The notes under the pieces: model-generated
Told to the model about the DNA's origin: nothing
Database searches by the model: none
What the model saw: the letters and a program-made list of their open reading frames with translations, nothing else
NCBI GenBank assembly: GCA_907164885.2
Contig: OU015496.1
Coordinates: 139,175,034-139,239,033 of the forward strand
DNA: 64,000 nt
DNA from: Dolomedes plantarius
Taxonomy: Eukaryota > Arthropoda > Arachnida > Araneae > Dolomedidae
Direction of reading: 5' to 3'
Shown: positions 1 to 64,000 of the stretch, piece by piece
Position numbering within the stretch: position 1 is the stretch's first letter
Layout: each line of letters opens with the position of its first letter
Made by a program: the position numbers and the translations under genes

Positions 1-720
1 GCAAGAAATATATTCGCAGCTTTAATCCTGAATGGTACCAAAGGAAAAGTTGGCTCTGTGACTGTGAAGTGAAAAATGCATTGTTTTGCTTCCCGTGTTT
101 GCTGTTTGGCGGTGATACAACATGGACAAAAGACGGTTTTAGAAATGGGGAAAAAAACTGAAAATCATGAGAAGTCAAAGAAGCATATTGAAAATATGGT
201 TTCAATATCACTTTTAGGAAACGTAAACATTAAGTGAGGCATACAGAATTTCATTCAATGAGCATAACATGAAGGTTAAGAAGAACCGTGAAATTTTATC
301 CAAAATAATAGACTGTATTTTATTTTGTGGAAACTTTGAAACTCCGTAGCCGTCCACTTTTACGGCATTTATTATTTGACTTTTACGGCAAGAGTTTCTA
401 TATATATTTATGCATGTTTCTCTGTCTCCCACTCTCTCTTTGTCCTGGCTGATGGCACAACAGATTTTCAGAACTCTCAAATGGTCATTGCTCTACGGTA
501 CGTGTTTAATCAAGAAACATTTGAGCGCTTTGGGGGATTCTATATTCCAGAAAATCAAACTGCAGATGGCATATCGAAACGTATTCTAGAACAGTTGGAC
601 ATATGGACATAATCCTTCAAGGAAATAGACAAAAGATAATAGCTCAGACATTCGATGGTGCAAATGTCATGAAAGGCAAAAAAGGAGGAAGGAGTTCAAG
701 CAAAAATAAAAGCAGTTTAT
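1..720 (+). pseudogene. hAT/ZMYM1-like transposase remnant (DUF4371 type)
   Basis: Forward translation gives a TTF-type zinc-finger start (WYQRKSWLCDCEVK followed by FCFPCLLFGG, about 30-115), then in other frames NREILSKIIDCILFCG (about 275-335), a stretch matching the DUF4371 core (ADGTTDFQNSQMVIALRY, about 450-510), PENQTADGISKRILEQLD (about 550-600) and AQTFDGANVMKGKKGG (about 640-690). These are successive landmarks of the animal ZMYM1-like hAT transposases, which cut and paste DNA using an RNase H-fold core. The order is right, but there are frameshifts, stops and a missing middle, and the 5' end is cut by the window edge. The C-terminal dimerisation domain is absent here. It is a dead copy. 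Family assignment is from motif memory. Confidence 0.8.
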
Positions 721-1099
721 ATCAGTTTATATCAATGCACATTTTATTCACTTTTATGCATATCAACCAAATTTAATAATAAGAAATTTTACACAATACA
801 AATTTTACACGTTTTACGCAATAATAAAACAATGGTTAAAATTTTTCTGATGCAGCACCCCTACTAATTTTAGCAATGAGCCGCCACTGGAGGCAATGCA
901 TTTAGAGTCAACGATTTTGTGCTAATTTTTCAATTTTCGCACCCTGCCATATTCATAGTGTAACTGTAATATGTTTCTTTATATGACTAAGAGTGACTAC
1001 ACATATGTACACACACAAATCAATTTACTAAACATCATAATACTATACATACACTTAGACACTTCATCATATATCAGGTGCTTAATACTACTAAATAAA
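721..1099. other. A+T-rich gap, no gene seen
   Basis: No convincing coding frame. The stretch at about 850-900 (cacccctactaattttagca...gccgccactgg) looks like the end of a transposon or MITE, but no partner end was found. Confidence 0.4.
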
Positions 1100-1135
1100 C
1101 ACTGGTGAAATAAATTATGAGAATTTGTATATTTG
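1100..1135 (+). repeat. possible left inverted repeat of the Tc1 element at 3.1-4.3 kb
   Basis: These 36 bases (starting cactggtg) match the reverse complement of 4303-4338 at about 30 of 36 positions without gaps. The right copy is followed by TA, as expected for Tc1/mariner; the left copy is not preceded by TA. If they pair, the element would be about 3.2 kb, roughly twice normal Tc1 size, so something would have to be nested in its 5' half. Confidence 0.35.
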
Positions 1136-3090
1136 TGATGTCGGTAAAATACACTTAATAATTAAGATGATAGCATATAATTAATACATAACGCGCGTGG
1201 TAATGTCTGTTTTAAATATATTTGCATTGTTGAAACTCTGTAAGCCTCTACTCAACTTGTTCCAACTAGCGGCGATCCAATTTTTAATTGCTTGATTATT
1301 ACTGAAGATTATTAGAAAAAGGTGCGCAATTTTTTTGATAATGGGAGGTAGCATGAGAGTATATTAAAATATTGGATCACGGCTAGCAATAATATTTGAT
1401 TTCTTAATTTTACTAATAATTTATAATTAAATAACTAAATATGACTGTAACATTTATGTGCATTATATTCTTTTACTTGTTAAACTGGCTGGTATATTGT
1501 TTTTATTAGTTTTTTTTAGTGGCTAGTTAATTATTAATTTTAGAGTGTTTTATTTTTTGTTTTTTCAATTAATAGTAAATTTTGTATAATGAACCCAAAC
1601 CCTTGTGTAAGCTGGGCTGGTAGGCAATGTAACGAGATCTTCGCCATTTCTGCACATTCCCAGACTCTACACCGGATAAGGGGATTAGCAAGAGTATCCA
1701 TTTCAAGGGACATCTCGAAAACAGACATTGAAATGGTTTTACGCGCAACTCAGCGCTCCGTCACGAAAACACCTGCAGACGCGCATAGATACGCCCGAGA
1801 TCGCCAAACGCCGAGTTAGTTCCAGAGTTTAAAATAAAAGAAAATAAATCCTGATTTGATGCAAGATCAAAGGTTGAAAATAAAATACTATACTGCCTAT
1901 CAAATTATAATTCAAGCCCCTCAAATTCTGTTGGTCCGAATTTCCCTGTTAAAATCAAGGAGCGAAGACGCACTCATTTTTACCCACGAGTAGCCATACA
2001 AAGGGGTAAGAGGGTCATGGAATGGAGAAATTTTGAGGGGGGAGTGATTTTTTTTCGGCGGGCTCTCCCTCTCGACCGGGGACTTGGAAAGGTGGGGAGC
2101 CTTCAACTCGACTAGCCGAGAGATGCAAGATGGATCTGGAGATGATTCGATTTTAGCCCGAGCGTGCCCTAGATGTCTGAGGAAGAGAAGATAGACCTGC
2201 TGGCCCATTCCCTTTTAAATTCTGCTATTGAAGACGGTACCGTCCCCCCTTTTTTTTTATTTATTCGCTGCAGCCTTAAACTTGTTTTTACTTAATTTTT
2301 TTTATTTTATTTAACTTAATTATCAATGAATTAAAATTTTTGGTTACCAGCCACTTACGCGAACTTGTTTAAATTAAATTATATTGTGAAAGGTGCTGTT
2401 GATGAGAATTAGAGGAGAGTAGATCCTCAGTGTGTAATCTGCCTATAGGCAGAGTAATCTTAATGGCCGTACAACGTTCAAATAAATTATGTTATTTTTT
2501 TTTGTATAGATGTTGTCATGTCGTTCAGTTGCCTCGTAGTTTTCTTCGTTCCTTTTAGGTAATTTTTATTTCAGCTTTCTTTTCAGTGAACTATTTTCAA
2601 GTTAATTTAAAATAATTTTCATGATTCAGCCCTCTACAGCAGGGGCATCAGCAGTGAGCCAGACTTGTATTTTAATGGGTTATTGCTTATCACAACCCGC
2701 ATCTTTAAAAGGTACTAACCACGACGCAAGTGAATTAATAGGTTTCATGTAACTTTTTTTTAAACTCCTCTAAGATGTATGTAAGCTTAACAATCTTAAT
2801 AAATTATTTTAATTTAACTCTCCCCGTTATAACGTTTTTAAAAACGTAACATATTTTATCGAATTTCATAAAAAGAACTGAACTGGATGTAAAACCAATG
2901 CTTCCAGACAAAAATGTAAATCTTGTACGTCAAATACGTAAGCGTACACGTGTGTGTAGACGGAGCCAGTAGAGAAACAGGCTTTATAAGCGCGCTTAAG
3001 TTAAGACGCATTTCGTTCGCTAGCACACCTCGGCGAATTTCTTGGTGTTATTTTGCAGCAATCGGTTAATTTCAAGTTGTAACAGTAAAA
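1136..3090. other. unidentified sequence 5' of Tc1
   Basis: Short open frames at 1589-1819 (+) and 1921-2208 (-) show no recognisable domain. A more G+C-rich patch at 1920-2240 resembles a repeat end, not coding sequence. No promoter or gene could be supported. Confidence 0.4.
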
Positions 3091-4122
3091 ATGAGTAACC
3101 ACCAACGTTTAGATGATGGACTGAGGTGGCGAATTGCGGGGAGGCTAGAAGCAGGCCAATCTCAAGTCCAAATTTGTAGAGAGTTCAGTTTAACGCCCAG
3201 CGTCGTGTGTAACTTATGAAAACAGTTCCAGGATATCGGATCAATCGAGAGAAATCCTGGGCAAGGTTGTCCAAGAGCCACGACGGCCAGAGAAGATCGC
3301 CATTTGTCGATTATAGCGAGGTGTAACAGGAGTGCTACAGCTTCTCAACTCTCTCGTGACTTGTATGCAGCCACAGGAACCCGTGTATCAAGGGTGGCTG
3401 TTTCCAAAAGACTTCATGACAGAGGGTTGTTTGCAAGAAGACCTGCTGTTTGCGTCCCGCTCACTTCTACGAACAGGAGAATCCGTTTATCATGATGCAT
3501 AGAGCATAGAGATTGGAGTATGGATCAATGGGCGACCGTTCTCTTCACTGATGAGTCCTGGTTCAGCCTAAACACCGATTCTCGCCGTACGTTCATATGG
3601 AGAGAACCAGGGACCCGCTACCTACCCTCCAATGTCCGCGAAATCGACCATTATGGCGGAGGAGGTTTAATGGTCTGGGCAGGCATCATGTTGGATGGCC
3701 GCACACCTCTCCATGTCTTTGAAAGAGGCACTGTGACTGGTGTGAGGTATAGGGATGAGGTCTTGGAGCCCTATGTTCGCCTTTTCAGGAGTGCAGTTGG
3801 CCCTGTGTTCATTTTAATGGACGATAACGCGAGGCCACATAGAGCTCTTCTGGTCGACGAATTTCTAGAGAGTGAGGATATTCGCCGGATGGATTGGCCA
3901 TCCAGATCTCCAGACCTTAACCCTACAGAGCTTGTCTGGGACGCTCTGGGGAGGGCAATTATAACTCGCAACCCCCCTCCGAGAACCATCCAGGGAATGA
4001 AAACAGCGTTGCTGAACGAGTGGGACCAATTGCCACAGGAAATGATAAACTGCCTTATTTCAAGTATGAAATCACGCTGCGAGACCTGTATATCTGTAAG
4101 AGGGGACTATACCTCCTATTAA
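3091..4122 (+). pseudogene. Tc1-like transposase, two in-frame stops
   Basis: One frame runs 344 codons from ATG 3091 to the stop at 4120-4122, the usual Tc1 transposase length (about 340 residues). It is interrupted by TGA at 3217-3219 and TGA at 3493-3495. The N-terminal paired-like helix-turn-helix is visible (RIAGRLEAGQSQVQICREF, then ATASQLSRDLYAATG). The catalytic core is complete: FTDESWFS (first Asp), LMDDNARPH (second Asp) and SPDLNPTELVWD (Glu), with 34 residues between the second Asp and the Glu, the DD34E signature of Tc1. The protein would bind the terminal repeats and move the element into TA sites in the nucleus. The two stops make this copy inactive as it stands. Confidence 0.92.
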
Positions 4123-4302
4123 CCCATTTTTTTTTTGTTTATTTTGCAATCGCTGTTTCATACCTTCCGACTCCAACGAGTGTTACGCACGATCATGTGT
4201 GTGTATTGCAATTATTGAATGGTTATTTGTTTTGTATTGTATCAATGTATGTGCATATCAAATTTCATTAAAATCGGTACAGTAGTTCTAGAGATAATCG
4301 AC

Positions 4303-4338
4303 CAAGTCTGCAAATTCTCTTAATTTCTTACACCAGTG
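4303..4338 (-). repeat. right terminal inverted repeat of the Tc1-like element
   Basis: Ends caccagtg followed by TA at 4339-4340, the expected Tc1 end and target site. It lies about 180 bp beyond the transposase stop. Partner candidate at 1100-1135. Confidence 0.55.
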
Positions 4339-4344
4339 TACTAA

Positions 4345-4885
4345 TCTAATACTCAACAATTCTAAGTGATATATATCTATGGCAATATATGTTAATATTA
4401 ATTATAATTTCTCATATCATTATTGTGCGCGATCACCTAATTACCATGTTTTTATTAACTCGCTTTCTTGTTTGTTTGTGTGTTTGTCCCGTACAAATTT
4501 TGCAATCGATTTTCAACTAACTTCCAGACTAGCTAGACATTTGATACTTTTAGAATAGGTCAGAACACGATGACAATGCATTATTTTAATACTTTTAGCC
4601 ATCTCTAAACAGAATTAAATTCATTTTCAGTTAATTTTGTTTTGTAGACTGGTGCAGCCATCTATTGGGCGCGACGGGAACGAAAAGTTAAACGCAAGTA
4701 AACTTCCAATTAACTTCATTTTCTTTCAAGTTGATGGGATAATTCATCAAAATTTTTTTTAAAAAGTATTTATTAATACATAGAATTGTCAAGTTTATAT
4801 GATTCAACAGAAAATTTAAAAACAGGGTATATAAAAATTCTTTTTATCTTTAATTATTTAGCATTACCCAGTGAGCAAATGACAC
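4345..4885. other. gap, no gene seen
   Basis: A+T-rich. The block at about 4455-4690 (cttgtttgtttgtgtgtttgtcc... and tggtgcagccatctattggg) looks like decayed repeat ends. No coding frame supported. Confidence 0.35.
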
Positions 4886-6300
4886 GGAATTACAAGGTAC
4901 ATAAAATCCCATACCTGGGGCAATTTCTCGTAACAGCTGGGCAGTCGCTCTCCTTATTACAATGGGTTCTCCTTTGATGACAAAAGCCGGGCTGGCTGGA
5001 TTGCGCCTCGCTCCTATTGGTCAAACTTTTTACCGGCCTATGCTCCCTTCGCTGGTGGTACTCGATCGACGAGGGGGTCGGCGTGGACCAGGCTACACTT
5101 CTCGATGACCTGGTCGGGGAATTCCTTAGCGTTACTTTGTGGACGAAATTCTTGGCTTCCATTTGGCGGTATGTTTGAGTATTCTCCACGGCATGGCGTG
5201 TGCGGGGACTAGGCGGTGCTTGGTGACTCGGCACACGTATGGGGCTCTCATTCGATTGCTGTTTGGTTCACTATGATCTATCGGCTTGACTTTTCATTCC
5301 TCCTTCATACTCCGCATAGACTTCGTGGCTCTACCTTTTATAATTGAATGTCCATCAAATCTTTTTGCTACTTGCGAGCTCAAAGTATACGTGATAACTG
5401 CAGCTCTAACCTTCTTCATTACTAACTCTTGAGTTTATCTACCCGCAATACTCCATCAATTGCGGCCTCTTCAGCTCCTAATTCTGCCTACATCTCTCAA
5501 TTTCTAAACTCAATCTGCCAAACTTTCTCTCTGAACATAATTTTAACTCCTCTGAGCTTAATTTCAATTCCTCTACTACGGGCTTCCATTGGTGGCCACC
5601 TTCTAACCAATGGGCCGATTTGAATCATTATTATTGGCTGCACATATAATAATATTTTATAATTTCTCTTCTTCCAATCTAAATTGAGGGGGGCGCACGT
5701 TTTCGGTACCCTCTCTTTTGGGATTCCAAACTCTCACTCTCCTCTCGGCCTCCTGTTGTTCCACTAATGATGTTACTCACTTTCATGACTCCCCTTCTAT
5801 TTCATTTAAACTTCGCACACCCTCGTATCCATTTTCGCCTGATCTGTTCATGAAATCCAGCTGGGCACCACTCACTGCCCGTTTCTCACATTACTTTTCT
5901 ATTTCATTTCAACTTAGCACACCCTCGTCTCCGTTTTCGCCTGACCAGTTCATTAAATCCAGCTGGTCACCACTCACCGTCCGTTTCTCACATTACTTTT
6001 GCGACTGTCTTGCATCTGTTCTATTTGTGAGAACCATGTCGCCCCAACTGTAACACATGGTGTAGTAGGAAACATTATTTTCGAATCACATTATCTCTTT
6101 TACTTCATTTACTGTCCAACCCTCGCGATCCTGTGCGAACGGGAGGCGTTAGATTTTGCGCCATCATGCACACTACTCAAGCGAAGCAGCTTCGCTGATA
6201 CTCGCCCCACTGATTCTAGGACCCACAATCGTTCCACGTTCAAAGACTGATAAATTGCGCTTTCTACCCACTCCTTTCCAGGCTACTTCAACTGTCTTTA
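4886..6300. repeat. G+C-richer unidentified repeat region
   Basis: Base composition differs sharply from both flanks. Open frames exist on both strands (4890-5234 minus, 5718-6053 plus) but none shows a domain I recognise, and the plus frame simply spans a tandem duplication. It could be the LTR or untranslated part of a retrotransposon, since a Gypsy fragment lies 1 kb downstream, but no paired LTR, primer-binding site or polypurine tract was found. Identity unknown. Confidence 0.4.
5798..6001 (+). repeat. two tandem copies of a 102-bp unit
   Basis: 5798-5899 and 5900-6001 are near-identical (tatttcattt...cacaccctcgt...gaaatccagctgg...ctcacattactttt). The 102-bp period is a multiple of three, which is why one open frame passes through both copies. 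Confidence 0.85.
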
Positions 6301-7104
6301 CAATCACTTAGCAATCCCTTTTTATACCTCTCAACCACAGGCAGCAATAACGTGACGTCATAGCTGATTTGCATAAAACTGTCAGTTGGTCATAAAAATT
6401 GGCCGCTCATTGCAAACTGTCTTTATTCTAGGGAAACCTATGTTCACCTCGCTGTAATGTTGCTGAATGCGAGAAAATAAAAAATTTAAAGTTTGTTAAC
6501 TGTTTATAGTCAAATGCAAATACGTTTAGAAGAGTGTATCATAAAATACTCATGTTAGCGAAAGAGCTGTGATGTGGTCACGAAGAAATTGTAATTATTT
6601 GTCTTTCAGGAATTTGAAGAAAACTTATTTGCTACTCGCATACTATTACTTCAAGCCGAGAATTTTCAGCAGATATTCGAGAGCTCTTTATAATTCTACA
6701 AAATATATCCATTAAGCAATAAATTTTCCAGTATATCCACCTATGAAATCCGAGATTAAGTCAACTATCAACAAAACTTACTCGTGTAATCAAAAATCGA
6801 TTCCAAAGGCAGTCTGAATAAATAATATTAAATTAATGATTCGACAATGAACTGTTTACATTTATCTTTTAAACTGTTATCAATGAGTAATTAATTATTT
6901 AAATTAATCTTTTTGAATTTATATAAATTCTCTGGCTGAAATTACTTCGTTTTCGCATATTTGGTGCATATAACAAACTTTCACTGTCATTTTCTCGTAA
7001 TTTTGAGAGTTTAGAACATTTCTACTATTTTCTAAAATCACACATTTTTAATGTGCTCATAGCAAAGTGTATTTTCTGTACTGCCATTGACTAAATTTCC
7101 TGAC
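6301..7104. other. gap, no gene seen
   Basis: A+T-rich DNA with no supported coding frame or recognisable repeat. Confidence 0.35.
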
Positions 7105-7178
7105 GCATATAAGGTATAGTTAGTAAACAACTTTGTTTCGTTTAGTAATGCGATATAACACAAAAATGGACCTTACAT
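7105..7178 (+). repeat. direct repeat, left copy, flanking the Gypsy fragment
   Basis: Begins gcatataaggtatagttag and ends atggaccttaca. The same sequence with a few changes recurs at 8360-8432. Confidence 0.8.
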
Positions 7179-7379
7179 TCGGGCCCGCTCAATGCTAAAT
7201 TTAGATATTAATAATAAAATTTACATTGAAGCGTAAAAACTAAAAAGTTCTACGAAAGATTTTGTCGAAGTCTTTCAGGTGGTTGGAATTTGCTCCCAAC
7301 TTCCATTTCCGCTTATTTTGGGATTCGACTGACAACAACAAGTGCAAGCTAGATGCACTTACGACCCTAACGGTTCACT

Positions 7380-8360
7380 ATGCAATTCTACGCCGTCTGC
7401 ACTCTATACGAATGTATTCATTCATCAAAACCTAGCATTAACTGCATTGCTTCCAGTAAACTCTCAGTACCGCCATTAGACGATGTTGTTTTTCCAGTAG
7501 CAAAACCAAGTATACTTCCTCCTCAAACTGAACTTATTCCAAAATCTGCAGGACTATCTAAGATACAACAATCTCAACTTGATGCTGTAATTGAACAATT
7601 TTCAGAGTTTTTTTATTCTAATGATGACAACATTGGGCTATGTCCATATGTGGAATTCAAAATAGAATTGCAACATGACAAGCCTATCCGATGTCGACCA
7701 TATGACCTTACGGAGCCTGATCACCAGTTTTTGATCATTCAAATTCAAAAATGGTTAAAACAAGGAATTTCTCGTCCTTCTAACTCGCCTTACGCCGCCC
7801 CTGCTTTTATCGTGGAGCAGCCCTTCCATGAAAGCACTCCAAGATGAGTTGTTGTGGATTTCTCGCGCACTATCAACTCCATCACCAAGATTGACCCGCA
7901 CCCAATCGACCAGATGGAAGATGTGATTAAACGCACCGCAGGAAAACGCTTCAATTCTAAAATGGATGTAACATCTGCGTTTAACACCATCCGCGTCAGA
8001 GAATCTGACATCTGCAAAACTGGCTTTTGTTACCCCCGACGGACATTACGAGTTTCTTCGAATGCCATTTGGTGTCACTAACGGCCCATCTACGATGACA
8101 AGAGCAATAAAATTGGCTTACGACCACCTTACTGCGCATAATGTAAATACGTACATACATTGACGACATTTCAACTTCACATGATGATTTCGGCTACCAC
8201 CTGAAAGTTATTTACAATATTTTTCAAGCTACTCGCAAAGCTGGATTCAAGTTAACACCAGAAAAGTCACAATTTGCTGCACCAGAAATCGCCCTTTTTG
8301 GTCGAATTCTTTCCTAAGATGGTGAACGCCCTGATCCAGAACGCACAGCAGCAGTTGCGC
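7380..8360 (+). pseudogene. Ty3/Gypsy reverse transcriptase fragment
   Basis: The frame from 7380 carries the protease-RT linker and RT start (QGISRPSNSPYAAPAFIV), then an in-frame TGA at 7845-7847, then VVVDFSRTINSITKIDPHP and KMDVTSAFNTIRV (RT blocks 2-3, catalytic Asp in the second). A one-base shift near 8027 moves to TPDGHYEFLRMPFGVTNGP (block 4), and another near 8155 to the active site YIDD followed by ISTSHDDFGYH. The next part reads KLTPEKSQFAAPEIALFGR with a stop near 8313. This is the Gypsy RT, which copies element RNA into DNA. RNase H, integrase, gag and LTRs are missing. The fragment ends exactly at a repeat also found upstream. Confidence 0.88.
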
Positions 8361-8432
8361 CATATAAGGTATGGTTAGTAAACAACTTTTTTTTGTTTAG
8401 TAATGCGATGCGATACAAAAATGGACCTTACA
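8360..8432 (+). repeat. direct repeat, right copy, flanking the Gypsy fragment
   Basis: Matches 7105-7178 over about 72 bp (atataaggtatggttagtaa...aaaaatggaccttaca). Its left border coincides with the end of recognisable Gypsy RT sequence. Confidence 0.8.
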
Positions 8433-9985
8433 CGCATTTATTTGAGGGACATCTGGAACGTGATCTGATATCGAGACAAAATTCCCTCGGCAATGCCATG
8501 CGAGTGTAGTTATTGATTATTCTCATGGAAGCAAACAAAATGACAGCGACCATGTTTACGCCGGGATTTACCTACTAATCCAATATGATTATGCACACCA
8601 GAACAGGAAGCGTTCTTCACACGATCTGTAGACCGTGCCTAGGATCTCTTCAACGTACAGTCCGTTGCCCTAATATTGTCTGTAGCTAGACCTAGTACTT
8701 GCTCACGATACCTGGCCAGAGAGGAATGTTATTTTCTAAGTTGTTCATATTTTCATTGGCGGTGTTCTCGCTTGAATTAAGCATTCAAGGTAATCTTTCA
8801 ACCAACACTTCAAATTAACGTTGAAGTAGTAGGTCAATCGGGGCGCTGAAAGTTAACATGGACATTGTCATATCATTCGTTTCCGAGGGAATAAGTTATA
8901 ACCCCACTCGCAAGGCACAGATAGGGAAATTTTGTCTGGATAAAAGCCACTGGTCCACAGAAATATGTCTGCGATGTGGGGGTGGGGAACTTGGGCAAAA
9001 ATTGAAACCGCAGTAGGCTTATTTTATTTAAAATTGCGAAATTTTTCTACTACGAGTATTTTAGAACGGGAGATCGCACTCTCGCGTCTGGCATTTATCA
9101 GATCAGTCTGGTGAGATGAACGAGTCGTGTATCCAACCTCTCACATTCTCCCCCACCTACATCTGCGATAAAAAGTTTTTTTAAGTATTGAGTCAGTGTT
9201 CGCCGCACATTTACTTTTTATAGCATTTTTCCGGTGATGATGATTTACATTGTTCCGCCATGCATATTTTGTTCCATACTTCCCAAGAGACGAGCGCCGT
9301 ATTGTCTGCAGTCTGCATGGCGTAACAGGGATCGACACATTCATCCGCCTCTAATCTGTCGGCATCCCCACCACAAAACCATGCCAGAGGTGGAAGTGAT
9401 TCTCAAAAAGCGAAATCCTACTTTAATAATGTTTTCTAAAAATCTTTGGCTCCGAAAAAGAAAAAAAATGTAAAACTTCTCTTACAAATTGTGATATGAT
9501 AGTTCTATTAATGATTCCTCATCTAGTTCACCTAAATGTATCATTTCGTCAATTTCTTTTTTTATACTGAATATCAACCTTATCCACATTTTGTTTGGAA
9601 GGGTTGTGTTAGAAATTTGATTGAAAGGATCAATCATAAGCAAATGGACTGTATTTTTAACATTTTATTTTCAGTAGCAGTGAGCACATGTTTCGACGGC
9701 CAGTCCCGCTGCTCGACTAACATATTACACATAGTGCCACTAGGGAGCGACATAATGAAAGGAGTATTTCTTTCCATATTCCCCCCGTTGAAATGGAAAT
9801 TTACACAGGAAAGAAGGAAGTTACATAAGAAAAATCACAAAAATTGAAACAAAGTTTAACATTAAGGTAACACAATGATGTACAATTTGAGTATTTTCTT
9901 CAATTACAGAAATTAATAAAAAATTTTAATTATAATATCAATAATACATAAATCTTAGTACACTATACACAAACTACTACATAAA
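8433..9985. other. gap, no gene seen
   Basis: Mixed composition, G+C-richer at 8440-8960. Open frames at 9141-9344 (-), 9234-9473 (+) and 9536-9847 (+) have no domain or codon pattern that supports a gene. May hold LTR or untranslated remnants of the neighbouring retroelements, but no paired LTRs were seen. Confidence 0.35.
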
Positions 9986-9989
9986 CTTT

Positions 9990-11925
9990 TATGACTTATC
10001 ATTTTACTCAGTTGTATCTGAAGTAGGTAAAGTGCAAAATTTTAGAAATAGCTAGAGTTAATACACCTTTTACAGTTTGCACCTTGACTACTCTGACCTT
10101 CATATCAGGACCTGGTATCGTTTCTATTATCCGACCCATGTGTCCCTTACTCGGTGGTAAGTTGTCTTCCTTTATTAAGACCAAAGTTCCCTTATTTATA
10201 TTACTCTTCTCAAATTGGCATTTGTTTCGATTTTGCAAGTGGTGTAGGTAATCTCTACTCCAATTTTTCCAAATTAATTGCACTGATCTAGTAATGCGTT
10301 GCCATTTCGACAATTTGTTTTCAGCTATATAAGTTATGTTTAGTTCTAGAATCGCTTCAATCGGTCTGCCGATGAGAAAATGCCCAGGTATTAGGACTTG
10401 TTATTTATCTCTGAGGATAATAACCTGATGAGACTAAGAGTCGAGAATTAAATATGCCCTCGATTTGAATTATCAGAGTTAAAAATTCTTCAATTCTGAG
10501 CTTTGAATTTCCCAATTTTTTTAAATGAGTTTTAAAGGATTTAACACTATTTTCCCATAGACCGTCGAAATTAGGAGATCTAGGGGGTATAATGTTCCAG
10601 CTTTCACCTTCAGAAGCCAAATAATTTCCTACCTTTTCATCAGGTATGCATACTATTTTTCGAAGTCTGTTCAACCCCGTTTGGGTTTCCCGGAAGTTAG
10701 TTGCGTTGTCTAATAATATAGAAGAGCTTTTGCCTCTTCTGGCAAAAACCTTTTTAAAGCCGCGATGAATGCTTCTGTTGTTAAACACGTGGCAATTTAA
10801 AGATGAATGGCCTTTGTGGCTAAACATATAAATATTGATACGTATATTTTGGAATAATTTCCCTTGCGTTGTCCCTTATATTTTACTTCAAAGGGGCCCG
10901 TAAAGTCAACACCAGTGTCAGTGAAAGGTGGACTTGGTTTTATCCTAACTGATGGTAAATTACCAATTATTTGTTCACTGATAATTGGATTGTGTTTAAC
11001 ACATTACATACAACCTTCTTTACTTACCTTGAATAGGCCAAAATGACATTCTAATAAAATGAATCAAGTGTGGGGTCCTACATGAAAAAATCTTTTAGGG
11101 AAATATGTAAATATCAACATGGTTAATTTATGATTCATGGAATAATCATCGGATGTTTCTTATAATAGGATAATTCGGAATTTTGAAGTCTACCTCCGAC
11201 ACGAATAACTCTTATTATTGAGTACTGGGCACAAATTTTTTAACTTACTTTTGCGAGGAATTGGCTTGCTACTTTTTAATGCTTTTAAGACCTCTGGAAA
11301 ATCCTCACTCTGGACCATTTTAACTAGTTTAGAAATTGCGCATTATAACTCATTGTGTTAACGTACCTTTTCTCTTAGATTTCAGATATTTGCAATTAAA
11401 GATAAATCTATATATATAAGCTATAATATGAATAATCGCCAAAATATTATTACTCATATTAAAATGCTGTAACAGAAAGGCTTTTCATTAGAGAAAATTA
11501 ATGATATTTTGGAGTCATTATCAGGAGAGTCAATGTTTTTTCTAAGTTCGCCACCATACTGTTTACCACATCATTTGCAAGGTTCATTTCTTGGCTCAAA
11601 AGAGAGAGACCATTCCACCATAATGCAGTTTTGGTAAGAGACTGGGCACTAATTCCTCTTGTCACTAGGTCAGAAGGATTTATACCTGGACAGTACCTTC
11701 AGGCTGATGGATCTGTCTGGATTTCGGACACATCATTGCTTACGAAGGATTTCCACCGTTTGTTGGAACCTTTTATCCAATACAATGTAATCTTGGAATC
11801 AGTGTAAAAGAACATTTTATATCTTTCTTTAAATTAACAATTCTTTTAACTTCGTTGGCCAAACGTGCAGCAAGTAGTGCGTAGAGAAACTCCATCCTCG
11901 GAGGAGATGCGTATTCAAATTTAAC
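9990..11925 (-). pseudogene. BEL/Pao retrotransposon pol fragment (RNase H, integrase, DUF5641)
   Basis: Read on the minus strand from 11925 leftwards: end of RT (PPRMEFLYALLAARLANEV, about 11870-11920), RNase H ([19 protein letters not shown] and PSDLVTRGISAQSL, about 11640-11830), integrase zinc-binding region (VGGRLQNSELSYYKKHPMI, about 11140-11210), integrase core (PPFTDTGVDFTGPFEVKY, about 10875-10935; DNATNF; IIPPRSPNFDGLWENSVKSF, about 10540-10600) and the C-terminal DUF5641 (RDYLHHLQNRNKC, GTLVLIKEDNLPPSKGHMGR, 10020-10260). The order is that of BEL/Pao pol. Several frameshifts and stops break it. RT is truncated where it meets the zinc-finger gene near 11915. No LTRs were recognised. 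Confidence 0.9.
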
Positions 11926-11969
11926 TGCAAGGAAAATCTTTCCTCACATACAGTGCAGGAGAAAGATTT
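11900..11969 (-). pseudogene. ninth zinc finger beyond the stop, fused to BEL/Pao
   Basis: After the TAG the same frame continues KSFSCTVCEERFSLQLNLNT, a ninth finger with Cys-x2-Cys and the helix start, and breaks where BEL/Pao RT sequence begins (about 11905-11915). This suggests the array was longer and that the retrotransposon, or a deletion, removed the original 3' end. Confidence 0.65.
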
Positions 11970-12788
11970 CTATCCCGCGTGGGTGCGGAGATGTGTTTTC
12001 AAACTAACCTGTTTAGAAAATCTTTTGTCACATATAGTGCAGGCGAAAGGTTTCTCACCTGTGTGGATGCGAAGGTGTGTTTTTAAAGCACTCTGTACAG
12101 AAAATCTTTTTCCACATACAGTGCAGGCGAAAGGTTTCTCTCCTGTGTGGATGCGGAGATGTGTTTTTAAAGCATTTTGTACAGAAAATCTTTTCCCACA
12201 TACAATGCAGTCGAAAGGTTTCTCTCCTGTGTGGGTGCGGAGATGTCTTTTTAAAGCACTCTGTATAGGAAATCTTTTCCCACATATAGTGCAGGCGAAA
12301 GGTTTATCTCCCGTGTGGGTGCTAAGATGTTTTTTTAAATGATCCTGTAGAGAAAATCTTTTCCCACACACAGTGCAAGCGAAAGGTTTCTCTCCTGTGT
12401 GGGCGCGGAGATGCCTTTTTAAATCACCCTGTTGAGAAAATCTTTTGTCACATACAGTGCAGGGGAAAGGTTTCTCTCCTGTGTGGATGCGGAGATGTGT
12501 TTTTAAATCACCCTGTCGAGAAAATCTTTTGTCACATACAGTGCAGGCGAAGTGTTTCTCTCCTGTGTGGATGCGGAAATGTGTTTTTAAAGCACTCAGT
12601 ACAGAAAATCCTTTTCCACATACAGTGCAGGCGAAAAGTTTTTCTGTGTGGGTACAGAGAGGTTTATCAATAGTCTGGTACGAATGCATATTTAAGGCGG
12701 TCAAGTGTGAAAATGTTGCTTCACATAATTTAGATTTAAAAATTTCGGTACGAGGGGAATCTCTACAGTGGAATTTTTTACACTTGGA
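11970..12788 (-). CDS. C2H2 zinc-finger protein, eight or more fingers, partial
   Basis: The minus-strand frame is open from 12788 to the TAG at 11970-11972. It starts with a non-finger stretch (SPRTEIFKSKLCEATFSHLT) and contains eight consecutive C2H2 fingers of 28 residues joined by TGEKPF-type linkers (first linker degenerate, THTEKLF). Each finger has the C-x2-C-x12-H-x3-H pattern, for example CTVCDKRFSRQGDLKTHLRIH. Residues at the DNA-contacting helix vary between fingers (RQGDLKT, QQGDLKR, LQDHLKK, IQSALKR, VQNALKT, VQSALKT, KQVSLKT), so it probably binds a long DNA site in the nucleus. The stop replaces the Glu of a GEK linker, and a ninth finger follows in frame before the sequence runs into BEL/Pao. 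No ATG in an obvious first position; an AG at about 12789-12791 could be a splice acceptor, so upstream exons may be missing. Could be a functional 3'-shortened gene or a pseudogene. Confidence 0.75.
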   Translation of the reverse strand, partial: SKCKKFHCRDSPRTEIFKSKLCEATFSHLTALNMHSYQTIDKPLCTHTEKLFACTVCGKGFSVLSALKTHFRIHTGEKHFACTVCDKRFSRQGDLKTHLRIHTGEKPFPCTVCDKRFSQQGDLKRHLRAHTGEKPFACTVCGKRFSLQDHLKKHLSTHTGDKPFACTICGKRFPIQSALKRHLRTHTGEKPFDCIVCGKRFSVQNALKTHLRIHTGEKPFACTVCGKRFSVQSALKTHLRIHTGEKPFACTICDKRFSKQVSLKTHLRTHAG

Positions 12789-12799
12789 CTAATTCTACG

Positions 12800-13540
12800 T
12801 CTCATATTGTGTGCATTTATTTTCGGGTTCTGCTTTCAGGAATGGCATTCACTGGAAAGTCAATTTGCTCTTCTGGCGAGCCGGCGTTTCTTCACACGAT
12901 CAGAAAACTGCAACTGACAGCAATACTTCAAACTTCTAAATTTGTAGCCACTAGAAACATTTTAGTTTCGCCTCTAACAATGTGTACCGAGGACCTGCAA
13001 AAAGAAGAGATAGGAATTTGAATGATATACATTAATACTGTACCATCATGCTTTTTTCGTATTTTTCCTGTGGAATCAATAGCAATATTTAAAAGTTTGT
13101 TTATGCTAGGAAATGAGATATCTGTTGGCACACAAAATAAAATTTATTATTCTGTAAATTCTTCAGGCGCATACACAAATTCAATAGAAAACACGTAACA
13201 ATTGTCTTCTATAAAGCAGAAAACTCTAAAATCACAAGTCAGGATAACAGAGTCTTCAATACAATACCGGCCTAACGCACTTTCAATACATTCAATTCTC
13301 GGCAGAAAAGAATACTGAGTTAAAATCTCCAGGAACTTCATGAAGAGTAGTGGTAACTACAGTACATGGGCCGCGGCCTCCACTAAGGATGATATAGAAA
13401 TGCATAAAACTTCAGTGATCAATAAAAAACGAAAGTAGGAAGAAAAATAGAAAGTGGGGAAAACTAAAAGCTTCGATAGTACAAGTAAAGCTAAAACATG
13501 GGGGGAAAAAGACTGAGCGAACAAAGAACAGGACAAACAA
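12800..13540. other. unassigned sequence between zinc-finger gene and LINE
   Basis: Two minus-strand open frames, 12928-13131 and 13147-13341, are free of low complexity (the second begins MKFLEILTQYSF and has PRIECIESALGRYCIED). They could be upstream parts of the zinc-finger gene, but no domain, splice pairing or known protein was recognised. 13400-13540 is the probable 3' untranslated end of the adjoining jockey LINE. Confidence 0.3.
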
Positions 13541-13980
13541 TTAATAGTTACGAGCAAGAATGGAACAGGGCCGTTTCTTGTTACCTGGCTCAGCAGGGTT
13601 GTAATCGCCATGATTTTTAATAAGACCATTTGTAAATCTTTATGGAAGTTAATAGCCAAGATTTTTAGGATAATTTTGAATAGTGGGGAGATTTATCTCC
13701 CTATAAATGTCAACATTGCGAAAATACCATGGGGAGTTAGTGATTTGCCGAATAGTTATGTTTTGAGCAACAGCCAGAATTTTAATGTTGGAATCCGCTG
13801 CATACAACCAAACTGGTCCAGCATACATAAGTAAAGATTTATAAATGAGCATTTTGTTACTAAAGTCCAATTAACTATTTCGGGCAATTAAGGGGTAAAG
13901 TTGTCTTTAGCATAACGAAATTTATTACGATTATTAATGGTATGTTGTTTCCAAGTGAGTTTTTTTTTGTTTTATCAAGG

Positions 13981-14460
13981 ACTAGCGGCCCGTCCCGACT
14001 TTGTCCGGGTTGAACAAAATATTATACCAATAAATTTCCAGTTGATAGCCAATAAATTGTAAATCTTTTTTTACCTTAATAATAACCTGAATAATACCAT
14101 AAATTAATTTTATGTTAGTTAATAATTAAAATAAATTTTTTAAAAGAAAAAGGCGTGCCGGAGAACGGCTAGGTTCGAACCGCTAGCGTCAGAACAGAAG
14201 CCCACCGCGATAGCACCACGATAAGGTTCGTTGAAATCTTCGGAACAAACAGCGGTAGAAGACAGTAGCGGAAACAATGGAGATTGTTAGGATTAAGCCC
14301 CTAACTTTATTTCTACTGATCAGATATACATAATATATAGCCTATGTCCATCTGGAATAATGTACCTTTCAAACAGTGAAAGAATTTTTCAAATAGGTGC
14401 AGTGGTTCTGAAGATTACCCTCCACGTACAAAATCGCTCTCTTTATATATAAGTATAGAT
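13981..14460. mobile_element. 480-bp non-autonomous insertion inside jockey copy 1
   Basis: Starts actagcggcccgtcccgact and ends ataagtatagat. It cuts the LINE between its VKY-G and LDK-LTWK residues, so both borders are set by the LINE reading frame. It contains a tRNA-like B box motif (ggttcgaaccgc, about 14172) and the phrase ggtgcagtggttctgaagat near its end, features of a short interspersed element widespread in arthropods. It codes for nothing. No clear target duplication beyond a couple of bases. Confidence 0.7.
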
Positions 14461-16039
14461 TAACCCTGGGTATTTAACAGTGTTTGACCAGGGGATAATG
14501 GTGGAACCAATTTTAATATTGCAGTTAGCATAGGTTCTATCGAATTTGTGAGTGAACATAGTGGCAATGCACTTATCCGAATTAATTTTTATTTTCCATT
14601 TAACGAGCCAGGAATTAATAAGGGCAACGTGGTCATTAATAGCTTTGACTGCAAATTTATGATTATGATTAGAGGCAAAAATAGCTGCATCGTCTGCAAA
14701 AATAGCAATTTCGGTCTTTATGTACTGCGGAATGTCGTTAATGTAGATATTAAACAAGGTTGGACCAATAAAAGAAACTTGAGAAACCCCAGTAAAAATG
14801 GGATAGGGGTTGGATAAAGTATTATTGATTTTTACTTGAAATGAACGATTACTAAAGTAGGAGGAGATAATTTTAATAAGCTGTGGGGGGGGGGTGAAGT
14901 TGTAGTTGATAAGCTTATGGATGAGACCATCAATCCATATTCGGTCGAAAGCGCGTGCTACATCCAGAAAAAGGGCAACGGGGGATATTTTATTAATTTT
15001 AGCTTGGGTTAGGATCTCAGTGATACGGTAGGCCTGATGTGGAGCAGAAAGAGATTTTCGAAAACTGAATTGATAGGGAATAATGGTGTTATTGGCTTCC
15101 AGATGTTTGTTAATTTCGAGGGCAAGAAATTTTTCAGTAATTTTGCTAATAGTGTTTAATTAACTTATAGAACGATAACTATCGGGCGAGGAAGGGGGTT
15201 TACCGGGTTTGCGAATTGGAACACTAATTTTTTCTATTTCGGAGGGAAATACTCAAATTTAAAAATAGAAATTATGAGAACGGTAATTTTGTAGATATAA
15301 TGAGGAGGGAGATGCTTAAGCATAGTATGAGTGATACCATCAGCCCCAGGGGACTTCCTTCTGGGGAGATTTTTAATAATATCTTTAACGTCAACAGGAA
15401 CAATGTAAGGGGTGGGGCTATCGTGAGACGTATTATTAAAGAGATCCAAATTAGTCTTGACAATGTTTTCAGTGCTGGAATTTTGAGGGGGATTGGGAGC
15501 AAAATAATGAGTTTTAGCAATAAGGTTACATTTTTTGAGTTTAGTGCTAGCATGAGAATTGGAATTGGAAATTTTAAGAGGGGGAATGGTAATAAATTGG
15601 TTTTTGAATCTTTTGGCCGCACGCCAAATAGAATTGTTTGTAGAGTCAAGAGAAGTAATAAACTGTTCCCAGTTAGAATTGGCTTAGTCTTTTAAGTAAT
15701 ATTTAAGGTCCTGCTGAGCGTTATTCCTTATAGTTTTATTGATATCAGTTTTATTATGTTGCCAATTCTTACGCGCTTTGTTTTTGTTATTTATAAATAA
15801 TTTTAAGTTAGGGTCAGCGTTAGATTTATTACTAGGGGGGATGATTTGGGTACTGATAAATAGGCTAAAGTTAATATCATAAGTGATACTATTGACGAAA
15901 TCGTCAATATCATCAATACCATTAACAACATGGTCGACAAAGGGGTTACTAGCGAGGATGTTTTTGAATTCAGAACACTTAGTAAACTTTTTCTGTTTAA
16001 TATTAAGAGGATTATGATCAAGGGAGATTTTAAGTAACA

Positions 16040-16385
16040 CAGGTTGGTTGGTTGGTTGTTTGGGTTTGTGTGGCGCAAGGTTCAGAGAGGACAAGCTGCG
16101 CCAACCACATGTCAAAAAGAGACCACGATGCATATATAAAATATTAAATAAACATAACAAAGAACGGTATAAAAAATAACAACAATAAGGGTAAAAACAA
16201 TCATAAAAGGGTGACAAAAACAATGCATAAAATGACAAAAAGAGTAAAGATGATAAAAACAGTGATGTAAAATCAGTGATAAAAGTTCATGTAAAAGGTA
16301 GGAAAAATTTAAGCATTAAAGGTAATAAAAACAAAGAGGGTACCCGATGGGTTAGACCACATAAGGAGTCAAAATCAAGAACTAA
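16040..16385. mobile_element. possible insertion between endonuclease and RT of jockey copy 1
   Basis: The LINE endonuclease ends near 16385 (DHNSVLLNKFYKS) and the linker resumes near 16040 (LLKISLDHNPLN). The 345 bp between begin with a ggttggttggttg run and contain a short inverted element (tggcgcaagg ... ctgcgccaacc), with no LINE-like frame. This reads as foreign sequence, but an untranslated divergent linker cannot be excluded. Confidence 0.4.
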
Positions 16386-17109
16386 GACTTATAAAATTTA
16401 TTAAGTAATACAGAATTGTGGTCAGAGGGCAGGTCGCAAATGGAGTCAATGTACAGATCATGAGGGATACCTTTAACAAGGGCAAAGTCCAAAATGTTAT
16501 TTCTGAAAAAGGAAAACTGGGTAGGGGTGGTAGGGGCAATAATATCGAAATTTGTATTAGCCGTGAAGTTATTAATGACCTCATCATAGGGATTAATTGG
16601 AGAATTAGGGCCGTTCCACAGGAGATAGGTAGCATTTAAGTCACCGAAAATAATGGTATCATTATTGATATTATTAAGGTTTTTAAAATCTTCAAAGATA
16701 TCCATACAATTTTGACAGGGGGGGAATGTAAGTAGAAATGATGGTATACGATGGGTGGTTCCGGAGACAGACGTTAATCGCAGTAGCGTTGATAACTTTG
16801 AGCGCGGGCAGTATAATATCATGGTGAGGGAAGGTCAGTTTAACGGCGATCGCAGTACTCTTATAGCGCGATCATTACGAGTGGGGTCAACATAGTCGTT
16901 ACGGTAAACAGTATAATTAGGAATTTTGAATTTATCCCTGGTCGAAGGCGAGTTTCTTGAATAAGGATAATATCGGGGCAATGCTCATTTATAAAAACCT
17001 TGAACTCCTGAATTTTACTAATAATGACAATGGAATGAGTTAAAACTGAGCAGAATTGTATATGAAGACCGGAGTGCCTTGACCAGCTGGTTTTAACTCC
17101 TGTACGCAA

Positions 17110-17533
17110 GATGTTATGTAATCAAAGATAATGTGCTCAGAAGTTAAAATATTAAGGCTAGGTTAAAATTAAAAGTTACTATTACAATCATTGTACAAAT
17201 ATTTTAAGTTTAACACCTTCAATAGTTGAAGGGGAAGAGAAAATTTAAGAAGAAAATAAACAATTATTAAGAATAAGAATTTAAGTTTAAAAAGTTAAAT
17301 TAAAAATTTAGAGAAGGTAAGATGAAAAAATAAACAAGTTTAAGAAAAGGTGGCCCCCAGCAAAAGAAAAAAAGGCCATCTTCAGGGTCATAAATTCGTA
17401 ATGAGATGATTGCAGATTTCCGCGGGGGAAAAATTAAAATACCAAGGTAGGGAAATTTGGAATAGGCGATACCTACGGCAGCACGTAAGTAGGTGAGCAA
17501 GATGGGATGAGTATCGCGGTAAGGGAATTAATG
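17110..17533 (-). other. 3' untranslated tail of jockey copy 2
   Basis: A+T-rich non-coding DNA between the stop of the upstream LINE reading frame (17534) and the 5' end of copy 1. On the minus strand it follows the copy 2 ORF directly, so it is most simply its 3' UTR. Confidence 0.5.
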
Positions 17534-19590
17534 TTATCTCCTAGGGAGACACGCCCTGGGGCGCTTGCGATTAGCAGGAAGAGAATAATCGTAATCAGGG
17601 AATTCTACAATTATTTCATTACGAATATTAGGTAGGTTATCATAAAATTTCTTAGAAATTTTATGAGCCTGTTTCAGGAGTGTAGAAATGCCGAAGTCTC
17701 TCCTAATTGTCGTATTCGACATGCACCGGAAAGCTCGGCGGATTCGCCTGAGAGTTTTACTCTGGAGAACTTCTAATTTATTAATATGCGTCTGTGCGGC
17801 GGAAAATCACACGGGAACAGCATATAGCGCAACAGGTAGCACACACTGTTTGTAAAGGAGAACTTTGTTTCTCATTGACAAGTGATGACTAGAAAATAAA
17901 GTACGGAGTTGCATGATGACAGCATTGCACTTACTAATAGTATTGGTAATGTGGGGTTTCCAAGTAAGTTCTCTGTCCAGAGTTACGCCAAGATACTTCA
18001 GTGTTTTCCCATTCAAGCGGGAAGTAATGAATATAAAGACGCGGAGGATTGCGATAACTATTACTGAAGTAGATCGCGTGACACTTCGAGGGATTGATTT
18101 TAATTTTCCAGCGTGTAAACCAATGCTCTAAAGTGTCTATGTGACGCTGAATTTGAATAGTCAGGTAGTGTATATTACTAGAAGATGAAAGGATAGCAGT
18201 GTCATCCGCATACATAGCGAGGAGAGTATTATCTCCACGCAGTACATCGTTGACGAATAAATTAAACAAGGTCAGTCCTAGGATCGAGCCCTGTAAAATT
18301 CCCGACGTGATGTACCTGTTCCGGGATACATTATTGTGTATGCGGACGACGAAATTTCGATTATGAAGATAGTTGTGAATTAAGTGGATAAAACAGGCTG
18401 GCAGGTTAATTTGAATAAGTTTAAAGATAAGTCCCGGGTGCCAGACCTTGTCAAACGCACATTTAATATCAAGAAACAGAGCAGCGGTAGGTCGTTTACC
18501 CTGTAACCCGTCGCGGGCAAATTCCACCACCCTTAAAAGCTGTTGCGTCGTGTTATGCTCAGACCTTAAGTAAAACTGCTCTGGTATGATGATGTTATGC
18601 TGGTCGAGGTGCTCAGTGATTCTGTTAAGAATGACGCGCTCCGCCACTTTACTAAGGGAGCACAGCAAGCTGATTGGACGATAGCTCTGGGGTAGATTAC
18701 GATGCCCACCTGGCTTGGGGATAGGGCAAATAATCGCAGTCTTCCAACATGAGGGGAAATGATTAAATTTAAAAATGGAATTAACAATTACAGTAAAATA
18801 GAAAATAATACTGGTTCGAAGGTTTTTAAGAATTAGATTATTGATGTTATCTATGCCAGGAGCCTTTTTGTTTTTAAGTTTTTGACTGTCTATAATTTCG
18901 TAGAAGTTAGTGGGGGGAGTAGAGTCGGTGGGGGGGGGGGTGGAAAGGAAATTTTGAACGGTCGTGAGGATGAGTCTGTCATTCTCCTCATCGACTAGGT
19001 CATAGTTCGGAGAGAACTGTTCTCTGTAGGTGTCGGCGATAGTGTTGGCTTTGTCTAAGTCACTCATAGCAACTCCATGAGGGCCTTGAATGGGCGGAAA
19101 TTGCGTATATTGTTTACGAAGACGCCTGACAAATTGCCAGACGGAGTTGTCTTTAGGATTAAGATCATGAATGAATTCAGCCCACGATGAGTTTCGGAAA
19201 GTTCGAATATCGCGACGAACGCGAGCCCGCAGGAGATGATAATTAGTCCTGTGTTGGGGGAGACGGGTAAATTGATAGAATTTACGAGCTGCGTTACGAT
19301 CTTTAATTAATTTAACAATATTAGCTGGGAGATTATGATAACGCGGCTTCTTCAACGCATGGGTGGAATTAGCCTTGGCGTAATCTACTGCTTGCGTTAA
19401 GCTGTTGGTGGCATGCTCTATGTCCTCGGGAGTACGAATGATGGGGTATTAGAGGGTGGAATATTTTAGAATATCTTGGAACTGCTTCCAGTTAGTGCGA
19501 GTGGGGGGGGGGATTTTGGATATCGACCTGCCGATCAAAGTTAATTAAGGAATGAGTTAAAATGTCAATATCAGGTATATTTATAGACTT
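17534..19590 (-). pseudogene. jockey-type LINE, copy 2 (reverse transcriptase, 5' truncated)
   Basis: A 473-codon frame (19355-17934) holds most of the RT: NKKAPGIDNINNLILKNL, IICPIPKPGG, QSYRPISLLCSLSKVAERVI, LFLDIKCAFDKVWHPGLIF (catalytic Asp), GILQGSILGLTLFNLFVND and the active-site box AMYADDTAILSS. A shift near 18016-18030 moves to the C-terminal frame (KYLGVTLDRELTWKPHI, NKVLLYKQCVLPVALYAVPV, then TIRRDFGISTLLKQAHKISK), ending at 17534. An N-terminal piece extends to about 19590. The endonuclease is missing, typical of incomplete reverse transcription. It copies LINE RNA at a nicked target. It is closer to intact than copy 1 and clearly a different, diverged jockey family. A few stops remain. 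Confidence 0.92.
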
Positions 19591-19599
19591 CCAAAGCGC

Positions 19600-20029
19600 C
19601 CCCTATCGGCCGCCAGCTAGAAATCTCCAGAACGGGCGAGAAGGATCTTGAAGGTTGGCGACCATTTGGCGCCATATCGCCAAAATTGGCGACCAAAATA
19701 AGTCTTCAAATCCATCGCCAATTTGGCGATAACTCTCATATTTGGCGAGATTACCATAGACTCGCAAAATTCGTAACAATATTTTTCCAATTCTGATTTG
19801 CATACATCCACTCAGCAAGCTATTTAAGCACAAAGTGGAATACTACAAAATAAATGATCTATTTCTAGATATTGCCATTAAAAAGAGTTATTTTTACTTT
19901 CAAAATACATTGTATGGCAAAATGATTTTATACAAATATACATTCCTATAAAAATGTACACTGGGACCAAAAATATGGATAGATATCTTTAATTATCTTT
20001 TAAACACTTTTCAAACTTGTTGCCGATAA
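19600..20029. repeat. repeat with clustered TTGGCGA motifs
   Basis: 19655-19747 holds about seven copies of TTGGCG or its complement in under 100 bp. The minus strand is open across it (19833-19603, 76 codons), with no known domain. 19885-19938 also recurs at 22332-22384. Identity unknown. Confidence 0.45.
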
Positions 20030-20031
20030 TA

Positions 20032-21460
20032 CAGTGGACGCTCGTTAATTCGAACTCGGTTAATTCGAACTTTCGGTTAATTCGAACTAATCCAAAGGCA
20101 CCAAAAAACTTGTATTGGAGTTAATGTTAAAAATATCTCATTAATTCGAACTAAATTTTTATCACTTCGGTTAATTCGAACTAAAAATTTGACAAAAAAA
20201 ATTCTTTTTCCTCGTTAAATAGAGAAAATACACACTGTATTTATTATTTCGTGTGTCAAAATTTCTTTTCTGTGTAAAGAGGCCCATGCCTGCATTCCTA
20301 GACTATTGCATGTCCGCTAAACGTTAGTAGCTATTGTCCTTCTTATTAGTGCTAAACGGAAAAAGCAATTTTCCTTTATTCGGATCGATTTTCTTAGAAT
20401 TTCAGAAAAACTAGTCTTTACTATAGATTCTAGGGAGCTGCGTCAGTTATAACTGCAGTGCAGACAAGTTAATGTGGTCTAGTTTTTCTTCCTCATTGTG
20501 TGGTGTGAACGTGTAAAAATTCAGGATGTCTACACGTGGAAAGTACAAAACCCTAACTTTGAAGACAAAGGTAGAAATTTTAAAGAGAGTAGAGAATGGC
20601 GAATGTAAAACAAAGTTAGAAGCTGACTATAGAATTAAAAAAATGCCTTGTCAACTAATTTGAAAAACAAGGAGTCAATTTTAGATTCATGGGAAAAATC
20701 AAAATTTGCTAGAGGAAGGAAACGCATGAAAAATGCGTCCCAAGAAGTTCTTTGAAAAAGCTCTACTGCTATGGTTCCAGGATGTTAGATCTCGAAATTT
20801 TCGATAAATGGACCCCTAGTGCTGACGAAGGCTGATGTATTGGCAAGTCGAATGGGTATTGAACATTTTAAATGCAGTGATAGATGGCTTTCTCGATTTA
20901 AGTCAAGGCAAAATATTTCTTATCAAACTGTATGTGGTCAAAGCTCTGATGTAAACGAAGACGTATGCATTTCGGTAGGAAACTACCAGGGCTTTTCTCT
21001 ACTTACCTGCCGAAAGATATTTTTAATGCGGCCATAATGGAAAAAGCCATAATGGAATCTATTAAAACTCTGAAAGCATTTATTCAGATGGAACCTTCCT
21101 CTGAAAATGAATTGAAATGTTTACTTCAAATCGAGAAGCTGGCTGAACAATGTAGGTATCATAAACAGAACCAAACATCCATTTTACAGTTTTTCCCCCA
21201 AAGTGTAATTCATATTTTTAATAAAAGTTTACTTTATACTGCATATCTTCTGCTTCATTTTATGATTAATGTAAGTCTGTATTGCTTTTTAATATGTTTA
21301 ACTTTAGATAACATAGTATAATATATTTTCTTGGGTTATACATACTAGGAGAGTTTCTTCTTCAGTGATACACATTTAAGGTTATATATTTTCTCTTAAC
21401 ATCGGATAATTCGAACTTTTTTCTGAGAACCTTCGAGTTCGAATTAACGAGCGTCCACTG
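20032..21460 (+). mobile_element. Tigger/pogo DNA transposon with TA target duplication
   Basis: The ends are inverted copies of cagtggacgctcgttaattc (left from 20032; right ends ...gcgtccactg at 21460), flanked by TA at 20030-20031 and 21461-21462, the Tc1/mariner/pogo target site. The left end carries five copies of taattcgaact within about 150 bp (20045-20185) and the right end two, probable transposase-binding sites. Length 1429 bp, short for Tigger because the catalytic part of the gene is deleted. Confidence 0.93.
20526..21321 (+). pseudogene. Tigger (CENP-B-like) transposase, internally deleted
   Basis: ATG 20526 starts MSTRGKYKTLTLKTKVEILK, the CENP-B-type helix-turn-helix. After frameshifts a second DNA-binding helix domain follows (KALLLWFQDVRSRN; VLTKADVLASRMGIEHFKCS, then DRWLSRFKSRQNISYQTV, about 20750-20930). 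It then jumps from the hinge (LFSTYLPKDIFNA, about 21000) to the C-terminal tail (MESIKTLKAFIQMEPSSEN, then LLQIEKLAEQCRYHKQNQ, 21050-21200). The whole DDE catalytic domain is missing, so this copy could bind ends but not cut. It would need a complete Tigger elsewhere to move. Confidence 0.88.
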
Positions 21461-21464
21461 TAAT

Positions 21465-23600
21465 ATAGTTTTGCTATAAATCTAGAAAATTTAAGAGATA
21501 AAATTACAAAAATGAAATTTGATAAATTAAGAATAATTCGAATTACTTCCTCATCTTGAGTCACCTTTATACTGGATTATAAAATAAATAAAACGATTGT
21601 GTGATTCAGAGAATATTGGAATACCATTTGTTTTTACAGGATGTCTTTTCATTTTGTGTATTTAGTCAAATGATTTGAAGATATCCACATAGACTGGAAT
21701 TCAGAACTCTACACAATACAGTTTAGAGCTACAGGAAATCAAATGAAGATTAAGCTTATACCTATCATGACACTTTGTTAGAGACAATCACACCTACTTC
21801 ATCATAAACAAAGAGATTGTCAATTTAAATAATTATTCACGATAGAGTATGAAATATTGTACACTTCAGTCATAAATGTATGCTCTGAGAGAAATGGCAA
21901 AAGTTTAATACCATATTTGACAAAACAGTGATTAAAGAAACATAGATACATAGTATACAAAAAAGTAATACTCACACAAATTAAATTTTTTTTAAAAGGA
22001 TAAGTAAGTTAAAAAAATGTACAGTCACATAAAATTTCCTACAGGATGAAATTTAAACTATTTAGTTCATATACAAACATGATATGGTCTTTTTATAAAT
22101 TACTTCCCATAAACTATTTTTCCTCTCCCTCTTTCCAAATTAAGTAAATTTTACACAGATTATATATAATAATGAATTCAAATCCTTAAAAGAAATACAC
22201 TTGACAGGAACGAGAAAAAGTACTTTTTCTATATTTTGTACACATAAGCTCAGGTGATGATACTGACAAAACATTTATTGTCTTTATTTCAAGCAAATGT
22301 AACATAAGAAAAAAGTCATTGCCTAACAAATGAGTTATTGTTACTTTCAAAATAAGTTGTATGGCAAAATTCTTTTATATAAATCTCATTGGAGTATAAA
22401 ATATTTACAGACTGGTACAAGGCAGTTAACAATGATGGATTGTTGAGCTTATATCAGAATGCAAAAAACCCATAAAACTCAAGGTATCTGAGGTGTAAGG
22501 TTTGGATTAGGAGAATTTGGAACTTTTAAAACATAACTACTCATTTCTTGATAAAGAGAGTTACAATCAATAACATTTGTGATTAGATTAAAGAGTACAA
22601 AGGCTAATTATTATCTGCCTTCACTGGAAGTGAACTTATGAGAAGTTCAGCACAGGCCAGATTAATAACAGGTGCCAGAGAAGGAGGTGGCTCTATAACT
22701 TTGCCGGCACGTATATATTGATACACTCATTCATGCATTTCCGCAGAGAATTTAAAGCAATTTTATTCCAATTTCATTAACTTTATTTACAAACTTTATG
22801 TTTTCTTTAAAAGATTTTGATAAAATTCAGAGCCACTTTAAGGTATCTCAACAAAATCATCACATAAAAATAGATCAGGAGATATGAATGAGGTAAGATA
22901 TCACCACACAACACCATGAATATTCTAACAAATTTGCATTAAATTGTGAACATAACAGCATATATACCTATGAATACAAATATCACATTCTGGCCATTTT
23001 TAATTACAATACTCAGGACATGTTAGATTTTCAAGAAGGTACTACACATAATTCAGAATTATCTGATTTCCAGCACACAATTACTTATGCATTTTTTTCC
23101 ACTCTGTTTTTTACAACTTGGAAGTCTTCTGTCATCTATATTTATTCCTACAGAACTAAAGTGAGAAATAATTCTCACATATTAAGGAGGAGTGAGAAAA
23201 ATTTATAATATTCACAAAAATGTAAAAATAGAAATATGCTAAAAACCTAAAACAATTGGGTGCTTTCCTTGCCCCCGTATTTTCACTGCTGTGCATGTAA
23301 ACCACCTCACACATGCAGTGTATAGCTTATGTACAGAACAAACTGAAGAATTGAAGGGGGAAAAATTCTAAAATTGGCATGAAATCTCAATACAACAGTA
23401 TGAATACTGTACTTCAGACAAATTCAGCAGCGTACGCAGAAATTTTCAAAGGGGGGTGTTATAGTCCATTCAAATTAGGTTTTCATTTCGCATTAAATGA
23501 AGGGATTGAGATTTTTTCAGGAATGTGCAAGGGTTGGTCCCCTCAACAACTCCTAATAAAGTCCCCTCGATTTCAGGCACCGCGGGGGTTGGGGTGGTCC
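21465..23600. other. long A+T-rich gap, no gene seen
   Basis: No supported coding frame. 22332-22384 duplicates 19885-19938. 23405-23600 (gcgtacgcagaaattttcaa, runs of G and C) looks like the end of another repeat, immediately left of the 23601 element. The 3' UTR of an unseen gene is possible but not shown. Confidence 0.35.
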
Positions 23601-24087
23601 AAAGGTCACTTTTTTCAGTTTTTGGCGTTTATCTCGAAAACGGTACATCGCACAGAAAATTGTCAAATCCAAAAATTAAAGCTTATAAAATTCCCTTCCA
23701 AATGGTATTTCTATATTTCTACCCAAGTGTTACCGTTTTCGAGATGTATATAGTTATGCTATGAAAATAGTTATGCTAATTTATCTTATAGTTATTTTAT
23801 AGTTATGTTAATTTATCTTCACCAGGTAAATAGTTAGAGCGTTTTGAAGTTTTGGGGTACTTTTCAACATTTTGTTAGTAAAATGCTCGTCACTCAAGTT
23901 TCGTTTCCAAGGTCTGTAACTCTCTTAATCACTTTGCATTCTGTTTAATTAGATACGTACAGTATTCATAACCCATATAAATAATAAATTATGTATACCT
24001 GTACGTATAATGTATATCTCATAATATACAGAAGAAGACTTGTAGTACAAAGATGAAGTAAGAAAACAAACAAAAATGTATAAAAGT
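23601..24087 (+). repeat. left long inverted repeat of element A
   Basis: Pairs with 26564-27149 over nearly its whole length, down to tgtataaaagt at its inner edge. Confidence 0.85.
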
Positions 24088-24150
24088 GTCACTTTAGCTC
24101 AGATCATTTTGGAAAACTTATATATCACACCATATGAAAAAGAATAAGTA

Positions 24151-25941
24151 GTGCAGTTACTTCAGACCTCAGTAGAAATTACTCCACAACACTTTTCCAC
24201 AAATACCTTCATTGCCAGCATTCAGTGGAATTTGAGCAATGAATTGTCACGTCTCAAAGGTAAAGGGCCAACAGCAGCTTTGTGGGTTCAGTACTTTGAA
24301 ATGGTGGTGTTGATGAAACAATTCATTGCAGCACAGCACACTGATAACTGGGAAGATCATATGACATGTGCCCAACTGATGATACCTTACTTCCAAGCCA
24401 GCGGGAATTTTCATTATGCAAAGTGTACTCACCTATATGTACAACACATGCTGGGACTAACAACCCACCACCTTCAACTTAAACAGGATTTTATAAATCG
24501 TGGATACTTCACTGTTAACAGAACTGGAGCACCGATGGCTGGTTTGTGGTCTGACATAACTGAGGTGACACTCATGTGTGACATGAAGAGTGAAGGAGAA
24601 TTAACACGTCGGCGAGGCTTTAGTGATTCGGTGTTGGCGAAATGGGTTGGGGGAGCACGCACAGCTACAGCAATATGTGGTTCACTTGAGATGTTTTGTG
24701 GCTTCCATACTGCAAGAGGAGAACAACATGTTAAGTTTCGAGCATCATGCATAACCCGAGATGATCTAGACAGAAGGAAGCTTTCTCAATGGTTGGCTGA
24801 TCACCCGCCTTTTGCTGAACGTAATTGTTTGATGTCACTTTCAACGGGAGTAATTGTAACAAGTAACGTCAACTGCTACCAGGCCTTGTAAATTGGAACC
24901 CGCACAATGAGCACTTTTGCTGGAATGAATTTCTCAGAAGTGAAACAATCCAAGAAGTACTCGGTCGTTCCTTTAGCTGCGATGAGCAATATGATCAAAG
25001 TTAATGTGGAAGTAGTGGTGGTAGAGCCTGTGATGATATTTCAAAGAACTCTGATCACTAAGAAGAAAGAAGGGGATGTAGAGGAGTTGCTAACGTACGA
25101 GTTAGCCCCATACCCTATGTCTCTATTCGCCGAGGGGATAATGAGATAAATCAAAAAGTCAGCACTGTATGATGCTTTCCCAAAATGTAATCAAGTGATC
25201 AATGTGAAGAATAGTTTCACGGTAATCAATGGCGGCTTCCTGCTTCATAGAGTAAAGTGGAACACCAACACCACCTTCACCTCCATCTGCGATCAATATG
25301 TATCGTACATAATCAACCATTACGGCAGCAGTTCAGCTGTGGTTTTTGATGGTAATGAAGACACGAACTCCATGGAAAGAGACGAACAACATCGGAGAGC
25401 ATCAAGTGAAACATCAGTTGATATTGACTTCAATAAGAACATGGTGGCTACTGTTCATCAGGAAAACTTCCTTTCTAATGAAAGGAACAAAACCAAGCTC
25501 ATTACTATGTTGGTTCAGGCCTTAGGTGCAAAAGGTATACAGTCTACTATAGCCAAAGGAGATTCTGACTGCAGTATTGTCAGAGGTGGGTGGCAAAACA
25601 CCTCTCATTCAACTGTGGTGATAGTAGATGGGTAAGACCTGCTCGTCTTACTTGTGGCACTCACCCCACGAGATACGAATGTGTCTTTTATGAAGACCGG
25701 ACGGGGCAACACAGAATACAGGCTCTACTCTTCACAACATCTTCAGGTCTTATCATTCAGTCAGTACATTCTCTTCATCCATAGTTTCTCAGGATGTGAC
25801 ACTAAGTCAACGATTTATGGTAAAAGCAAAGCAGCAATAGTACAATGTTTCCAGCGGTATGCCAATGAAACAACAAACATCGCCAAAGTGTTTTATAACT
25901 CCAAATCTTCACCAGGAGACATTGCTGGAGCTGAGGAATGA
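24151..25941 (+). pseudogene. XPG/FEN1-like (PIN-fold) nuclease family protein of element A
   Basis: One frame of 597 codons, broken only by TAA at 24889, 25147 and 25633. The N-terminal half matches an arthropod/animal family known to me only as 'uncharacterized protein' (LWVQYFEMVVLMKQFIAA; HYAKCTHLYVQHM; GLWSDITEVTLMCDMKSEGE; RGFSDSV; ARGEQHVKFRASCITRDDLD). The C-terminal half has the acidic landmarks of the XPG/FEN1 nuclease fold in order: SAVVFDG (codon about 400), AKGDSDC (about 470), VDG-stop-DLLVLL (about 496; DTDLLVLL in relatives) and FSGCDTKSTIYGKSK (about 548). FEN1-type enzymes cut branched DNA with metal ions bound by such aspartates. Start unclear: no ATG at the head of the frame, so an upstream exon may be missing. 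Function in transposition is inference. Confidence 0.75.
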
Positions 25942-26098
25942 ATGTTCCTGCTCATGTTCCAGGCCCCGCCAAAGGAACATGATCTCAATCACCACAGGTA
26001 CCTTTCATTTTTCTTTGCTCGTACTGACCCCATTAAGTAAATTTAATAATTTATATAATTCATTAATATTCAATAATACGTTATACATTATCTGGCCA

Positions 26099-26402
26099 AA
26101 AGTATCCGGACACCCCCCCTAAGGAAGTGGATCTAGCAGGTGACGTAATTTGATGCGTAACCGAAAGCTATAAAAGTATTGGTAATGGTTTGTCAGGTCA
26201 TATTATTGGAGATAAAGTCCTACAGACCTTGGAGCTCCGACAAGTTGAAATACCTGAACCTGAAAGGTCATATTTATGCGTTTGTGAGACAATGAGTAAG
26301 TCAAAGGAGCTTAGTGACTTTGATCGTAGCATTATAGTGGGATGCCACCTTTGTGGGAAATCAGTTCGTGAAAATTCGGACATTCTACAGAAGCTAAAAT
26401 GA
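26099..26402 (+). mobile_element. 5' fragment of a Tc1-like element nested in element A
   Basis: Begins at TA with tctggccaaaagtatccgga, a typical Tc1 end, and contains MSKSKELSDFDRSIIVGCH and then GKSVRENSDILQKLK-stop (start of the transposase helix-turn-helix; ATG at 26292). The rest of the transposase and the right end are gone. Confidence 0.8.
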
Positions 26403-26563
26403 TAGTGAAGACTGACTTGTTTGAAACGTTTTCCGAAGTATCAGATTGACGGCTTTTAATATATAGGAAAGCAGTTGATGAAATAAATTGTATATAATAT
26501 ATTTAATGTAAGTAACTGTGGTTTGAACCTACTTTTGATAACCATATTTTGATTATATGAACA

Positions 26564-27149
26564 ACTTTTATACATTTTGGTTTGTTTTTTTACTTCCTCC
26601 TTTCTACTACAAGTGTTCTTCTGTATATTATGAGATATACATTATGCATACAGGTATACATAATTTTTTATTTATATGGGTTATGAATATTATACGTATC
26701 TAATTAAACACCATACAAAGTGATTAAGAGAGTTACAGACCATGGAAGCAAAACTTGAGTAACGAGCATTTTACAAGCAAAATGTTGAAAAGTACCCCTA
26801 AACTTCAAAACGCTCTAACTATTTACCTGGTGAAGATAAATTAGCATAACTATATACATTTTTGAAGAAAATCTTTTGCTCTACAACTTTCTCTATCACG
26901 AGTTTTCTGAGAAATGGAAGGGGAAAGAGTTAGAAGAGGAAGTTTGACGAGATACCTGAACCGTTACCACTTTTTTTGAAAACTTTTCATATTCAATGGC
27001 TCATATCTCGAAAACGGTAACATTTGGGTACAAACATGGATATATCATTTGGAAGGGAATTTTATAAGCTTTAATTTTTGCGTTTGACAATTTTCTGTGC
27101 GATTCACCATTTTCGATATAAACGCCAAAAACTGAAAAAAGTGACCTTT
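26564..27149 (-). repeat. right long inverted repeat of element A
   Basis: Inverted copy of 23601-24087 with an additional internal block (about 26860-27010) absent from the left arm. Confidence 0.85.
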
Positions 27150-27565
27150 CTCATTTTTATAGTTTTTATATTTTATTGAAGCTAAATATATTTATAGATA
27201 TATAAATAGCTTAATACAATAATATATCATATATTTACATTAAATTGAAATAGATTGCACAATTTTTTTGCAAAAATATTTTGCACGTGAGTAATTTGTA
27301 TGATTTTTAAATCTGATTTTCTTTAGTTTATATATTTTATTTTAACTTAATATATTTATATTAAATTGAAATAAATTGAATTAGATTGGTAAATTTTAAT
27401 TTAATTTTACTTCATTTGTAGTGATTAAGTTTGTCAATTGGAGATTATTTTAAGAATTTGTTTTACATTGTAAAAAATTCTTAATTTTTTTTCTCACTTT
27501 ATTAAATTAAACTAAACAGTTATGTTGCCCATTAGCAGTATTGTTTCTAAATATTAGGCTGTATT
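27150..27565. other. A+T-only spacer, no gene
   Basis: Long runs of A and T with no coding signal. Confidence 0.5.
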
Positions 27566-27851
27566 AGTTAGACCAGCAGTTCCCAACCGGTGGGTCGCGA
27601 CTTGATCCTAAAACTATTAAAATGGTGTTTGTGTACTTTTATAATTGTAGTTTCTATCTTCACCTAGGAACACTTGTTAGTGAGTATGAAACAACTTGTT
27701 GCATATATTGCAAACATATATCTATTGTTAAATAAATAACTGTTTTACTACAAAGTGCTTATATTTTGTCAACCATTTTCAAATGAGAACACAAATTGTT
27801 TATCAATAAATATTCTGTATCTTCAAAAAAGCATATATATATATATATATA

Positions 27852-29505
27852 CAGTGGATACCAAAAGTGTTCGTACATTTACGAATTTCAATGAAATAGG
27901 GGTCTATCCATTAATTAAAATGAATATTTCAGAATGGGTATTTAATAATAAGATCTATAATCTATTCTTAACAAAACTACATGAAATATTTTGAAAACAC
28001 AGTAAAACTTTATTTTTAAGAAACCAGTAATCAAAAGGTAACAAAAACGTTATCTCACAAAAGTCATCGTACACTGAAATATTTTCGGATAAATTCATAA
28101 TTAAAATTATCGTCAGGCGCTTTATTTTTATTTTTGAATTGTGGTGGCATTTAAAATATCGTTTGGCTTTAATTTTTGCTTGCCTACTCCGTAATATTCT
28201 ATTTATTATTTAAAAATAGGCTCGTAGTCGTAAAGAAACAACAAACAGCCTTCGAAAATTGATTATTTTTCATCATAGTAGTGGTAAATCAATTCGGAAT
28301 ATTGCTAAATTACTTAATTTATCCCATTCTACTGTGCAGTATGTGAAAAAACGCTATAAAGAAGAAAATTGGATCGAAAACAAGGTAAGAAAAGGCCGTC
28401 CGGCAAAGTTAACAAAGCGTGATCAGAGATTTATAATTAGAAAATTTGTGAAAAATTCACGTTTGAGTGCTGTACAAGTTTCTGCAGAATTTAATGAAAC
28501 ATTTTCTACTTCAATTTCACCTGAAATTTTTTGACGAGTTCTCAGAACAGCTGGATTACATGGGCGTTCTGCCCATAGAAAATTTTTTGTGAGTGAGAAA
28601 AACAGAAAGTTTAGGCTTCCCTTAGCAATATCAATGATAAATAAGCCCCAAACCTATTGGAATAATGTCTTATTTGCCGAGGAACATTTTTGGTGCTGAT
28701 GAGCGTATAATTGTATCGAGAAGAAAAAAATGAGGAACTTAATCCCAAGAACTTAGTAGGAACAGTTAAGCATGCCGGTGGAAATATCCTTGTGCAGGGG
28801 TGCATGTCAGCATCAGGACTAGGAAATTTGGTATTTATTGATGGCATAATGAATCATGCTGTTTTTATAAATATTTTAAGAGACAATTTAAAATTATCAG
28901 CTCAAAATTTGGGTATTGGAAACAACTTTGTTTTTATCAAGATAACGAGCCTAAGCACACGGCTCTCAACTTTCGCATCTGGTGTCTCTATAATTGTCCA
29001 GAAGTTTTGAAAACACCACCTCAATCGCCAGATTTAAACCCAATAGAACATATTTGGAGAGAACTGGAGGGTCGAGTACGAAAACACGACATTCACACGA
29101 AAAGCGAACTAAAAACAATTATGATGGAAGAATGGATGAACATTGATGCAAAAATTACAAAAGAACTAAAGCAGTCTATTCCCAAACGTTTAAAAGCTGT
29201 TGTGGATGCTAAAGGATATCCTACTAAATATTAATTTAACGAAAAATTAGAATATTTACTAATATGTAGAGATTTTTTACAAGTGTACGATGACTTTTGT
29301 GAGATAAAGTTTTTGTTACTTTTGGATTATTGGTTTCTTAAAAATAAAGTTTTACTATGTTTTCAAAATATTTCATGTAGTTTTGTTAAGAATAGATTAT
29401 AGATCTTATTATTAAATACCCATTCTGAAATATTCATTTTAATCAATGGATAGACCCCTATTTCATTGAAAATCGTAAGTGTACGAACACTTTTGGGAGC
29501 CACTG
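27852..29505 (+). mobile_element. complete Tc1-like element with about 230-bp inverted repeats
   Basis: Inserted at TA in a (TA)n tract; ends cagtggataccaaaagtg and its complement (cacttttgggagccactg). Inverted repeats of about 230 bp (27852-28078 and 29280-29505), near identical, with the motif cacaaaagtcatcgtacactg at their inner edges. Total 1654 bp. The unusually good match of the arms points to a fairly recent insertion. Confidence 0.92.
28259..29234 (+). pseudogene. Tc1-like transposase, frameshifted
   Basis: N-terminal helix-turn-helix domains are good (SSGKSIRNIAKLLNLSHSTV; KRGRP-type hook seen as VRKGRPAKLTKRDQR). The first catalytic motif is damaged (VLFAEEHFW followed by two stops near 28698, where FADES is expected). 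Sequence continues in other frames (GGNILVQGCMSASGLGNL), then QDNEPKHTALNF with the second Asp and SPDLNPIEHIWREL with the Glu, 34 residues apart (DD34E). It ends KRLKAVVDAKGYPTKY at 29234. Indels at about 28690, 28930 and 29000. It cannot act, though the ends look usable by a related transposase. Confidence 0.9.
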
Positions 29506-29887
29506 TATATATATATATCTGCAATATTTGGTGGTAAATTATATATACATAAGGAAGGGATACGATACAAATAAGTTTTTACTCCACCATGGACCGAGGA
29601 GGTATTCCGATAAGGAAAGGTGGGTCGTCAGCTGAAAAAGGTTGGAAACCACTGAGTTAGACTGTTCAAGTCTGATTTCAAAATCGGCGATTAACATGCT
29701 TTCGGTTCGGACGGTATCTTCAGTAGGTTATTTGTAGTTGATATTTCTAGAAATAGTCTCCTTTTTCACCGATTTCTAAGGGAATGTTCTCTTTGGGGAG
29801 TTTCCAGATTTTTATTTCAAAAAGAACGACGTTTTTTAATAATAAACTTCAATATTTAAAAAAAATCATCACCGCATATTTATTGGT

Positions 29888-29923
29888 TATTAACGCTACC
29901 GCAGCCGAAGTTGCGCTAATGCG

Positions 29924-29984
<61 letters not shown>

Positions 29985-30119
29985 AATAATATATAAATAT
30001 ATATATAAGTGCTTTGATTGTAAATAAAGTGTTTTATTTTATGATTTGTCGCAAAAATTTTAGGTGTAGATTGGCGGCACTTAAAAACCGCCAAATCTGT
30101 AGCTGCGGTGGCGTTAATA
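29888..30119. mobile_element. small inverted-repeat element (MITE) with (TA)n centre
   Basis: Left end tattaacgctaccgcagc is the near complement of the right end gctgcggtggcgttaata. Secondary inverted pieces (gcgccaat / attggcgg) lie inside them. The middle, about 29927-30008, is a TA microsatellite. No gene. Confidence 0.7.
29927..30008. repeat. (TA)n microsatellite
   Basis: Nearly pure alternating TA, degrading to AAT/ATAA on the right. Confidence 0.95.
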
Positions 30120-30775
30120 CGTAAGTACAGTTTTATTTATTAATTAATTTCTTCATACTCTTATTTTATTGGAAAAGTCTAAATAAGTTGCGTTGCATGT
30201 AGTACGAGTAGCGCGAAGGGGCAGGGTTTAAGAACCAGTCCTACTAACTTGCGGTGCGGAGGACTGGGGTAAACAAAAGTAGCGCCAAGGTAGGCGCGAA
30301 AAATTTAACTTGGCGAGCAACCGGGGTAATTGGGAAGCTCAACTTTTAGCAATTTCTTGAAATCGTGGAGCGTATGTTTTAATAGCACGCCAATATCGAC
30401 TAGTAAATAATAAGGTTGATAAGTAAATGATAACCTACTAATTTGCTAAAAATAATACACCGGGGCTGAACATTCAGTTTCTGACAGTTTAATTGTTATA
30501 CATATTGTATCGACATTCAGCTTCACTCACGAAAAAAAAGCGTAAAATGTAGAAATCATAGATATCATTTTCACCATCTCAATGAAACAGCTGTCATATA
30601 ATACAGAATGACAGAAAATTTAACCTTTAAATTGCACTTACTTAAATACCTGTTTATTTTTCTAGCATATAATTCAGTGTTATTTCACTGAGTGATCCAT
30701 TCTAAAAGCTGCGAAAGTTTGCCGCCAAGAGCACCACTTTGTCCTTTTAATTACTAAGATTACAGAAAATTGAAT
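30120..30775. other. gap, no gene seen
   Basis: G+C-richer patch 30180-30330 with several gcgc motifs, probably repeat-derived. No supported coding frame. Confidence 0.35.
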
Positions 30776-30785
30776 GCAATAAGCA

Positions 30786-32241
30786 CGAAGCGATAAATCG
30801 CAAAGGTCCGGTCCGGCACTAGAGTCCTTTTTCTTCTGCGCATGCGTGCAATCTTGGGACATTATGAATGAAGAGGTAAAAAATGAGAAGGAATAATTTT
30901 CTCTTACAGAAACTGTCGTCTGCTCGATATTTTTTCAAAGGCATGAGCAGTGAACGTTTATATGGAAAAGGCATGCTGATATTAATTTTCTTTCAAAATA
31001 CCTAATTGTTTTGTTGTGTATTAATTCTATGAAAATTTAAATATAGTTAATAAATGGAGATAAACTTAATAAATAAATTATTACTTATTTACAAATAAGT
31101 TATAAAGTATTTATTTATACATTAAATTATTTAAAGATTATATAATTATAAAGTTATTTATTACAAAAATATTTACAAAATAAATAAATTGATAAATGAT
31201 TAACTTATTCATAAATGAGTTATAAATAAAAATATTCTATAAATTTTATTTAGAAAATTTAAATTATTATAAAGTATATATTTATACTCTATATTATTTA
31301 TAAATTTATTTGAAAATTATTTATTTAAAAAATTATCTTTAAAATAAATAACAAAACATATTTATTAACCTGTTTAAGAATTTATTAAAAAAAATCTAGT
31401 TGATAAAAAATTACAAATAAAAAATTATTTTAAGAATTTTTTTTTAAATTTTTAAGTTAATAGCTTTTAAATAAATATTTTTTTAATTAAATTTTTAAAA
31501 TAAATTTCTTTAAAAAATATAAATATTCTATATTTTATATATATTAATACTTTACTTTTAAAAATTATTAATTAATAATTTAAACCGACCAAGAGTCTAA
31601 CTTAGTGCACTGAACACACAGGCCCTGATTTTCCATTAGGCCCAGGCCTAGGGAATTTTATTTTAAAAGTAAAAATTCCCAATTCAAATTATTTTTTATT
31701 TTACCTTTTTTAATAGTAATTTTTTTTTATAATATCCTTTCAAATTTGATTGATAGGTTCATCATATGTATGTTATAGTGTATATAAGGGATTAAGTTTT
31801 TCTGGTTGCATTGTATTGGTGTTTTAATGATGAATTTAATATGCTGTATTGCTTTTTGTTATTTGATAATGTTCTAGGCTTTTATGCTTTAATGCTTTTT
31901 AGGCTTTTATGCTTTCTATTTCTTTGGTACAACACTTTTTGTGAGCATAGTAGGGAGATTTACTAAAGAATTGTTTGCCACAAACACAAATTTTAAAGAT
32001 TTCTTTTTTTTTGTCTTTAATAGTACTTTTATCAACGCTGCTGTTTGTTGTACGCTCCATGGAATTTTTTTTCAAGAAATACAGCAGTAAGATTTTTTTT
32101 CAGGCTTCATAGAACACTCAAAGACCAAAGAATTTAACAGTAAACTCGCTAACAAACAAAACAAATCTCAAGATCATTCACGCATGCGCAGTAGAAAAAG
32201 GACTCTAGTGCCGGACCGGACCTTTGCGATTTATCGCTTCG
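30786..32241. mobile_element. Mutator-like non-autonomous element with 9-10-bp target duplication
   Basis: Left end cgaagcgataaatcgcaaag and its perfect complement at the right start inverted repeats of about 60 bp (30786-30848 and 32180-32241) that include ggtccggtccggcactagag and a gcgcatgcgt motif. The flanks GCAATAAGCA (30776-30785) and TCAATAAGCA (32242-32251) match at 9 of 10 bases. A 9-10-bp duplication is the mark of Mutator-like elements. The 1.3-kb interior is almost pure A/T at 31020-31600 and has no transposase frame. Confidence 0.85.
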
Positions 32242-32334
32242 TCAATAAGCAAGATAAAGTAGAGACTTTGCGCCTGTTTACAAACAAACACTGCGATGCC
32301 GAACGCTGGTTGGCAAAACATCCGTTGACTTATC

Positions 32335-32475
32335 ATGGCGTTCTATGATCACGCTTACCACAAATTCGATATAAAGCTATCAAATTATGCGAATACTTTA
32401 GACAGATCGTCCAAACAAACTTACGTTGGAAAAATAATCTTTAGAGAAGAAGATGGGGTTTCTTTTGCCTTCTAG
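32335..32475 (+). CDS. short hypothetical open frame
   Basis: ATG to TAG, 46 codons (MAFYDHAYHKFDIKLSNYAN then TLDRSSKQTYVGKII...). Balanced, non-repetitive composition in an otherwise A+T-rich gap is the only argument for it. No domain recognised, no splice partner shown. It may be a first exon or chance. Confidence 0.2.
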   Translation: MAFYDHAYHKFDIKLSNYANTLDRSSKQTYVGKIIFREEDGVSFAF

Positions 32476-33800
32476 ATCCCTTTTTATTAAAAAAATGAAG
32501 ACTGGAAGTATGACATTCCCTATGGCCAGTTGTAAAGAAATCCGACATCAAACGATTTTTGCACTTTACACCAGGAAAAAAATTGTTAGATCCCTTTGTT
32601 TGTTGTAAGTTTGATTTGTATAATTTTACATGACCTTTCCTAAATATTTAAAACTGTCGATAACTTTGCTGATCTTTCTTCGCACGTGTTAAATTATGTG
32701 AAAATTGTACCGTGGTATCTATTTTATTCTTATTACGTATTTATGACGATTCCATTTTACTGAAAAATTAGTTTTGAATCTGGAAAATTATTTTAATTAG
32801 TTAAATTCTTAACTTGATACACTCTTTTTTAAGTTGTTATATCATGTTATCCTTGCTTCTGGAATAAAGGGTAAAGGAATAAAATGCATCACATTACACA
32901 GTGAATTAACAATAAAAAATTGCTGCGAATAACACCATTTCAGTTGATTGTTTACAGTGATGCAACTGTTTTACTGACATTATAGCTTGCATTAATGATG
33001 GATTAATCCTTGCCTGAACATTATAGATTGCATTAATGATGAAAGTATTTAGTTAAAAATACTTTGCCGTTTAAGTTATTTAAATTTCTAGGTATTTATA
33101 TTTAATTGTTCTGAATGTTTTGATGAATAAATGCTCTTTTTTTAAAAAGGGGAAAGTACAAAAGATTTGTGAAAATTTCAATATTAATATTTCCATGGTT
33201 TATCAAAATTTTATAAAAAATATTATCGAGAGATTATTTGTCAAGAATAAATTTTTATATCTTAAAAGAGGTTTTGTATATTAGTTGTCTATATATGCTA
33301 TCATCAGGTGCCATAGGTTTATATTCCTCTTCATTAATTAAAAAGAGCTTAATCTATATAAAGTTTTTGTCTTGTACCTAAATTAGGTTTGTATATTCTC
33401 TAAGTTAAAATTTTTGTAAATATAATTTAAATATATTTTGTTGTAAATATATTTCAATTAAGTAAAAAGAAAATGTTGCTATAAAAGCAATATTTAAGTG
33501 CTGAGATGTAGTTTGCACAGAATGCTGTCTGATATATGAAATACATAATCTTGGCAAAATGTTCCAGTCTGAAGAGTATATTTTTATTAATTAGATTTTA
33601 TTCACATATGTATCTTTTTCATCCTTCGGAAAACGATACATGTCAACATTATATCCTTTTGAAAGCCTGAATGTGCACCCATAAGCTACATAACTCACTA
33701 GCATAATGATAATTTAAATCAATAAGCTGTTTCAACGATATTTTAATATTTAAGTAGAGATTTGCTAACATGTGCACGATGTAAAATGCCGAATGTTTTG
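32476..33800. other. A+T-rich gap, no gene seen
   Basis: No supported coding frame or repeat. Intron or intergenic. Confidence 0.4.
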
Positions 33801-33804
33801 CCTA

Positions 33805-34090
33805 CCAGGGGGCGGTGCTTAAGCGTGACGTCACTTCATGACGTTTCCAGCAGAAAGCCTACGGGCCTAGTCTCAGCCCGTACGAAAAGAACTCGCATTC
33901 GAGAAACGTCAGAAATGACGTCACGAAGGGGGCGTTTTCGTATCCTGGGAGAAAATCGGTAGTCTCGGGCCACTTTTCGGACGCTAAACTCACTTCATAT
34001 TTCTCACTTAGCGGGTAAAATTTCTCACTGAACTTGAGTCGGTGAGAAGTGTATTTAGTGTGCGAGTTAAGATGGCGCCGCTTGTTTTGT
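33805..34090. promoter_or_regulatory. promoter-like G+C-richer block with CRE and YY1-type motifs
   Basis: Contains two full tgacgtca sites (33828-33835 and 33915-33922), a tgacgt half site between them, and aagatggcgccgc (about 34069-34081), resembling the YY1/initiator motif of housekeeping promoters. It stands out from A+T-rich flanks. No downstream exon was identified, and part of it (33858-33990) is a repeat also found at 38.9 kb, so it may be transposon-derived. Confidence 0.35.
33858..33990 (+). repeat. G+C-rich repeat, copy 1 (inverted partner at 38880-39030)
   Basis: Shares acgggcctagtctc and gcccgtacgaaaagag-like sequence (45 bp, near identical) and aaaatcggtagtctc with the complement of 38880-39030. 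Each copy has an internal inverted repeat (acgggcc / ggcccgt). Confidence 0.8.
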
Positions 34091-35590
34091 TTTGATTGTG
34101 TTCAATTGAAAGTACATTCATTTTTGTAATTAATAGAAATAAAAGGCTCTAGTTTCGCATTTTAGTAGTAGGAACAGTAAGTAAATTTATTTGATTGATG
34201 AAATGCCTTTAATAATGTATTAAATGAATGCAAATTTTCTTCAGATGAAACTGTTTGCTTGAAAGTAATGATTTTGGTCTCTATATAAAACATCTCTTTC
34301 GTTTTATTTGAAAAATAAATTAATGTAATCTAAAGTAATATTAATAATCTAAAGTAAAATTAAGATTGTTACGAATTTAATTTGTAAAGAAATACTTGAA
34401 TTATTCACTGTTAAGACACTGAATTGAATGTATGTATTGCATTTTAAATAAGTTTAGCAGAAAATACTCAGATTGGTTTACTTAACAGAATCAACTATGT
34501 TTTGTTATTTGAAGGAGTGAAGAAAGAGAGAATTTAAAATGCCTCTGCCTTCAATTTTAAATTTACAATGGTTGTGAAATAGGCAGGCTAAAGTAAACAA
34601 AATGTGTTATTATTGATTAAAGTAAGCTTTAAGAAAGTTGAATGATTGATCTTAATCTTTTAACCGAAAATTACTAAAGATTAAATTCTAATATTATTGT
34701 GCATAGATCTATCTACCTTGTGGAATTTAATGTTACATGAATCATATTACTAATAAATTGCCTGAAGTTACTATATATATATTTCAAATTAATAAATAGC
34801 TTCAGTTATATACCTGTTTTTAAAAATTTGTGATGATCTTATTCAATTAAAAATTCATGCTCTTCATAATTCCCGTGTGAATTATTATGGCTGTTATAAT
34901 ATGAAAGTTAGTTGTAATAATGCATAATGTATTGAAAACATGAAATATTTCTTTTACTCAAGTAATGAAGTTACATATTTTAAGGATATTTATTTAAATT
35001 TTTCATACAGTTTTTTTATAATCTTATGTTTATTTTTGCTAAGTTTTATTATCCTAAATTTTCAGATGTTACTTAATGTATTCCTTGACTTTAAACAGAA
35101 GGAGGATAAACATAGATTACATGTAATTTACATTATGCTGTTATGCATATGAACATAATACACATAAATATCTTGTTTAAGTTTATAATTGATAAATGTC
35201 TGAAAAAGTTAACATTTGATTGTATAACTGTACTAATAGATATAAAAATATCAAATGTATAATTAGCTTTTTATGTTGATCCTTTTGTGTGTTAAAGTTG
35301 CTTAAAATGTCTTAAAACCTTTTAAATATGCTATTGTTGTGATGTTTAAAATTGTAATCACTATTTTCTTCCCATATTGTAATATTGATTGCCATTTTAT
35401 GCTTCTTCACTTTGATACTTGTTCATGAAAGGACCTTAGTTGAAAATTTATCTATTCTGCTAGTTGGGTGTAAACTTTAAAACAGAATTAAATAATTTTC
35501 TGTTTTGAGGTTTTAATCTTGCTGGCAATTTCATCAATTTCATGACTAAAGAAAGCTGTAGGATGAAATACTTTAAGAGCTACTGTATGA
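34091..35590. other. A+T-rich gap, no gene seen
   Basis: No coding frame with support. The plus frame 34940-35152 is hydrophobic and A+T-driven, most likely chance. Confidence 0.4.
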
Positions 35591-35965
35591 TGTTAATAGA
35601 TTATGGGACATTCCATGAATAAGTGGACATCAGATGAAAAAAAATTTTTTTTTAATTTCTGCAAGTGTTATATATCATTATTTTCAGAAATAACTGAATT
35701 TTTGTAATTTGATAAGAATAATACCATTTCTCACAGGAAACATGCCTTAAAATACAACAGAAAATACTCTTTTTGCATTGACCATTTGACCTTAACTGGT
35801 AACACACATATTTTGTGTGTTGCAAGTAACATGTGTCTGTGATACGTGTACATAACAAAAATTTATTTTAGAGGTGCAAATTTAATGAAACTACATATAA
35901 ATTAACTAAATATGTTTTATTTGATTGTTACAATACAATTAAAATCGGCATCATGTAAACAAAAA

Positions 35966-36470
35966 TTACTTTTTTACTCCAGAAGCACAAGAGTTGCACA
36001 CTTTTTTCAAGCACTCTAGGCAACACGGATTTTCGCATTTTATACATTTATATGCAGTTTGCCTCCGTTTTTTCATAAGGACAATATTGGCACGTTTTTC
36101 TCGTGGGAAGCTTATAAGAAATTTGAGAGGTGCTATGTGTTTCTTCAGGTTCTCTAAGAATGTCTCGTGCTATTTTTTTTTTTTTAGGTCATCCGGAAGG
36201 TTTGGGATGGACAACCGACATTGCACTTGTTTTTCTAACAAACTTTTTCCTAATGAATTTATAAAGTCAAAACGTGTCATTACAGGCATCTCATCATAGC
36301 TGGCATAGATAATGCCAAAATTTACAAGACTAACCGCTGTCATATTGTAAAATATTGTCAGGGGCAACCGTCTCAACCTTCTATTCGGTGAATAGTTTGT
36401 CTAAATTATCCACTCCTGATTTTGTTGAATTGTAAAAACTTATTATTTCTGGTTTATTACTCGATTGGTT
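35966..36470 (-). pseudogene. piggyBac transposase C-terminal fragment
   Basis: Minus strand: FYNSTKSGVDNLDKLFTE, then RRLPLTIFYNMTAVSLVNFG and FINSLGKSLLEKQVQCRLS, matching the end of the piggyBac catalytic domain (NSTKGGVD, RRWP-IFYN). After a shift in the poly-lysine codons (about 36180) comes the Cys-rich tail KCIKCENPCCLECLKKVCNS, ending TAA at 35966-35968. That tail is the zinc-binding C-terminus used for end recognition. The catalytic Asp residues lie upstream and are missing. Dead fragment. Confidence 0.8.
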
Positions 36471-36542
36471 GGTAAATTTTGAGTTATGCAAGGAGAATAT
36501 CAAATTGACAGCTTTATTTTGTGTTGTCATTGAAGACAAAAC

Positions 36543-36767
36543 AAAATAGTAGGAGACTACATTTTAATTGACTGGTTAGGAAAGAAAACTGTTCGCACAT
36601 ATGTTGCTCAAGTACTCATTATTGAAGATGATGATATCAAAGTTCTCTGTATGCATAAACAGGATACTCTAGGACTAATTTATGCATTTCCTTACAAAGA
36701 AGACAAGTGTTGGATCACGAAAACTCAAATTAAGCAAAAGCTGAAAAGAACCATCAATAGTAACTGA
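36543..36767 (+). pseudogene. C-terminal domain fragment of an uncharacterised transposon protein
   Basis: Open frame with VGDYILIDWLGKKTVRTYVA, VLIIEDDDIKVL and YAFPYKEDKCWITKTQIKQK, ending TGA. This beta-rich pattern (GDY-L---G---V--YVA, then W-----I) recalls the C-terminal domain of the protein in element B and other arthropod repeat proteins. No start; the upstream part is missing. It runs away from the piggyBac fragment. Confidence 0.5.
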
Positions 36768-37336
36768 TGGTTCAAACACTAGAATTAGAAGTCGGTTTGA
36801 ATTTGAAAAACGTATATGTGCTGAGTAATGTATGAAAATCAAGTCAGTTTCAATGTTATTCATAAAATGTGATCTTTTGTAAGTTAAATAATAAATTTGT
36901 ATTTGATATTTCAAGCCATTCTTAACAGAACTTTTGTCATTCCGTTACCACATGATTTCATTAAGTCTAATTAATTTTATAATATTAATTATTATTTTGA
37001 TGTTGAAAAATGACTGAAACTTTTAGTATTGAATCAGGTCTTGTTGCTGACATTATTTTTTTGTTTTGTTACTGCAACAGTTGGCTGAATTTTTATTTGT
37101 TATTCAATGTTTTTATTTGTTATGTCCAAAATATATCATTCCGTTACCACAAAAAAAGTGCTATTTTTTAAATATAGATAATGTGTAATTTTAAATTATC
37201 TGCATTTTCCATTTTAAGTCATTAAGATGTTTATAGTTTGCCCTATTTTATTTTTTTATTTTAATATTTAAGTTAGTAGAATCTGCGACATAAGTTGTGA
37301 ATGCTTGTCCAAATGTCATTCCGTTACTCATGGGAG

Positions 37337-38879
37337 GTCCCTTATATCATGTTAAAAGTTTTAAGAAACTTGTGTGTTGAACTATGAACATGCTTAACAG
37401 GAATTATAGTAAAAATTATGTCCTCTATTTTGCTTTTCTATTGTTATTTAACCAATCAATGTCATATTATAAGAGAATTAATATCCCTGTGTAAATTTTC
37501 TTTCAATAAGGCAAGCTTTCATTTTTTTGCTCTTGAAAATTTTGATCTAGTAAAAGCTTACAAATAATTAATATATTGATTACATTTCCCTGTTGCTGTA
37601 GTAGTTTGAAATACATAATATTTAGATTGTATGTTGTTGTTATATATGGCAATTTTATTTTTAACTAAATCCATACAAATTATATACTGCTGATACTGCT
37701 GGCCATTCATTTAAGGCTAGCTACCAATGCGTATGGGTAGCTAGCATTACCCCCATCTGTATGCAATATCAGTTTTCTTGATCTTATTTAAAGAGAACAA
37801 TGAAAATTTTACACATTTTTAGCTTTAATTTATATATTTCAACATACATGAACACAGATTTCTATATTTTCTGTTTTTAATATCTAAAGAGAATAAATAA
37901 ATTATTAAAAATTAATGTTAGTTAATTAATTAATATTTTATTATATCTTAATTCATTACATCTAGTTAAATATACAGGTTTGAATAAAGGGGATAGATAC
38001 TGCTTATTCCGCTGGCTTTCTCAACATGAAGTTTGTCGAATAATAGAAGTTAATTTGATTGAAAATTATTAGAGCTTTTCTTCTGTATCACTTGAAATGG
38101 ATCATCTGGAGAGATGACCTCTGGATAAAAGTAATTGCAAGCAGAATCTTTCTTTAAAAAAAGAATTACAGATTTTTAAAGTTCTAATAAAAATTTATTA
38201 TTTTTATTTAGCTTCCCCAGCATTTAACCTAAATACTATGGACCCCCTTAGAAAGTCCATTACAAAAAAGAATTTTTCAATTATGCTTGTAATCCTGAAG
38301 AAGTTTTATCTTAACATTATTGTTCGAGATACTAATTTTGAAATATCACTGTTATGAGTACATAAAACTAAAAATATGATTGTTCTACTTTTATTTAATT
38401 TATGTATGAATATATATAAATACACTTTCAAATACTTACTTTCACACACACACACATGTGAAAAATGTATTCATCTGTGTATACACACATGGATAAATTT
38501 GTTATGTACAAATTTATTTTGTTTATTTAGACCTTTTTATTAATTTTGTATCTACCTATTAAATACAATTTATTTGCTGATTATTCAATTTCTTTTGGTC
38601 AGATTTAATTTAATATCAATTTTTTATCCTCTTCTGTATAAATGCGCACTTGTGTATAAAACTCAAATTAAACAAATGTGTAAAGAAAATATAATTCAAA
38701 TTGCTGTTTTTCTGCAGTCACTTGTATTCTTTTCCGAGACAGCACTTTACTGTTTCCATAGTAACGATATAGAAATTACAGAAAAATAATGCAATGTTAT
38801 TGGCTTATCGTTAATCGTTATCAGAAAAAACGTAGTAGTTAGTGGGCGGTGCTTATCCAGAATTCGAACGGTAAAAGCT
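37337..38879. other. A+T-rich gap, no gene seen
   Basis: A short (CA)n run at about 38443-38455. No supported gene. Confidence 0.4.
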
Positions 38880-39030
38880 TTCTCACTGCGTACGGAAAAG
38901 GTGGCTGAGACTACCGATTTTGCTCGCATCCGAGAACAGCGTACGAGGTGAACTGCATCTCGGACGGGGAGAATCTCGGATGCGAACTCTTTTCGTACGG
39001 GCCGAGACTAGGCCCGTAAGACGAGCGACA
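38880..39030 (-). repeat. G+C-rich repeat, copy 2
   Basis: Inverted copy of 33858-33990, including cgtacgggccgagactaggc and gagactaccgatttt. Confidence 0.8.
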
Positions 39031-39054
39031 AGTAATTGTTTGGCGTAACGGCTT

Positions 39055-39196
39055 ATTGAAATGCGCATGCTCAAAGACTAAGAATTTTTCCCTGAGCCGT
39101 TTCGTCGTGGCAACTCGTATACATACTTAAAGTGTGACGTCACGTCAACCATATTGGGCACATCCGAAATGGCGGCCCATTCTATTCTCTCATAGC
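39055..39196 (+). promoter_or_regulatory. promoter-like block (NRF1, CRE, YY1-type motifs)
   Basis: atgcgcatgctc (39060-39071, NRF1-like), tgacgtcacgtc (39136-39147, CRE) and gaaatggcggcc (about 39167-39178, YY1-like), all within 120 bp and followed by an ATG at 39197. This is a housekeeping-style motif set, but no transcript start is shown. Confidence 0.4.
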
Positions 39197-39355
39197 ATGG
39201 AGAAAAAAAATATTGATATCACTTACACAAATGAATATTATCGCTGTGCACGTCCTGAAATTGATAAAGAAGAAAAAAATACCCTACCACAAAAATTGAG
39301 GAATGTGATTTCGTACATTAATAAGAGCAGTTGTTTTAAAATTTCATTCCTCTAA
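39197..39355 (+). CDS. short hypothetical protein after a promoter-like block
   Basis: ATG 39197 to TAA 39353-39355, 52 codons, starting MEKKNIDITYTNEYYRCARP and rich in charged residues. The frame is also open upstream to 39134. No domain recognised. Supported only by composition and by the NRF1/CRE/YY1-type motifs just upstream. Confidence 0.3.
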   Translation: MEKKNIDITYTNEYYRCARPEIDKEEKNTLPQKLRNVISYINKSSCFKISFL

Positions 39356-39565
39356 GGCTATCGCTGTGAAAGATAGGTATAGAGGAAGTGATACTCTTGA
39401 AATTTTTATTTAGTGTTTGTGAATAGTTTTTTATGTTGTTTCTGTCTATGTGGATAGTATAACATAATCTAAGATTAATTGGTAAGTAGATTTTATCCCT
39501 AGTACCTTGTATTTACAATTTGAATGTGTCGCTGATGGTAACCGTATTACACTGTTATTTTAAAT

Positions 39566-39596
39566 AAACATTATTATTATTATTATTATTATTATT
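39566..39596. repeat. (ATT)n microsatellite
   Basis: About ten tandem att triplets, adjacent to the 3' end of the LINE that follows. Confidence 0.95.
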
Positions 39597-39890
39597 TCCA
39601 ATGGCAAGTATTACAGGACAACAGATATCAAAAATACAAGAACAGGATAGAAAAATGACATCCGTTAGTCCATCAACTTATGTCTGGCAATCCAATAGCC
39701 TCCCGTAAAGAAACTGGAGGTAGAGCAGGGCAAGAAGCAAGGTGAAGCATGCCAATTTCTTCCTGGTTATTACACAGGAGACAAAGAGGGTCGGGAGCCC
39801 AGTTAATTCTCTGCAGGTGCTTGCGAAGGCAATCATAGCTAGAAAAAATTATTGCCAGAAAAAAAGCATTGCCACAGATTTACCTCTAGG
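39597..39890 (-). pseudogene. I-type LINE, 3' end, part 1
   Basis: Minus strand: AIIAFRKHLQRINWAPDPLC, LCNNQEEIGMLHLASCPAL, the Cys/His region at the C-terminus of RNase H-bearing LINEs. It continues upstream at 42840 across the hAT insertion: the duplicated 8 bp CCTCTAGG proves both pieces were once contiguous. Confidence 0.82.
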
Positions 39891-40197
39891 CAGTGGCGTA
39901 GCTACATATTCAGCGCCCTGGAGCAAGTAAAATTGGTGCGCCCACTTGTTTCTTGGAAGAGTTCTGGTGAAATTTATTTTCTATCTACTCTTATTTCGAT
40001 TTAAAACCTTACTTAATAACGATTTATTTGAAATTCAAGACTTGCAACAATAAGAAATTCAATTTAATAAATATGAATATAATAATAAAACAAATTATAA
40101 TTCTTTAAGTACGGAGTATCCACTAATATTTATTACGTATTTATAAACTCTGTTGACAAAATTTACTTGAGCGTGTTTAGTTTGCTCATAAAAATCT

Positions 40198-40500
40198 TCA
40201 AAATGGTTGTTTTCTCACTTTCTCGTTTGCAAGTCGGTCAATCATTTTCTCTAGATCAAGTTGACAAGCTATTGTTCTTTCAATTGATATTGCGACCAAA
40301 GAGCTAAGACGGTGTTGTGACATGTTGCTTCTTAAATATGTTTTGATTAATTTCAGCTTCGAAAAACTTCGAACTGATATCGCTGTCATCACAGGTACAG
40401 TTTAAAAAAATCATGCACGCTGTAATAATGTCAGAGAAGCCACTTGAGGCTGCTGTCTGAATAAAAAGTAGTTCAGCAACTTCGCGTATAGAAGTCATTG
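40198..40500 (-). pseudogene. hAT transposase C-terminal dimerisation domain remnant
   Basis: Minus strand: SFSKLKLIKTYLRSNMSQHR followed by LSSLVAISIERTIACQLDLE and MIDRLANEKVRKQPF-stop. This is the hATC signature (ERSFSKLKLIK-YLRS-M---RL--L--LSIE) that closes ZMYM1/hAT transposases. The upstream part to about 40500 is frameshifted, and the catalytic core is gone. Confidence 0.88.
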
Positions 40501-40959
40501 ATCCATTCTTAATTTTTCTTTTAATTTAAGATGAACTTGAAAGAAAGTTTTAGAAATGATTAGTGATACTATTTATGTAAGAATTTTTAAAAAGGTATTT
40601 ATAAACTGATGTACAATATTTCCACTTAGACTTAGTCGGTCATAAAGTCTTAACTTCTCTTTAATTTCGAATGTTTTGACTAAACGTAAACCTGTTCTGA
40701 GTTTTTACAATCAACTAATATTGAACTATAATTTTACTACTAATAAAATTATATAATTGCTTCCATTTTTGCCCGAATGCAACTATTTTTTTCAATCGTT
40801 TTCCTAACTAAAACTTATTTTATCGACAAACTAGAAAAGTTTTAGGTAAAACTGAAAACTGTTATTACAATTTCGTTTAATTTCTATTTATTATGATTAC
40901 ATTTTGAAATTAGGGTGAACGTTGCCCCCGATTAAACATGTAATTCATTTCGGTTGTGT

Positions 40960-41262
40960 TAAAAAAACTAAACTAAACTCATGGCGCTACAGTCCGATGT
41001 GGACCAAGGTCGGCGGTGCCCATCTCCGCTTTCTTGACCGTGGGCTTTGGGTGCCATGCAGCATAGGTCTCGGCCAGGTGATCAGCCTGTCGTGGGACCC
41101 CCAAAGTTTAGTTCCCAAGCATGCTTAATCCTTATTTTATCGACCCACTCGAGGGATGAAAGGCTGAGTTGACCTTCCCACTCGCAGGGTCGAAACCTGG
41201 ACTTGTGGCTTGTCAGCTTGACGCTTTTAACCACTACGCCACAGGGCGTTCTTCGGTGGTGT
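40960..41262 (-). mobile_element. tRNA-derived SINE (minus strand)
   Basis: Read on the minus strand it starts cgccctgtggcgtagtggtt (A box tggcgtagtggttaa, complement of 41227-41241) followed by B box ggtttcgaccc (complement of 41187-41197), then a SINE body (ggtcgataaaataaggatta) and an A/T-rich tail near 40960. A/B box spacing fits an RNA polymerase III promoter. Confidence 0.85.
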
Positions 41263-41362
41263 TAACGGGATTCAAATTCAATTAATTATGATAGTTATGC
41301 TAATAACTACCATCATTTGCAACAAAAAAACAATTACATCTGTTCATTTGTAATTTTGCTTC

Positions 41363-41535
41363 GCGGGCGATGGCCGAATGGTTGGGGCACTGGCATTCGG
41401 TACCAAAGTCTGTGGGTTCGAATCCCACTCTTGGCATAGACGTTTGTAGCCGTTCGAAATCGGTTTTAGGCAGAAGGTCCTGGTCTAATTAGCCCTCGTG
41501 TAGCAAAATTTGTCCGCAGTGCTCCAAACCTAGCA
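41363..41535 (+). mobile_element. tRNA-derived SINE (plus strand)
   Basis: Head cgggcgatggccgaatggtt (A box at 41371) with B box gggttcgaatccc at 41414-41426, like a tRNA with a D arm and T arm, followed by a unique body (agaaggtcctggtctaatta). I call it a SINE, since a body follows the tRNA head and there is no 3' terminator. Confidence 0.75.
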
Positions 41536-41754
41536 ATATTACTGCATCTGATTTGCACTAATATTGAAAGTCAATCACAAATGTCAATGTTCATGTGTTT
41601 TTGTACTTTGCCGTTTTTTCAGTCTTTTTCGGTTAACTTAAGAGAAGTTTAACAAATTATTCATATTACTGAACACTCCTTTGTCTACAAATATTATTTA
41701 TAGCATTACTCTTCCGTTTAAAGGCAGAATAGTGAAACTGGAAGTACTTTAATC

Positions 41755-41934
41755 CAGTGACGTAGCGAGCATAACTGGCGCCCGGGGCACGATACCTTTT
41801 TTGCGCCCCCTTTCCGAAAAACATATAGAAATATAATATATACTAGAATTAGTGAAAAGGACCATTTGGCGCCCCTGTGCGAGTGGCGCCCGGGGCATGA
41901 TAGACCCCCTTGCCCACCCCTCGCTACGCCACTG
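41755..41934. mobile_element. 180-bp hAT MITE with 8-bp target duplication
   Basis: Flanked by CTTTAATC at 41747-41754 and 41935-41942. Ends cagtgacgtagcgag and ctcgctacgccactg are inverted. Inside, the gcgcccggggca motif is repeated. Non-coding, related in its ends to the larger hAT that contains it. Confidence 0.93.
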
Positions 41935-42839
41935 CTTTAATCCGTCATACGCGATATTAGTTTTAATATTTGATTTCTTTTCTAAATAACTTGTTACATT
42001 CTGCTTACATTCATCATTCAATAGATGTAATTGAAATGTATTCATATGTGCCAACTGCTCCGAAATACGGGGAGTTTTTCCAACAAAAATGTTAAATGCA
42101 TGTATACTCCAGGTATTTTGACCAATGGAAAAGTAGTGTTGAAATGTGTTTTCAACATAATATTTCTTTTCTTCCTCCCTTTTATTAAAGAGGAATTAGT
42201 TTAAAATGAAATAAGCTCAGAAAACCTAAAATCTTCAAGGAATTGCTCAGATGATTGCAGTAAATTTTGGGGCGATATTACAGATATTTTAAATTCTAAT
42301 TTCGATTTCAGTCGGATGAGTTATTTACCCAGGCAAACGCAGAATCACCCAAACATAATGCACAGAGTGATCTCATGTTATCCCTCACACTAATAAAACC
42401 GGATATAAAAAAGTTTATATTTGGCACTCGTGGGATTCACCGGATACGTGTAACTTCTTTGCAGTAAAACACAACTTATAATATGTATAGTAAGTGCCTA
42501 TAGTAGTGCTTTTAAACATTCTTAGCAATCATCATACATTTTTATGGGTTTATTAGAGGTATATAAAGCGTTAAATTTACAGTGAAAATTTTCTGAAATC
42601 AAAATTATGGTAAGTCTAGTATATTCTAATATATTTAGGTACTTATAGTTTTATTTACTTAAAAATATTTCATTTATTTTTTGTATATTTTATAGAAAAT
42701 CTGACAAATTGAAATTATTTATGCAAAAGTTTTCACAAATTTTTAATTCATTCTTTCAAATTTTGCGCGCCCCCCCCCCCTCATGATTCGTGCGTCTGGA
42801 GCAGTTCGCTCCAACTGCTCCTCGGTAGCTACGCCCCTG

Positions 42840-43340
42840 CCTCTAGGTCACTCAGGGATATCATGGACATGGACAAACCAGGGCTTGTGATCGCTTCTAG
42901 CAGCAATAACCTTTGAGAAGGAACACCTGAGGGTCTTTTTGACTATTGTCTTGATGGAATGGTAGGCCAAGTCCTGGTTGTTTAGCTGTAAAGCAGAAGC
43001 CCACTTTTTTTGCTAGGAAGTCAGCAGCCTCATTCCCCTCGATTCCACAGTGGGCCGGGATCCACTGTAAGACAACTGTTCCAGAAGATTAACACAGTCA
43101 TTTTAACCAGAAGGTTTAGGGCCTGTTCACATAGGAGTCCGTTGCGTTGCGTTAAGGAAAAGTTGACGTTGAGACGAAAAAAAAAACAATCATAGGCGTT
43201 AAAAATTTCATTGCTAATCGTTTCGAGGCATATCATTGGTTTATTTTCGTCTCAGCGTCATCTTTTCCTTAGCGCAACGTTACGGACTCCTATGTGAACA
43301 GGCCCTAACACAGTCGATAAACATTATCACTGTTAAAATA
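42840..43340 (-). pseudogene. I-type LINE, part 2 (RNase H)
   Basis: Minus strand: TVVLQWIPAHCGIEGNEAAD then FLAKK, the last RNase H motif (His and Asp) of I-type LINEs, followed by a linker leading to part 1. The N-terminal RNase H, RT and endonuclease are absent. Split by a 187-bp MITE at 43119-43305. Confidence 0.85.
43119..43305. mobile_element. 187-bp palindromic MITE
   Basis: Ends gggcctgttcacataggagt and its complement; the inverted match extends over about 55 bp (to gagacgaaaa / ttttcgtctc). Flanked by TA on both sides. The GGGCCTGTTCAC start resembles PIF/Harbinger MITEs, though the duplication seen is only TA. Confidence 0.88.
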
Positions 43341-43479
43341 TGTATATACCTTATTGTTCATTAGATTTACCTCAGATATTTGGATGGTAACATACTTAAA
43401 GTAGCTATCCCATTTCAACGGATTTCAAGAGATAAAAAAATATTGGCTTTGAACTAAAAAACATCGAAATTTCTCTGTA

Positions 43480-43990
43480 TGGGCATCGGTTAGTTCTGGT
43501 GTGCAGCGCAGAAAGTGACGTCAAACTCCGAAGGCATATTCTCTAATTTGATACTTTCCCCCTTTTCAAACCAGGTCTTCTTGCGACTAGCAAATGTGCG
43601 ATAAAGAGAGATGTAATTGTTACCCTGGTTTAGTTGAATCTCTTCAGAACAAAAATAAAAAAGTGGCATCATGGCGCGTACTTTAAATTGCAAAACTGTT
43701 GAATGCATGACAGTTGATTGCGTCTCAATTGCATAATATGCGCGCATGCGTAAGGACTGAACCGAAACTATCTGAATTTGGGGCACTGTGTACATGTTGA
43801 AAATAGGCATTAGTAAACAGGCTGTTGAACATATCATTGTCGTCGTTTGTGTACAGTAACCTCAAAGTGTTAGCGCTTGTTTGGCGAGTTGGGCATTGTT
43901 TACTACTAGTTGAGGGCGATTTGACAATCAATTGGCTCATTCCAGGTAAAAGGACGAGGGAAATTTTGTGATGTGTTTTGATATGAATCG
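43480..43990. promoter_or_regulatory. possible promoter or first noncoding exon
   Basis: Less A+T-rich than its flanks, with gcgcgcatgcgtaag (43739-43753, NRF1-like) and a possible splice donor at 43947 (ttccag|gtaaaa). No coding frame supported. Weak. Confidence 0.2.
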
Positions 43991-45393
43991 AGTCAAAAAT
44001 GTTAGAAATTTAAACACGCAAAGATTTTTATTTATGTACAGCTAATGTTTTAATACGGCTTGTAATTTTTTTTGTTTGTTTTTGCAGGTAGACTAGCACA
44101 GGTTAGGTTGTTTTTTCAATCAATGTCTTGCATTTCATTCTGTTTACAAGATTTTTTTTAAATTTCTTTAAGTTAACGCTTATTTGAATATCAATATTTT
44201 GTTATTCCGAATAGAGAAATTTTGATCTGAACTGATCAATTTCACATATCATCTCCATTTATGATATACCAAAAACTTATGTTCCAGCTATAGTTTAAAA
44301 AATTTGATGATATGCATATTAAAAAAATTATTAACATGTGGGTTGTATTATAATTTAATTGAAAAAAATTGATACACTGACTAATTTTTGATGTATTATT
44401 TTTTTATTTTTATCTAATGCATAGTAAAAAAAAGATAGAAACTAGCTCAGTATTGTTGCAGATATTCTTCCATAAAAGTTATTACAATGAACTTTTATTT
44501 TAATTGTTTTACGTATAATATGTCATTTGAGGCCTCATGTGCTCAATAAGAGTAAGAAATAAAACTGCAAATAAATACAATATTTTTTGTTTTCTGTTTT
44601 TTATTAATACTTGATGACTAAAATAATTTATCTCAAAATGATGATTAAAAAATAGCTTTTGCAGAGTATGTTTCTTTCATATTTCAGTTTGCTATTGTCT
44701 GAAAAGCTGAACATACGAATAATTTGTATGTTCAGCTTTTCAGACAGTCAGCTTTAAAGTAAATGTGAGTAATTAGAGTAAAAGCTTTAGGGTAAATGGG
44801 AAGTGACACTTAATTAATGAGTGTAACTTCATATTTACTCTAAAGAATCATACATAAAAAAAACTGATAAAATTATATTCTATTGAATGTAACTTAGAGT
44901 ATAAAATTTTTTATATAACTTTTATAAAGGAAACGTATTTGAAATTTATTAATGTAATATGCATGAAAATGTCATTATATGAGAAAATATATTAAAGGAA
45001 ATTTAATCCCTCTGAAATCTTATCATTTTAAAGCACACAAAATGAAAGTGATTACAGACATAAAAAAAAAAAATTTTTTAATGTTAAAAGAAAAATTGTT
45101 GTAATTGCCTTTATGGAAGCTGCAAAATTTGTTCATTTAATGTTAAATGAACCTTTATTCAATAGTATGATAAATGTATAAAAGTAACAGATTCAGGAAT
45201 GCCTGTGCAGAACTTTTCCCTTTATATAAATTCACTTATTAGATAAAGTTCAAAAGCTTTTTTTTCATATAATATGGGATAATGAACCAAATATATATAG
45301 TTGGCATGTTTATTGTAAAATTGCATAGTTCTAAGAATATAATCAGTATCGCTACTATATATTTTCTTAAGTTTAAAATATACAAAACAAGTA
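43991..45393. other. A+T-rich gap, hairpin at 44697
   Basis: No gene seen. Contains the perfect hairpin listed separately. Confidence 0.4.
44697..44745 (+). repeat. perfect 20-bp hairpin with 9-nt loop
   Basis: gtctgaaaagctgaacatac, loop gaataattt, then its exact complement. The flanks pair further but imperfectly (gctatt / agtcagc). It could be a microRNA-like precursor, a snap-back MITE relic or cruciform DNA. Confidence 0.9.
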
Positions 45394-46144
45394 CAGTGTG
45401 TGTAAAAACTTTAAGGACAGCAAAAAATTTAATTTCTTTGAAAAATTTCAAATCAGATGAAAAAAAGTATACTATAATGTGTATCATAAAGTTATAAAGC
45501 TAATAAAAAAGTCAACAAAATTTATCTGTAAGTATTTCATTATGAAAATAAAATAATTATACAAGAAAACACTACTTCCATCTGTGCAAAAACTTTAAGG
45601 ACAGGAAAATAAACACAATACAGTATTGAAGAAACAAATACTTAATATGTTGTGCATCTACCACTGCTTTTAATGACCGCAAATATTCTATCTTTCATGG
45701 ACATTATTAATTTTTGGCACAGTTTGGGGCTGGTTTTGTACCACTGATCTTCAATCGTAGATGTAAGTTCTGAAGCTGGGGAAAAATGCCTTCGATTTTT
45801 GTAAACTCGTCTTTCTAGATCTCCCCACAAGTTCTTGATAGGGTTTAGATCAGGATTTCTGGGTGGCCATTGTAAAACTTCAGTATTTTTCTTTTGGAAC
45901 TAGAGTTTTGTCCTACAGCTTATGTGGATAGGCGCATTATTTTGCTGATAAATCCATTTTTCCCCTGCCAGAAGTATTGCAACAGGTGAATGAAGGTCTG
46001 AAAGAGTTTTTAGATATGCCTTTGAATTAACCTTTCCTAAAAGAAACGCAAGTGACCCCATGCCATTAAACGGAAAGCAGCCCCATGTCATAAGGGATCC
46101 GCCACCTAATTGACGGGCTGAGATGATTTCTTTTTCCTTTAAAT
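45394..46144 (-). pseudogene. Tc1-like transposase fragment
   Basis: Minus strand frame 46144-45642: GGSLMTWGCFPFNGMGSLAF, WIYQQNNAPIHIS (second catalytic Asp changed to Asn), a stop at 45900, then LQWPPRNPDLNPIKNLWGDL, where the catalytic Glu is also changed to Lys, and an end at KSSGRCTTY. Both catalytic changes show this lineage is dead. A Tc1-like end (tttaaggacag) occurs at 45592 and again at 45409. The N-terminal half is cut off by a hAT end at 46145. Confidence 0.85.
45608..45653 (+). repeat. 46-bp exact repeat, copy 1
   Basis: Identical over 46 bp to 46625-46670 (starts aataaacacaatacagtatt). This copy is the 3' flank of the Tc1 coding region. Confidence 0.95.
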
Positions 46145-46624
46145 CAGTGGTTCTCAACCTGGGGGGCGTAGAAGAATTTCAAGGGAGGCGTGATTAAAAA
46201 AGTAAAATAAAAAGTAAAACTAACTGTAATTTACTGTACTCAATTTTGCAGTCGCAATGTAATCATAACATATTTTCGACATACGAACACGAATACGATA
46301 ATTGTCGTAATTGTAAAAACACTATAATTGTCACACATCTGGACGTTGAAAGTGACCTGAGGTGTGCTTTGTAACAGTTACAACCTAATATTCAAAAACT
46401 TGTCAAGGACAAACATTGTATGTATTGATCAATTTCTTATGGATGGATTTATTGCTGTAAAGTCTTTCCTTTTAAAAATAGTTTATGATATTCATATATC
46501 ATGACAAAGGTTTTAAAAAAGTTTTTGGTTTTCATTTCATGAAACATCCTTGCACGTTATAAAATCATCATAACAATCTTAGAAAATAAAATACTAGTGT
46601 AGAAACCTGCTAGTATTTGCACAC
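46145..46624. mobile_element. hAT-type end with A+T-rich body
   Basis: Starts cagtggttctcaacctgggg, a widespread hAT/MITE end, exactly where Tc1 coding sequence stops. No matching right end was found before the second copy of the 46-bp repeat. Confidence 0.6.
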
Positions 46625-46670
46625 AATAAACACAATACAGTATTGAAGAAACAAATACTTAATATGTTGT
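46625..46670 (+). repeat. 46-bp exact repeat, copy 2
   Basis: Exact copy of 45608-45653, about 1 kb away, on the far side of the hAT-type sequence. Confidence 0.95.
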
Positions 46671-48060
46671 TCCCCCATCATTTGTACTGAAATTATAAAA
46701 GTCTTGTAACTTTATATTTCAATTAATGAACTCATATTTCTTTTTCCTTATGTGCTTAAATTTTTACAAACTCCTAATTGCAACGAAAAAGATACATCTT
46801 TTAGATCATATTTTTGCAAAATGAAATCAACAAAATTGCTAAAAATAATGTTAAATAGATTATTTGCTTGTTGTAAACAGTTCTATACTGATGAAGATGA
46901 TTTTATGAAGTTCTGATCAATGGATATGAAGAATTGTCTCTTAAAAACAATTAAAATTTATCCATATTTTCAGTTATTTTTAAGGTCCATAAAAAAAATC
47001 TTTAAAAAATCCTTATTTTTGATTATACAAAAGAGTATAAACCCTGAAAATGGTGGGTAATTTGAATTTTGATCAGAAATTAGAAAATTTTCAAAATAAA
47101 ATCGGAAATGTAAATACCAAATGTGCACTGTCATTGTTTCTAGAACATGGCTACTGCAGTTGATGAAATGTCCATAAAATATGTGTGCTGTCCAATGTGT
47201 GTGATGAGAAGGATTTTAAGGGACACGAATAGTGCCTTTCTATTATTGTCGCTTTAGTGTTGGAATCTGAATAGTAAATACTTTAGAAAATTCATGACTT
47301 ATTTATATTCTTTGTATTCTCAAATTATATTGCACATATTTGTTTTCCTCTTAAGATCTATGTCAAACATATGTCTGTTATGCTGTTCTGAAATGAACAA
47401 ATGCAGTAAAGTAAGATCATGTTGTAGCTCTTGATGAATTATTCAGTATTTAAGTATTTTTATAATTATGTTTTCGTTTAAAATAAATTTTAATATATAT
47501 CAAAGCTAAATGAGTGCTTATACTGTACATTGCTATGGAAAATAAAAGGCTGTATTTGTATTAAGTACTTTTTTGGCTATTTTTATTTGAAGTATGTAGA
47601 ATGGCATTATGACTGTTTGTAACTATTATATTGTCACTCATAAAAACAATGTTAACTGCTATAAAGGAAAATGGTCTTCATGTAGTTCCCAGATGATTCA
47701 GTTTTGTCATTATCAGTATCACTTACCAAAAAAATTGAAAGTCCTGTTTGGATGTAATAAGTGATTTATATGGTGAATGTTTTATGCAATAAGTTTTTCT
47801 GTCATAAAAATAATTATATTTGCATTGCATATTAATTGTAAAATTCTTCTTCTAAACTCGTTTTTTTTTTCTCTTTTTTGTTAGTATAAATGGGTTTCTT
47901 TCTTTTTTTTTTTAATGAGAAATATACTTAAAATCCTATTTCTTAAAATAAAAAAAAATATATTTTTTTTACTTTAAGCTTTAAAAAATATTTCTAAAGT
48001 TTAACTAAAAAGTGAAATTTATAACATTAAATTTTATATTCAATGAAAAATTATATAAAA
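46671..48060. other. A+T-rich gap, no gene seen
   Basis: No supported frame; several homopolymer runs of A and T at 47860-48000. Confidence 0.4.
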
Positions 48061-48169
48061 TCTGAATGTTATGCCACAATATGACGTACGCAGGAACAGA
48101 CAAATTACACATTTCGAGAAATATTCGCCAAATGTTACCCCATACCCTACGAATATCATCTATTCAGGG

Positions 48170-48323
48170 AGAGACGCTCGCGCATCTTCTGTTTACAGAA
48201 AACGATGTATTTTGCACATAAAGGATGACCCCCTAAGCTTACTTTCTTCGATGAACAGTTTTTCAGATCCCTGCGCATGCGCAGTTTTCCCGCACATTCT
48301 GAAACTGAATTATAGAGATGCAT
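48170..48323 (+). promoter_or_regulatory. probable promoter and 5' noncoding exon of the cassette gene
   Basis: ctgcgcatgcgcag (48271-48284) is a perfect palindromic NRF1 site, followed at once by ttttcccgc (E2F-like, 48285-48293). A donor-like gcat|gtgagt lies at 48323/48324. The next possible acceptor is gagatag at about 48560, just before the ATG at 48571. This motif pair is typical of TATA-less housekeeping promoters. Start site not proven. Confidence 0.5.
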
Positions 48324-48570
48324 GTGAGTGCATGTGGATTGTTATGTGTTTTGATAGTAATTGTTCTTAAGGAAACTCAAAGAAATAAGCCAAATTATTC
48401 TTGAAGGAAAATTTTATTTTGACTCTGGAATTTTTTCTATCATTGCGGTATATAGAGCATGGTTTGCAAATTTTGTTTTTAAAACTTTTAAAAACTAATT
48501 GGTTAATATAAATAAACTGATGTAAAATACTGTTTGCTTTATTTCATGAAAATTGAGATAGTATACAAAT

Positions 48571-48610
48571 ATGACAGACAGTGATGATGAAGATTATGAA
48601 CTTCCAAATC
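48571..48610 (+). CDS. start exon of a small acidic-peptide gene
   Basis: ATG 48571 opens MTDSDDEDYELPN, 13 residues of which six are Asp or Glu, and stops one base into the next codon at a consensus donor (aatc|gtgagt). An in-frame TAG just upstream of the ATG rules out a longer frame unless another exon is spliced on. The single leftover base fits the two-base entry of each 40-nt exon A (57388, 59197, 63122). With any of the three cassettes the product is 46-47 residues, acidic at both ends, with no signal peptide or membrane segment. I recognise no family; a nuclear or cytosolic disordered protein is inference. The gene may have further exons beyond the window. Confidence 0.6.
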
Positions 48611-50164
48611 GTGAGTATTTTGATACAGCTATGATAACTTATTGTACTTTTGGTTTTAGTTGGGGTAAGTAGTTTACCATTTATCAGCCATTGATTATCT
48701 TACTAAACTGTGTAATTTGAGGTTAACTGACGGCACTCTCTGATTTGCATAGATCTTACCAAGTTTGTCTTAGAAATATGATTTATTTCTTTATTTCAAT
48801 AATAAAGGAATGACGTGTAATTTAATGCATTTTCGCAAGTGGTATAGGCAGAGGAAAAAATGTATTATTTGCAAACAAGCTTCAGCCTTTGAGATGATTG
48901 CTTGATTTGCTTTTTATAGCATGATGATGAAGGATTAATTCCTTCAAAACACGCCATTGAAGTTTTGTGTGTATGGTGTGTTTTAAAAGGTGTTTTGTAC
49001 CCTTATAACCATTATGAATTAAACAATGTTTTTATTTATTATTTTCTATGAACAACAAAAATTGCGAGTTGAATTAATGTATTTTGTACTTTAAATTGCA
49101 TGAAACAGAATTAATGCAGGAAGATGAGACACATATGAGGTTCTGGAAATAAAGAGCATGCCGAGTTTGGCATGCTGTTTTTTATGTTTATTCCATCTTA
49201 AGATTCTGAATACAATTACCAGTTTATTATTTTGATATGCCAATATGCTGTGGGCTACTTTTCCCCCGTGCATTCTTGATATTTTTTATGGGAGAGAATT
49301 TGCCGTTCTAAGGTTTTTTTTAAAATTTGTATCAAACTTTCATTTTGCACAATCGAAATGTTTTAGCAGGCCACTAAAATACCGCCGCCTGTGGCCGCCG
49401 AAAACCCATGGCCTGCGGGTTGAAGACCCCTAATTTAGAGTTTAGACAATGTAGATTTCTTAATATTTCTTTCATGTTTTCCTTTAATGTTTCCATTAAT
49501 TTCTGACCATTTTGTGTTATAAAATGTTATCCAGCAGTTTGAAGGCTTTAAACGAGTAAGTCACTATAAATTTGCCAGAGTAAGGTACAGATACTTGAAA
49601 CATTTTTTAGATTTAATTCTACATCCAGGGTTTATGAGAATAGAGGTGAAACCCTGCTGAATAGTAATATGTGCAAGAACTCAAATTAAATTTTAAAGGG
49701 AATTATCTCATTAATCTTTTTAAGATTGGTATTCATTTCTTGAGTTTTATATTAATGAGACTGCACTGTGTTGAGTTATAATCATACTTATGCTTTTCTG
49801 TATGTTTAAATTTTAGCTTTATGATAGTGAAGGATAACTGTATTGTATTGCTGAATTTTTAAATTTATGGAATGATAAGAAAAATTACTATAAATACTTC
49901 ATTAAACTTTAAAAGTTTAACTCTGAGTTTTTGTTGTGATACAAGAAAATTGTTGAGTAGCTTGATTTATTTCTTTTCAGCTTAAGGGCAATTCGATGTG
50001 ACTCACGTTACTGTTTGACACATTTTTGCAAAAGTAAATTCTATATATATCAAAGAAATATCACATTTGATTTAAAAAAAGTTCTTTATAGACATCTGGG
50101 GTACAGTAAGAAACTAGAGATATCAATATCTAAAGATTTAATATGAACAGATGGTATCCAGACC
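48611..50164. other. intron sequence of the cassette gene, no gene seen
   Basis: A+T-rich. Contains a hAT-like end at 49366-49434 and a short palindrome at 49156-49177 (agcatgccgagtttggcatgct). Confidence 0.4.
49366..49434. mobile_element. right end of a hAT-like MITE
   Basis: G+C-rich block ending gcctgcgggttgaagacccc, a typical complement of a hAT start (ggggtcttcaaccc). No left partner found. Confidence 0.45.
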
Positions 50165-50640
50165 AGGGTCATTCCATGTCAAATCAACACAATTTTTTGC
50201 AAAATCTGGAATGACCCTCCCAGATTTTGATGATTTTTGGCACACTTGCAGGTTTCATGGACATATGAAAAAATATCAATTCTTAGTGGTCTTACTTTAT
50301 TGGTTCAAAAGTTATTAAATATTAAAATTTCAATTTTTTGCAAAAAAACACCACATATGTCAGTCTCAAAATGGCTGTAAAATAGTGAACATTTGAGGTG
50401 CAGACCTGAACTTAGGCTCATTTTAAAGCTCTTTTTTAGGGCTTTCACATGATATACAACATGATAGCATTTATAAAAAATAATTTTTCAAAAAGCAAAA
50501 ATTTTAAAATTTTGAAAAAATTCTCAAAATATGTTTATATTATCATCTAACAGCACCATATATCTTATTTTGGGATCTTTATGGGATCCTGAGATATAGG
50601 AGGTATAATGCATGCATGGTTAGAGGAGAAATGCCAAATC
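50165..50640 (+). repeat. left long inverted repeat of element B
   Basis: Inverted partner of 52732-53235; includes gggatcctgagatataggag near its inner edge. Confidence 0.88.
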
Positions 50641-50859
50641 TTTCATATACATATACAAATAATTATAATGTATAATTATACAATCATATATAATTATAAT
50701 TACATAAGTATATATATAATTATATACTTATTTATTATATATATAACACTTTTCTAGAAAAGCCAGTCTATCTCAAAATCATAATTTTATTTATGGAATC
50801 ATGAATAGAGTTTACCAGTTTAGAGACATGGAAGTAGCACATGTACAGAGATCACATCT

Positions 50860-52398
50860 TCATTTCTGGGAGGCCATGAACTCTTGTACAATCTCCTCAA
50901 TCTTTTGCACCTTGTTGCCTTGTAAACTGTATGTTCGACCAGTTGGTGTGACGGGGTTCACCTTGCAGATCACATTTGAAGAGGGAATCCACAGTACATC
51001 AGGTCTTGTAGGGTATGAAAATGAAGGAGATGGTCCTTGAGGATGGAGAAATGTTGCCTTTACTTCATTTACATCTTCATTTTTAGCTAAAACATAGCTT
51101 AGGTACCATTTGCCATCATAGACTGCAACCACATATCCACCCATGTCACTGAAGCCCAATAACTTGCTACAGGAAAGATGGTTGATGTAGATGCAGAAGA
51201 AAATGATTTTACAGTTACTTTTGTTGTACACTTTGAGGGTCCAAAGGCATGGAGCTTTTGTGTCCCTGGGATAGCTACAGTTTTGTTGTACTAGTGTGCC
51301 AATTGTTCTTCTGTTTGAATATACTCTTCATGGTTTACATATTTGAAATCTGTTAGAAATATTCTGATTTGCCCATTCAAAGAGTTGTCTTGGAGTCTGT
51401 ATTTGGTCTTCATAAGGTCGCTGCAGGCTAGCCCTGGCTGCCAATCTTTTTACTGTGCCCCCACTCCATCACATGGGCCTTTTACATGTGCAGTGGCTGA
51501 AAAATGCCATTCAGCTTCAACCCCAAAATCTTTGTAGTGAAGGCACAGGTTTAAAAAGTTCTTTTTATTCTTGTATTGGGCTGCTGACCCATCTGAAAAA
51601 TAGTAATTTTTTTGGAAATGTTTCAAACTTTGATTTCAGATACTGTATTAGTTTTGTTTGAAACAGATAGACTGCAGTAGTGTTGTGCTCAAGGCAGTCT
51701 GATATTATTACGAAACTGAAATGCTTTTTTTAATCTTCTTTTTTAAAATACACTACAAACGGATGCACTGTTGCCTGGTTACGTGTCCAGTGGTAAGATT
51801 GTGCTTCGTCCTGTAATACGAAGGAATAATTCTCAGAAAAATCACAAAGGACGACCACCACCTCAGAATCTAAGAGATTTTCCTTAGTCTCACTCATAAA
51901 AGAATTTTGCTGTTTTGCTATGAAGTCATGACAAAGCAGAACAGAGAGTTTCTCACAAAAAATTTCAACAAAGTCATCTACTGATTTTTGGATTGTTTCC
52001 AAGTTACAGCGATCAACAGAGATCCACTGGCAAAAAGTAATAGTCTCAATTGTATTTTCTTCAAACCCTCTTTCCAGAATCATCCGGATTCCTTCTGTTC
52101 CTGGACATGACACACAATTAGAGAAGAAACAGTTAATTGACGGTGGGTTACAGACCATCATTTGCAAACAGTCCTGGTATGTTTTCATCTGGTTGTCTGT
52201 GATTAATTTCATTTTGCTGTTTTCAACCATAAGTTTCACATTTTGGTGAGTAGTACATACACAAACTGAGTGGGTGCTACTCTGACCAGATAGAATACAG
52301 TATTTGGGCCGTAATTCTGCAAATTTAGAGAACCCAATTTTTATACCTGGAAACTTTTCCTGGAAGCATTTGTATACTTCCTTTAAATTACTCAGCAT
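50860..52398 (-). pseudogene. uncharacterised transposon-associated protein with conserved aspartates (element B)
   Basis: Minus strand. A 223-codon frame (52398-51730) reads KIGFSKFAELRPKYCILSGQ, THSVCVCTTHQNVKLM, NCVSCPGTEGI, VVVLCDFSENYSFVLQDEAQ and WTRNQATVHPFVVYF. After shifts come YFSDGSAAQYKNKKNF (about 51600), HVKGPCDGVG, VKRLAARASLQRPYEDQ (about 51430-51490), and a C-terminal domain at 51231-50860 (GGYVVAVYDGKWYLSYVLA ... GRTYSLQG). I know this arrangement from many arthropod proteins annotated only as uncharacterised. The spaced aspartates (CDFSENY, FSDG, PCDG) suggest an RNase H-like transposase core, which is inference. This copy has several frameshifts. An ag before the frame may be a splice acceptor for a lost first exon. 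Confidence 0.78.
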
Positions 52399-52731
52399 CA
52401 GTCTCTTGGAAACTTACTTTAGCACCTGTGATGTCTTTCACTGAAATACATCAGAGGTCAATCACTAATCAGCTTCCTCCATTCTCAGATTGTTATATAT
52501 TGTATCTTATAATTTAGGGAAAGATTTTTTAAAATCTGTTTGATATTTTTTCACTTTTTAGTAGTGTAAAGGAGATGAAATTAAGAATTAAATAATAAAA
52601 TTATACATGATTATAAATGTAATTATTATATTTATATATATTTTTAATCACATATTACTATGCAATTGCATATGATTGTATAATTATATATTATAATTAT
52701 ATTTATTTGTATATAACTCTATAATATGGTA

Positions 52732-53235
52732 GATTTGGTATTTTTCCTCTAACCATACATACTTTATACCTCCTATATCTCAGGATCCCATAGAGATCCC
52801 AAAATAAGATTTTGGGTGCTGTTAGATGATGATATAAACTTATTTTGAGAATTTTTTCAAAATTTTAAAATTGTCGCTTTTTGAGAAATTTTAATTTTAA
52901 AATTTCAAATTGATTTTAAAAAATTATTTTTTTATAAATGCTATCATGTTGTATATCATGTGAAAGCCCTAGAAAAGAGCTTTAAAATGAGCCTAAGTTC
53001 AGGTCTGTACCTCAAATGGTTACTGTTTTACAGCCATTTTAAGACTGACATATGTGGTGTTTTTTTGCAAAAAATTGAAATTTTAATATTTAATAACTTT
53101 TCAACTGATAAAGTAAGACCACTAAGAATTGACATTTTTTCATATATCTATGAAACCTGCAAGTGTGCCAAAAATCATCAAATTCTGAGGGGGTCATTCC
53201 GGATCACTGTGTTGATTTGACATGGAATGACTCCT
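52732..53235 (-). repeat. right long inverted repeat of element B
   Basis: Inverted partner of 50165-50640. Confidence 0.88.
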
Positions 53236-53392
53236 CTATAACTTCTTCTATGTCACTTCTGCAATTAGTCATATTGCTGATACTAACTGAACACTTGTGA
53301 AACTCGAAATGATTACAAGAAGTACAAAGAAAATCCTTTTATAGCTAATGGGACGAACAAGTCTAGACTTGTAGCAACATATCTTTTTTTTT

Positions 53393-53695
53393 TTAACCTA
53401 CGCCTGACCTTGGCTTTTCAGCCATCAGTCTCTGTCGAGCAGCCCAATACAATCTCGAATAAAACGAAAAGTCATATTCAGCAGAATTTCTAACTGCAAT
53501 GTCAATAACTCCAGGGCAAGAGTAGAGGTGGTTACCAGTCATGTCGTCAAGCCCACACAAGGGGCAAGTCGGAGAGTCTGTCAAACCAAAACGGTGGAGG
53601 TGTTTCTGCAAATAGTCATGTCCCGTCATGAGACGGAAGTTTGCAATGCCCACAGTCTGTGGCATTGCAAACTTGCAACCCTGTGGAGGTTGCAC
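53393..53695 (-). pseudogene. C-terminal zinc-knuckle-like region of the I-type LINE ORF2, frameshifted
   Basis: Minus strand frame with ANFRLMTGHDYLQKHLHRFG, then SPTCPLCGLDDMTGNHLYSCP (Cys-x2-Cys...His...Cys). It continues ORF2 after a frameshift around 53650-53700, where tgtggcattgcaaacttg is partly duplicated (gaagtttgcaatgcccacag nearby), suggesting a small local duplication caused the shift. Confidence 0.85.
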
Positions 53696-56172
53696 GGAAC
53701 AGGCTTAGTTAGCAAAGAGGCCCAAGCTTTTCCTCTCGTGGAATCTTTGTAAATATTTTTACGAAAGGAAGCAATATTTGTCTTTACAAGCTTTTTAACA
53801 GTATGATATTTCAAAGATTGACAAGGCTGTTGTAAGTTCGAACCAGCCTTGGCCAATTTGTCAGCTGAGTCATTACCAGCGATGCCACAGTGGCTGGGTA
53901 TCCACTGCAGCACGATTTCACGACCCTCTTCTAGAAGGGAACTAATAGCCATCTGACAGAGGTAAACAGATTTAATATTGCTGGGTGTAATTGATGTGAG
54001 TGATTTGATGGCGACCTGTGAGTCGATAAAAAATACAATATTGCTCTCACCATTTTTGCTTATTTCCTCAAGAGCCAAATACACAGCTGCAACTTCACCA
54101 TTGTAGCTGTTATAATATTCACCAATAGCTTGGCCAAGCTTAAAACGTTTTGAGTATACACCTGCACCAGCATTTCTAATGGCATCTACAGCAGAGCCAT
54201 CTGTGTATACATGAAACCAAGTTGGTGAGGGATAACGCTCATCAATAGTAGCCAGGGCAGCCATCCTTAGCTCAGAATCAGTAGAAACATTTTTACCTAC
54301 AGGAAGTACTAGGTCAAGACGGCAATCAGGTCCAAAAATAAGATTTTGGAAGTTAGAAGGTCTAAATAGAGGTTCTCTATCTACATTCGGGATCTTAAAT
54401 CTCTCGGATAATTCCTTGGACAAACTCAGAAACGTTTTCTGAGTTTTCAATCTAGGGTAAGCAGGTGTATAGTTTTTCCAAAAACCCTCATCCCTCAGAA
54501 GCCTTTCATAGAGTTTCAGGGCAGCTCTTTGTCGCCGATCCGCCAAAGGTTCCAGTCCGGTTTGAATCTGCATTGCCTCAATAGGGGTGGAAAAAGCCCC
54601 ACCGGAGATAAATCTAAGGCCATTGTTTTGTACAGTCTCCAGTTTTTTATGAATAGTGTCCGATGCAGTAACCAGGAGCTCAGCTCCATACTCAACTGCA
54701 GGCCTGATGTAGGACTTATAGGTAGTGCAGAGTAAGTCTTGTGAAGCACCCCATTTAGCTCCAGAAAGTCTTTTTAAAAGCTTACTTCTGGAGTTCCCAA
54801 CGTCCAGAACTTCATCAGCTTGACTATTCCAACTTAACCTTGTATCTAAAGTGATACCCAGATATTTAGCTTTAACTGTTTTAATTAGACGATGCGGACC
54901 ATAGAATAGACTAACATCAGAGGGTTTTGTACTTAGGGTAAAAACCAGATAAAAGGTTTTATCTATATTTACAATCATCTGATTTTCCTCAGCCCAATGG
55001 AACAGCTTATCCAGAGCTCTATTAAGTGATAATTGGATATGCTGCATAGTTCTGTTATAAGACCAAAGGACCAAATCATCTGCGAAAAGGAGGGCCTCAA
55101 CATCCCTATCAGCATCCATGACTCTCAGGATTACATCGTTTATCATGATATTAAACAAAATAGGGCTCAGCACAGAGCCCTGAGGAAGTCCCTGTTTAGT
55201 CTGCCTGTAATTGGAGACAGAGCCACCAAACCTGGTTCTAATAAACCTCTGGGACAGAAATGACTTGATCCAATTGTACATTGCACCACAGATTCCCATC
55301 TCCACCATTTTCTTAAACAATTTTCTTCTCCACACTCTATCAAAGGAGGTTTTGAAGTCTATAAAAACTGCCACAGAACTGTGTTTTCGATGAAAACCAT
55401 CCTTAATCATTTGTGAAAGTCTAGCCACTTGTTCAACTGTGTTTCTATTTTTACGAAAACTTGCTTGATTATATGAAAGGCAAGAATAGCTTTCCAAGTA
55501 GAATTTGTGCCTATCCGCAATCAAGCGTTCTGTCAATTTACAAACGGCACTTGTAAGGGAGATAGGCCGGTAGCTAGCGATTTCAGCAGGGTCTTTACCG
55601 CTCTTGAGGATTGGAATAACCTCGGCCTTACTCCACTCACTTGGAAGACCTTTCCTCCATGACATATTAATTATATTGAGAAGAACATCCAGGAGGCCCT
55701 CCCCAAGGTTCATCAGGAAGTCTGTCACAATTTTGTCAGGACCGGGGCACTTACCCCGAGTCAAAGTTTTAATTCCACACTTGAGTTCGAAAAAGGAGAA
55801 AGAAGAATTGAACAAACAGTCCAACTCAGGAGTTAAAGCAAGACTGTGGGCAAACCAATTCGCTATCATAAATCCTATCAGAGGGGAAATAATTTCTAAT
55901 GTTTGCATAATATTTATTAAAGGCTCTGGCAATTTCCCTATCTGAAGTAAGCAATTTATTGGTTCTTTTCTAATTTCCTTTTGATTGTTGATTTTAGAGA
56001 GAAAGCGATGAGCCTTTAAGGCATCCCTTCTGTAATCCAAGCCCTTTAAGAAGTTATGAAAAGTGTGGCGTTTAGCCTCTTTAATAGCAAGTTTAAGAAT
56101 GGCTTGTCTTTTACGAACATATCTAAACTTGCATATTACATTGTTATGAAAACTCGCTGTTTTTTTCAGCAA
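53626..56172 (-). CDS. I-type LINE ORF2: reverse transcriptase and RNase H
   Basis: A continuous 848-codon frame. RT: LTRGKCPGPDKIVTDFLMNL (about residues 135-155), SYRPISLTSAVCKLTERLIA, VAVFIDFKTSFDRVWRRKLF (catalytic Asp), QGLPQGSVLSPILFNIMIND and LLFADDLVLWS (catalytic pair). The thumb follows (KAKYLGITLDTRLSWN). RNase H: WFHVYTDGSAVDAIRNAGAG (Asp), YNGEVAAVYLALEEISK (Glu), NIVFFIDSQVAIKSL (Asp) and IPSHCGIAGNDSADKLAKAG (His, Asp), all four acidic residues present. RT plus RNase H defines the I-like group. The frame then goes wrong near 53690 and the last Cys/His region lies in another frame. No endonuclease: the copy is 5' truncated. The best-preserved retroelement frame in the window. 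Confidence 0.93.
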   Translation of the reverse strand: MLKKTASFHNNVICKFRYVRKRQAILKLAIKEAKRHTFHNFLKGLDYRRDALKAHRFLSKINNQKEIRKEPINCLLQIGKLPEPLINIMQTLEIISPLIGFMIANWFAHSLALTPELDCLFNSSFSFFELKCGIKTLTRGKCPGPDKIVTDFLMNLGEGLLDVLLNIINMSWRKGLPSEWSKAEVIPILKSGKDPAEIASYRPISLTSAVCKLTERLIADRHKFYLESYSCLSYNQASFRKNRNTVEQVARLSQMIKDGFHRKHSSVAVFIDFKTSFDRVWRRKLFKKMVEMGICGAMYNWIKSFLSQRFIRTRFGGSVSNYRQTKQGLPQGSVLSPILFNIMINDVILRVMDADRDVEALLFADDLVLWSYNRTMQHIQLSLNRALDKLFHWAEENQMIVNIDKTFYLVFTLSTKPSDVSLFYGPHRLIKTVKAKYLGITLDTRLSWNSQADEVLDVGNSRSKLLKRLSGAKWGASQDLLCTTYKSYIRPAVEYGAELLVTASDTIHKKLETVQNNGLRFISGGAFSTPIEAMQIQTGLEPLADRRQRAALKLYERLLRDEGFWKNYTPAYPRLKTQKTFLSLSKELSERFKIPNVDREPLFRPSNFQNLIFGPDCRLDLVLPVGKNVSTDSELRMAALATIDERYPSPTWFHVYTDGSAVDAIRNAGAGVYSKRFKLGQAIGEYYNSYNGEVAAVYLALEEISKNGESNIVFFIDSQVAIKSLTSITPSNIKSVYLCQMAISSLLEEGREIVLQWIPSHCGIAGNDSADKLAKAGSNLQQPCQSLKYHTVKKLVKTNIASFRKNIYKDSTRGKAWASLLTKPVPCNLHRVASLQCHRLWALQTSVS

Positions 56173-56174
56173 GC

Positions 56175-57387
56175 AAACTAAATGAGCTGGTTGAGACTTG
56201 CATATTTGGTATTACTAATCTGTTTATGTATATTTATGTTCTTATGAATGATTCCCTTTGTATCAACAAGGGATCATAAAATGTGCCAGTTGGAATTGCA
56301 TGTTGGTTATTACTAACACGTGTTGTAATGTATAACCTATTTCAAAGATATTATATTGATATTTGATAAATTTTATCAAATATTATGCAAAGATTACAAA
56401 AGAAAATCAGGAAAAACTTTTAGAAGGATGTACTTTATTTGTAACAGGAAAAATTGTTATAAGGATGTAAGGGAGTAACAGAATAACATCACAGTTTTCC
56501 ATCGGGTCATATTGAACCGAACAGTACATGAGTAACAAACTTAAAATAATACTCAAAACATAAAAATAATGGGAAGATATTTTATGGGAATTAAATACTC
56601 TTATATAGAAACAAAGTCACAAGATCTAACACTGTTATCACTGATGGTTCGGATTTTATACACTGATAAAATTTATTTCAGGTCTAATAGACCTGAACAG
56701 AACAGCAGGTTTAACCATAAAAGAATACATTTTAAACTGTCCTTGCTTACTTTCACTTACACTGTAATATTGTATTAGAATGGGCAAAGTGAGTTAATGT
56801 CTTTGAGTCCTAATATTTTTCCCTTTTGCTATTTAAATTTGAAAGTATTCCTTTAGACCAGGAGCTCTGCTACTGAACTTTTACACATTTTCTCATCTTA
56901 CGAGACTTGAGAGGACGACTGATTTTTTTTCAAGACCATTTCTTTTCATTTTGTCCTTATATATAAAGTGATTTGTAAAGATGCTCATATTGTCATTCCT
57001 ATTTAAGTAATTTTGAAAAATTTTAAACATTTTACTTGAATGTGTACCCTATCTACAGTATTAAAAATTAATTAATAATTAATTGTCCAGTACCATTTGC
57101 ACATTTTTGTTTTCTTGTAACAATTCAAAGGTTTTTTCTCTCTATATATAAAAAAGTAAATAATAATAATTAAAAAATAAAGCATTATTTAATTTCTTAA
57201 GCTATTGCTGTCCTCTTCTATATTTTTAGTAATTAAAAGGTTTGTATACATTTTTTTGCTGGGGGTTATTTGATTGTTTCTCAATACTTATTTTTTTTAT
57301 GTCTGGGAAAAATATATGTAGTCTTACAACTTTCATTAAAAAAGATTTGCTTTTTATTTAAATTGACAGCAGTCTTCTTTTTTCCAG
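56175..57387. other. intron sequence, no gene seen
   Basis: A+T-rich with no coding signal. Confidence 0.45.
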
Positions 57388-57427
57388 TGTCTGAAAGAAT
57401 TCAGGCTTCTTTTAAGCCTCAGATAAC
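57388..57427 (+). CDS. cassette 1, exon A (40 nt)
   Basis: Acceptor ttttttccag, donor taac|gtaagt. Read after the single base left by the start exon it gives L-SERIQASFKPQI plus two bases (ac). The 40-nt length and entry and exit phases are the same as exons A2 and A3, with about half the bases identical. It is the oldest diverged copy. Confidence 0.6.
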
Positions 57428-58035
57428 GTAAGTTTAATTTTTGATTTGATTTCATTTATTGTGTATTTTTTAATATTGAATTTCATTCTAATTTTTTTTA
57501 TTTTCTTAACAGATTTTTTAACTTGTTTTTTCTATTCTTTTATATGCATTGTTGTATTGTCAAAGTATATCTCATGTTAACAGTAAGTAGGTTGCTCCCT
57601 AAAAACCTCTTGATCCTACTGTAAAAAAAAAAGTCACATTTGACAGCTTCTACACAGTATCAGCATTATTTTTACTAAGGTATGCCCAAATACATCATAA
57701 CAGATATGAAATGTTTTACATTTTAATGATTCTTGACAGTTTAACAGATTTTTTTTCAGTAAAAGAGATTTTCATTCACCTCTTCAGAATGATAAATTTT
57801 TGTAAACTGTACCAGTAACACATAATTATAACTTCTTTGGATAAATCTAAGAAATGTTCCACCAATTTATGAAGAACATTATTGTACAAAATCCCCCCCC
57901 CCTCCCCCTTGTTGAAAAAAAAAATAGGCGAGAAAATTTGTAAAATTATTAAAGATATGCTTAGTAATGACGAAATCATGCAGAGCTGTTAAAGTAGTCT
58001 TTAAACACTGGAATAATTACAACTTTGATTTTCAG
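57428..58035. other. intron between cassette 1 exons
   Basis: A+T-rich, with a C run at 57892-57903; acceptor gattttcag at its end. Confidence 0.5.
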
Positions 58036-58096
58036 GTTGAAGTCTGGCAAAGCATATGATAGTGAGTGTGAAGAATCTGAATTCTTAAAATGTTGA
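58036..58096 (+). CDS. cassette 1, exon B (terminal, 61 nt)
   Basis: Acceptor gattttcag. Its first base completes the codon from exon A1 (ac+g), then LKSGKAYDSECEESEFLKC and TGA 58094-58096. Acidic, serine-rich end with the shared ESEFLKC terminus. The sequence after TGA (gtata) is conserved in all three copies. Confidence 0.6.
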
Positions 58097-59084
58097 GTAT
58101 AATTTTGTGTTAAACTGCTATGTAATGTATTCTTTTCTGAAATTTGATATAATAAATATTGAAAATATCAACTTTTATGAGGTAAATATATTTCTTCAAT
58201 TGCTACTGTATTAAAGGCGTGGTAAGAAGTCTTAACACCCTTTACCACATCGATAGGGAACATTAATACAAACTTAAAATAAAGGATACTTTTCACAATT
58301 TTCTTGTGAAATGTAAATAAATTTCTCACTACAGTAGACATTTTCTTCTATCAAAATATTTCAGCTGCAGTAATCGCTTTATTGAAAACTAAGCATTTAC
58401 TCTGGTAATATTTTTACTTTTTTGGTGTTTGAATAAATGACAAATTACCCTTTTTTTTTGTAATGGAGTATGGCATTACTATAAATATTATTTGTATTAG
58501 AAACATGATAGAGAAGTTAGATTCTTCTTTCATACATGAATAGTCTATAATAATTGCAATATCAAAAACCTTTTAATTTATAGCAAAATTTTGTTCGCAA
58601 AATCACAATATTTTTCAGGTTGGGATGGAATTGTATAAGTATACTCATAATTGCATAAGATCTCTGACTATTCTATCAGGTTTCTTGTATTTTAATTATC
58701 ACTTAAGTTTCTTTTTCGTATAGGAATAGATGTATTGAAACAAATATTTTTCCTGTAATAAGGCAGGTTTCTAATCTGATAGGGGTAGCTGCCTGTATTT
58801 CTCATGTTAGTTCTTCAAATAAGTGTTCTCATGTAGTGTTTCAAATAAGTAATACCTTGCCTAATATTGTATCAACTCCATAATAAACTTACCTTTAGTT
58901 TTACTGAACAATGCAAAAAATATTTTTTTTCATGTGTGAATGAAGTTGTAAATACATGATTGTGGATATAAAGTATTCTATATTCAAATTTATATGGAAC
59001 TACAGAAAAATTTTAAAATACTTTACAAAATACTTAAATTTTGGCTGTGCAAAATATTAAAGATCATATTTTTGCCAATATTTC
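58097..59084. other. spacer between cassettes 1 and 2
   Basis: A+T-rich. An aataaa lies at 58151 (ataataaatattg), 55 bp after the stop, and could serve as a poly(A) signal. Confidence 0.4.
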
Positions 59085-59196
59085 TTTGTTACATTTGATG
59101 ACTGTGTTAGTGACAATTTGGATATTGTTCCTTTTAATAAATTAGTGACTTATATTGCACATTTGTAGTAATAATTTTTTTTAAAAATATATATAG

Positions 59197-59236
59197 TTTC
59201 ACAGAGGATTCGTAATACTCCCTGTTCCCAAGTTAA
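59197..59236 (+). CDS. cassette 2, exon A (40 nt)
   Basis: Acceptor atatatag, donor ttaa|gtaagt. Reads L-SQRIRNTPCSQV plus aa after the start exon. Phases identical to exon A1 and A3. Confidence 0.62.
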
Positions 59237-59395
59237 GTAAGTATTTTTTTGATTTACTATTTTATGCAATGTTTGTGAAAATTTATTTTTTAACAGAATG
59301 TCTAAAATTTCTTTCACTACTGTGAAAATAGAAATTTCTTTTCTTGTTTATTTTATTAACTTCATCTTAAGCTAATTGCAGCTTTATTTCTTCAG

Positions 59396-59459
59396 GTTCA
59401 AGCATCGGGTTAAAACATCTGATAGTGAGAGTGAGGAATCTGAATTTCTAAAATGTTGA
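59396..59459 (+). CDS. cassette 2, exon B (terminal, 64 nt)
   Basis: Acceptor tttatttcttcag. First base completes aa+g (Lys), then FKHRVKTSDSESEESEFLKC and TGA 59457-59459. SDSESEESE is a strong casein kinase 2-type acidic serine pattern. Confidence 0.62.
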
Positions 59460-60003
59460 GTATAAATTTATGTCTTTGTATTATTAAAACTGACTTCTTG
59501 AATCTAATTTAAAAAATTATATATCAGGCCATATAACTTCCCCCCCCCCCCCTTTTTTTTTCCATTCCATTTTTTTTTCATCTATTGTTGGAACAGTGTT
59601 TTTTTTTACGATTGTGAGTTTCCCAATAAAACCACTAACATCAATCTAAAATCTTTAGGCTTAAAAATAAAAATTATGGGCAAGTACACTGTCCCCCCCC
59701 CCCCCAAAAAAAAAAAAAAAAAAAAAAATAATTCTTGTTTAATGCCACAATCTGAAACCTGTTTTCTTAGGCTGTTTTTGAAAACTCTGAAGGTACAAGT
59801 GACTTACAAGAGGATAAACTGGTTAAAAAGAAATTTATGTAAAGTTTATAAATTTGTGTCCCCATTTTAAGTTTTTCATAGAAAAATGGAAGTCCTTAGT
59901 TTTTTAGACAAATACCATAATCATATGTTGTGATAGAATCTGAGACATTAATTACAAAATAAATTGAAGCTTATTATTTTGTTATTAGATCTGTTAGTTA
60001 AAT
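59460..60003. other. spacer with C and A homopolymers
   Basis: C run at 59540-59552, T runs, and a C run followed by a long A run at 59693-59729. No gene. Confidence 0.5.
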
Positions 60004-60139
60004 ATAAAGGTGGCCTAAATGAAAGTGAGACTCTTGTTTTAGTGGCAGTGGTTAAATACCTAGAGTTTTGTGTTTGTGTGAGTAGATGACATATGTTATA
60101 AAACAATTCTGCTATTGTCAGAAAGTGTCAGTGTGCTGT

Positions 60140-60253
60140 TTGAACGTGTTTAGGCAAGGTGACTACATATGGTCGGGACATGGATTCGTCCAAACAGGCC
60201 CAGCAAGTGGTTGTTCTGTCTTTGATGGTAGATATCAGTGAAACCGAAATTTA
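60140..60253 (+). pseudogene. mariner C-terminal sequence, left of the Harbinger insertion
   Basis: Reads CLNVFRQGDYIW (about 60140-60175), the mariner C-terminus, although the right part carries a second similar end (gacaaggcgactatatgta at 62394). So the left part is a rearranged or second mariner piece. Confidence 0.5.
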
Positions 60254-60438
60254 AGCTGCGTTTACATGGACAACAATAATACCCGGGATTTACCCGCTAA
60301 TAGGGAAAACCTTCGAAGCCCGTTTACATGGGACCACATTTTCACCCTGCTTTTACCCGTCTTACCGGAAGTAAAGGCCGTCACATGATTCGGCGGAAGT
60401 GATCCTCATACACCATCATTCCTTGTAAATCACGTTAT

Positions 60439-60475
60439 GGGTTCGATCCCAGGCGGTGTCATACTTTTCCAAATT
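60439..60475 (+). other. isolated tRNA-like B box
   Basis: gggttcgatccc at 60439-60450 with a matching 3' context (aggcggtgtcat). The A box is not clear, so this is a SINE or tRNA remnant at most. Confidence 0.3.
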
Positions 60476-61082
60476 CACTGTATTGCTATTTTTAGCTTTC
60501 CATCTTCGAACTCAGCATTTATCTCGTTACGAAGTGTATGGTCCTGGGGAAGGCCTTTTTTTTTCCCAATTGCTGTTCTTTTGACCTCGTATTCTTAAAT
60601 TTTAAAAATAACAACAACAAAAAAATCATAAAACTTTAAAAATCAAAAAAGATTGAAAAACTTACAAAAATATTTTTTGTATTCTTATGATATCTGCTTT
60701 TCTGGGCCTCTTAATATTATTACTTTTTTGTTTTCCGTGGATTCCGTGGATTGTTTTCCGTGGATTAGTCTTATCTAATTTTTCTTCTAAATTTTCTTAA
60801 CTTGTAAGTCTATATTTTTTCTGTTAAAATTAACTTTTTTGTTTTAATTTAACTTTACTATTAATTTTTTTTCTTTTACCCGCGTTATTCTTACCTTAAT
60901 ATTTTAATTCATTACTTAAAATTTTAACTACTGAGCACTCCCACCTTGATTACATATATCTTGCTTACAGGAGATAAAGTCGACACAACCAATGCACTCC
61001 TCTTCTAAAACACAATTACGTCTGCGTCTATTTGTTATTTAAATGCAGCATATGTCAGTCGCTGTTGATAATTATAGAACGT

Positions 61083-61331
61083 TTACGATTGTTTACTGTT
61101 GTTTTTAAAAATAAGTTTAGAAAATAGATAGGAAAAAAGGAATATAAGAACTAGAAGATTGATGCGGATATTAGATATAATCGTACGATCTATGGCTTCA
61201 TCGCTAAATTTAGTTTTTCCACAACAAAGAATGTGGGCAAAATTACGAAGCTCTGTTTGGTGGGAAGAAATTATTTTAAATTCCTGAAGTAATAAAGACT
61301 GGAAAGAAAATTTTCCAATCGATAGGTGCAT
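61083..61331 (-). pseudogene. possible Harbinger-element coding fragment
   Basis: 82-codon minus frame (EFKIISSHQTELRNFAHILC ... ILCCGKTKFSDEAIDRTI) ending in a hydrophobic run. Lies inside the Harbinger element in the same direction as the 61834 frame. No domain recognised, so it is offered only because of position. Confidence 0.25.
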
Positions 61332-61657
61332 TTTTTTTAAATTATAAGATTAATTGTAAGATACTTATTGTTTTAATAAATCCTTTTATAAAATCAAAAT
61401 GTAATTTTGATTTCAATTTTGTTTCAGTAATTTTTAGTCATGTATAAATAAAAAAATCATAAATAGATATAAATAAATTTTTATCTGTGAATTCTAAAAT
61501 AATTAATTTATAAATAAATTTTAATGTTACGTTTAATTATTGATTATACTTATTAAATTTATTAATTTTACCATAACACTTTAAATGAAAATGTTACTGA
61601 AATTTTATTGAAATGAAATTTTATTTCTTATTTTACATACCAGATGGCAGTACCATT

Positions 61658-61834
61658 CTATTTATAATGTAATTGGGGATGGTTCAGATCAAGAAATAAA
61701 TGAAATCCTTCGGAAAAAAATAGGCACTTTTCTACTGTTTTCTTGAAAATTATGCGATTGTTAAGGGGTTCCAGATCCTTCCATCGATCATTTAGCTGCA
61801 TTTTCATGGATTCACACAAGTTCAAATCCGCCAT
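61658..61834 (-). CDS. short frame at the 5' side of the Harbinger element
   Basis: ATG at 61834 (minus) reads MADLNLCESMKMQLNDRWKD then LEPLNNRIIFKKTVEKCLFF..., 58 codons to TAG at 61658. Its place just inside the right inverted repeat fits the start of an element-coded protein, perhaps the first exon of a Myb/MADF-like or nuclease gene. Not recognised. Confidence 0.35.
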   Translation of the reverse strand: MADLNLCESMKMQLNDRWKDLEPLNNRIIFKKTVEKCLFFSEGFHLFLDLNHPQLHYK

Positions 61835-61998
61835 GTTATTTACTCCCAGCTTCGAAATGCATCATGGGTAATTAGCGGGTTTTATCCTGGGTCGAAGCAG
61901 GGTCGAAAATCCACCCTGCATTTTTCCCTATCGTAGGGAAAAAGTAAGAAACGACCCTGCTTTTACCCGGGTTTTTGGCACATGTAAACGGCACTTTA

Positions 61999-62522
61999 AT
62001 GTCATATGAGGGATGTGTATAGACATGAGTGTCTGTCACAGTGCACAGAATTTGGATGGTTTATGGAATTTTGTAAAGGACGTGTGTGCACAGGACATGC
62101 ATAGACTTGCTGAAGCACACTTAGCCATCACCATGGAATCGACTGCCATGGACAAGATTTCCTGCAATGCTTCGGCTTGAAGGTCCTTAACCTTCTTCAC
62201 TGTCCCTATATCTCTACCTGTCCCCCTGTGACAACCACATCTTCAGCTCACTGAAAAAGACTTTTAAAGGCCACCAGCTTTTTAACATTACAAAGGTCTG
62301 GGGCATTGTTCAAGACTGGTTCTGCAGACAACCATGGAATTCTTTTCTCAGGGTATCCAAAATCTAGTAAGTGCTGGAACACTGTTTGAACCGACAAGGC
62401 GACTATATGTAATGGAAATGTAGCTCATGTATCACTATTACTTCCTGTATGTTCACATATTCCAACCAATAAACCATTATGTAAAAAAACCAAAATTCTC
62501 ACTTTCATTTGGGTCACCCTTA
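61999..62522 (+). pseudogene. mariner transposase C-terminal remnant
   Basis: Forward translation with shifts gives PYISTCPPVTTTSSAH and KRLLKATSFLTL, matching the mariner region around HPPYSPDLAPCDYHLF and LKK-LRG-F in relatives, then VQDWFCRQPWNSFL and CWNT(C/V)...TDKATICN, matching the mariner end. The DD34D motifs are lost. Heavily decayed. Confidence 0.6.
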
Positions 62523-63004
62523 TATATACTGCAAGTGTTATTGTCTGCAATATCCTTTGGATAACTTAAAAAATATTTTGTTAATGCTTTAACCCAAACT
62601 ATGTGGAAATATATTCTTGGCTTTTTATGAAATTACTGAACATTGTTAAAATAAATTCCTGTTTTCATTTGGCACATGAAGGGAAGAAAAAAAATTATGA
62701 ATTTTTGTAAAAGATTTTTTTTTTTCTAGAATTGTCTAATTAGTGCTAGTTAATATTTTCATATTTGTAAATGAGTAAATTGTTTGCAATATCTTAATTT
62801 TCTTGTTTTGGAACTAAAATTTTTATTATTTAATTCTTAGAACTTGAAGTAGCTTAAATTTGAATTATTATAAATATAATTTCTTCATTTTTTTATATGA
62901 AGAAAATTCTGAAAATTAATGTCTAACTAGTGTATTTAGTCAATCAGAAATGTCAAAAAAATGAAAAAAAGGCATTAAGGTAATATGTTTTCATTGATGA
63001 TTTC
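62523..63004. other. A+T-rich spacer, no gene
   Basis: No coding signal. Confidence 0.5.
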
Positions 63005-63121
63005 TTTGACACATTTGATGACTGTGTTAGTGATAATCTGGATATTGTTCCTTTTAATACATTACTGACTTACTATATTGCACATTAGCTGTAGAATTTA
63101 TTTTAATTTTAATTTATATAG

Positions 63122-63161
63122 TTTCAGAGAGGATTCGTAATACTCCCTGTTCTCAAGTTAA
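63122..63161 (+). CDS. cassette 3, exon A (40 nt)
   Basis: Acceptor ttatatag, donor ttaa|gtaagt. Reads L-SERIRNTPCSQV plus aa; two residues of its start (SER) agree with cassette 1 rather than cassette 2. Confidence 0.62.
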
Positions 63162-63320
63162 GTAAGTATTTTTGTGATTTACTATTTTATGCAATGTTTG
63201 TGGAAATTTATTTTTAAACAGAATGTCTAAAATTTCTTTCATCAGTGTGAAAATAAAAATTTCTTTTCTCATTTATTTTATTAACTAAATCTTAAGCTAA
63301 TTTCAGCTTTAATTCTTCAG

Positions 63321-63381
63321 GTTCAAGCCTGGTAAAACATCTGATAGTGATAGTGAGGAATCTGAATATCTAAAATGTTGA
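63321..63381 (+). CDS. cassette 3, exon B (terminal, 61 nt)
   Basis: Acceptor ttaattcttcag. After aa+g (Lys) it reads FKPGKTSDSDSEESEYLKC and TGA 63379-63381. Same acidic serine cluster and LKC terminus as cassettes 1 and 2. Confidence 0.62.
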
Positions 63382-64000
63382 GTATATTTTATGCCTTTAT
63401 AATTATGTGCTGCATCATTGTCTCACATTTGATAAAATGTATGTTGTAAACATATACTTTTGTGAAGCTATATATATATATAAAATAAAATGATGAATTG
63501 TGTGTATTGAAGGAAAAGGAAAAGTGAGATTTAGTAATCCTCCCCAATACAGTAATAACCATCATTTATACTGATAGCAGTAAAGAAATAATTCATGACA
63601 ATTTTATTAAAATATGTATAATTTTTTTCTGGAATAAAGAGGTTCCTTGATATTTAAGAATTTCATTTTTAATATGAAGGGACCTCTCTTGTAGTAAAAC
63701 TTCTTTGAACTCTTTGTCTTTCCAAAGTTATTGGTACTGAAGGTAATAATGTTGTATCTTGAGCAATACCATATACGATGCTGCTACTTTTACTTTTTAG
63801 GAGTATAATCTTAAAAAATCACTTTTTTTTTTTTTTGAGAGAGAGTATAAGGACATTGCTTAAGGTATTCACTGTACTTTTTTGGAAACTTAGTATAGAC
63901 ATAATAAACACTTTTAACACCTAAGCCAGTAGCATTATACAGTATAGGAAACTTTTTTCATAAAAAAATTTAGTAAGCATGCAATAGTTTGTAGTTTTTA
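63382..64000. other. A+T-rich DNA to the window edge, no gene seen
   Basis: An (AT)n patch at 63470-63482 and a T run with gagagagag at about 63820-63845. More cassettes could lie beyond the window. Confidence 0.4.

Follow-up and report, generated by a model that had tools for sequence, protein, structure and literature searches.

The 64,000-nucleotide window of the Dolomedes plantarius genome analysed here (C6:139175034-139239033; genome 2.78 Gb) very probably holds the 5' portion of a single GCNA/ACRC-type gene (germ cell nuclear antigen, or acidic repeat-containing protein, a SprT protease) that codes for a protein and has six tandem two-exon repeat units. A sequence-only reading of the window had proposed a start exon followed by three alternative endings, from which splicing would choose one; the three most likely belong to a series of six repeated exon pairs within one ordinary, longer protease gene. 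The main case for a serial repeat gene comes from a 20-exon open frame together with a protease domain, and borderline synonymous-change tests on the repeats do not shift the odds.

We also examined 200 kb to the right of the window, where the reading had suggested looking for more copies, and the array does continue there: exon pairs total six, not three, and seven further exons follow them. Spliced in order, 20 exons spanning 48571 to 96685 (window numbering continued past the window end; adding 139175033 gives the position on C6) yield a single open frame of 450 codons plus a stop (TGA), with all junctions in phase, including those of the 13 exons right of the window. Within the window the exons lie where the reading had placed them, AG precedes all six cassette exons, and the 40-nt exons share GTAAGT donors and a common phase (phase 1 in, phase 2 out); the predicted chain bears out its view that these are coding exons, all belonging to a single gene that has one start exon. 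The exons and the mobile elements in the introns are:

48571-48610, plus strand: e1, first coding exon, MTDSDDEDYELPN plus 1 base; donor GTGAGTAT after an exon-final C, phase 1
57388-57427, plus strand: 2a, SERI exon of unit 1, 40 nt, phase 1 to 2, donor GTAAGT
58036-58091, plus strand: 3a, acidic exon of unit 1, 56 nt, phase 2 to 1; donor GTTGAGTAT at 58092 after T
59197-59236, plus strand: 2b, SERI exon of unit 2, 40 nt
59396-59454, plus strand: 3b, acidic exon of unit 2, 59 nt; donor GTTGAGTAT at 59455 after T
63122-63161, plus strand: 2c, SERI exon of unit 3, 40 nt
63321-63376, plus strand: 3c, acidic exon of unit 3, 56 nt; donor GTTGAGTAT at 63377 after T
53626-56172, minus strand: reverse transcriptase and RNase H ORF in the e1-2a intron, outside the gene product
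59999-62528, no strand given: probable transposon (inverted ends of 42 nt), located in the intron that separates unit 2 from unit 3, outside the gene product
Right of the window, in continued numbering:
65811-65850: 2d
68978-69033: 3d
71054-71096: 2e
72798-72850: 3e
73149-73194: 2f
75339-75391: 3f
75550-75595: 2g
77566-77669: x9
89843-90000: x10
90996-91125: x11
92646-92742: x12
94466-94573: x13
96598-96685: x14

As predicted, the gene would run from the first coding exon through six repeat units, a lone SERI-type exon and a linker exon to five last exons, which would encode the protease domain and a zinc-ribbon-like end. Exons 2d, 3d and 2e came from a search right of the window, which also pointed to 3e; 2f, 3f and 2g were identified by eye in the DNA; x9 and its junctions were picked on phase and splice signals only, and the 8.8-kb and 12-kb introns of the chain may hide additional small exons. 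An exon search by composition surfaced x9, without a clear family, and a broader version of it surfaced the SprT exons.

Although the sequence-only reading had recognised no known family, the C-terminal third of the predicted protein carries a SprT-like metalloprotease domain (PF10263, E 7.9e-21, 74.4 bits against a cut-off of 25.6, residues 296-391), with the HEXXH active site, HEMCH, in exon x12. The best solved relative is Spartan (PDB 6mdw, E 7.8e-7), and only one of the two PF10263 places in the genome, that overlapping x12, is above the cut-off. The repeats occupy about residues 1-225 of 450. GCNA/ACRC proteins are laid out in this way, with the repeat region N-terminal and the SprT domain C-terminal, and on its predicted protein the gene is GCNA/ACRC-like. 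With 47 D/E and 38 K/R, the N-terminal 230 residues are only mildly acidic overall. A Zn_ribbon_SprT match falls below its cut-off (E 0.01, 16.3 bits against 28.1), and the CxxC pairs CTNC and CKRC are visible.

Spartan (SPRTN) carries its SprT domain at the N-terminal end. The spider protein shares the domain with it, the PDB chain aligning from chain residue 27, but has it C-terminally, behind the repeats, and reads HEMCH where Spartan reads HEMIH. Common to the spider gene and GCNA/ACRC are the C-terminal SprT-like domain with HEMCH (in excerpts of PMC13092972 the zebrafish active site is EMCH), N-terminal repeats with acidic stretches, and C-terminal cysteine pairs. The repeats themselves differ, being 32 or 33 residues long and derived from duplicated exon pairs in the spider, whereas mouse GCNA carries 25 copies of an 8-residue repeat (excerpts of PMC5098910) and zebrafish GCNA only two short repeats (excerpts of PMC13092972). 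Another difference is that the ELM pattern for SUMO-interacting motifs, as quoted in excerpts of PMC5098910 (Carmell et al.), has no match in the 450 residues, and a Pfam search of the predicted protein detected no HMG box at E 0.1. We treat both as non-defining. SUMO-interacting motifs are shared with Wss1 and Spartan, and the source passages name an HMG box for C. elegans and do not list it among the human domains. The same excerpts of PMC5098910 describe a rapidly evolving disordered region with repeats in GCNA, and domains besides it that can be lost. By analogy with human GCNA, whose disordered region suffices for histone binding (excerpts of PMC10250205), the spider repeat region may serve as a flexible, multivalent tether, recruiting the protease to chromatin or to DNA-protein crosslinks. 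Germline expression would likewise be a prediction from sequence.

Each exon pair is a 96- or 99-nt unit running from phase 1 to phase 1, all six being multiples of 3 nt, and in the protein each unit reads as an in-frame internal repeat 32 or 33 residues long; each is made of a 40-, 43- or 46-nt SERI-type exon and a 53-, 56- or 59-nt acidic exon. Tandem duplication of a symmetric phase-1 exon pair very probably gave rise to the units, each adding that many residues in frame. The spliced protein contains seven copies of a short degenerate motif, every copy split by a phase-1 intron: an acidic stretch with F, Y or L, then a hydrophobic residue, then the SERI head, with S[EQ]RI in four copies (2a, 2b, 2c, 2e) and TPx[ST]Q in four (2b, 2c, 2e, 2g). 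The start exon and the acidic exons are probably related: when both strands of the window were scanned with the start exon, the three acidic exons took the first three ranks (scores 28, 27 and 26; next 25), each match score being reached in 5 of 3000 shuffles. The motif bears a likeness to the N-terminal acidic motif of EME1, in which PLAxRL comes after an acidic stretch; we dropped an EME1 identity, the four ERCC4-domain places in the genome (E 1) being on C1, C2, C9 and C11, with none on C6.

Might each pair instead be one alternative ending, so that the gene makes a family of 46-47-residue acidic peptides? The open frames of the three window copies do stop at the same place, ESE(F/Y)LKC-TGA, and AATAAA or ATTAAA lies within 200 nt past each stop, but such a hexamer occurs in 42% of 200-nt stretches between 44000 and 63800 and is non-discriminating. 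The acidic exons are better read as ending earlier (56/59 nt rather than 61/64 nt), at a T followed by GTTGAGTA, which makes the supposed TGT-TGA stop intronic; with each acidic exon spliced onward at a GT after T or G, the chain stays open. Nor is the terminal stop shared: copies 4 and 6 have TAA where the others have TGA, and copy 5 has Gly for the preceding Cys, whereas GTTRAGTA is constant in all six, as donors should be. Given six pairs and a gene that runs in phase to the protease domain through shared downstream coding exons, we consider alternative endings extremely improbable. Exons or exon groups are also duplicated within one gene in Dscam, Drosophila pip and PGRP-LC (mutually exclusive or terminal exons), but the symmetric spider units run on into downstream exons common to all of them, which makes their serial inclusion the simplest interpretation; units could also be skipped or chosen exclusively without loss of frame.

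The three cassettes are not independent evidence. Copies 2 and 3 are, on sequence comparison, a recent duplication: their aligned introns and flanks are identical at 273 of 298 positions, exon 2 at 38 of 40 and exon 3, which has one 3-nt gap, at 57 of 61. Because introns and flanks are about as alike as exons, this pair shows no exon-specific constraint, and we rejected it as evidence of selection. Cassette 1 is much more diverged (exon 2a matches 2b at 18/40 positions and 2c at 20/40). At the four SERI codons, cassettes 1 and 3 differ by three changes, all synonymous, a result matched by 0.8% of 20,000 random placements; cassettes 1 and 2 differ by four, one of them non-synonymous (6.8%). The synonymous-change test finds no constraint in the linker (0.74) and is not significant for the acidic tail alone (0.13), and the motif-linker contrast gives p 0.052 on a split chosen after looking. 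Stronger evidence than these tests for something beyond chance comes from three additional pairs with the same architecture, immediately right of the window. If only the protease part worked, the repeat exons being decaying duplicates or pseudoexons, one might expect the equal likeness of introns and exons in copies 2 and 3, the borderline tests and some weak acceptors (pyrimidines at 9/17 in 2b and 11/17 in 2c and 3a). However, the 12 unit exons join without a stop or frame break and GTTRAGTA donors are kept in six of six, and we think decay very unlikely.

Searches with the repeats gave little. Against proteins, in a database of uncertain animal content, the repeat-region exons had no homologue at E 10; the window exons gave nothing convincing in Pfam (best E 0.31) or in PDB (one query with none at E 1, the others with best values of 1.4, 0.44 and 0.69), and the 257-residue N-terminal part gave a Pfam best of 0.05, below cut-off, and chance-like PDB matches (0.15). 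The 64-kb window holds no cassette beyond the three. A whole-genome DNA search found three places, all in the window, and was insensitive, missing units 4-6; a protein search, likewise insensitive, yielded 19 places at E values up to 10, of which three were window exons and the other 16 lay elsewhere (best C1:58993529, E 0.015).

The only odd part of the gene is most likely the splice signal of the acidic exons, which has one extra base in every repeat. The donor GTTRAGTA, preceded by T or G, stands at 6/6 acidic exons, T at +3 occurs in 0/13 other donors of the gene, and GTTRAGTA makes up 19 of 13,334 GTs (plus strand, 264 kb). For full U1 pairing the +3 T would need to bulge, and the TGA or TAA that follows would be intronic. 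Computed U1 pairing, with a U1 5' end that may not be this species', is -4.5 to -6.8 kcal/mol for these donors as they stand, within the range of the other 13 (-4.3 to -9.1), and becomes -8.0 to -10.6 if the T is omitted and the bulge carries no penalty. In 3a-3c the GT right after the stop (TGA, then GTATAA) pairs slightly better than the GT of TGT (-5.1 against -4.6).

An acidic exon left unspliced meets an immediate in-frame stop in 6/6 cases, whereas unspliced e1 reads on. One could imagine that full-length protease is made and that regulated splicing failure at acidic exons also yields a short repeat-only protein. In excerpts of a review, bulged registers are linked to increased alternative 5' splice-site selection (PMC9311317), and the +3 T and instant stop recur in all six units; but the stop is automatic given GTTRAG in phase 1, the six donors are related by descent, their computed pairing falls within the range of the other donors, and unspliced transcripts might simply be degraded. 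We regard this mixed output as fairly unlikely, and as a shade less likely still the stricter proposal that each of the six units holds a splice-or-stop switch, the bulged GT(T)RAGTA being kept because inefficient splicing is useful. Under the stricter proposal translation would end at once, giving repeat-only GCNA that lacks the protease and whose length would step up from one unit to six. Some rodents have lost the GCNA protease exons, and such a switch, if true, would mimic that loss by splicing. Unspliced or truncated minor forms are possible.

Read as a serial repeat gene, the locus turns a puzzling 'peptide family' into the predicted repeat region of a DNA-protein-crosslink protease. Its six +3 T donors, together with the ordinary donor of the related e1, form a natural series for tests of U1 bulge tolerance. 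The repeat units also indicate one route by which the fast-changing part of GCNA can grow, namely duplication of a symmetric exon pair.

The start exon (e1) and the three exon pairs proposed by the sequence-only reading were confirmed in position, phase and splice signals, each pair being a unit of one SERI exon (2a to 2c) and one acidic exon (3a to 3c). In both codons and donor, the start exon (TDSDDEDYELPN-C/GTGAGTAT, the slash marking the exon end) resembles the acidic-exon ends (SDSDSEESEYLK-T/GTTGAGTAT). A scan of both strands at a step of 10, self excluded, returned the three acidic exons as the best three matches to it (scores 28, 27 and 26, the fourth match scoring 25), and dinucleotide shuffles reached these scores in 5/3000 in each of the three cases. 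At the protein level the donor-aligned register was best for all three acidic exons against the start exon, with free-register shuffles matching the score in 5 to 21%. If an acidic exon ends where the start exon does, the unit measures 96 or 99 nt with phase 1 in and out, a layout that allows serial joining of units.

Cassette 1, used as a DNA query against the 2.78 Gb assembly, gave three matches, all inside the window, which occupies C6:139175034-139239033. Further copies do exist in the next 200 kb to the right: exons 2d to 3f plus a lone SERI exon, 2g. Exons 2d, 3d and 2e were detected there, and 3e indicated, by tblastn and blastn, while 2f, 3f and 2g were identified by eye in the DNA. 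The inner introns of units 4 to 6 are larger (3127, 1701 and 2144 nt). Spliced together, the first 15 exons, up to x9, leave an open frame of 257 residues. The next exon after 2g, x9, is 104 nt, and five more (x10 to x14) follow in phase with it and end in TGA; they were located by a composition-based exon scan, which showed LPKDIPLIWDGSLVKTAGLTY and RLQDTLLHEMCHAAVWVINKQNVSHGPLWQL, and by reading the surrounding DNA. The whole chain comprises 20 exons and 450 residues, from 48571 to 96685 in window numbering continued rightward. Its product matches the SprT-like family in Pfam (PF10263, E 7.9e-21) and Spartan in the PDB (E 7.8e-7); a Pfam zinc ribbon fell below the cut-off (E 0.01). Searched exon by exon against the whole genome at E 1, PF10263 matched in two places: the one that exceeds the cut-off overlaps exon x12, and the weaker match is on C7. 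As a protein query, the three-unit product matched 19 places at up to E 10, of which three are window exons (E 0.0028, 0.011 and 0.025) and the 16 others are acidic. The best outside locus (C1:58993529-58993756, E 0.015, 38% identity) has one internal TGA and perhaps matches only in acidic composition.

These features are best explained by one GCNA/ACRC-type gene with six units in series. GCNA has an N-terminal disordered region and a C-terminal SprT domain, as laid out in PMC10250205, and PMC13092972 gives EMCH as the active-site stretch of zebrafish ACRC. Neither an HMG box (Pfam) nor a SIM pattern was found in the 450-residue product, which weighs mildly against this identity. We do not take either as defining, because the human protein is described as having a protease domain plus a zinc finger, and domains other than the disordered region are losable (PMC5098910). 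In literature searches covering few of the subscription journals, we found no report of GCNA exon duplication and, among the matches listed for arthropod GCNA repeats, no title on it.

The sequence-only reading had instead proposed alternative ends sharing a C-terminus, ESE(F/Y)LKC-TGA. This apparent common end corresponds to a GTTRAG donor left unused, which would stop translation immediately in 6/6 acidic exons. Of the six acidic exons, three end in GTTGAGTAT, two in GTTAAGTAT and one in GTTGAGTAC. T at +3 occurs in none of the gene's 13 other donors (Fisher 3.7e-5, the six sharing ancestry). GTTRAGTA accounts for 19 of 13,334 GTs on the + strand of 264 kb, and 3 of the 19 overlap SERI-exon ends. 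Against a standard U1 end, the unmodified GTTRAG donors have a computed pairing energy of -4.5 to -6.8 kcal/mol, a range enclosed by that of the gene's other donors (-4.3 to -9.1); without the T it becomes -8.0 to -10.6 kcal/mol, with no bulge penalty charged, and bulged sites can pair with U1 according to PMC9311317. In 3a to 3c a GT after the stop pairs slightly better than the acidic donor (-5.1 vs -4.6), and its use would retain the stop in the exon.

Codon comparisons speak less strongly than the 20-exon open frame and protease domain, which carry more weight in the coding case than do counts of synonymous changes. Between units 1 and 3 the SERI codons differ by three changes, all synonymous (0.8% of random placements), and the comparison of unit 1 with unit 2 shows four changes, one of them non-synonymous (6.8%). 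Read with their own leading bases, the five-codon heads of units a and c differ by three synonymous changes and one other. The motif-linker contrast gave p 0.052 on a split picked post hoc; the linker appears free of constraint, and the acidic tail by itself gave no significant result.

Copies 2 and 3, about as similar in their introns as in their exons, are recent duplicates, so that the three copies count as about two. Their homology forms a block of about 410 bp (59080-59484 vs 63000-63406). Copies 1 and 3 remain homologous for ~95 nt beyond the supposed stop (58014-58191 vs 63298-63477, 76% over 183 columns). Copy 3 thus matches copy 2 in its 5' part and middle and copy 1 in its 3' flank, a mosaic that looks like the possible result of later gene conversion. 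The surrounding sequence holds the following features.

Features of the window around the gene
3520-4122, + strand: transposase DDE_3 piece
11970-12704, - strand: eight C2H2 zinc fingers in array
16382-16822, - strand: endonuclease-reverse transcriptase piece
17934-19355, - strand: reverse transcriptase piece
41367-41436, + strand: tRNA match (Rfam 31.7 vs cut-off 29 bits)
50860-51231 and 51730-52398, - strand: two nearby ORFs, 123 and 222 residues
53626-56172, - strand: reverse transcriptase and RNase H ORF, 848 residues, in the first intron
59999-60040 and 62487-62528: ends of a probable transposon between units 2 and 3 (42-nt inverted ends, 83% complementary)

The zinc-finger array overlaps an 84-nt DNA tandem repeat (8.6 copies, 11925-12645). 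ARAGORN did not find the tRNA at 41367-41436, which is possibly a tRNA-derived element; the two nearby ORFs, with no Pfam match at E 1, may be pieces of one transposon-derived gene. The transposon that separates units 2 and 3 contains a second, nested element (about 60257-61999, by eye, with ends like GCGTTTACATG...CATGTAAACGG). In continued numbering, a set of ORFs (85, 78 and 122 residues) recurs three times in ~8.26-kb steps at 116279-133505, which is a large element in tandem array, and a long open acidic exon-like stretch with a good acceptor lies at 200593-200928.

With the anatomy and domain of the gene established, its function can be considered. The motif TPx[ST]Q, which we take to be a phosphorylation motif, occurs in 4/7 SERI heads (2b, 2c, 2e and 2g), and these could be phosphorylation sites. 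In germ cells and embryos, DNA-protein crosslinks are a target of GCNA (PMC7782752), and the disordered region of human GCNA alone is enough for histone binding, according to PMC10250205. The seven acidic-SERI motifs of the Dolomedes plantarius protein may form a multivalent tether.
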